Below are positions 1 to 35,370 of a stretch of 35,370 bases of DNA, piece after piece. A program made the position numbers and the translations under genes. The number at the start of each line of letters is the position of its first letter. Within the stretch, counting starts at the first letter, position 1. The DNA comes from Candidatus Poseidoniales archaeon (lineage in GTDB: Archaea > Thermoplasmatota > Poseidoniia > Poseidoniales > Thalassarchaeaceae). The notes below the pieces were generated by a model that saw nothing but the letters and a program-made list of their open reading frames with translations, made no database searches and had not been told where the DNA came from. The stretch is taken from contig QQRX01000015.1 of the NCBI GenBank assembly GCA_003602595.1, positions 1 to 35,370 on the forward strand. The letters run 5' to 3'.

Positions 1-1136
1 TTTTCATTATTCATTGCATAAAACCACAATTCAGCCTCATATGCCATTCCTTTGTATAAGCCTGCTGAATTATGTCCCGAACCTAAGGCAGTCCCTGCAA
101 CATGGGTGCCATGTCCAGTAGGATCATGTGGATCGCCATCTGGACAATTGTTGTTGTTGTCAGTTGAAGCCGAGATAACGGTTTTTATTCTACCTTGGAA
201 ATCGGCATTTATTGTTGGATTTGCGGCATCGCATGTGGCAATAGAACTACATTCATTCGCGTTATCTAAGCCTCCATCTGCTACAGCTATTATAATGCCA
301 TCACCAGTTAAAGTATTTACAGACCCCCCCATGTAACCTGGATCCCATAATAAATCAGAGTGTACTATATCAGCAGCTTGGTCATCATAAGTTACATCTG
401 GATATTTTGGTTCAATCCATTCTACAAAGGGTTGTTCGGACAGCCATTCAATTTGTTTCTCATCGACAATAACAGAGGAATATACTCCCGAAAGCATATT
501 TATTTCGATTCCCTCAGAAAGTAAATTATGACCTTCATCATCGCCTGATAGTACTAAATTAATTAGATATCTATCTTTGTCCATCAACTGACCAAAATTA
601 GCTCCATTAAGTATTGGAATAATATCTGGAGCTAATTTGTCAGTATTATCCAGACGGAAAGCTCCTATTACACCATAATCTGATAAGGTCATTGGAGACA
701 TTTTTGGCACATTACAATGGAATCCTTGAGGAGGAAGATATGAAAAGCAATCAATTCCAATAGACTTCAGTTGTTCTTTCCAATCAGAAGGCACAGGATA
801 TTCATGAGCAAGGACGTGCCATCCATTAACTATCGATTCATCAGTTACGTCTTCCCAATAATCAATTGGTACATAATGGGCTGTCCTGTAAAACAACCAT
901 GCCTCTCCCGCAACCTCCTTGTCAAACCATCCATGAGATGGGTCAGAAGTATCTTGTAAGCCAATAGGGTGCTTGTCCGGTATATAGATAATTGATTCTT
1001 TTGATTTTGAATTTTGACTTTCTTCTTGTAAACTAGGATAATCGATAGATGTGACCAATGTAAGTACTGGAGGTAGTAAAAGTATGAAAGTAATCAATAA
1101 TGAGAGAGATGATTTGGCCCTGCTCTCTCTACCCAT
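1..1136 (-). CDS. Secreted subtilisin-like serine protease (S8), 3' end outside the window
   Basis: Reading leftward from an ATG at 1136, an open frame runs without a stop to the window edge (378 codons). The product starts with a basic N-terminus and a hydrophobic stretch (about residues 12-28), typical of a Sec signal peptide. It then has a propeptide-like region of about 250 residues before the protease domain. The catalytic Asp is D287 in VADGGLD (most subtilases have D-T/S-G here, so DGG is slightly unusual) and the catalytic His is H342 in GHGTHVAG. The catalytic Ser and everything after it lie beyond the window. Start choice: GGAG lies 4 nt upstream of the ATG, inside a perfect inverted repeat. 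The gene is divergent from the membrane protein at 1261. It is probably an exported peptidase that degrades extracellular or surface protein. The S8 assignment is firm; the substrate is unknown. Confidence 0.9.
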   Translation of the reverse strand, partial: MGRESRAKSSLSLLITFILLLPPVLTLVTSIDYPSLQEESQNSKSKESIIYIPDKHPIGLQDTSDPSHGWFDKEVAGEAWLFYRTAHYVPIDYWEDVTDESIVNGWHVLAHEYPVPSDWKEQLKSIGIDCFSYLPPQGFHCNVPKMSPMTLSDYGVIGAFRLDNTDKLAPDIIPILNGANFGQLMDKDRYLINLVLSGDDEGHNLLSEGIEINMLSGVYSSVIVDEKQIEWLSEQPFVEWIEPKYPDVTYDDQAADIVHSDLLWDPGYMGGSVNTLTGDGIIIAVADGGLDNANECSSIATCDAANPTINADFQGRIKTVISASTDNNNNCPDGDPHDPTGHGTHVAGTALGSGHNSAGLYKGMAYEAELWFYAMNNE

Positions 1137-1140
1137 GTAT

Positions 1141-1157
1141 CTCCTACGTAGTAGGAG
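1141..1157 (-). promoter_or_regulatory. Perfect 7-bp hairpin containing the ribosome-binding site of the subtilase gene
   Basis: On the minus strand the sequence is CTCCTAC-TAC-GTAGGAG, followed by ATAC and the ATG. The right arm holds the GGAG ribosome-binding site, so an RNA hairpin would hide it. On DNA the same repeat could be an operator. It lies in the 124-bp divergent intergenic region (1137-1260), which is otherwise AT-rich with T and A runs and must hold promoters for both flanking genes. The repeat is seen directly; the function is inferred. Confidence 0.4.
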
Positions 1158-1245
1158 GACATTAAAATTACTGTTGAATTTATTTTTTTTGATGTTAATA
1201 ATTTCGATATAGAAAAAAAAATTATTGGGTATTAGTAGTGCATTT

Positions 1246-1251
1246 AGGAGG
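1246..1251 (+). promoter_or_regulatory. Ribosome-binding site AGGAGG fixing the start at 1261
   Basis: AGGAGG lies 9 nt upstream of ATG 1261. The same frame opens with a TTG at 1225, but that codon lies upstream of this site, so ATG 1261 is the likely true start. Confidence 0.7.
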
Positions 1252-1260
1252 CATAAATAT

Positions 1261-3441
1261 ATGTCTAGACTGTTACGGATAATCGTGAATGAAGGCCAAG
1301 ATTCAGAAACCTCTGAAAGAAAGATAGATTCTGAGTTAGAAGATGAAAATAATTCAGAAAATATTAATCTTAAGGAAAATGATAATCAGATTATCGATAA
1401 AGAGTTGAAGAAAATTCGCGACAGAAGATTGAATGCTGATAAAACATTTCTAGTAAACACAATTAGGCCGAGAACTAGTGATGATTACACCTTGGTGTTT
1501 GGTGTTCTTGTTGGAATTATGTTTTTTGGGGGTGTTTTTATCGCATCTTCAGGAGCTGTGGCCTCCGACTCAATTGCAGTAGATGATGCACTATCAGGAA
1601 CAATTTTTGATTCCGAAGATTGTACAGACAAAAGGGATGTAATGTATTTTGAAATATACTCCATTGATGAAAATATGAGAATTAAGACCTACAATGTAAA
1701 TCCTGAAAAAACTACAATAATGTCTGTGGAAATGCAAAGTGACGAAAATGATACCGATAGATACTTTGGTGGACTTGGAAATCAAGAGGTTACTCTTTAC
1801 TCGGAAAACATTGAGGATGGAAAATATAAAGTAAATATGACACTTTACATCTGGAATGAGGATGTTAATCTTTCACATTTGACAGAGGATCAATTATTGA
1901 ATTATACAATACTTGGAAATCCTGCTGAAAATTTCTATAAAGAAGTTGAATTGCATATGGAAAGTAGAATAACAAATGAGATTCCACTGATAAAATTCAT
2001 TACTATGGGGAAATATGGTAATTCTGAAATTCAGAAAATACCCGAAATTTCAGATGGAGAAGATAGGGCTTGCATGTCAGTCCAACAATTAGGCATATGG
2101 GGGTGGGCACTGATGGGGCTAGAATGGGCAGGAGGAAGAGAAACCGCAATGCTGACAGGAGGAAGTGCAGGAGTGCCTCCTTGGTGGTTGGCATCAGTTT
2201 CACTGGGAATGTCAATATTCTTCTTATGTGTTCAATACCCACTAATGCATAGACTATATCATAGAGATGTTGATGATTTGTTATCGGCAAGGCAAATGAA
2301 AAGATTAATTCAAAGAACCGTACAGAAATCTGCCAAAGAATTGCGGATAAAAATTGATCTAGAAGGGTTCAAGATACAAGATCGTAGTCTCTCAATTGAT
2401 GCTTTAGTTCCCTATAAAACTAGTAGTAAAACCATAGTTGCACCCACAGAAGTAAAAACTAAGATGATTACAGATATTTTGGAAGAGTTTGCAATATTCG
2501 GAGAAATGCGGCCTATACAATTAAAATCAGTTTGTATGGATAAAGCCGCAAGTGATGTAACAAATATTGTAATTGATTCAGAGTTATTGGTTACTAATTT
2601 TGGAGAAATACCACTTTCTGAAGATTACAGTGATTTCTTTTCATCGATAGGGAAATTTGGGAAATTAGAAGAAGAGTTTAGGCGCGTAATGAAAAAATGG
2701 TTTAAAGAAAATAACTTGATTGATTATGGATCTGCGATAATGTCCGATAGTGATTCTGTTTTCATTAGGATTATTTACAGACCTCAACAGCGCTTTGCAT
2801 ATTTCCTTTTCAAGTCTAATTTCAACGAATTACAAAATGATTTATATCAATTATTAAGGAACAAATTGGATGATTACATAGGTGAAAGATCTCTAATAGT
2901 TAGTGCTAGGAACGAAAAATCAACTTTAGCAGATTACGCTAACCCAGGTAGAGTTGAGCAAGGAAGTGATGAGTTAACTGGAGAAGCAATGGTTGCTAAA
3001 AGAGGAGGTATTCCAGGAGCGCTTTTGCAAAATCCATTCATGGGAGATATACTATCATCAGTAGAATATGTGGCATTGAAAAATAGAAAGAGAATTGATA
3101 AATATGGATTTTGGGGCTTAATTGTATTTGTATGGATACCATTCATGGCTAGTGGAGTATTAGTAGGAGCTATGCTCGGACTTGTAGCGAGAATGCGGTT
3201 TGAGAGAGTTTTGGCAGCTTGTTTATTTGGAGGAACAGCCGCATCGATAACTTGGGCTTACAGCGCTAAAGGAATCATAGAATTTATGGAAAAATATCAT
3301 GCTGAGGCTTTTATTCCATTCCTTATATTCTTAGTATTTGCATTTACCATAATCCATTTAAGAAACAATAAAAGGAGAAGAAGGGAAGAATTATTTAGAG
3401 ACTCAATGGCATTTTTTGCAGGAAGTACTGATTCAACTTGA
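1261..3441 (+). CDS. Large multi-domain membrane protein with a small-multidrug-export-like C-terminal domain
   Basis: The product is 726 aa from the ATG preceded by AGGAGG. Order: acidic, Asn/Glu-rich cytoplasmic N-terminus (1-70); TM helix near 77-98; a probable extracytoplasmic domain (about 100-280) with NxT/S sites and two Cys; a TM helix near 307-329; a soluble cytoplasmic domain (about 335-600); and a C-terminal membrane domain (about 615-700) ending in a run of Arg/Lys. The C-terminal stretch FWGLIVFVWIPF, then GAMLGLVARMRF, resembles the Sm_multidrug_ex family (PF06695, COG2426), a short membrane protein that normally stands alone. I do not recognise the rest. It precedes the ABC ATPase by 16 nt, so co-transcription and perhaps a shared function are plausible. 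Arg is mostly AGA/AGG, unlike the ABC genes that follow. The actual transport role is unknown. Confidence 0.75.
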   Translation: MSRLLRIIVNEGQDSETSERKIDSELEDENNSENINLKENDNQIIDKELKKIRDRRLNADKTFLVNTIRPRTSDDYTLVFGVLVGIMFFGGVFIASSGAVASDSIAVDDALSGTIFDSEDCTDKRDVMYFEIYSIDENMRIKTYNVNPEKTTIMSVEMQSDENDTDRYFGGLGNQEVTLYSENIEDGKYKVNMTLYIWNEDVNLSHLTEDQLLNYTILGNPAENFYKEVELHMESRITNEIPLIKFITMGKYGNSEIQKIPEISDGEDRACMSVQQLGIWGWALMGLEWAGGRETAMLTGGSAGVPPWWLASVSLGMSIFFLCVQYPLMHRLYHRDVDDLLSARQMKRLIQRTVQKSAKELRIKIDLEGFKIQDRSLSIDALVPYKTSSKTIVAPTEVKTKMITDILEEFAIFGEMRPIQLKSVCMDKAASDVTNIVIDSELLVTNFGEIPLSEDYSDFFSSIGKFGKLEEEFRRVMKKWFKENNLIDYGSAIMSDSDSVFIRIIYRPQQRFAYFLFKSNFNELQNDLYQLLRNKLDDYIGERSLIVSARNEKSTLADYANPGRVEQGSDELTGEAMVAKRGGIPGALLQNPFMGDILSSVEYVALKNRKRIDKYGFWGLIVFVWIPFMASGVLVGAMLGLVARMRFERVLAACLFGGTAASITWAYSAKGIIEFMEKYHAEAFIPFLIFLVFAFTIIHLRNNKRRRREELFRDSMAFFAGSTDST

Positions 3442-3457
3442 AATTAAGGGTGAAAGA

Positions 3458-4156
3458 ATGAGAAAACTATTACGAATGCAAAACTTAGAACGTCATTACA
3501 AAACACCTGCAGGAACTGTTCGGGCTCTTGATGGCGTCTCTTTCGAAATTTCAGAAGGTGAACGTGTCATATTATTAGGTCCGTCAGGCTCAGGAAAAAC
3601 GACACTCTTGAATTGTCTTTCAGCTCTTGATAGCCCCACTGGAGGAGATTATATATTCCTTGAAAATGAAGTTCCACGTAATAATTCCGAGAAAATGACT
3701 TCTTTTAGAAGAGAAAATATAGGTTATGTGTTTCAATTTTTTAATTTACTCCAAGACCTTACAGTTCTTGAAAATATATTATTGATTCAGGAATTATCAG
3801 GTAATAAAAATCCATCTAGAGCTAAGGATTTATTGGAGCTTGTCGGACTTGAAGACGAAATAGACCGTTTTCCTGGCGAGATAAGTGGCGGTCAGCAACA
3901 ACGAGTTGCCATTGCTCGTAGTATAGCAAAGCGACCTACGCTCTTGCTTGGCGATGAATTGACTGGAAACCTAGATTCTGAAACTTCGAATAAAGTCATG
4001 GAAGTTTTAGTAGGGGCGTGCAAAAAGGAAAATATCACTTCTGTTTTTGTTACTCATGATGAAGGATTAGTCAAGTTTGCTACACGAGTTATTCGAATTG
4101 ATAGTGGCAAAATAATCTCTGATGAAAAAATTGGTAGTTCAGACGATGGTTTTTGA
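3458..4156 (+). CDS. ABC transporter ATP-binding protein, MacB/LolD type
   Basis: The 232-aa ATPase would power the permease that follows. All nucleotide-binding motifs are present in order: Walker A GPSGSGKTT, Q-loop VFQFFNLL, signature ISGGQQQRVAIARS, Walker B LLLGDELTGNLD and H-loop FVTHDE. LolD/MacB/FtsE-like ATPases usually read DEPTGNLD, so Pro to Leu after the catalytic Glu is a small oddity. The frame is open further upstream (non-ATG start at 3416, inside the previous gene), but ATG 3458 with AGGGTGA a few bases upstream fits better. The permease starts 14 nt after the stop with its own GGAGG. Arg codons are mostly CGN, as in the permease but not in the flanking genes. The family is certain. 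The substrate is not known; relatives move lipoproteins, peptides or lipids, or do mechanical work on the envelope. Confidence 0.95.
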   Translation: MRKLLRMQNLERHYKTPAGTVRALDGVSFEISEGERVILLGPSGSGKTTLLNCLSALDSPTGGDYIFLENEVPRNNSEKMTSFRRENIGYVFQFFNLLQDLTVLENILLIQELSGNKNPSRAKDLLELVGLEDEIDRFPGEISGGQQQRVAIARSIAKRPTLLLGDELTGNLDSETSNKVMEVLVGACKKENITSVFVTHDEGLVKFATRVIRIDSGKIISDEKIGSSDDGF

Positions 4157-4170
4157 TTGGAGGTTTTTGA

Positions 4171-6621
4171 ATGTCGAATCTACTCAATAAACGGTTAGCA
4201 CGTAGTCTTTGGCGTACAAAAATCCGCCTCATTGCCGTTATCTTGATGGTGTTTGTCGGTGTTTTTGCAGGAATAACTTTCGGAGGTTATGCACACAATC
4301 TTGGCAATATGTATGATGCTATGCAAGCTGATGATGAAGAAGGTGCCAATCTTGCAGATCTTTGGATTGATAATCGTAGTACAATCTGGACTCCGGATCA
4401 GATTAGTAATTTCTGCGAATCCTTGGCCCATAATTGGGATTTGAACACCGTAACCCCGTTATCTCTTGATTCATGTGAAGGGAGAACTATCACCCAAGGA
4501 GCGATGTTTTACAGTAACGAAGATGGTGAACGTATCATTAATTCTCTGTGGCATGGAATCCCTCCCGATGCCAATACGGACCGTGTATGGATGCCTAAAG
4601 GAAATTCAGAAGGTCGTACTGCAGTCGCAGCTGATGAAATAGTCATAGATGCTCACGTCACCGAAGCCCTAAACCTCAGTATTGGAGATGCAGTAATTAT
4701 TGGTGCAGGAAATATAACTGTAGAATTCAGCCTTGTCGGAATTGGTTACCATCCATTGCATGTCCTTATGGCTCCTGAAGGTTCATTATTTCCTCCTGAA
4801 TCTGGCGAATATGTCGTCGGTTATCTTTCTGATACTGGAATGGCGAGACTTACTGGTAATGCAATAGGCACTAGTAATACCATTATTTTGGATGTTGAAG
4901 GAACGCCTTCGTATGATTTACCCGATACTCAAGAATACGAAGGTATAGAAATTGATGCTGTGAAGATGATTGTTGAATCTACACTCAATGACACCGAGTT
5001 GGATGCAAGAGTTAGGGATCGTGGGCAAAATGAACCGGTTGAAATTATGAGACAAGATTTGGCTGGTGCCGAGCGAGCAACACTCCCCTTTACCGTAATG
5101 ATTGCTTCAATTGCAGCAATCACTATTGTCTTGAGTCTGCAACGTCTAGTGCAAAGTCAAGCTAAAGAAATCGCAGTATTGCGTACTCTTGGAGTCAGAC
5201 GTTCATCACTTATGCTTGGCTATCTTATTGCCCCTTTGGCAATTGGAGGAGTCGGATGTGCTTTAGGCGCATCAGCTGGACCATGGGGGATGAACGGAAT
5301 GTTAGATTTCTATGAAGATCTTGTAGGTTTACCAATTGTTGAAAGGACCGTGCCACTTTCGATATATCTTTCAGTTATCATTTTAACCATGCTAGTTGTT
5401 TTTATTTCAGGAGCATTTCCAGCGGTGAAGGCTAGTCGTCTCGAACCATTAGAAGTGTTAAGTGGACAAAGTGAAATGCGTATTGGCTCTAACAATCTCC
5501 GTAAAATCACTTCATGGATGCCTACAGCGCTTGGTCTTTCGATTAGATCCAGTGTTCGCAAACCTATTCGGCTAATGATGACATTTGTCGCGGTCGGAAT
5601 TTCCCTGATGCTTTTTGGTTCGATTCAAATGATGTCTGCAGGAATGGAAGATAGTTTTCTTGGTGGACTTGAGGAAGATCAAAATTGGGATATTCAAGTT
5701 TACATTATGCCAGATGCTGAAGAACCTGTTTTAGACTGGGCAGAAAATAACTCGGCTGATTACGAAATTATTATCGAAATGCCACTTGGTTTAGTTACTG
5801 ATTCTGAAGATATCGAACGGAGTTTTAATCTTGTAGGTCTTGATTCTTTTCAAAGTGGGATGCGCCCAATCTCAATTAGTGAAGGAAATATGCCAAATGC
5901 TAATGGGACGCTACCGCAAGTAATGATGGATGAAGGAAGTATGCAGTTTCTTAGATGGAGTGTTGGCGAAAAGCATACTGTAAAAATTAATGGTGCACCA
6001 CAAGATATTGAAATTGTTGGGATTTCATCTGCTGAGCTTGCTCGAACAATGTATTTTCTGCGAGAAGACTTAAGTGGGATTATTGGAGTTAATGCAACTT
6101 CTATCTACCTACAACTATCGGAAGGAGTGAGGGTTGATTCTCATTTAGGAGAGATTTCAACCGGTATCGTGGAACGGCAAACTCTCCTGGACGGCATTAA
6201 TGATTTACTTGATCAACAAACTACAATCTTCCAAAGTATGATGTATCTTGGCCTTCTTTTTACCGTTGTAGTGATGTTCAATACGATGATAATGAATGTT
6301 GCAGAACGTGATTTTGAATTGGCTACATTACGAGTATTAGGAGCCTCCACGAAAAGCCTTGGCCTGATGCTTCTCTTTGAGAGTCTTCTAATTGGTATCA
6401 TCGGAGGCATAGTTGGCGTCCTATTTGCCTATGGTGGAGCAATAGGCTTAGCTGCTTCATTTTCATCTTGGCAATTTATGATACCTGTCACTATTGTTCC
6501 GAGTGTTGCTTGGCAGTTGATGGCAGGCGTAGTTCTTATCTCAGTATTAATGACTCCAGTTGGAGTTTGGAGATTAAGAAGGATGGATTTAGTAGAGAAA
6601 GTAAAAGACCTATCTCAATGA
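4171..6621 (+). CDS. ABC transporter permease, double FtsX/MacB-domain type
   Basis: The 816-aa permease has the duplicated FtsX architecture. An N-terminal TM helix (about 18-38) is followed by a large extracytoplasmic domain (about 40-300) and three TM helices (about 308-326, 347-370, 395-418). A second unit repeats this with a TM at about 466-488, an extracytoplasmic domain (490-685) and TMs at about 689-710, 731-760 and 778-800. The motifs AVLRTLGVRRSSL and LATLRVLGASTKSL are the paired FtsX coupling regions that contact the ATPase. ATG 4171 is preceded by GGAGG. With the upstream ATPase it forms a complete LolCDE/MacB-like exporter (type VII fold). By eye, about two thirds of Arg codons are CGN, unlike the AGA/AGG bias around it, which may indicate lateral transfer. 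The substrate is unknown. Confidence 0.93.
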   Translation: MSNLLNKRLARSLWRTKIRLIAVILMVFVGVFAGITFGGYAHNLGNMYDAMQADDEEGANLADLWIDNRSTIWTPDQISNFCESLAHNWDLNTVTPLSLDSCEGRTITQGAMFYSNEDGERIINSLWHGIPPDANTDRVWMPKGNSEGRTAVAADEIVIDAHVTEALNLSIGDAVIIGAGNITVEFSLVGIGYHPLHVLMAPEGSLFPPESGEYVVGYLSDTGMARLTGNAIGTSNTIILDVEGTPSYDLPDTQEYEGIEIDAVKMIVESTLNDTELDARVRDRGQNEPVEIMRQDLAGAERATLPFTVMIASIAAITIVLSLQRLVQSQAKEIAVLRTLGVRRSSLMLGYLIAPLAIGGVGCALGASAGPWGMNGMLDFYEDLVGLPIVERTVPLSIYLSVIILTMLVVFISGAFPAVKASRLEPLEVLSGQSEMRIGSNNLRKITSWMPTALGLSIRSSVRKPIRLMMTFVAVGISLMLFGSIQMMSAGMEDSFLGGLEEDQNWDIQVYIMPDAEEPVLDWAENNSADYEIIIEMPLGLVTDSEDIERSFNLVGLDSFQSGMRPISISEGNMPNANGTLPQVMMDEGSMQFLRWSVGEKHTVKINGAPQDIEIVGISSAELARTMYFLREDLSGIIGVNATSIYLQLSEGVRVDSHLGEISTGIVERQTLLDGINDLLDQQTTIFQSMMYLGLLFTVVVMFNTMIMNVAERDFELATLRVLGASTKSLGLMLLFESLLIGIIGGIVGVLFAYGGAIGLAASFSSWQFMIPVTIVPSVAWQLMAGVVLISVLMTPVGVWRLRRMDLVEKVKDLSQ

Positions 6622-6631
6622 GGCAAATATC

Positions 6632-7420
6632 ATGCGGATTGTAACGTGGAATCTGAACGGCATTAGAGCCGCACATCGTAAAGGGTTGTATGATTTTATG
6701 AATAAAATTAATAGTGATATTTGGCTATTTCAAGAAGTTAGGGCTTTACCGGAGCAGATGCCTAAAGGTTGGCAACCAATAGGTGACTACGAGATCATTT
6801 GGCATCCTGCTAAGAAAAAGGGTTACTCAGGCGTTTCAACTTGGTCAAGAGCAGGAATTACAGAAGAAGGGCGTGGTATTTCTACTAGCATTGATATCGC
6901 CGACAATGAAGGAAGAGTACTTCATACAAAACATGGTAAATTGCATTGCATAAACATATATTTGCCAAATGGAGGGGCAAATATTGAAAGACAAGAATTC
7001 AAAGACCAATGGCTAGAAGATTTATTGATATGGGCAAAAAAATTTACATCAATGGATGAGCCAGTACTCTTGTGTGGAGATTTAAATATCGCCCATACCG
7101 AAAACGATATTTGGAATCCATCAGGAAATAGGAATACATCTGGTTTCTTGAAACATGAAAGAGAATGGTTTAGTAGATTTTTATCATCTGGGTGGCATGA
7201 TTTGTTTAGAATGGAATATGGAGATATGAAAGGACCTTATTCATGGTGGTCTAACAGAGGTCAAGCTAGGGCTCTAGATAGAGGTTGGAGAATAGACTAC
7301 ATCCTCGCAAATGATGCCGCATTGAATATTTTTGAAAAGATTAGTGTACTCAGAGAAGGGGGTTTGGTGGTTTCTGATCATGCTCCTTTAATTGTTGATT
7401 TGTCAATTAAAAGTCATTGA
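6632..7420 (+). CDS. xthA: Exodeoxyribonuclease III / AP endonuclease
   Basis: The 262-aa enzyme cuts DNA at abasic sites and has 3'-5' exonuclease activity in base excision repair. The exonuclease-endonuclease-phosphatase fold motifs are complete: WNLNGIRAA (Asn 7/9 region), metal ligand E35 in LFQEVRA, Y110 in NIYLPNGG, D150 and N152 in GDLNIAH, IDYIL (D222), and the catalytic pair D249-H250 in SDHAPLIV. The length matches bacterial and archaeal ExoIII. It starts 10 nt after the permease stop, so it may be read through from that operon, but it returns to AGA/AGG Arg usage and is probably an older resident. The function is assigned with high confidence; strict specificity (AP site versus uracil or alkylated bases, as in some archaeal homologues) cannot be read from sequence. 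Confidence 0.96.
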   Translation: MRIVTWNLNGIRAAHRKGLYDFMNKINSDIWLFQEVRALPEQMPKGWQPIGDYEIIWHPAKKKGYSGVSTWSRAGITEEGRGISTSIDIADNEGRVLHTKHGKLHCINIYLPNGGANIERQEFKDQWLEDLLIWAKKFTSMDEPVLLCGDLNIAHTENDIWNPSGNRNTSGFLKHEREWFSRFLSSGWHDLFRMEYGDMKGPYSWWSNRGQARALDRGWRIDYILANDAALNIFEKISVLREGGLVVSDHAPLIVDLSIKSH

Positions 7421-7485
7421 TGTCTTAATAAAAATGTTAATCATAAAAACGATACTTTTCAAGAAGATGGTTCTTAGCGCTTAAT

Positions 7486-8283
7486 ATGCCCGAAGGCCTC
7501 GAGAGTCGTCTTGATAGGATTTTACCCGGTGGAAAGGGCGTTTGGGTGCCTCTAGATCATGGAATTTCACAGTATCCAGAAGAAGGTCTAGAGAATATGG
7601 ATAAAATAATTGAGCAACTAATTAATTCTCAGGTAGATGCCATTGTAATCCATAAAGGTGTTTTGAGTCATCAGATGAAAATTAGGCCTTGGAATAACTT
7701 TGTGTGTCATGTTTCTGCATCAACTGTGCATGGAGGAAATAGATCGGGAGAAAAAGTAAGTATTGCCACTGCAGAAGAGTGTTTGGATAGAGGAGCAATT
7801 GGAGTTTCTGGACAAATAAACATGGGAGAAGAAAATGAAGCAGAAATGATAATCGAAATGGGCGATCTTACAACAGATGCTTGGGCATTAGAGATTCCGG
7901 TGCTTGGGATGATATATCCTCGAGGAGAAAATCTAGTTATCTCAGATGATGATGAAACTAATGGTGTAGCACATGCAGCTAGATTGGCATGGGAAATAGG
8001 ATGTGATGTAGTTAAAGTTCCTTGGACAGGGTCAATTGAAAGTTTTCGAAAGGTTACTAGATCTGTACCAATCCCAGTACTTATTGCTGGAGGTGCAAAG
8101 AATATTTCTTTCAATGAACTGTTAGTAATTGTTGAGCAATCAATTCAAGCAGGAGGAAGTGGAGTATGTATTGGAAGACAAGTTTTTGGCTGTGAAAATC
8201 CAAGTTTGAATGTTAAAGCTCTCCGTGCAGTTGTGCACGAAGGAGTGAGTGCAATAGAGGCAATGAAAATAATAGAGGACTAG
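7486..8283 (+). CDS. aroA': 2-amino-3,7-dideoxy-D-threo-hept-6-ulosonate synthase (archaeal AroA')
   Basis: The 265-aa class I aldolase of the FbaB/DeoC-like family makes the seven-carbon precursor used by archaea that lack DAHP synthase (as MJ0400 does). Key residues are visible: D24 in VPLDHGIS, Y144 in LGMIYPRG and the Schiff-base K177 in DVVKVPW. The Asp-Tyr spacing of 120 matches MJ0400. The phosphate-binding VLIAGGAKN and GVCIGRQVF segments are present. The very similar fructose-bisphosphate aldolase is the main alternative, but the next gene, dehydroquinate synthase II, uses this enzyme's product and settles the role. No Shine-Dalgarno lies just before the ATG, so the message may be leaderless. 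It begins a four-gene aromatic amino acid cluster after a 65-bp gap (7421-7485), the likely promoter region. Confidence 0.93.
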   Translation: MPEGLESRLDRILPGGKGVWVPLDHGISQYPEEGLENMDKIIEQLINSQVDAIVIHKGVLSHQMKIRPWNNFVCHVSASTVHGGNRSGEKVSIATAEECLDRGAIGVSGQINMGEENEAEMIIEMGDLTTDAWALEIPVLGMIYPRGENLVISDDDETNGVAHAARLAWEIGCDVVKVPWTGSIESFRKVTRSVPIPVLIAGGAKNISFNELLVIVEQSIQAGGSGVCIGRQVFGCENPSLNVKALRAVVHEGVSAIEAMKIIED

Positions 8284-8285
8284 AA

Positions 8286-9230
8286 ATGGAACTTTGGTTA
8301 GATTGTTCTAATGAATATTCTGAAAAAAATTCTATTTATGCCGATAGGATTTGGGAAGGTGATTTACCTGATGTTGCAGAAATTTACCTGGAAGACGATA
8401 AGAGTCAAAATGAAGCTTACTCGATGATTGGGTTATCTCCTTGGATATTGGTTAGATGTAAAAATTGGAAAATGATACCACTGGAAAATCTAATATCAAG
8501 GTCTTTGGGGACTGGTACGAAAATAGCAGTTTCGATAGATGAAAAGATAGAGATTGAAGGTGCTGCATACGCACTTGAGCATGGAGTAGACGCATTACTG
8601 TTGCCTAACGATGATGAAATTTGGATTAAGGCAGTAAAAATAAGAGAGAATAAAACAACTGATGAACAAAAAAAGGAAAATGATGTAAGTAGGCTAAATG
8701 TGGCTAAAGTGACTTCGATTGAATCTGGAGGTTTTGGAGAAAGAGTTTGTATAGACCTAATTGAGAGATTGAAAGAAGGAGAGGGAATAATGGTTGGCTC
8801 GACCTCGAATGCATTGTGCCTTGTTCATGGAGAGACTTTAGAATCTGAATTTGTGCCTTCTAGGCCCTTTAGAGTGAATGTAGGCGCAATACACTCTTAC
8901 ATACTAGTGAAGGATGATGGGACAAAATACCTTAGTGAATTAGTCTCCGGTGAAAAAGTAAAAATCATCAATTGTGATGGAAATGAGAGGTATGCTTCAA
9001 TAGGCAGAATAAAAATTGAAAGACGTCCTTTTTTGAAAATTTCCTACAGTAATGAACAAATAAAAGGTCAAATAATTCTCCAACAAGCGGAAACTGTAAG
9101 ATTAATAGATAATTTAGGCAGAGCGGTGTCAGTAATTAATATCAAAATAGGAGATGAAATTTTAGTTATGCAGGACTCAAGAATGCGACATATCGGCAAT
9201 GCTATTGAAGGGGAGATGAGTGAGATATGA
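8286..9230 (+). CDS. aroB': 3-dehydroquinate synthase II (archaeal AroB')
   Basis: The 314-aa enzyme performs the NAD-dependent oxidative deamination and cyclisation of the AroA' product to 3-dehydroquinate, replacing classical AroB. The conserved C-terminal two thirds are clear: SGGFGERVCIDL, EGEGIMVGSTSNALCLVHGE, SRPFRVNVGAIHSYI, YLSELVSGEKV and GRIKIERRPFLKI match the MJ1249 family. The N-terminal third is more divergent and has a hydrophilic Glu/Lys-rich stretch near residues 118-132. It starts 2 nt after the aroA' stop, and its own stop overlaps the next start as ATGA, so translation of the cluster is probably coupled. Confidence 0.95.
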   Translation: MELWLDCSNEYSEKNSIYADRIWEGDLPDVAEIYLEDDKSQNEAYSMIGLSPWILVRCKNWKMIPLENLISRSLGTGTKIAVSIDEKIEIEGAAYALEHGVDALLLPNDDEIWIKAVKIRENKTTDEQKKENDVSRLNVAKVTSIESGGFGERVCIDLIERLKEGEGIMVGSTSNALCLVHGETLESEFVPSRPFRVNVGAIHSYILVKDDGTKYLSELVSGEKVKIINCDGNERYASIGRIKIERRPFLKISYSNEQIKGQIILQQAETVRLIDNLGRAVSVINIKIGDEILVMQDSRMRHIGNAIEGEMSEI

Positions 9231-10075
9231 AGACCTTAGGTGAAGGAGAGGCTAGAGGCGGAGTTTCTATATTACATGCACTCGGAACAGGAAAGGGGTG
9301 CTCAGTTGGAGTAAATTTACTTACAAGAGTAAAATTAGTTGATAAAAAATCTAAAAATTTGCAAGACGAACATAAGCTTCTTGATTCCGTGATAAAATGC
9401 TGGAAAGCTGAAGGATTTCCTCTTCCTAAAGAATATGGATGGGACATCTTCAGCGAAGTACCTATAGGACAGGGTCTAAAATCAAGTTCAGCTTTAGCAT
9501 GTGCTGCAATTAAATCTCTTAACTCTGCATCTTGGACGAATTTAAATGACTTTGAAATTATTGATTTAGCAGTTAAGGCTCAAAAACAAGCAGGCTGCAC
9601 AATTACTGGTAGTATTGATGATACATGGGGTGCAATTGCAGAAGGTTGGAAATTAATTGATTCAACTAAGAACGCTTCAGAATCAGTAATAATAGAAGGA
9701 GACATAGAACATTCTTTGTGCGTTCTAATTGCAATTAGAGGAAATAGGAAAAGAGACATAAAAGTAAATTCTTTTAAGGAATATAATACTCTTTTTGATA
9801 AAGCATTGGAATCCATAGAAAGAAGAGAGATTTTTGAAGCATTGACTACCAATGGAATGGGCGTTGCTGCTGCAAATGATGACGATGAAGCCATAAAAAT
9901 ATGCAATCTTTCCATTATTAATGGTGCAATAGCTGCAGGAATAACTGGCTCAGGGCCAGCGATCTGTATAATCTGTTATGAAAAGGAAGTTGAGAAATTA
10001 TCTGGTATAATTAAAAGATATGATATGGATTTGATAAAAACTACATTTTACAGTTTCTCGGAGGAGGAAATATAA
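9227..10075 (+). CDS. aroK: Shikimate kinase, archaeal GHMP-kinase type
   Basis: The 282-aa kinase phosphorylates shikimate at the 3-OH with ATP. It belongs to the GHMP superfamily, not the P-loop AroK/AroL of bacteria. Evidence: N-terminal GEGEARGGVSILHALGTGKG, GHMP ATP-binding motif PIGQGLKSSSALACAAIKSL (79-98), DDTWGAIAEGW in the middle, and C-terminal glycine motif GITGSGPAICII. The start overlaps the aroB' stop (ATGA) and the stop overlaps the aroC start by one base (TAATG). Context in an aromatic operon separates it from other GHMP kinases such as homoserine or mevalonate kinase. Confidence 0.95.
   Translation: MKTLGEGEARGGVSILHALGTGKGCSVGVNLLTRVKLVDKKSKNLQDEHKLLDSVIKCWKAEGFPLPKEYGWDIFSEVPIGQGLKSSSALACAAIKSLNSASWTNLNDFEIIDLAVKAQKQAGCTITGSIDDTWGAIAEGWKLIDSTKNASESVIIEGDIEHSLCVLIAIRGNRKRDIKVNSFKEYNTLFDKALESIERREIFEALTTNGMGVAAANDDDEAIKICNLSIINGAIAAGITGSGPAICIICYEKEVEKLSGIIKRYDMDLIKTTFYSFSEEEI
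10060..10067 (+). promoter_or_regulatory. Strong ribosome-binding site of aroC
   Basis: GGAGGAGG lies inside the end of aroK, 7 nt before ATG 10075. It favours this start over an in-frame ATG at 10081 and suggests coupled but reinforced aroC translation. Confidence 0.7.
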
Positions 10076-11178
10076 TGGGAATGGGACTGGGAGATAAATT
10101 GCGTATTACTTTATTTGGAGAAAGTCATGGAAAATGTGTAGGCGTACTAATAGAAGGTATGCCACCAGGGACTGAAATTGATAATGAGAAATTAGCAAAT
10201 GATATCAAAAATCGAAGACCAGGAAGAAAGGGATTGTCAACCAGAAAGGAATTGGATGAATGTGAAATATTATCAGGAGTTCATGAAGGTGTAGCAACTG
10301 GATGGCCCATATTACTAATTACAAAAAATTCAGATGTGAAGTCCTCTGATTATTCATTTTTACCAGATCAGCCTAGGCCAGGACACGCAGATATGGTTGA
10401 ATACATACGCTCAGGAGGCGTTAATGATCCTAGAGGAGGTGGTTCTCAATCTGCACGTCTGACATTCGGTATTGTCGCTGCGGGAAGCCAAGTAAGAAAT
10501 ATGTTAGAAAATGTAGGATGGAAATGTGAAGCACATTTACTAAGAGTCGGAAAAATTTCTGCAAAACAGCTACTCGAATTGAACAAGGAAAGTTCTCCAG
10601 AACGAAGTGTCAATATGGAAAAATTGAATTGTAAAGATAAAGAAGCAGCAGAAAAAATGTCAGATTATTTAGAAGAAATAAGGATGAGTAAAGATACTAT
10701 TGGTTCCGTGGTTGAATTATTAATTGAAGGTTTGCCGATTGGATTAGGAGAACCCTGGTTTGATGGTTTAGAACCATCATTGGCACGTGGATTGATGGCT
10801 ATTCCCGGTGCTAGAGCAGTTGAATTCTCACACGGAGTAAATTCTTCCTTAATGCGTGGATCAGAGCATAATGATGAATGGATAAATGGTGAAGAAAAAC
10901 CTACTCTAAAAAATTCAGGAAAGAAACTAGTAGATGGTGCTTTAGGAGGGCGTTCAACAGGATCGCCTATGAGTATTAAAATTCACTTTAAGCCACCGAG
11001 TAGCATTCCAAGAGAACAATTTACTTTACATCTTCCAAGTAATGAAATTAGATCTTTGAAAGTTGGCGGAAGGCATGACCCAGTTTTAGGCCCAAGAGCA
11101 GTCCCAGTAGTAGAAGCAGTTGCCATGTTGATAATAGCTGATTTAGGAATTATTGGAGAATATATTAAACATAATTAG
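10075..11178 (+). CDS. aroC: Chorismate synthase
   Basis: The 367-aa enzyme converts 5-enolpyruvylshikimate 3-phosphate to chorismate using reduced FMN. Family signatures in order: FGESHGKCVGVLIEGMPPG, RRPGRKGLSTRKELDECEIL, RPGHADMVEYIRSGGVNDPR then GGGSQSAR, EFSHGVN, GALGGRSTGSPMSIKI, and GRHDPVLGPRAVPVVEA. The length is normal. It is the last gene of the cluster. Its TAG overlaps the stop of the convergent membrane protein gene by 4 nt, and a seven-T run follows just after. It depends on FMN, which the ribB-ribL genes at the right end of the window help supply. Confidence 0.97.
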   Translation: MGMGLGDKLRITLFGESHGKCVGVLIEGMPPGTEIDNEKLANDIKNRRPGRKGLSTRKELDECEILSGVHEGVATGWPILLITKNSDVKSSDYSFLPDQPRPGHADMVEYIRSGGVNDPRGGGSQSARLTFGIVAAGSQVRNMLENVGWKCEAHLLRVGKISAKQLLELNKESSPERSVNMEKLNCKDKEAAEKMSDYLEEIRMSKDTIGSVVELLIEGLPIGLGEPWFDGLEPSLARGLMAIPGARAVEFSHGVNSSLMRGSEHNDEWINGEEKPTLKNSGKKLVDGALGGRSTGSPMSIKIHFKPPSSIPREQFTLHLPSNEIRSLKVGGRHDPVLGPRAVPVVEAVAMLIIADLGIIGEYIKHN

Positions 11179-12107
11179 TTGGTTTTTTTATCTCTAAATT
11201 GTTGTATCCTAAGTGGTAAATTAACAGCAAAAGATCCTGCAATTATCATAAAAATAACCATCGTACCTAAAGCGACACCATAAACACTGGTTAATTCAAC
11301 ACTTTCTCTAAGTCTATTAGCTGAGACGGGATCTATTACTCCAATCATTGCGGGAATTATACGATTAATAAATAATGTAAGTAGAGCAACAATACCGGCT
11401 ATTGAAGGAGCAATGAGCAGAGATTTATGATAACGAGAAGTGATTTTCTGTATACCCATTACGTATACTTCTCCAGTTCTTATTGATGTATCGAGCATAG
11501 AAAATCTAATTATTCCACTAGAAAGTTCAATGAACATTACCAGAAATATTGCATATAATATGAGGAGGAATTTTTGAGCTATTTCTCCTTCTGGAAGAAA
11601 ACTTAGACCGAATTCTACTTTGCTTCCTGCAAATCTTATCGTTACAATTATTAGCATACAATAAGAAATCAATAAGGCTCTTTGATCCCTTTGAAAAACG
11701 CCATACATTCCACCAATTAGTCCTATTCCAATTATTATGAAATGTAATAGTCCTCCAACAAATCCCAACCCAATCATATTGGAAATAGCAAACCATGCTG
11801 TTCCGGTAACTGGAGTTATCATGAAAGTTAGGAAACACAAGAGAACCAATGTGATTGATGAGGCCAATTGTAATGAAGTTACCATCCTATCTGGAGGAAG
11901 AAATTTCATTGAACTTATCACTGGACCTCCAAAGATTGATTCCACCCAACCAGGAACATGAACCTCAGGAATGGCATCTACAGGAATTTCTGTATTCTGT
12001 TTTTGTCGGCCAGCAGCGGCCTTCCTACTTGGAGCTGAAGAGCGGAGTGTGGTACTATCATACAGATGTGCGGTATCACTAGTTTTAGGTTTATTTTCTT
12101 CAGCCAT
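11175..12107 (-). CDS. Polytopic membrane protein of the MoxR/DUF58 module, function unknown
   Basis: The 310-aa protein has a hydrophilic, Lys/Arg/Ser-rich N-terminus (about 1-60) and about seven TM helices. These include LASSITLVLLCFLTFMI, a long hydrophobic pair around MIGLGFVGGLLHFIIIGIGL, IAQKFLLILYAIFLVMFIEL, IAGIVALLTLFI and ALGTMVIFMIIAGSFAV. I recognise no catalytic motif. The start was set at ATG 12107 (GAGGTG 5 nt upstream) rather than the adjacent TTG 12110. It follows DUF58 by 9 nt, so it is the last gene of the moxR operon. It may correspond by position to the membrane protein often found beside haloarchaeal MoxR-DUF58-DUF4350 genes, but I cannot show homology. Its stop overlaps that of aroC on the opposite strand. 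Confidence 0.75.
   Translation of the reverse strand: MAEENKPKTSDTAHLYDSTTLRSSAPSRKAAAGRQKQNTEIPVDAIPEVHVPGWVESIFGGPVISSMKFLPPDRMVTSLQLASSITLVLLCFLTFMITPVTGTAWFAISNMIGLGFVGGLLHFIIIGIGLIGGMYGVFQRDQRALLISYCMLIIVTIRFAGSKVEFGLSFLPEGEIAQKFLLILYAIFLVMFIELSSGIIRFSMLDTSIRTGEVYVMGIQKITSRYHKSLLIAPSIAGIVALLTLFINRIIPAMIGVIDPVSANRLRESVELTSVYGVALGTMVIFMIIAGSFAVNLPLRIQQFRDKKTN
11183..11189 (+). terminator. T-run just after aroC, possible archaeal terminator
   Basis: Seven consecutive T lie 4 nt after the aroC stop. Archaeal RNA polymerase terminates at such T-tracts. It lies inside the 3' end of the convergent gene, so termination would limit antisense overlap. Inferred from position and composition only. 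Confidence 0.4.
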
Positions 12108-12116
12108 CAAAACACC

Positions 12117-13436
12117 TCAAAATCCCCTAGCCCCAGTAAGGGCTGTATTCAGCATCATATCCGGCTCCCAATCCATTACGTACGCACCCAATCCTCTTAA
12201 CTCTGCCATCAAAATATCTCTTTCAGTCTTTAGGACTTCATATCCAGTCCTATCTAATCTTCTAGCATCAAATTCAAATTCTAAGCTACTGGGCGATAAT
12301 ACTGTAACCTCAAAATTTCTTGATCTTAAATCTCTGACAGCATCAACTATAGTTGGATCTTCTTCCAAAGGAGATAGTAATATCACCGGACTGCCTCTAT
12401 TGATGTGAGGCATTATTCGATTGGTCACAATCTTCAATGGAGTATTTCCTTTTGCCATTGAACCAGCTAATTTAGTTAATAAAACATACAATTGTTTTTT
12501 ACCTGTGTCTCTATCTACAGAAGTTATTTCATCTCCATATAACACTAAGCCAACAGAATCTCTTCTGGCTAAGAAATATTGTGAAAGACTGGCTGCAGCT
12601 CTTGTGCTATAAACCAAAGAATTCCTGCTTACAGGGCCTGTTTCGCTTATTTTTCTACTATCAACAATTATTATGATATCACTAACAGCATCCTTTTCAA
12701 ATTCATTTACCATCATTTTTCCATCTTGCCTAGCAGTAGCCTTCCAATTTACTTTCTTCATTGGATCTCCAGGAATATATTCTCTTAGATTATAAAAATT
12801 TGAACCTTCTCCTGGATTTCGAATATTAACTGCGCCAGTGAAAATTTTTGGAACTCTGCTCTTTATCATGGCGTCTTTAATATCTTCCATTTTGGGAAAA
12901 ACAAGGAAATCTTCATACAAATGTATTTCTTTTTCATTATGAAATAATCCAAAGGCGTCCTGTACTCTTACACATACTGGTCCAATAGTATAAAATCCCC
13001 TCAATGGAGTTTCTATAGTGTAAGAAATCTCAGTTTCTCTTTGAGGCCCTAATTCCATCAATACATAATTAGCCCCCTTCTTTATTCTCATTACTTCCGG
13101 TACTCTATCTCGAACTTCCAGTACCTTAGATGTGTTAGATCTATTTTGAAGTCTTAAAGATACATCTATTTCACCATCTTCGAAAATTCTTGAAGAAGAG
13201 ACTTTACGCATGGCCAAGATATTTTGTAGTTCTATTCCTTCATCATTCTGTGTATCGTCTATTCTTCTACCCGATGATGAAACATCTGCGTGACTGGTGC
13301 GAAATGCTGCCCATGTCAAAAAAGAAAGTAAAACTACTGCAACAGTAACCAATTGTTGATTTCTCAATACTAAACCTAGGAGATATAGAGCCACCGCTAA
13401 GGATGCGAACATCGCGGATTTTCTACTCCATGCCAT
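12117..13436 (-). CDS. DUF58 / von Willebrand factor A-like membrane protein
   Basis: The 439-aa protein has two N-terminal TM helices (about 9-23 and 28-44), then a beta-rich region, then the DUF58 core (about 205-260). The core includes NPGEGSNFYNLREYIPGDPM, KKVNWKATAR and the NEFEKD segment typical of the family. A vWA-like fold follows, starting at SDIIIIVDSRKIS; its metal-binding DxSxS motif is degenerate (DSRKI). DUF58 proteins normally work with a MoxR ATPase, here the gene 24 nt upstream, in assembling or activating membrane or periplasmic proteins. GGTGGG precedes the ATG. The specific client is unknown. Confidence 0.9.
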   Translation of the reverse strand: MAWSRKSAMFASLAVALYLLGLVLRNQQLVTVAVVLLSFLTWAAFRTSHADVSSSGRRIDDTQNDEGIELQNILAMRKVSSSRIFEDGEIDVSLRLQNRSNTSKVLEVRDRVPEVMRIKKGANYVLMELGPQRETEISYTIETPLRGFYTIGPVCVRVQDAFGLFHNEKEIHLYEDFLVFPKMEDIKDAMIKSRVPKIFTGAVNIRNPGEGSNFYNLREYIPGDPMKKVNWKATARQDGKMMVNEFEKDAVSDIIIIVDSRKISETGPVSRNSLVYSTRAAASLSQYFLARRDSVGLVLYGDEITSVDRDTGKKQLYVLLTKLAGSMAKGNTPLKIVTNRIMPHINRGSPVILLSPLEEDPTIVDAVRDLRSRNFEVTVLSPSSLEFEFDARRLDRTGYEVLKTERDILMAELRGLGAYVMDWEPDMMLNTALTGARGF

Positions 13437-13460
13437 AATCCCACCAACTCCGTAGAATAT

Positions 13461-14525
13461 TCAAACAGTTGGAACTGGAACAGTTCTCAAAATTTCTTTG
13501 ATTATGTCTTCAGTATTTACTCCTTTTATTTGATGTTCTGGTTTGAGTATCAAACGATGTGCTACTGCTAAATTAGCTATTGATTTTACATCATCGGGAG
13601 TCACAAAATCACGTCCTCTCATTGCAGCAGCCGCACGACTGGTTTTTAACAAAGCTTGAGATCCTCGAGGTGATGATCCCACTAAAACTTGATTATGTTC
13701 ACGTGTTTGAGTAACTATTTCAACCATATACATCCTAACTGCTGGATCTACATATACATCTTCTATTGCTTGCTGCATTGCAACTACACGCGCTGGATCT
13801 GTAATGGTTTCAACTTCAACCGCATCTTTCTTTCTTGCAATACGTCGTGATAATATTTCATCTTCATCGGAACGACTAGGATAACCGACACTCATTTTGA
13901 ACATGAATCTGTCAAGTTGAGCCTCTGGCAATGGATAAGTACCTTCTTGTTCGACTGGATTCTGTGTAGCCATTGTCAAGAATGGTGCTGGTAATTTATG
14001 AGTTACTGTACCAATAGTCACCTGCTTCTCTTGCATAGCTTCTAAAAGAGCTGCTTGAGTTTTTGGAGGAGCTCTGTTGATCTCATCGGACAAAAGGAGA
14101 TTACAAAATATAGGCCCTGGTTTAAATGTAAATTCACCTTTCTTGGCATCATAGATATTTGTTCCTGTAATATCTGCAGGCAGTAAATCTGGAGTAAATT
14201 GTACTCTCTTGAAGTCACAACCTAGTGCATCGGCGAATGTATTGGTCATTAGAGTCTTTGCTAAACCTGGATAATCTTCAAAGAGAAGATTTCCATTAGA
14301 CAGAATATTAACTAATACGTTGTCAATAACATGTGATTTACCAATAATTACTTTCTGTACTTCTGAGCCAATTGCCTGAGCTATTGCTCCAACTGCTGTT
14401 AACTTTTCATTTGTTTTCGATGAGCCGCGAGCTTCGGCTGCCTTCTTCGCATAAGCAGCATCTGTGGCATTTGAGGGCGGTGCTGGTGGTGCTGGTGGTG
14501 CGTCTGCTGGTGGTGTTGCATTCAT
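13461..14525 (-). CDS. moxR: MoxR-family AAA+ ATPase
   Basis: The 354-aa AAA+ ATPase is a chaperone-like partner of DUF58/vWA proteins. The Walker A region is GNLLFEDYPGLAKT (78-91), a close variant of the MoxR G-LLEG-PG-AKT motif with Asp in place of the usual Gly before the Tyr-Pro. Walker B is LLLSDEINRAPP (143-154), followed by TQAALLEAMQEKQVTIG, sensor 1 MATQNP and LPEAQLDRFMF, and a C-terminal lid with SPRGSQALLKTSRAAA. The first 35 residues are a Pro/Ala-rich low-complexity tail, probably a flexible linker. AGGAGA lies 8 nt before the ATG. It sits between the DUF4350-like gene (19 nt upstream) and DUF58, so the products probably act as one membrane-associated machine. Confidence 0.95.
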   Translation of the reverse strand: MNATPPADAPPAPPAPPSNATDAAYAKKAAEARGSSKTNEKLTAVGAIAQAIGSEVQKVIIGKSHVIDNVLVNILSNGNLLFEDYPGLAKTLMTNTFADALGCDFKRVQFTPDLLPADITGTNIYDAKKGEFTFKPGPIFCNLLLSDEINRAPPKTQAALLEAMQEKQVTIGTVTHKLPAPFLTMATQNPVEQEGTYPLPEAQLDRFMFKMSVGYPSRSDEDEILSRRIARKKDAVEVETITDPARVVAMQQAIEDVYVDPAVRMYMVEIVTQTREHNQVLVGSSPRGSQALLKTSRAAAAMRGRDFVTPDDVKSIANLAVAHRLILKPEHQIKGVNTEDIIKEILRTVPVPTV

Positions 14526-14544
14526 TTTTATATCTCCTATTTCA

Positions 14545-16209
14545 TTAATTTTTCTTACCCCAACGACGAATTGCCTGCATCATCTGGCGTAACTCCTTGG
14601 GCGTGTATGTACGGCTTTGGCTATAAGCCAATTCCACAAGACGTGGGTCTCCAATCATTGACTGGACTTCTGCCGGAGGTTTTGTTGCCATTTGATCACG
14701 AGACAAATCGTGATGGACTCTGATCTTAGTAAATAGTGCCTGTTGGACACGTGTCCTATATGTTTTAGGATCTAGCTTCTGAGGTCTTTCGGAAAATCTA
14801 GTTAAGTCGAAGACGTGTCGCCAATTCTCCTTTTGGGGAACTACCATCATTGCTACTAATAACAAAAGCCCAACATTGAGAACCACTAACCATTTCAAAA
14901 AGGTATTAGAAGTTAACAAAACAATTGTACCCATAGTTTCAACAAATGGAGCTGAAATTACACCAGTGATGTGGCGACTTTCATCAAATACTATTTGAAA
15001 ATTAGATTTATCGCCAGCAAAGTTACCGTTCTTAATTTTTGCAGACAATTCTGAATTATCAAATTCCATCATATCATAAATCAATGCATTGAAATAATTA
15101 CCATTACCTAACCAATCGCTATTGCTATTGATTTCCTGATTCCAACAGTTTTCGACAATACATGACTCCCGTAAACCTGTTTTCTTTGCTTCGTCTAAGG
15201 TCCATAAACGATTTGAAAATGCTTCTTCATCTGCGACAAAGGTGATACTTCCTGTAACAGATAATTCGCCAACTCCTCCAGAGAGTGTGCTTCCACTACC
15301 GCCACTACTTACTTGGTCTAATACTGTAATATTATGATAATCAAAGCGCATTATTAATTTTAGATCTCCAGGTGCTGGATTCAAAGGATCACCAGGATCT
15401 CTATTACCCTGAGCATCGATAAAAGCAGAAGTAGATGCAGCTCCAAGTGTCATTATTTCCCTATGGCTTGGATTAGTGATGTCCCTAGTTGAAGGTTCAA
15501 ATTTGAGCCCTGTAGGAGCCCTTAACATAACTGGCATACGACAATCTGTTGGATTATTGGTACTAAGACTAAAGGCAGAACAACCTTGTCTTAAAGCGGC
15601 CGTAGACATACTATCGATATCTTGACCTACAGAAGCGACAGTCCACACATTTCTCCATGTTACTATTTGTCCACCATTTGCATCTCTCTTGACTTCTCCA
15701 GATTCATCGAATTCAACCCAATGTTGATTCTGATCAAGTAACCCTCCGACATATTTACCTTTATCTTCATCAAATTTATAATCGAAGTAAGTTACTCCGA
15801 ATTTATTGGATAAAAGATTTGCATTAGAATTATCAGATGCAACTATTACTTTTCCTCCTTTTTCGGTGACGAATTTGTATATCTCTTCTGCTTCTGTCTC
15901 ATCGATTGGTTTTTCTGGACCAATTATCAATAACATAGTCCTATGAGGATCTTTCCAATCATTTACTAACATAGGAGTAGACATAGTATTTGCAATGAAA
16001 TAGTGCTCTTCGTCATCAAGATTATTGCGCATATCTGTTAATTGGGCTAATTGATATATCTCACTATCTCCCGTAGCATATGCAGAATAAGCCGTTTCCT
16101 TACCTGCAACGAATAACATTGGTAAAATCAAGAGTAAAACTACTGTGACCGTGAGTGAACTGACTACAATAGTTGAGAATCTTTCCTCATCTGTTTTTTC
16201 TTCAGTCAT
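14545..16209 (-). CDS. DUF4350-like membrane protein of the MoxR module
   Basis: The 554-aa protein has one N-terminal TM (about 13-35) and a large extracytoplasmic domain. The domain starts with a DUF4350-like part: LLIIGPEKPIDETEAEEIYK followed by FVTEKGGKVIVASDN and NLLSNKFGV (about 92-140). A second hydrophobic region (about 424-455) leads to a basic cytoplasmic tail of about 100 residues ending ELRQMMQAIRRWGKKN. DUF4350 proteins recur in MoxR-DUF58 operons. Start: a TTG at 16218 is in frame, but ATG 16209 has a TATA-like stretch at the leaderless distance and no ribosome-binding site, so ATG with a leaderless message is preferred. It is the first gene of the module. The Gly/Ser-rich linker near residue 300 suggests two extracytoplasmic subdomains. 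Confidence 0.75.
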   Translation of the reverse strand: MTEEKTDEERFSTIVVSSLTVTVVLLLILPMLFVAGKETAYSAYATGDSEIYQLAQLTDMRNNLDDEEHYFIANTMSTPMLVNDWKDPHRTMLLIIGPEKPIDETEAEEIYKFVTEKGGKVIVASDNSNANLLSNKFGVTYFDYKFDEDKGKYVGGLLDQNQHWVEFDESGEVKRDANGGQIVTWRNVWTVASVGQDIDSMSTAALRQGCSAFSLSTNNPTDCRMPVMLRAPTGLKFEPSTRDITNPSHREIMTLGAASTSAFIDAQGNRDPGDPLNPAPGDLKLIMRFDYHNITVLDQVSSGGSGSTLSGGVGELSVTGSITFVADEEAFSNRLWTLDEAKKTGLRESCIVENCWNQEINSNSDWLGNGNYFNALIYDMMEFDNSELSAKIKNGNFAGDKSNFQIVFDESRHITGVISAPFVETMGTIVLLTSNTFLKWLVVLNVGLLLLVAMMVVPQKENWRHVFDLTRFSERPQKLDPKTYRTRVQQALFTKIRVHHDLSRDQMATKPPAEVQSMIGDPRLVELAYSQSRTYTPKELRQMMQAIRRWGKKN

Positions 16210-16224
16210 CCTAATCAACCCTAA

Positions 16225-16253
16225 TTAAAATAAAATAAGTAGGTAGCACCTAC
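16225..16253 (-). promoter_or_regulatory. Candidate promoter with palindrome for the MoxR module
   Basis: On the minus strand GTAGGT-GCT-ACCTAC (16253-16239) is followed directly by a TATA-like TTATTTTATTTTAA (16238-16225), 16-29 nt upstream of ATG 16209. The TATA placement fits a leaderless archaeal message. The palindrome sits where TFB contacts the BRE, so a repressor there could block initiation. The rest of the 173-bp gap (16210-16382) is AT-rich with no gene. Confidence 0.4.
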
Positions 16254-16382
16254 AATGCCTTTGCGACAATAGAATTACAATTATATGTTATTGCCCAAAG
16301 TTTCTTGATAAAATTCTAATTTATAATCTTTGGTTTATTTTTTACATCTATCTAGTATGCCTTTTTTTGATATTATTTGTCT

Positions 16383-17339
16383 TTATGAAGTGTTATTTCT
16401 TCTAGTAAAAACTAGTGCAGTAAGAACGCAAGAAATTATTGAAAGTAGGCTTGCTGAAGGGAGGCTTGAACCAACAACTTCGGTCGTAGTCGTAGTGTCA
16501 TCTTCAGATTCTACTGGCCCTGTATTATCAGATAAAGAAGGGTCAATCGTAATTTGAACTTCATCAATACTAACAGCAGATGAGGAACCAGTATTCATAG
16601 CGCCGTTGGAGGCTATGGAAACTTCTACCTTACAAGTTCTCTTTGGATGGCTCTCAGAGGCGGTTAATTCCAAATCTGCTTGAGTCGTTTGCCCTGGATT
16701 AAGATTCTTGGTCATTAGTGAATCTAGTCCATTATTGGGAGTCAATAGTGGACAATTATCAGAAATATCAATATCCCCGACTCTATCTTCAATATTTCCA
16801 TTATTTATCACAGAAACTCTCAGAGGAGTAGAAGTACCTGCATTCATAGGACCTACAGGATCAGTTATTTGTAAGTCCAGAGAATATACTATTGGTATTA
16901 TCAATTTTCCTTCTGCATCCTTCGTAGAAGGTGATAATTGAGGAGTTCCTTGTAATGATACGACTTTTGCAGTTATTAGAAAATCTTCTTGAGTTTTAGC
17001 TGCAAAATCAAGAACATTTATATTTGTTACTTCAAGTTTAAACGATTCATTAGAATTGGCAGCAACTGTGGCATCGGACGGTCCAGTGTAAGTACCTTGA
17101 AACGGACCTTCAAATTCGAATTCTAAATCCATTGAAAGTAATCCATTATTAGATATTATAAAAGTTATAGATGCTTTTCCATCTTCGGAAATATCAAATG
17201 GTTCACTTGAGTCGTCATTTTCGAAATCTATTTCTATATCCCATGGATAAATATCTCCTTGGGACTGTACAGAAGGAATAGTATTTAGGATAAATAAAAC
17301 AATTACCATCAAACTAGAATATTTGAATATAGCCGACAT
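16383..17339 (-). CDS. Secreted, C-terminally anchored surface protein
   Basis: The 318-aa protein has a signal peptide (residues 1-27, hydrophobic core MVIVLFILNTI, likely cut after VQS). Two beta-sandwich-like repeats follow of the NEW3/CARDB kind (phrases such as ASITFIISNNGLLSMDLEFE and LRVSVINNGNIEDRVGDIDI). Near the end is a Thr-rich stretch, then LPSASLLSIISCVLTALVF and TRRNN. A linker, short motif, TM and basic tail together look like an archaeosortase-style C-terminal anchor signal, though no known class is certain. The frame extends upstream to 17369, but ATG 17339 has GGAGATAT before it and gives the proper signal peptide. Only 1 nt separates it from the molybdenum hydroxylase FAD subunit, so it belongs to that operon. 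Confidence 0.75.
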   Translation of the reverse strand: MSAIFKYSSLMVIVLFILNTIPSVQSQGDIYPWDIEIDFENDDSSEPFDISEDGKASITFIISNNGLLSMDLEFEFEGPFQGTYTGPSDATVAANSNESFKLEVTNINVLDFAAKTQEDFLITAKVVSLQGTPQLSPSTKDAEGKLIIPIVYSLDLQITDPVGPMNAGTSTPLRVSVINNGNIEDRVGDIDISDNCPLLTPNNGLDSLMTKNLNPGQTTQADLELTASESHPKRTCKVEVSIASNGAMNTGSSSAVSIDEVQITIDPSLSDNTGPVESEDDTTTTTEVVGSSLPSASLLSIISCVLTALVFTRRNNTS

Positions 17340-17340
17340 G

Positions 17341-18321
17341 TTATATCTCCAATAGACCCTTGCTTGCACGTCTAGATAAAACTTTGACCATTTTTCTCCT
17401 GTAAGAGGGTTGAAACCAAGTATTCAAAACTGGTTTTACAGATTTTCTAATTGATTCAGCTAACTCTTCTACACTATCACTTCCAGACCATGATTCTATT
17501 ATTTTCTGAGTTTCTTCAGAATGGAAGCGTGGTATGGATTCTATCCCCGTAGTCGCAACACGAAGGTCGGAAGGGCCTTTATCTCCTTTCTTCCACAAAA
17601 CTGCAACTCCTGCCTCTGGAAAATCCCATGAGTCTCGTTGTGTAAGTTTTTGGTAATCCCCTTCCCATTCAAAAACATCATCAGGGAAAGTAATATGTGT
17701 TACTAATTCATCCTCCAATAGAATATTTTTTGTAATACCGTCTAATTTAAAAAAATCTTTGATTAAAACAGATCGAGTACCTTTAGGCGATGCTAAATAA
17801 ATAGTTGCACCCAAGCCCATCAATACAGGAGCCATATCAGCTTGGTAGGTTGCTACACAGAGAGTATTTTGATTTGGAATAACTCTACAATCGGCACCTG
17901 TACCACAATCACATTTATGGCAATAATCAATAGATTCTCTCCATTCTTCAGATTGATTAAACCAAAAACAACGTGTATCTAAACATATATTACCTCCTAA
18001 AGTAGCTGAACGTCTAATCATAACGCTAGCAACTAGACTTGCAGATTTTGCAATTAAAGGATGAATCTCGGGTGATCGTGATATATCATAAAGCCGAGCC
18101 ATTGCACCAATATGGTTTTTAGAAATCTTATGTAAATCTTCTATTTTAGATAATGAAATAACATCAGATTTAGTATTAATATGCCATTTATAGTTGGGTA
18201 TTAAATCTGTCCCTCCTGCAATCCAATCGTAGTCTAAGTTCTGTCTCCTAAGTTCTTTCACAATCTCGAATGCTTCATCTAATGTTGATGGTGTGTGCAA
18301 TTTAAATGGAGGCATTTTCAT
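17341..18321 (-). CDS. Molybdenum hydroxylase FAD-binding subunit with a probable extra [4Fe-4S] loop (HcrB/CoxM family)
   Basis: The 326-aa protein carries FAD between the iron-sulfur subunit and the electron acceptor. FAD motifs: WIAGGTDLIP (33-42) and the TLGGNIC region (107-113). Between these and the C-terminal domain lies a Cys-rich segment with C118, C134, C137, C139, C145 and C155. In 4-hydroxybenzoyl-CoA reductase beta subunit (HcrB) a similar insertion binds an additional [4Fe-4S] cluster. The C118-C134 spacing of 16 equals the first spacing there, and LDTRCFWFNQS also looks HcrB-like. Ordinary CoxM and XDH FAD subunits lack this insertion. It starts 2 nt after the large subunit stop. 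The family assignment is firm; the cluster is inferred from Cys spacing, and the physiological substrate is unproven. Confidence 0.9.
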   Translation of the reverse strand: MKMPPFKLHTPSTLDEAFEIVKELRRQNLDYDWIAGGTDLIPNYKWHINTKSDVISLSKIEDLHKISKNHIGAMARLYDISRSPEIHPLIAKSASLVASVMIRRSATLGGNICLDTRCFWFNQSEEWRESIDYCHKCDCGTGADCRVIPNQNTLCVATYQADMAPVLMGLGATIYLASPKGTRSVLIKDFFKLDGITKNILLEDELVTHITFPDDVFEWEGDYQKLTQRDSWDFPEAGVAVLWKKGDKGPSDLRVATTGIESIPRFHSEETQKIIESWSGSDSVEELAESIRKSVKPVLNTWFQPSYRRKMVKVLSRRASKGLLEI

Positions 18322-18323
18322 AA

Positions 18324-21095
18324 TTAATCATTCCTCTTTCTTCTTTCTACATGCCTCCAGGCACTTCCTGCTAATCTAGGATTAGAGAGATATTGATCAT
18401 CAGGAATGACACGTATTTCCCATCTAGAATCTTGTTCGTCTCCTGGTACTTCTGGGTTCATACCGAATAATGCACCATTGTGATATGGTGTTTTTTCTTC
18501 CGATAAAATTCTTTCTAAATCTCTTTCAGAGTGTTTAGAAGCCCTACTTTCTAATACTGTTTGTAAGTCAGAATGAATTAAAGAAGGATTAGGTAAATTA
18601 AGAGGGTTAGATATTTTCAGAATTTTACATTTCTTCTCTATCTCTTTATATAATCTATCACCTGTTATAGGTAATTCATTTACTCTTATTCCAGATGCGT
18701 CATAAACCGCATTACAAACTGCAGGAAGTATGGGCAACAATGGACCTTCTCCTGCCTCTTTGGCACCGAACGGGCCCTCCAAATCATTGGATTCGACTAT
18801 AATTGGATTTACCTTTGGCATTTCATGGATACTTGGAATTTTATAATCCAATAAATCTGGATTTAGTAAGTCTCCACCACGGCTATACTTCATTTCTTCA
18901 CTAAGTACTTGACCAAGTCCCATGTGACAAGAGCCAATTATCTGTCCCTTAACAGAGAGAGGATTTAGGGCTTTTCCACAATCATGCGCTGCCCATACTT
19001 CAAGAACTTTAGTTTGTCCGGTTTCCATATCTACCTTTACTTCAGCGACATAAGCAGAAAAAGAGTAAGCTGGCGCTAATCCTGCAGCAGCTCCTTTGTG
19101 TGCCCTCCCCATGGGAGGAGTACGATATGAGCCTGAAGATGTAAGTGCCCCTCTATCTTCTTGGGCTTTATGTAAAGCTTCAAGATATGAAACTCCTATT
19201 GCAGGATCTTGTTTATCAAAAATTCTCCTATCTCCAATGACAAGTTTCTCTATTTCAGTTTCTGTTATGATGGAGGCCGCTTTGAGAAGGTCTTTCCTTA
19301 TTTCCATAGCTGCAGAAATTGCTGCATTAGCATTCATGAATGTGACTCTTGAAGAATAGGATCCTAAATCTACAGGAGATGTATCGGTTTCTCTACTTCT
19401 TACACGTATCATGTCCAAAGGTAGCCCAAGAACTTCGGCAACTGATTGGGCAACAACTGTGTCGGACCCTTGTCCTATATCTGCAGCACCTGTATGGATT
19501 GTAACTCCTCCATCCATATCTATTTTCAAATGAACAGTTGCATGTGGAAATTTATTGGGATCCCAATGAATTGGTAGGCCACTGCCAGATATGAAAAATC
19601 CACAACCTATGCCAATACCGTGTCCTAATGGTAATTGGCGAAATTTTTTATCCCAATTCGATGCTTTTTTGACTTTTTCCAGACATTCTCTCATGCCAAT
19701 ACTAGTTATCCTAAAACCAGTAATTGTTGCAGAAAAAGGAGGTAATAGATTGGCTAAACGAAGTGTAATTGGATCTACAGATAATTGTTCAGCAATATCA
19801 TCTAGTCCGACTTCAACCGCACATCTAGAATTGACAGCCCCATGACCTCGCATTGCACCACTTGCAGGTTTATTTGTCCAAACTCTAGCACCAGTATAAT
19901 GAAATGCCCCTAATTCATATGGTGCAGTATGTAAGACTCCATTGTAATATGTAGTTACATGACCAAAGGATGCAAAGGCGCCTCCATCGATCAAGGCATC
20001 GGTTTGAACACCACATAGTCGGCCATCAGAATCTGCATGTATGTCCATTTCTATTCTAGAAGGATGTCTCCCTCTGTTTACCCAAAATACTTCTTCTCTG
20101 TCAAAAGTAATTCTTACTGGCCTACCTGATTTTCTAGCCAATATAGCAGCACACATTTCATGAGGAAATGGATCGGATTTACCTCCGAAACCACCACCTA
20201 CGAAAGTTCGATAAACATTAATTTGATGCATTGGAATTTCCAAGACATCTGCTAATGCACGATGGACGTAATGGGGTACTTGTTGAGGAGTATATAATGT
20301 CAATCTGCCAGATGGATCCCAATCAGCGACAACTGCATGTGGTTCTGTGAAACCATGATTAACACCAGCAAATAACCAATTCGATTTATGATTTGCCACT
20401 GAATTAGGAATCATTTCGCCAATATTGCCAAATTCTTGAAAAACCCTTTTTTGTACATTTGATTCTCCGATATGATATTGTCCCCTGTCATGTATTGGAT
20501 ATTCAGAATCATCCAGTCCTTTTCGCATATCGTGAATACTATCTAAAACCTCATATTCAACTTCAATTAATCTGACTGCTTCTAAGGCTGTAATTTCATC
20601 AATCGCTGCAACACAAGCTACCAAATCTCCTTTATGACGAGTTTTTTCAATTGCCATTGCGTGTTCGTCTTTGGTCACTGGTAAAACTCCAAAGGAATTT
20701 TGTGCATCTGCACCAGTTGCTATAGCTATGACACCTTCTAACTCTACGGCTTTACTAATATCGATCGAAAGTACACGCGCATAATGATGTGGAGAACGTA
20801 CGATTTTTCCAATTAATTCATTACTTAACCTTATATCATCTCCATAATTAGCCTTTCCCGTAACTTTCCATTTACTATCTACGAGTGCAGTGGACTTACC
20901 TATGGATGTTCCACTAATTAGCGGATCGTGCCTATGGTCGCCCTTAGGCTGGTGTTTTTTACCACCTTGGCTTTCGGGTATTAATTGGATATCACGTAAT
21001 TCACTGAATTGGTTTTTACCACCAGAGCCAGGCCTTGAGAAAGGTAACTTACCCGGTTGTTGTCTGTAGCCAACCATTTCATCATCATTAGACAT
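18324..21095 (-). CDS. Molybdenum hydroxylase large subunit, molybdopterin-binding (xanthine dehydrogenase / HcrA / CoxL family)
   Basis: The 923-aa catalytic subunit has the Ald_Xan_dh_C a/b-hammerhead beginning near SKWKVTGKANYGDDI, then Mo-cofactor motifs FVGGGFGGKSDPFPHEM (near 299), GAMRGHGAVNSRCAVE (near 413) and GAADIGQGSDTVVAQS. The catalytic Glu lies in FGAKEAGEGPLLP (near 780). It lacks the AYxCSFR loop of CO dehydrogenase, and GAKEAGEGP resembles 4-hydroxybenzoyl-CoA reductase and related hydroxylases. It has about 60 extra N-terminal residues (Gly, Lys and His rich) and about 90 extra C-terminal residues after the Mo domain. Start: a GTG at 21134 lies in the previous gene; ATG 21095 has GGTG upstream and follows that gene by 10 nt. 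Substrate unknown: an aromatic acyl-CoA, purine or aldehyde are all possible. Confidence 0.94.
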   Translation of the reverse strand: MSNDDEMVGYRQQPGKLPFSRPGSGGKNQFSELRDIQLIPESQGGKKHQPKGDHRHDPLISGTSIGKSTALVDSKWKVTGKANYGDDIRLSNELIGKIVRSPHHYARVLSIDISKAVELEGVIAIATGADAQNSFGVLPVTKDEHAMAIEKTRHKGDLVACVAAIDEITALEAVRLIEVEYEVLDSIHDMRKGLDDSEYPIHDRGQYHIGESNVQKRVFQEFGNIGEMIPNSVANHKSNWLFAGVNHGFTEPHAVVADWDPSGRLTLYTPQQVPHYVHRALADVLEIPMHQINVYRTFVGGGFGGKSDPFPHEMCAAILARKSGRPVRITFDREEVFWVNRGRHPSRIEMDIHADSDGRLCGVQTDALIDGGAFASFGHVTTYYNGVLHTAPYELGAFHYTGARVWTNKPASGAMRGHGAVNSRCAVEVGLDDIAEQLSVDPITLRLANLLPPFSATITGFRITSIGMRECLEKVKKASNWDKKFRQLPLGHGIGIGCGFFISGSGLPIHWDPNKFPHATVHLKIDMDGGVTIHTGAADIGQGSDTVVAQSVAEVLGLPLDMIRVRSRETDTSPVDLGSYSSRVTFMNANAAISAAMEIRKDLLKAASIITETEIEKLVIGDRRIFDKQDPAIGVSYLEALHKAQEDRGALTSSGSYRTPPMGRAHKGAAAGLAPAYSFSAYVAEVKVDMETGQTKVLEVWAAHDCGKALNPLSVKGQIIGSCHMGLGQVLSEEMKYSRGGDLLNPDLLDYKIPSIHEMPKVNPIIVESNDLEGPFGAKEAGEGPLLPILPAVCNAVYDASGIRVNELPITGDRLYKEIEKKCKILKISNPLNLPNPSLIHSDLQTVLESRASKHSERDLERILSEEKTPYHNGALFGMNPEVPGDEQDSRWEIRVIPDDQYLSNPRLAGSAWRHVERRKRND

Positions 21096-21105
21096 AAAAA
21101 CACCT

Positions 21106-21672
21106 TTAATTATTGAATCCGGGATGAGGGTCACTTTTTGGAGAAGTTGAGTCTTCGATTTTTACATTATTTAGCATTATTTCTGAAGCGGCTTTTACAG
21201 AATCAATAATTTGTTGATATCCGGTACACCTACACAGATTTCCTTCTATAGCAGTTTTTATTTCATGATCGTTTGGATTGGGATTTTCATCTAATAATGC
21301 TGAAATTACTACTAGAAATCCTGGTGTACAAAAACCGCACTGGCTTCCTCCGTACTCTGCAAAAGTTTCCTGAATTGGGTGAAGATGGTGTCCCAAAGAT
21401 AGACCCTCTACTGTAGTTATTTTAGAACCTTCAACTTCCTTGGCCATAGTTAAACATGATAATTTTGGTATACCGTCAACTAAAACTGTACAGCAGCCAC
21501 ATGTTCCTAAATCGCATCCTCTCTTAGTACCAAGACTTCCTCCTTTATTTCTCAAAACATCTAATAAAATAGAATTACTTGCTATAGTAGTGGAAAAATC
21601 AACATTATTTATCTTTGATGTCCAAGATACTTCATCCGAGGCAGGAATCATAGGAAGTCTGAACCGTGACAT
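21106..21672 (-). CDS. Molybdenum hydroxylase small subunit, two [2Fe-2S] clusters (CoxS/HcrC family)
   Basis: The 188-aa electron-transfer subunit has a plant-ferredoxin-like N-terminal cluster (C53, C58, C61 and C73 in RGCDLGTCGCCTV and LSC). The C-terminal four-helix domain holds the second cluster (C112, C115, C147, C149 in QCGFCTPGF and NLCRCTGYQQI). All eight ligands are present. It has about 20 extra residues at each end compared with typical 160-aa members. Gene order is small-large-FAD, unlike coxMSL. It follows the HTH regulator stop by 5 nt, so regulator and enzyme share a transcript. Confidence 0.97.
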   Translation of the reverse strand: MSRFRLPMIPASDEVSWTSKINNVDFSTTIASNSILLDVLRNKGGSLGTKRGCDLGTCGCCTVLVDGIPKLSCLTMAKEVEGSKITTVEGLSLGHHLHPIQETFAEYGGSQCGFCTPGFLVVISALLDENPNPNDHEIKTAIEGNLCRCTGYQQIIDSVKAASEIMLNNVKIEDSTSPKSDPHPGFNN

Positions 21673-21677
21673 GTATG

Positions 21678-22379
21678 TTAATTCCCATCCATCATAGTTC
21701 TTTGAGTATTTGGATTTAAATTATCATTTTGTGTCTTTAGATCTTCAATGGCTTTACATAAGATCATTGATTCTGCTCTTTGGATATGTTCTCCAAGAGT
21801 ACTCCTAGCCATACCAAGTTCGTCGGCCAAATCTTTTAGAGTAGTTTTAGATTCTTTGGCATAATATCCTCTATAAGCAGCATAAGATATTATTTCTTTT
21901 TGCCTACTTGTTAAATCATCCGTCCAGCCATTTCCGATATCTCCTTTTATAGATTGGACACTGATTTTATCAGGAGGCATTAATTCTCTAACTACAGAAA
22001 CAAACTTCCTTACTGAATCAGAAATTCCAGATATTCGCAATTCCATTCCCGTTTCTGAGCATAATTTATACGGAGTTTGTAAATGAATATTTGCCATTTC
22101 TATTCCCATAATTGCTAATGGATGTGTGCATAGTAAACTAACTAAAATACCGTCTTCATCTTCTTCATATTTGTCAATAACTTCAAAATATTTTAGTTTT
22201 GAAATATCTTTAAGAGAGGTGTTTTCACGTAATTTTATCTCGGATAATTGAGTTATTCCTTTATTTGTAACTGAAAGATGGCCAAGAATTTCAATACTGT
22301 GAACAAGGCTAAGAATTTGAGAAATTTCATCTGAATCACGAAGTGAATTAATGTTCCACCTTATGAAGACCTTACGCAT
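21678..22379 (-). CDS. HTH_10 (Bat-type) transcriptional regulator
   Basis: The 233-aa protein ends in a bacterioopsin-activator-type HTH (about 152-203): LTSRQKEIISYAAYRGYYA, then TTLKDLADELGMARSTLGEH and IQRAE. The N-terminal domain (about 1-150) resembles the sensing half of this archaeal family but has no recognisable cofactor motif. The frame can be opened at TTG 22430 inside the preceding protease gene, but ATG 22379 starts MRKVFIRW, as family members usually do. Neither start has a strong ribosome-binding site. It lies directly ahead of the Mo-hydroxylase subunits, so it probably controls this operon, perhaps in response to the enzyme's substrate. That role is inference. Confidence 0.85.
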   Translation of the reverse strand: MRKVFIRWNINSLRDSDEISQILSLVHSIEILGHLSVTNKGITQLSEIKLRENTSLKDISKLKYFEVIDKYEEDEDGILVSLLCTHPLAIMGIEMANIHLQTPYKLCSETGMELRISGISDSVRKFVSVVRELMPPDKISVQSIKGDIGNGWTDDLTSRQKEIISYAAYRGYYAKESKTTLKDLADELGMARSTLGEHIQRAESMILCKAIEDLKTQNDNLNPNTQRTMMDGN

Positions 22380-22420
22380 ATTCAATGCAAAGGGGGAATA
22401 TGTATTGAATCCTGCGGAGA

Positions 22421-23641
22421 CTATGACCAATAAGACTCACGGATAGCCTGATTAGTTTCCATACATAGAACTACATCAGATGGTCGATTAGGAATTTCAG
22501 CGGTCCCATTGAGATGTTCGATGATTGGTAAAACATTGCTCTCATTTACGACGCCCCAACCAACTTGAGTACAGGGAGCAACGGGAGAGATAGGAGTTGT
22601 GCCTGAGAGAGGATCCCATGATGAAAATGAAGGATACCACGCTGAAAGATTAAGAGCATCTCTTAAATCATCATTTGAAAATTTTATTTCAGAACCATTG
22701 ATCAGGTTTTTATTCCTTTTTTCCGGATTTGCACCAGATGAAAAATCACCAAATTCATCCCTTAAACTAGTGATTATTTTTGAAAGTAATCCTGCAGTTC
22801 TCGGAGTTGCAAATGAAGTTCCAGAAGTTTCATGATAACCATCCACATCATCATGATTCGGTAGTATTTGTGTCCAATCAGCTGCTACATCAGGATATGA
22901 ACCGCTCATAGTTTCTTTCTGATCGTCTCCTTCTTCAGCATAACCAGAAATACCGATACTCCAAGGAGGTCCGGCTGTCGAATCTTGTACTGCAGGAGAG
23001 GGAGAATTATCTGCAGCTCCTGTGTGTATTTTTCCTTTTTCTACAACTGCGACTTTTGTCGCATCTTCGATTCCTGGAACTGGAATTGAGCCTATTGGGC
23101 CAAAACTAGTAGTTATTATATCAACAAGTGGTTGATTTGCTGCTGCCAAAACAGCAGCGTCACTAAAGCCTTCTACAAAGAATATTACAGCATTGGGGTT
23201 TGCATTCAATACTGCTCCTGTAACTGCAGTACCATGACCATCTTGAGGGTCATCTAGAATTGGGATATCCGTATTATCATCGGGAGTGGTTCCAATTATC
23301 CTTGTACCTTTGAACCAAACAATATCTGTAGAAACGATTGTATCCCAACACGATTCTTTATCTGAAGAATATCTTTCTTCCCAGGATCCATTTTTAGTTA
23401 TGTCACATACTTTAGTCACTCCCAATCCGTTCAATAGCCATTGAGGATAGTCTTCTTCCATAACAAAATGATCATGATAGACATTTATTCCGGTATCTAT
23501 AGGAGCAACTACACTAAAAGCCCCAAAATCATTTGATGTAGAATTATCTTGAATACCAGATATTTTTGCATTGCCGTAACAACCGCTAAAGGAAGAAAGT
23601 AAAAGTATCAACATAGTTGAAAAAACGAAAGATTTTGACAT
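22421..23641 (-). CDS. Subtilisin-like serine protease (S8), predicted lipoprotein
   Basis: The 406-aa protein has a signal peptide ending in a lipobox (LSSFSGC, C21), so it is probably lipid-anchored outside the membrane. The catalytic triad is complete: D49 in APIDTGINV, H136 in DGHGTAVTG and S276 in ETSGTSFATPRTAG, with oxyanion N212 in GAADNSPSP. The protease domain starts almost directly after the lipobox, so there is no long propeptide. GGAG lies 8 nt before the ATG. It follows xdhC by 14 nt and precedes the regulator, an unexpected place for a protease within a molybdoenzyme operon. It differs strongly from the S8 gene at the left edge. The substrate is unknown. Confidence 0.93.
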   Translation of the reverse strand: MSKSFVFSTMLILLLSSFSGCYGNAKISGIQDNSTSNDFGAFSVVAPIDTGINVYHDHFVMEEDYPQWLLNGLGVTKVCDITKNGSWEERYSSDKESCWDTIVSTDIVWFKGTRIIGTTPDDNTDIPILDDPQDGHGTAVTGAVLNANPNAVIFFVEGFSDAAVLAAANQPLVDIITTSFGPIGSIPVPGIEDATKVAVVEKGKIHTGAADNSPSPAVQDSTAGPPWSIGISGYAEEGDDQKETMSGSYPDVAADWTQILPNHDDVDGYHETSGTSFATPRTAGLLSKIITSLRDEFGDFSSGANPEKRNKNLINGSEIKFSNDDLRDALNLSAWYPSFSSWDPLSGTTPISPVAPCTQVGWGVVNESNVLPIIEHLNGTAEIPNRPSDVVLCMETNQAIRESYWS

Positions 23642-23655
23642 TTTTATTTCTCCAT

Positions 23656-24504
23656 TTATTTATTCTCCAAAGATTGTTTTGCATCTAAAGAAATTATCTC
23701 AGCGCAAATAGCGATTGCTATTTCTTCTGGGGTGTGTGCACCTATAGGTAAACCAATAGGGCATCTAGTCGAATCAATAGTAGCAATTGGAATATTCGCA
23801 TCTAATGCGGCTTTCCTAAATGCCGACCATTTAGTCTTAGAGCCTATGCAACCGACCCTTGGCCTTTGATTAAGATCGATTTTGGATAAAATACCAATTA
23901 AAATTTCCTGGTCTAGACTCCAATCGTGACCTAGTATGAAAATATCTGAGAATCTAGATAGAGATTTTTGATCTTCTGAGTCCAGAAAATCGGAAATAGA
24001 AGAAGTGTATATTTCTTCGGCATTCGGAAATCTTTCTTTGTTAGAGAAATCCTCTCGAACATCGAAAATACTGTAAGTCCAGCCTATAGAATCACAAACG
24101 AATGCCAATGATTTTCCAACATGCCCTCCTCCAATAATTAAAACATTAGGAGAAGTATTTATCACTTCCAAAGACACTGTTAGTTGACCTCCACAAAGAC
24201 TGTCCAAAGCAGTTACTTCTTTGCCTTTTCCATCCTTGTATAATAAAAAATTCTCTATTCTTCCTCCCTGTAAAGACATCCTATATGGGCTTTTAATTAA
24301 TTCATAAAGCATTTTCTCGATTTTTAGTTCTAATCCCGCTCCTCCGATTGTACCGAATTTTTCACCGTTTTTTATCATAGCCAATTTAGCACCCGGTTTG
24401 CCTGGTATGCTTCCTTTTGAATCAATTACAGTAGCCAAGGCTACATCGTAACCTTCTGCTAACTTTTCTAAAATCCAAGAATGGACTCTTCGAGTCATAC
24501 ACAT
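23656..24504 (-). CDS. xdhC: XdhC/CoxI-family molybdenum cofactor maturation protein
   Basis: The 282-aa protein binds and helps sulfurate the Mo cofactor before insertion into hydroxylases. The N-terminal XdhC domain has ATVIDSKGSIPGKPGAKLAM and GTIGGAGLELKIEKML, with CGGQLTV in the middle (C104 region). The C-terminal NAD(P)-like Rossmann domain has VLIIGGGHVGKSLA, then ILGHDWSLDQEIL, GCIGSKTKW and PIGLPIGAHTPEEIAIAI. In-frame ATGs stand at 24504 and 24498; neither has a clear ribosome-binding site. It is the first gene of the operon, with the enzyme subunits downstream. The family is certain, and the genetic context fits. Confidence 0.94.
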   Translation of the reverse strand: MCMTRRVHSWILEKLAEGYDVALATVIDSKGSIPGKPGAKLAMIKNGEKFGTIGGAGLELKIEKMLYELIKSPYRMSLQGGRIENFLLYKDGKGKEVTALDSLCGGQLTVSLEVINTSPNVLIIGGGHVGKSLAFVCDSIGWTYSIFDVREDFSNKERFPNAEEIYTSSISDFLDSEDQKSLSRFSDIFILGHDWSLDQEILIGILSKIDLNQRPRVGCIGSKTKWSAFRKAALDANIPIATIDSTRCPIGLPIGAHTPEEIAIAICAEIISLDAKQSLENK

Positions 24505-24725
24505 CTCAGGAGAATCTCATATTTGTCATTAATCTATGAATTAGTCGAAAGCGACATCTAAGGCTATCATAACTGTAACCTTCTCGAATCGGTTGGTTAA
24601 TGCATTAGGACTCTTTCGTAGATATGTGCGAGATGCCTCCGAACTATTCAGTGACGATAATTGCTCGTTTCAGAATCAACATGCGATTCTCTCACAATTC
24701 CTGAATTTTTGAAGGAGTAAGTTCG
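24505..24725. other. Divergent intergenic region between xdhC and the metal exporter
   Basis: 221 bp with no convincing gene. It must carry the promoters of the Mo-hydroxylase operon (leftward) and the exporter (rightward). A weak TATA-like ATTAATGA lies 22-29 nt upstream of ATG 24504 on the minus strand. For the exporter, GGAG lies 8 nt before ATG 24726. The centre is visibly richer in G+C than other gaps in this window. I see no riboswitch I can name. Confidence 0.4.
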
Positions 24726-25934
24726 ATGGTTAGTTTTAATGAAATTATTGAAATAATTGTTATCAGCATGCGTGACGCTTTTCTTGCAGTCACTGTTTTT
24801 GTTGCTGCAATGGTTTTGTTGTTCAGTTGGTTACAATATATCACAGCAGGAAGATTTGTCGATGTAATTCGATCAAATACTAGATGGCAACCAATAATTG
24901 GCGCACTCATGGGCATAACACCAGGATGTGGTGGAGCTATTGTAATGATGCCTATGTATGCGCGTGGTTATGTTACTTATGGCACTGTAATAGCAACACT
25001 GATTGCAACATTAGGAGATGCAGCATTTGTATTAATTGGTACAGCAGTTACTGATTCATCATTTATACTTCCTGTTATTGCTGTACATCTAATTTCATTG
25101 TTTGTTGGAATTTTTTGGGGATATCTTGTTGATATCCTAAAAATTACTCCTCGTAATCCTTTAGGGAAATTTAGTTTGAATTTTCAAGATAATTTGGCAA
25201 TAGAGGTCCTTGTTGATCGGAAAAAACAAGACTCGAGAGAGGTATTCGAAGACCTAGGAAGAGAAGAAGAAAATGGTTGGGGCTACATTCTTCTTCACCA
25301 AGGATATACTATTTGGTGGGTCATAACTGCTCTAGGACTAATATTCGCAATTATGTTGTTGTTTTGGAGTGCCCAAGATGCAAATTTCGCTCTAGAAATA
25401 GATTATAATCCATTTACTTTACACGGTTTTATTACTTGGATAGGTTTGATTGGAACTTCTTTATCCATTATTCTGTATATTTCACAGAGAAATTGGATTA
25501 GTGACGATACAGAAGCATCTATTGGCGATAAATTATATTCAATGCGTGAAACATTGATTCATTCTGCGAGTGAAACTGCATTCGTTACATTTTGGGTGAT
25601 GTCTGCATATCTAATTTTTGAATTTGCCATGTTATTTTCAAATATGGACCAGAATGACCTAACATCATATGGAGATGGTTTGATTGCAGTAATTATTGCA
25701 TCATTAATTGGATTAATACCCGGATGTGGCCCCCAAATAATTGCTGTAACAGCATATACAAAGGACGTCATCTCGTTTCCGGCACTAGTAGCAAATGCCA
25801 TCAGTCAAGATGGAGATGCGCTTTTCCCATTACTAGCAAGACATCGGGTAGCGAGTTTATGGGCAACTATTCACACCACTATCCCTGCCTTAATTGTCGG
25901 CGTTGGGTTGATGTTGTTTGATATTACATTCTAA
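24726..25934 (+). CDS. Putative 10-TM heavy-metal/manganese exporter (ArsP_2 family)
   Basis: The 402-aa membrane protein has an internal two-fold repeat. The first half has GITPGCGGAIVMMPMYARGY and ATLIATLGDAAFVLI (about 63-104). The second has GLIPGCGPQIIAVTAYTKDV and ISQDGDALFPLLA (about 326-370). These PGCG and GDA motifs mark the PF11449 (ArsP_2) putative manganese/heavy-metal exporter family. The two bundles are joined by a charged loop of about 45 residues (about 150-195). GGAG stands 8 nt upstream of the ATG. It stands alone on the + strand, divergent from xdhC, and its last 45 nt overlap the convergent nucleotidyltransferase gene. The family match is good; the metal is not determined. 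Confidence 0.85.
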   Translation: MVSFNEIIEIIVISMRDAFLAVTVFVAAMVLLFSWLQYITAGRFVDVIRSNTRWQPIIGALMGITPGCGGAIVMMPMYARGYVTYGTVIATLIATLGDAAFVLIGTAVTDSSFILPVIAVHLISLFVGIFWGYLVDILKITPRNPLGKFSLNFQDNLAIEVLVDRKKQDSREVFEDLGREEENGWGYILLHQGYTIWWVITALGLIFAIMLLFWSAQDANFALEIDYNPFTLHGFITWIGLIGTSLSIILYISQRNWISDDTEASIGDKLYSMRETLIHSASETAFVTFWVMSAYLIFEFAMLFSNMDQNDLTSYGDGLIAVIIASLIGLIPGCGPQIIAVTAYTKDVISFPALVANAISQDGDALFPLLARHRVASLWATIHTTIPALIVGVGLMLFDITF

Positions 25935-26534
25935 ATTGTCCTCATTTTGTAAAGAAGAAATGAATTGGAAAAGGTTTGGAATATCTTTTTCTGTATCTAT
26001 ATTAAGATGTAAATAGTCATCCATTACTTCAAATTTTTTTGGCTTTATTATATCTCGTAGAGGCGTTGCAGGATTTTGATTTAGGATTTTTTTAACATCT
26101 AATTTTGATAGTAGTAGAGGATGTCCTCCTTTGCCATCTTTTTCAGGACAAGCGGTGTAATCCAAAGATATTAATTTTGATAATGTTGAAGAGGAAAATC
26201 CTGGTCTGTCAACTGGAACAACTAGGGCTTTGAAATCCTTCGAATAATTTTCAATAATGAAGTTTAGGCCGACTTGAAGTGAACCCGTCCTGCCGGATTC
26301 AGGATTGTTGTTAGAAATTATTTCTACCTCTTCTGTGAGGTTTTTTATTTCGGAAATTAATTCTTCCCGAGTTACAATTATTGTCGTGATATTATGATTT
26401 TTAAGTCTTTTAACTAAAAAATTAATTAAAATATCATTATTTATTTTTAATAATGATTTTGGCTTACCCAATCTCTGACTTTTACCAGCTGCCAATATGA
26501 CTGAAAAAATTGTTTCGTCCTTTGATGGTATCAT
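25890..26534 (-). CDS. MobA-like molybdenum cofactor nucleotidyltransferase (MocA type)
   Basis: The 214-aa NTP-transferase-3 protein probably adds CMP (or GMP) to molybdopterin. Motifs: FSVILAAGKSQRLGKPKSLL (10-29, nucleotide binding), ESGRTGSLQVGL, VVPVDRPGF (metal-binding Asp), KGGHPLLLSK and LNIDTEKDIPNL. These fit the MocA/CoxI-associated branch, whose CMP form is used by the xanthine dehydrogenase family such as the one nearby. The C-terminal ~15 residues are read antisense to the exporter end, so they may be a recent extension. It starts 21 nt after the antiporter stop. General sugar-nucleotide transferase is a less likely alternative. Confidence 0.88.
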   Translation of the reverse strand: MIPSKDETIFSVILAAGKSQRLGKPKSLLKINNDILINFLVKRLKNHNITTIIVTREELISEIKNLTEEVEIISNNNPESGRTGSLQVGLNFIIENYSKDFKALVVPVDRPGFSSSTLSKLISLDYTACPEKDGKGGHPLLLSKLDVKKILNQNPATPLRDIIKPKKFEVMDDYLHLNIDTEKDIPNLFQFISSLQNEDNLECNIKQHQPNADN

Positions 26535-26555
26535 AAAATCACTAATTATCCATAT

Positions 26556-27488
26556 TTAACTAAATAACAAAGCCATATATGCTAGATAACCAAAAACCAT
26601 ACCAAATCCCAATCTTCTCCCTATTCCTCTGTTATTTAGTAACATCCCACATACCAATCCAGATGAAAGTAATAACAACCAAATATCTCTCTCAGCGTAA
26701 GTTGACGAAACTAAGATTCCTCCACTAACTATTGAAGCGATTCCTAGGATTCCTAAAATATTCATAACATTAGAACCTAACACATTACCAAGAGCCACTC
26801 CTCCATGCCCTCTTAAAGCTGAAATTACAGTGACTGCAAACTCAGGAAGTGATGTGCCAAGTGCGACTATAGTTAATCCAACTACTGATTCAGAAATACC
26901 ATATTTATCCATTACACCAGTTACTCCGGACATCAATAAGTCTGCACCTAACCATACCATTATACCTCCTCCAACCAATACCAAAATAGCGAAAGAAAGA
27001 TACTGAGAAATGACTGAATCTTCATTTTCTGAAGTTACATCGTAATCTTTAGTACGATTGTATGAGTAAACATAAAAGCTAATTAAGAAAATAATCATTA
27101 ATACGCCTAAAAATTGTGAAATTGAGCCAAATAGTGTTGCTCCAACTAGAATCAGTGAAGCAGCCAATACTGCTACTGCATCTCTTCTTATTCCCTTCCC
27201 GGGATATTCAGAAGCACCCAATAGTGCTGCTGAACCTAATACCAACATCACATTTGAGATATTAGAGCCAATTATTCCTCCAATCGCAATATCATCTCCA
27301 CCTTCTGTATTTAGTGCTTCTAAGACAACGGCTAATTCTGGCAATGATGTGCCTAATGCAACAATGGTAAATCCTATTAAAAGTGGAGGTACTTGGAATT
27401 TATTAGCTAATGAGACTGCTCCCTGGACGAATCCTTCTGCACCTAGAATCAAAAGAGTGAATCCTAGGATCACATATAGTTCGTCCAT
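26556..27488 (-). CDS. Ca2+/cation antiporter, YrbG-like CaCA family
   Basis: The 310-aa protein has about ten TM helices and two inverted alpha repeats: IVALGTSLPELAVVLEAL with GGIIGSNISNVMLVLG (about 42-84), and TIVALGTSLPEFAVTVISAL with GNVLGSNVMNILGILG (about 205-248). The GTSLPE and GSN residues bind the cation in the CaCA family. It exchanges Ca2+ or a similar cation for Na+ or H+ across the membrane. The length matches YrbG and archaeal NCX_Mj. It lies between the E1 fusion (38 nt upstream) and the nucleotidyltransferase, with no obvious functional link to either. Confidence 0.94.
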   Translation of the reverse strand: MDELYVILGFTLLILGAEGFVQGAVSLANKFQVPPLLIGFTIVALGTSLPELAVVLEALNTEGGDDIAIGGIIGSNISNVMLVLGSAALLGASEYPGKGIRRDAVAVLAASLILVGATLFGSISQFLGVLMIIFLISFYVYSYNRTKDYDVTSENEDSVISQYLSFAILVLVGGGIMVWLGADLLMSGVTGVMDKYGISESVVGLTIVALGTSLPEFAVTVISALRGHGGVALGNVLGSNVMNILGILGIASIVSGGILVSSTYAERDIWLLLLSSGLVCGMLLNNRGIGRRLGFGMVFGYLAYMALLFS

Positions 27489-27526
27489 ACAGACGCATGC
27501 GCGAAGGCATCATTCAAGACTATTTG

Positions 27527-30391
27527 CTAATTATCATTACATAGTTGCTTAATATGCCTAACAACTAAATCTGAGGTAGGTATAGTGTAATCTTCTAGAG
27601 GAGGAGAAAAGGGAACTGGAGTATCTAGTGCACCTATTACTACGGGAGGATTTTCTAAATTCCAAAATGCTTCTTCGATAATCCTACTAGAAATTGTATG
27701 TGCCAAACCACCCATCCACTGAGATTCTTGTAGTATTATTAACCTAGATGTTCTGTTGACAGATTTGATACAAGTTTCGGCATCAAATGGGAGTAGTGTA
27801 CGAAGGTCAATAACCTCCACTTCCAAACCATCTTGAGAAACTTTTTCGGCTGCATCAAGGGCAACATGAACCATAGCACCCCATGTCACAATTGTTATTT
27901 CCCTTCCTCCTCTGATTACTTTTGCCTTACCGATTGAATTTTGACCTTCTGAAATTCTTTTGTGAACAGATTTTGTATCTACTAATTGGTTTATGTTGTT
28001 ACCCCAACCAGTCGTTCCTCCTCTTAGTCCATAGAGTCCTAAATGCTCTAGAAAAATCACAGGATCAGGTAAAGAATGACTTTCAATTAACATATCAAAA
28101 GCGTCCTGAGGAGTACTAGGAAATACTACAATTAAACCAGGATCATTGATGAACCATGATTCAATTATATTTGCATGAAATGGTCCACTACGGGTTTTTC
28201 CACCTAATGGGATTCGAATTGTAAGGGGCACATTAGCACCCCATCTCCACCTTAATTGGGCTGCGTTATTTACTAAAGCGTTCATAGCCAATGCGGCGAA
28301 ACCTCCGAATTGTATTTCAGCTACAGGGCACATACCTCCCAATGCAGCACCAGTTGCTGAATTGATAATTATAGATTCAGAAAGAGGCATGTCGAGTAAT
28401 TTATCAGAATGTCCTTTTGCTTTTAATGATAAATTCATTCCGAAGGCGCCAGCAATTTCCATATCTTCTCCCATAAATACGATTTTATCGCCATATTTGT
28501 CCGCTAATACTACCATAGCATTTTGAATTGCCCTACTAAATGTCCATGAATTGGAGGCATTTGAGAATTCTAAAGCCTGTTCTCCAGGTTTCAGAGGTTG
28601 ATCAGAAGCTATACTACTTGAATTGATTCTATTTATTTGTTGAGAATGGGTTGTAGCATCATGTAAAGAAGTTATTCCTTGAGTCACACTGTTCCCCTCT
28701 GGCCACGGCATTTCTTCCATAATCTTTCTAGAAGAATCTACATATTTTTTCTCTTCTTCCTGTATCTTTGATAGGGTTTTGTTACTGACTCCTAATTCTA
28801 TTAATTTATCATTATGAGTCGCTAATGGATCTTTTGAGGACCAGTAAGTTAGAAGTTCTCTGGAAACATAACCAGGAGGATTTCCCGAAGCTGCTCCTAG
28901 GTATAAGTCATCATGATGGTGTGCATGTCCACAGCCGCGCATTGTTTCAACATGTATCAGAGTCGCACCGCCACCATTCAATGAAAACTCTCTTGCAACA
29001 GCAGTTGAAGCAAAAAAGGCAGAAGGATCAGAACCATCTATTGACCAAGATGGGATTCCCATTGCATAACCTTTGTCACCATAAGTCTCTGCACCGGACT
29101 GTCCCGCAGTAAATGTGTCAAGTGCGATTTGATTATTCTGTATCATGTAAGATATTGGCAATCCTCTAGCTCCTGCAAAATTCATAGCTTCCCAAAATTC
29201 ACCACTACTGCTACAACCTTCTCCCACAGGGGCTAAGTGGAAACGATTTTTTCTCAACCGTGCTGAAGCCAGTGCTATTCCGGTTGTAGTGGCACTTGCA
29301 ATTGGCAAAGGGGCTGTCGGTGGTAAAATTCCTTTTTCCCAGTTTCCTATGTGTAAATCACGCCCTCCGGCGCCAGAAATACCACCATCCATGTAAGATT
29401 CTGATTTACCCATTTGGGCTGCGAAAATCTCAGAAGGAGTCTGTCCCATTGCCAAAGCCAATCCGGTATCTCTAATCATAGGGGCGATTATGTCTGGTTG
29501 TCCAGAATTATTTGAATCTAAAGAGTCGTGTCCTTTGAGAGCAGAGGCGCAAGCAACAACTGCTTCTTGCCATGTTGAACGGAAGCCTTTTCCTGTGAAA
29601 CTATTTCCGTCAGGAGTAGAAATTCCATTTGTATAAAGATCTTTTAGATGTTCATCGAGAATACGAGTCCTTATCATCCATCTTTGCCAGTCAAGTCTTT
29701 GATCTAAAGTTACAGATTGCGAATATGCAATTCGCCTTAAACAGAGTGAGATATCAATTAATAGCCTTGAAGCACGTCTGCCAAGGAATAGTTCTCCATC
29801 CCTTCTAGGGATTATTTCGGCTTTAGTTAAATGAGAAAGATCTGGAGAAAATAATCTCTCTTTAAGGGAAATATCAATCGAATTAACAAATGATTTGGAA
29901 AAATCATGAAAGGAATGCCCATCGAATGATGAAGGAATTTTCGTAGAGTCCCATAATGAAGAAATAAATGTCAGATGGCCATCATGCCTTTCCGCAATAA
30001 ATCGTAATAATTCACGTCTTACATCTACTGATTTTAGATTTTTTGAAAAAATTAAAGGAGCAGGGGGTGACCAATATTTGCCCCAAAGAGTAGGTAGATT
30101 AGTTTGTACCGATTCATTAGAATAATCTACATCCTCCTTAACATGTTTACTATTTCGGCGAGATGCTTCACGAATCAAGTCATTTGCAGATACATTAATT
30201 GGTCTTTCCCATATTTTCACAGTTCTATTTCTTCCTTGTCCAGTGTTTGATCTATCTAGAGTCACTCTAGCCCTGTGTCCGCATTCTTCACATTGTCTAT
30301 CGAGTCTTGTAGTGTTGTAATTACGTGTTTTCCATATCTGATGATGCATACAATTGGGACATCTCCAAACTCCGTTCCTTGCTATTACCAT
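27527..30391 (-). CDS. Zinc ribbon fused to E1 alpha/beta of a 2-oxoacid dehydrogenase complex
   Basis: The 954-aa protein begins with a CPNC-x19-CEEC zinc ribbon (C11, C14, C34, C37), then a basic linker. A thiamine-diphosphate E1 alpha domain follows with GEGCSSSGEFWEAMNFAG and IQNNQIALDT (about 385-415, the ThDP/Mg motif, normally GDG...NN). The E1 beta domain (about 610-954) has VFMGEDMEIAGAFGMN, PLSESIIINSATGAALGG, SGPFHANIIESWF with the active-site His, and a C-terminal transketolase-type domain VEVIDLRTLLPFD. Alpha-beta fusion in one chain occurs in some branched-chain (2-oxoisovalerate) dehydrogenases, the best guess here. No E2 or E3 is in the window. Start: TTG 30421 is in frame, but ATG 30391 follows GAGGG. 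I know of no standard E1 with an N-terminal zinc ribbon. Confidence 0.88.
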   Translation of the reverse strand: MVIARNGVWRCPNCMHHQIWKTRNYNTTRLDRQCEECGHRARVTLDRSNTGQGRNRTVKIWERPINVSANDLIREASRRNSKHVKEDVDYSNESVQTNLPTLWGKYWSPPAPLIFSKNLKSVDVRRELLRFIAERHDGHLTFISSLWDSTKIPSSFDGHSFHDFSKSFVNSIDISLKERLFSPDLSHLTKAEIIPRRDGELFLGRRASRLLIDISLCLRRIAYSQSVTLDQRLDWQRWMIRTRILDEHLKDLYTNGISTPDGNSFTGKGFRSTWQEAVVACASALKGHDSLDSNNSGQPDIIAPMIRDTGLALAMGQTPSEIFAAQMGKSESYMDGGISGAGGRDLHIGNWEKGILPPTAPLPIASATTTGIALASARLRKNRFHLAPVGEGCSSSGEFWEAMNFAGARGLPISYMIQNNQIALDTFTAGQSGAETYGDKGYAMGIPSWSIDGSDPSAFFASTAVAREFSLNGGGATLIHVETMRGCGHAHHHDDLYLGAASGNPPGYVSRELLTYWSSKDPLATHNDKLIELGVSNKTLSKIQEEEKKYVDSSRKIMEEMPWPEGNSVTQGITSLHDATTHSQQINRINSSSIASDQPLKPGEQALEFSNASNSWTFSRAIQNAMVVLADKYGDKIVFMGEDMEIAGAFGMNLSLKAKGHSDKLLDMPLSESIIINSATGAALGGMCPVAEIQFGGFAALAMNALVNNAAQLRWRWGANVPLTIRIPLGGKTRSGPFHANIIESWFINDPGLIVVFPSTPQDAFDMLIESHSLPDPVIFLEHLGLYGLRGGTTGWGNNINQLVDTKSVHKRISEGQNSIGKAKVIRGGREITIVTWGAMVHVALDAAEKVSQDGLEVEVIDLRTLLPFDAETCIKSVNRTSRLIILQESQWMGGLAHTISSRIIEEAFWNLENPPVVIGALDTPVPFSPPLEDYTIPTSDLVVRHIKQLCNDN

Positions 30392-30421
30392 ATTCCCTCG
30401 GAAAGGGTATTCATACAACAA

Positions 30422-30547
30422 ATGTTCGGTTAACTAAGTACTATAATACCTTATATTAGATTTATTTCCATAAATACCAGGATAAATAATACATATAAAT
30501 AAGAAATACCACAAATAAATGTTAACTGTTAATAATAAATACCACAA
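30422..30547. promoter_or_regulatory. AT-rich promoter region of the E1 fusion with three spaced AAATACCA repeats
   Basis: The core AAATACCA starts at 30472, 30504 and 30537 (steps of 32 and 33 nt); the last two copies extend to AAATACCACAA. GTTAAC occurs at 30429-30434 and 30521-30526. TATA-like sequences on the minus strand lie at 30451-30460 (TCTAATATAA) and 30441-30450, at a suitable distance from ATG 30391. Spacing near three helical turns would put a bound protein on one face. Repeats are seen; binding is inferred. Confidence 0.4.
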
Positions 30548-31666
30548 TTAATACTTCCTAACAGATGAATCTACAGTATCTGACCAATTTAAAATTCCGC
30601 CCTTTAGATTTAAGATTCTATTAGCATGTCCCGCTTCGATAAGAAATCTCTGTACTGCTGCAGATCTAACTCCTGATCTACAGTATATTACAATATCTCT
30701 GTCTGATGGTATTTCTTGAATTCTATTTGGTATTTCAGTATGGACAATTGTTAAATTAGTACCTTCTATTTTTGAAATTATTTCTTCATCAGGTCGCCTG
30801 ACATCAAGCAGAAATGGTTTCCAATTATCTGTATTTATTTTATCCATATACTCGAGAGGAGTTATGTCACCAAAAGAAGAATTACTCATACAATATTCTG
30901 ATTCCAAAGAGAGCTCAGATATTAACCCCCTAGACGTATTCGCTTCAAATTTCAATATTCTGGAAGACATTGAGAGCGCATTAAAAAGGAGTAATTTGCC
31001 GGAGAGGATATTGCCCATTCCAAGTATTATTTTTATTGCTTCAGCGGCCTGTATGGAACCTATTATCCCTGGTAGAATTCCTAAAACCCCTGCTTCTGCA
31101 CAATTTGGTGCAAATTCTAAAGGAGGAGGTTTTGGGAATATATCTCTATAATTTAATCCATGGGAAGAATTGAATGTGGAAACTTGGCCTTCAAATTGAT
31201 GAATACTAGCAAAAATCCAAACTTTATTTAAAATTTCACATGCATCATTTATCAAGTATCTAGTTTGAAAATTGTCTGTTCCATCAACAATTATATCGAA
31301 TTGTTTTATTAAATCTAATGCATTTTCAATATTCAATCGTGAATTAAAAGTTCTCACGGTTATCTCAGGATTTAGATCCAATAATCTCCTCTTTGCCGAA
31401 TCGACTTTGAATTCACCTAAATTTGCATTACTATGAATTACTTGTCTTTGAAGGTTTGAAACATCTACCTTATCGTCATCAATTATGCCAATATTACCTA
31501 ATCCTGCAGCTGCTAAGTATAGTAGACAAGGAGAGCCAAGTCCTCCCGCGCCAACTACTAAAACTGAAGAGTTTTTGAGTTTTATTTGACCTTTCATACC
31601 TACTTGTGGTAATGAAAGATGTCGTGCATATCGTTCTAATTCAGAATTAGATAATTCTTCATGCAT
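30548..31666 (-). CDS. moeB: MoeB/ThiF-type adenylyltransferase fused to rhodanese (MOCS3/MoeZ-like)
   Basis: The 372-aa enzyme activates the C-terminus of a ubiquitin-like sulfur carrier (MoaD, ThiS or SAMP) and passes sulfur to it. The E1-like domain has VLVVGAGGLGSPCLLYLAAAG (36-55), NLQRQVIH, DGTDNFQTRYLIND and APNCAEAGVLGILPG (C189). The C-terminal rhodanese domain (about 265-365) has active-site loop IVIYCRSGVRSAAV with C329. The paired CxxC zinc motifs of E. coli MoeB are not visible, as in some MoeZ-like proteins. GGAG lies 4 nt before the ATG. It could serve Mo cofactor synthesis for the hydroxylase downstream, tRNA thiolation, or both. No sulfur carrier is in the window. Confidence 0.92.
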   Translation of the reverse strand: MHEELSNSELERYARHLSLPQVGMKGQIKLKNSSVLVVGAGGLGSPCLLYLAAAGLGNIGIIDDDKVDVSNLQRQVIHSNANLGEFKVDSAKRRLLDLNPEITVRTFNSRLNIENALDLIKQFDIIVDGTDNFQTRYLINDACEILNKVWIFASIHQFEGQVSTFNSSHGLNYRDIFPKPPPLEFAPNCAEAGVLGILPGIIGSIQAAEAIKIILGMGNILSGKLLLFNALSMSSRILKFEANTSRGLISELSLESEYCMSNSSFGDITPLEYMDKINTDNWKPFLLDVRRPDEEIISKIEGTNLTIVHTEIPNRIQEIPSDRDIVIYCRSGVRSAAVQRFLIEAGHANRILNLKGGILNWSDTVDSSVRKY

Positions 31667-31720
31667 GACTCTCCGAAGAGTACCCCAAACAAGTGTTCTT
31701 CGGTCATAATTAGGAATTTA

Positions 31721-32098
31721 TTAGATAATGAACAGTCTAACAGCAGCAACAGTCCAACCAAATCTTCCCCAAAATCTTGTAAATATTTGAGCACTTCTAG
31801 GATTTATCTCGAAACCAAAAAAACTCTTGAGTAGTCTTGTAATGAAATTCTGCTCAGTTGCATTATCGGGCCTTGGAACTTGTCTGAAATAACGTTCAAT
31901 ATCAGTAAGTATACAATATCCATCACGGAAAAACCATAATATTTCTGTTAATCCATATAGTATTAAAACTCCCCACCACATCCATTCATATGGCCCAATC
32001 CACATAAAACCACAGAAAAAAGTGACAAAAACATGAGTTATATAAAATAATTCAGCAAATCTCTTGTTCGTCCAACTTACTTCTACTGAAGTTTGCAA
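31721..32098 (-). CDS. Small membrane protein, possibly DUF2784-like
   Basis: The 125-aa protein has three or so hydrophobic segments (about 14-36, 38-58, 108-124) and a basic loop. The segment YCILTDIERYFRQ recalls the CPLTPLE motif of DUF2784 proteins, but the match is weak and I do not assign a function. It starts with TTG, supported by a close AGGTGA site. The next in-frame Met would remove the first TM helix. The gene follows trxB by 9 nt, so it is co-transcribed with it. Confidence 0.65.
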   Translation of the reverse strand: MQTSVEVSWTNKRFAELFYITHVFVTFFCGFMWIGPYEWMWWGVLILYGLTEILWFFRDGYCILTDIERYFRQVPRPDNATEQNFITRLLKSFFGFEINPRSAQIFTRFWGRFGWTVAAVRLFII

Positions 32099-32102
32099 GA
32101 AA

Positions 32103-32108
32103 TCACCT
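32103..32108 (-). promoter_or_regulatory. Ribosome-binding site AGGTGA supporting a TTG start
   Basis: On the minus strand AGGTGA lies 4 nt upstream of TTG 32098 and overlaps the last base of trxB. It is the reason for accepting a TTG start for the small membrane protein. Confidence 0.55.
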
Positions 32109-33037
32109 TAATGCTGGTCTTCTAACCATTTTTCCGTATCTATTGCTGCCTGACATCCCATGCCAGCTGCAGTGATTGCCTGTCTATATCGAGTATCAAC
32201 TACGTCTCCTGCAGCAAATATTCCAGGAACACTAGTCATGGTGTGAATATTTGGAATTATATATCCTGATTCATCAGTTTCAACTTGATTTTCTAAAAAT
32301 TTAGTTATTGGCTTATGGCCTATGGCAATAAAAGCTCCTGTACAAGAGATTTCTTCTTCACTATTATCTCTTGAATCTTGAAGTATTGCGCCAATGATAC
32401 CATTTTCATCGGAAAGCCATTTTTTGATAGTTTTAAATGTCTTGATCTCAATTTTTGGATTATTTAGAGCCCTTTCATACATTACTTTTGAGGCCTTAAA
32501 AACGTCTCTTCGATGAATAATTGTTACTTTACTGGCAAATCTAGTCAAGAATGTCGCCTCTTCCATTGCAGAATCTCCTCCTCCAATGACCAATACTTCT
32601 TCGTCTCGAAAAAAGGCACCATCACAAGTCGCACAAGTACTTATTCCTCTTCCTTTTTGTTCTTCTTCACCTTCTGCTCCTAACCAAATAGACTCAGCTC
32701 CAGTACAGATAATGATTGAACGTGATAAAAATAATTCACCCTCAACCCATACCTTGAATGGTTGTTCAGAAAAATCAACACGCTCAACATTTTTATCATG
32801 TACTTCTAGTCCAAATCTTTCAGATTGTTCGCGTAATTGTAACATCATTTCTGGGCCGCCGATTCCCTCGGGATAACCGGGGAAATTTTCTATATCCGAA
32901 GTGAGCATTAATTGCCCTCCGGACATATAGCCTGCAAACATTAGTGGTTCAAGTAATGCTCTTGCTGTGTAGAGTCCTGCTGTATATCCCGCTGGCCCAG
33001 AACCTATGATAATTACATTACGCACCTCATCTTCCAT
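32108..33037 (-). CDS. trxB: Thioredoxin reductase
   Basis: The 309-aa low-molecular-weight flavoprotein moves electrons from NAD(P)H through FAD to thioredoxin. FAD motif IIIGSGPAGYTAGLYTARA (10-28), GGQLMLTSDIENFPGYPEGI, redox-active C135-C138 in STCATCDGAFF, NAD(P) motif VIGGGDSAMEEATFL, IIHRR and C-terminal FAAGDVVDTRYRQAITAAGM with GCQAA. IIHRR retains the Arg pair that typically selects NADPH. No thioredoxin gene is adjacent. FAD need links it loosely to the riboflavin genes just upstream. Confidence 0.96.
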   Translation of the reverse strand: MEDEVRNVIIIGSGPAGYTAGLYTARALLEPLMFAGYMSGGQLMLTSDIENFPGYPEGIGGPEMMLQLREQSERFGLEVHDKNVERVDFSEQPFKVWVEGELFLSRSIIICTGAESIWLGAEGEEEQKGRGISTCATCDGAFFRDEEVLVIGGGDSAMEEATFLTRFASKVTIIHRRDVFKASKVMYERALNNPKIEIKTFKTIKKWLSDENGIIGAILQDSRDNSEEEISCTGAFIAIGHKPITKFLENQVETDESGYIIPNIHTMTSVPGIFAAGDVVDTRYRQAITAAGMGCQAAIDTEKWLEDQH

Positions 33038-33082
33038 ATGCCATCCAACAAGGGATGTGTTTTGAATATTAACTTAAAAATA

Positions 33083-33478
33083 TTAATTTTTCATTTTAGT
33101 TATAGCATTTACTGCTGCTCTTGAATGTGGTTCTATTCTTGGCTGAATATGCTCTTTTTTTGCCCCAGGGCCGATTATCCCAAGGCCTATGGGAATATTA
33201 TATTTTAACTGCAAACTGATTATTGAACTTATTACAGCTTGACCCATCACTGCTCCGTGTTGAGTTTTTCCTTCTTCAATTATTCCTAGAGTAACTATTC
33301 CTTCTAGATTGTTCTCGGTAATCATTCTATTAATGGCAAGTGGGATTTCCATTACTCCGGGAACCCATTTTATAACAGATATTTCAAAACCATTAGAAAT
33401 TGATTGTTCAGTGGCATAATGTAACATGCTTTCCATTTCTTCTTTATGAAAAGAAGTACAAATTATGCCTATTTTCAT
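33083..33478 (-). CDS. ribH: 6,7-dimethyl-8-ribityllumazine synthase
   Basis: The 131-aa enzyme condenses DHBP with the ribitylaminouracil to lumazine, the penultimate riboflavin step. Visible: KIGIICTSFHKEEM, WVPGVMEIPLAINRM (substrate loop, usually GAFEIP), LGIIEEGKTQHGAVMG with the catalytic His, and PIGLGIIGP. It is short, as archaeal members are. Two starts compete: ATG 33490 overlaps the ribE stop (ATGA), and ATG 33478 has GAGGGAG 4 nt upstream and gives MKIGIIC; the latter is chosen. It is the last gene of the ribB-ribL-ribE-ribH run. Confidence 0.93.
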   Translation of the reverse strand: MKIGIICTSFHKEEMESMLHYATEQSISNGFEISVIKWVPGVMEIPLAINRMITENNLEGIVTLGIIEEGKTQHGAVMGQAVISSIISLQLKYNIPIGLGIIGPGAKKEHIQPRIEPHSRAAVNAITKMKN

Positions 33479-33486
33479 TTTCTCCC

Positions 33487-34101
33487 TCATCTAGTTTTTA
33501 GTTGATTTTCCATTATCGATGCTACTGTTGAAACTACTGCTTGGGTTATAGAGTCTATTTCTATATTTACCAAACTACCTTCTATTTTTGAATTGATTGT
33601 AGTACGCTCAAGTGTTTCGGGTATTAAATGGAGATTGAAAGTATTTTGATTCACTTTTCCAATAGTCAGGCTAATCCCATCTATAGCGATGTACCCCTTT
33701 TCCATGATATAAGGTTTTAATTCATCATTTAATGATATCTCTAAATCGACCCCTTCACCATTATTTTTCCTAGAAATAACAGATGATTTGCACATTATAT
33801 GGCCTGAAAGTAAATGCCCTCCCAATTCATCTCCCATTTTCAAAGCACGTTCTAAATTTACAATATCTCCTTCTACAGCCTGACCAAGTGTGGTACGGGA
33901 CAAAGTTTCTTGTATTGCGTCGAAGAAAACCATAGTATCTTTTTGACTTGTCACAGTCATACATACTCCATCAACAGATACACTTGAGCCAAGACTTAGT
34001 TGTGAACTTAATTGGCCTAAATCAATAGAAAAGGTTGATGATGTACTTTTTTTATCAATCGAAATGATAGTACCAATTCCTTGTACGATTCCTGTAAACA
34101 T
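33487..34101 (-). CDS. ribE: Riboflavin synthase, bacterial/eukaryotic (two-lumazine-domain) type
   Basis: The 204-aa enzyme dismutates two lumazines to riboflavin. It has the two homologous lumazine-binding domains. The first begins MFTGIVQGIGTI with SVSVDGVCMTVTS and GGHLLSGH. The second has MEKGYIAIDGISLTIGKV and FNLHLIPETLERTTI. Many archaea, e.g. methanogens, instead use the RibH-like archaeal RibC, so this bacterial-type gene suggests old transfer. ATG 34101 directly abuts the ribL stop TAG, with GAGGAAG 5 nt upstream. Confidence 0.96.
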   Translation of the reverse strand: MFTGIVQGIGTIISIDKKSTSSTFSIDLGQLSSQLSLGSSVSVDGVCMTVTSQKDTMVFFDAIQETLSRTTLGQAVEGDIVNLERALKMGDELGGHLLSGHIMCKSSVISRKNNGEGVDLEISLNDELKPYIMEKGYIAIDGISLTIGKVNQNTFNLHLIPETLERTTINSKIEGSLVNIEIDSITQAVVSTVASIMENQLKTR

Positions 34102-34563
34102 CTAATCTTCCTCATATGGTCCGCCCATATCATTTGGCCAAATATCTAGTATTTTTGCAATAATCTTTCTAGTTCCATCCAAATCGTCAGAAAGGCCTTC
34201 GACTCTAAGGACTTCTATATCGCCAAATCCATGTTCAATTAATCCCTTCTTAATTGAATCTATAGAATGTTTCTGATCATATCCTAGAGCAATTTTATTT
34301 GGCCTAACTTCACTCAATATTTCAAAAATTGGTACTTCAGGAGGGTTGCCAATTATTGAACTATCTACAGGCTTAAGCCCACTAACCATTCTCATTCGTA
34401 AATTGTGATTAGTTATAGGTTCATGTTTACGTTTTCTTACCGTTTCGTCGTGAGCAACAACAACTACTAATTTATCTCCTAGTGATTTGGCTTGTTCTAA
34501 ATAATGTAAATGACCTGCATGAAGCAAATCAAAAACCCCTACTGCCATGACTACGGTAGACAT
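34102..34563 (-). CDS. ribL: Archaeal FAD synthetase (FMN adenylyltransferase) RibL
   Basis: The 153-aa cytidylyltransferase-fold protein makes FAD from FMN. Nucleotide-binding HxGH is in GVFDLLHAGHLHYLEQAKSL (9-28; H15, H18), followed by HDETVRKRKHEPI, NLRMRMVSGLKPVD and LGYDQKH. This combination matches archaeal RibL (MJ1179). Glycerol-3-phosphate cytidylyltransferase and RfaE-like proteins share the fold, but the riboflavin context decides. GGAGAG lies 8 nt before the ATG, 31 nt after the ribB stop. Confidence 0.92.
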   Translation of the reverse strand: MSTVVMAVGVFDLLHAGHLHYLEQAKSLGDKLVVVVAHDETVRKRKHEPITNHNLRMRMVSGLKPVDSSIIGNPPEVPIFEILSEVRPNKIALGYDQKHSIDSIKKGLIEHGFGDIEVLRVEGLSDDLDGTRKIIAKILDIWPNDMGGPYEED

Positions 34564-34594
34564 ATGATAAACTCTCCAATACGAACTATATTTG

Positions 34595-35356
34595 TTAAAT
34601 TATCCCAAACACTTCTAAAATATCTTCACCGGTCAACATAGGTATTTCATTCTTAATGGCGTATTTCTTAGCATTTTCAACAGAGAGTGCTCCGTCCCCT
34701 TCGGGTTGTAACATTTCTGCACCTATAGTACATGGAGGCAGCCCAGCAAGACGAGCCATAGCGACGGCTAATTCTGTGTGCCCCTGACGTGATTTGAGAC
34801 CTCCGGGAGATTCCCGGCAAAGAGGTATGTGACCAGGAGTTCTGAATTCCTTCCCTAAAGCTTTACGTGCTTCCAAATGATTAGACTCATTAGAAAATAG
34901 CTCATTTGTCAGTTCTCCAAATCTACGCGTAGTAAGTGCACGGTCTTTATCTGTTATTCCAGTAAACGTCTCTCTATGGTTTAGAGACAATGTGAATGCT
35001 GATTTAGAATCATATTTCAGATCATCAGTAATTAGTTCTGACAGTATTGGATTTTCCTCTACTAAATTAGGGTGAGAATGTATGTCTTGTAACCAGGGTA
35101 ATCCAAATAATTCGCCAACTTCATTTCCTATTGCTAGAAATAGTAAACCTCCACAATCTTTTCTTAGTCTCCTCATTATACTTGGAGTAGCGGCTGAAGC
35201 AGGCCATAGTAAATCAGTTTCTTGTTCTCTAAATGAAGAATCAAAAATCATTACTGGATTTCCGTTTGAGAATGCCTTTATGGCTGCTTCGACTTGTGAT
35301 ACCATGGGCTTCGGAGGCCGTACTGATACCCATTCTTTTCGGTCAGAAAGTATCAA
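34595..35356 (-). CDS. ribB: 3,4-dihydroxy-2-butanone 4-phosphate synthase
   Basis: The enzyme forms the four-carbon DHBP unit from ribulose 5-phosphate. The acidic loop is divergent, FDSSFREQETDLLWPA, in place of the usual DDEDRENEGD, as in archaeal relatives. Further signals: TGITDKDRALTTRRF, FRTPGHIPLCRES, the RQGHTELAVAMARLAGLPPC region and MLQPEGDGALS. The frame is open to the right edge; a TTG stands at 35356 and ATG 35305 (giving MVSQVEAAIKAF, 236 aa) is the more family-like start, but neither has a clear ribosome-binding site. An N-terminal extension beyond the window cannot be excluded. It leads the riboflavin run; GTP cyclohydrolase and the reductase are not in the window. Confidence 0.92.
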   Translation of the reverse strand: MILSDRKEWVSVRPPKPMVSQVEAAIKAFSNGNPVMIFDSSFREQETDLLWPASAATPSIMRRLRKDCGGLLFLAIGNEVGELFGLPWLQDIHSHPNLVEENPILSELITDDLKYDSKSAFTLSLNHRETFTGITDKDRALTTRRFGELTNELFSNESNHLEARKALGKEFRTPGHIPLCRESPGGLKSRQGHTELAVAMARLAGLPPCTIGAEMLQPEGDGALSVENAKKYAIKNEIPMLTGEDILEVFGII

Positions 35357-35370
35357 TTTGGAATGCCCCT

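Follow-up and report, generated by a model that had tools for sequence, protein, structure and literature searches.

A 4-hydroxybenzoyl-CoA reductase-like molybdenum enzyme with a four-cysteine cluster site, conserved across Poseidoniales

A three-subunit molybdenum hydroxylase whose FAD subunit carries a cysteine-rich insertion is encoded in the genome of a Candidatus Poseidoniales archaeon, and the locus raises the question of which enzyme this is and what it would act on in such a host. Marine Group II (MGII) organisms are among the most abundant archaea of the surface ocean, and they are uncultured. The window, meaning the whole stretch of DNA that was analysed, is 35,370 nucleotides long (contig QQRX01000015.1), and the relatives found for it (Marine Group II MED-G34, Ca. 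Thalassarchaeum betae and Poseidonia sp.) bear out the pelagic archaeal host supposed in the initial annotation, which had been made from the sequence alone. Its neighbours by whole-genome comparison belong to the same genus, family and order. The MGII xdhC and yagS genes have been called xanthine dehydrogenase and assigned to xanthine catabolism (PMC9723583). Complete Moco synthesis has been reported as core in MGII, with no HCR-like enzyme named in the portion of that report available (PMC6461757). No mention of 4-hydroxybenzoyl-CoA reductase (HCR, 4-HBCR) together with Marine Group II was found in the literature searched, a weak negative with many subscription papers outside the search. The enzyme is probably misannotated at present. 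HCR is known for taking a hydroxyl group off aromatic compounds in an oxygen-independent reaction. The sequence evidence points to an HCR-type aromatic (de)hydroxylase and not to a xanthine dehydrogenase, found in essentially every genome with a fixed gene order, and suggests that Poseidoniales process aromatic molecules in a manner not yet recognised.

The FAD-binding medium (beta) subunit, with an HCR-type [4Fe-4S] site, is encoded at 17341..18321 on the minus strand (326 aa; 1rm6_B, TIGR03195, PF00941). Thauera HcrB (1rm6_B) was the best solved structure for it and aligned from end to end (phmmer, E 1.9e-40), with C118, C134, C145 and C155 falling one-to-one on the four [4Fe-4S] cysteines of HcrB. 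Aligned to HcrB and relatives, the cluster insert (beta residues 118-155; 17857..17970, minus strand) reads C118-x15-C134-x10-C145-x9-C155, compared with x15-x7-x8 in HcrB. The identical first spacing and the position of the insertion agree with what had been claimed for it earlier. Against TIGR03195 the subunit scored 219 bits, below the cut-off of 404.55. The predicted structure of beta (AlphaFold) had a mean pLDDT of 86 and its best PDB match was again 1rm6_B (TM 0.85). The fold was right, and the Cys loop was of low confidence (pLDDT about 53-69), so the cluster geometry is not proven by the model.

All four cluster cysteines were among the 22 invariant columns of a 34-sequence alignment of relatives. 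Columns 118 and 134 were each Cys in 86/86 relatives of beta, and column 145 was Cys in 85/86, the sole exception being Tyr in a PaoB-like protein. The four were also kept in Lutacidiplasmatales, KSB1, Gemmatimonadota and others, and the soil and sediment Thermoplasmatota and bacterial relatives have the Thauera spacing (x15-x7-x8) without the longer loop of Poseidoniales. The initial annotation had named conservation of six cysteines across Poseidoniales as a check, which held for these four and failed for the two between them, C137 and C139. Column 137 was Cys in just 55/86 relatives, with Ala in 25 and also Glu, Thr, Lys or Asp. C139 was Cys in nearly all Poseidoniales; one genus (G018, G028) has Ala or Glu instead, and the column does not exist in relatives outside the order. 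Because neither is conserved among relatives, C137 and C139 were ruled out as extra cluster ligands and are not essential ones. On the alignment evidence they are dispensable, having arrived with a small Poseidoniales-specific lengthening of the loop.

The reading frame of the molybdenum (alpha) subunit occupies 18324..21134 on the minus strand (1rm6_A, TIGR03194). It opens at a GTG at 21134; because this overlaps the gamma gene and an ATG lies 13 codons further in, the likely start is the ATG at 21095, giving 923 aa. The gamma subunit, with two [2Fe-2S] clusters, is encoded at 21106..21672 on the minus strand (188 aa; 1rm6_C, TIGR03193, PF01799, PF00111). The best solved structures were 1rm6_A for alpha (E 1.4e-187, runner-up 2.9e-73) and 1rm6_C for gamma (E 8.1e-43). 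Both scored below the corresponding cut-offs, alpha with 802 bits against 994.55 for TIGR03194 and gamma with 170 bits against 257.8 for TIGR03193. The HCR motifs are retained in alpha: GAMRGHG, a Tyr aligned with Thauera Y326 (TYYNG), GSYSSRVTF, and GAKEAGE, which holds the Glu aligned to Thauera E726, the general base of the family. We take Tyr326 and Glu726 to be the active-site residues of 4-HBCR described in the structural literature. A CO dehydrogenase was ruled out, as alpha has GAMRGHG where CoxL has the VAYACSFR Cys loop (VAYRCSFR-type), and the earlier observation that the large subunit is without this loop was correct. Extensions of about 65-75 aa at the N-terminus and about 100 aa at the C-terminus of alpha were found only in Poseidoniales and are conserved in the order; they were mostly of low confidence in the predicted model.

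A tree of the large subunit, suggested in the initial annotation, placed alpha with Thauera HcrA and apart from CoxL, QorL, XdhA and PaoC, all of which fell outside the group formed by the HCR-like clade and Thauera HcrA. In this tree (47 rows) the Poseidoniales formed one clade (support 100/100) inside a 32-row clade (100/99), and Thauera HcrA joined next (99/91). The 32-row clade contained Lutacidiplasmatales, other Thermoplasmatota, KSB1, Wallbacteria, Gemmatimonadota, a Kuenenia-labelled MAG, and Deltaproteobacteria and Myxococcales MAGs. The beta tree agreed, joining the clade with Thauera Hcr and leaving PaoB on another branch; in both trees branches are long and Thauera is the single characterised HCR included. 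Judged from this placement, the enzyme is an HCR-like subfamily forming a separate clade rather than 4-HBCR proper, and it was not filed as 4-HBCR because all three subunits are under the NCBIfam equivalog cut-offs. The alpha subunit of one archaeal genome (G087) recurs unchanged in the sequence record JAJPHT010000050.1, which is titled Proteobacteria bacterium Centralia_MAG_189 and whose taxon label is probably wrong.

Among Poseidoniales genomes with a completeness of 90% or more, 24/24 contained the complex, as did 56-57 of the 59 genomes overall, and HCR-like alpha was found in 144/145 Poseidoniales of a 392-genome phylum sample. The sister family f3 had the complex in 1/9. In almost every Poseidoniales genome it was the sole XO-family match. 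A fragmented Poseidoniales MAG (G020; contigs C17, C24 and C303) has several additional XO-family genes of ~30% identity, possibly contamination. The HCR-like enzyme was ruled out as the sole Moco client, PF00384 proteins occurring in 57/59 genomes; the sulphite-oxidase type was nearly absent (2/59). Elsewhere in the genome that contains the window there are two other molybdopterin proteins, an FdhF/YdeP-type oxidoreductase (contig C85, 812-3133 of the extracted locus) and a 912-aa DMSO-reductase-family-like protein (contig C30, 1479-5650). Beside the latter is a protein of 473 aa whose N-terminus is rich in cysteine and ferredoxin-like and whose C-terminus is membrane-like.

The gene order shared by ten genomes of both families was shikimate genes, MoxR/DUF58, beta-alpha-gamma, XdhC, MocA-like, E1 and MoeB. 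The genes of the window given with coordinates in the rest of this paragraph are on the minus strand. An XdhC-family Moco sulphuration/insertion chaperone is encoded at 23656..24504 (PF13478, E 6e-30; PF02625; syntenic in 10/10 genomes). The nucleotidyltransferase at 25890..26534 (TIGR03310; synteny 10/10) is a candidate MocA-like molybdenum cofactor cytidylyltransferase; with 79.9 bits for MocA (TIGR03310) versus 44.8 for MobA, both under the cut-off, it is nearer to MocA, as would be expected with an MCD cofactor. The MoeB/ThiF plus rhodanese protein (Moco sulphur transfer) at 30548..31666 is tied to the complex by synteny alone. Next to the gamma gene is an HTH_10 regulator of the bacterio-opsin activator type (21678..22430; PF04967, E 3e-12), syntenic in family f1. 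Among the HCR-like operons of other phyla, just the XdhC and MobA/MocA-like neighbours recur, and no aromatic pathway genes were noticed alongside.

Several other genes of the window lie around the enzyme. An archaeal-type shikimate block (7486-11178), with ADH synthase, 3-dehydroquinate synthase II, a GHMP-type kinase and chorismate synthase, lies in an order conserved in both families. A secreted subtilase-family protease (22421-23641) sits beside the molybdenum operon and is conserved in most relatives, and an ArsP_2-type heavy-metal/arsenic exporter (24726-25934, plus strand) is at this spot in some relatives and missing in others. At 27527-30421, a single protein of 964 aa unites what are the alpha and beta portions of E1 in a 2-oxoacid dehydrogenase complex, and it is in the same place in relatives.

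Searches of the 59 genomes for aromatic pathways gave two contrasting outcomes. Benzoate-CoA ligase (TIGR02262) was above cut-off in 0/59, and the classical anaerobic benzoyl-CoA pathway was rejected, with BCR-type HGD-D proteins (PF06050) in just 2/59; with no ligase above cut-off and almost no such protein, the classical HCR pathway is missing. A single protein of about 380-400 aa matching PaaA_PaaC and, far better, BoxB was present in 58/59 genomes, including all near-complete ones, and in 132/145 Poseidoniales of the 392-genome sample. Its best PDB match was 3per, benzoyl-CoA oxygenase component B (E 2e-47), and in alignment to 3per it keeps all six aligned diiron-ligand positions (GDTE, EEQRH, DRDGKYQ, KEESFH), motifs that carry the diiron ligands of BoxB. 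It scored 211-213 bits against the TIGR03225 equivalog cut-off of 499.1, with 0/59 genomes above. The gene sits with enoyl-CoA hydratase and 3-hydroxyacyl-CoA dehydrogenase in 9/9 genomes examined, often also with an FAD oxidoreductase, an aldehyde dehydrogenase and a divergent MoaE gene; no BoxC-sized partner was found in the operon. The gene boxB was listed among highly expressed MG-II genes in a Red Sea plankton transcriptome (PMC5069720). In the genome of the window the operon is on contig C24 (2266-5886), in genome G019 on contig C8 (5655-13145 of locus L265), with equivalents in others, and it includes a protein of ~190 aa that matched neither Pfam nor NCBIfam.

The BoxB-like and HCR-like genes are unlinked, lying at about 0.64 Mb and 1.80 Mb on one contig of genome G036. 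Strict co-occurrence of the two across the phylum was rejected, being imperfect with single-gene families. Outside Poseidoniales, family f13 has both genes strongly, f6 and f20 have the HCR-like gene and a distant diiron relative, f4, f19, f30 and f31 have the BoxB-like gene without a listed HCR-like match, and genome G061 has the HCR-like gene only. In four genomes of other Thermoplasmatota families (G059, G077, G103 and G111) the BoxB-like homologues are strong (53-60% identity) and no HCR-like match is listed, so that the tie between the BoxB-like operon and the HCR-like enzyme is not a strict one.

The complex is most likely a (de)hydroxylase of HCR type, coupled to ferredoxin and acting on an aromatic acyl-CoA or a similar phenolic, with substrate and direction inferred. 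C118, C134, C145 and C155 of the FAD subunit would bind an extra [4Fe-4S] cluster. By analogy with 4-HBCR, electrons may pass from a putative low-potential ferredoxin partner to [4Fe-4S], FAD, the two [2Fe-2S] clusters and Mo, and the Mo site would be loaded with an MCD cofactor via MocA and XdhC. The substrate there could be an aromatic ring with a thioester or some other electron-withdrawing group in para position, possibly an aryl-CoA, from which a ring hydroxyl would be reductively removed, or the reverse. Because a core BoxB-like aryl-CoA epoxidase operon is in the genomes, an aromatic acyl-CoA is a plausible substrate for the HCR-like enzyme. The most likely role in Poseidoniales would be to ready a hydroxyaryl-CoA for the epoxidase and the beta-oxidation-like enzymes of the separate BoxB-like operon, and the dehydroxylated product would be the better substrate for the epoxidase. 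Taken as a whole, the combination of extra cluster, ferredoxin route and MCD Mo site acting on an activated ring and feeding the BoxB-like operon is the best explanation, and we lean towards it by a little. 4-HBCR is oxygen-sensitive and Poseidoniales are mostly archaea of oxic water, which counts against this explanation. So do the sub-cut-off scores of the HCR-like subunits and of the BoxB-like protein, the missing classical HCR pathway, the lack of a BoxC-sized partner, the distance between the two loci and their uneven co-occurrence outside Poseidoniales. A further proposal, held only tentatively, is that a hybrid route is core to Poseidoniales, in which HCR-type dehydroxylation via low-potential ferredoxin takes place in an oxygen-exposed cell and the BoxB-like epoxidase and beta-oxidation-like enzymes then open the ring. 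If true, archaea that are dominant in the sunlit ocean would combine an anaerobe-type step with an aryl-CoA pathway of the aerobic kind. The HCR-like enzyme and the core BoxB-like operon lead to the testable prediction that MGII transform aromatic dissolved organic matter.

The current MGII annotation as a xanthine (purine) dehydrogenase names an enzyme of the same family as the HCR-like complex, and the MGII xdhC/yagS genes, together with a xanthine/uracil permease, have been interpreted as xanthine use (PMC9723583). The active-site letters of alpha speak against it and ruled it out as an assignment: at the position of bovine XDH E802 alpha has Ser, and that of R880 lies within YYNG, where the residue is Asn or Tyr and never Arg (the bovine reference stretch was checked letter for letter against the PDB). 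In addition, XDH-type structures matched far below HCR, the NCBIfam XDH models were below the HCR models, and xanthine dehydrogenases are without the four-Cys insert, so that purine oxidation is very improbable. A more serious competitor, and the main one, would be an enzyme that hydroxylates aldehydes or N-heterocycles oxidatively and happens to have the HCR-type cluster, passing electrons out to ferredoxin, much as PaoABC has its own extra Fe-S site. PaoB, the FAD subunit of an aldehyde oxidoreductase, also has four inserted cysteines at this position, most XO-family enzymes are oxidative, oxic water is the main habitat of the hosts, and the searches showed no complete aromatic pathway. The Cys spacing of PaoB differs, PaoB is elsewhere in the beta tree, and alpha is HCR-type at each motif checked; on balance we regard an oxidative enzyme as unlikely.

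The HCR-like clade might also have a new substrate class, a non-CoA phenolic as in the urolithin C dehydroxylase Ucdh, with a role in electron disposal or in detoxification of dissolved phenols. Ucdh, for which 4-HBCR is the closest relative among characterised enzymes, acts reductively on a free phenolic lactone (PMC12771579), and a non-CoA substrate is also favoured by the lack of a benzoate-type CoA ligase above cut-off and by the stand-alone operons of other phyla. Since these genomes also carry the core BoxB-like operon for aryl-CoAs, CoA-bound aromatics are likely in the cells, and we consider free phenolics rather improbable as the substrate. The initial annotation had stated that enzymes with this cluster act on aromatic acyl-CoAs at low potential, which is too narrow, as the PaoB insert belongs to an aldehyde oxidoreductase and the Ucdh substrate urolithin C is not a CoA ester (PMC12771579). 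That interpretation is partly supported: its general kind is right, and its details are drawn too narrowly.

The HCR-type reading may be set against four known systems. Ucdh of Enterocloster bolteae, before which reportedly a single XO-family enzyme had been shown to carry out reductive dehydroxylation and whose activity is improved by XdhC co-expression (PMC12771579), resembles the Poseidoniales complex as an XO-family member with HCR as its closest characterised relative, a likeness drawn from its published description; it differs in its gut anaerobe host and non-CoA substrate. E. coli PaoABC (YagTSR) is alike in that PaoB, whose annotation is that of an FAD-binding Fe-S subunit, has four cysteines inserted at this position, but it has the spacing x9-x8-x18, a different branch of the beta tree and other alpha motifs. 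With BoxB (3per) the Poseidoniales BoxB-like protein shares the diiron-ligand positions, whereas its length is about 380 aa versus 481 and its partner genes differ from boxAC. Thauera aromatica HcrABC (PDB 1rm6/1sb3) was the top match for all three subunits, and is alike in its three subunits, four cluster Cys, identical first spacing and the alpha motifs GAMRGHG, the Tyr326 position, GSYSSRVTF and KEA(S/G)E. The Poseidoniales enzyme departs from it in the second and third Cys spacings (10 and 9 versus 7 and 8), in an alpha subunit extended at both termini, in its separate clade and sub-cut-off scores for all subunits, and in a genomic context other than that of classical 4-HB-CoA ligase or benzoyl-CoA reductase.
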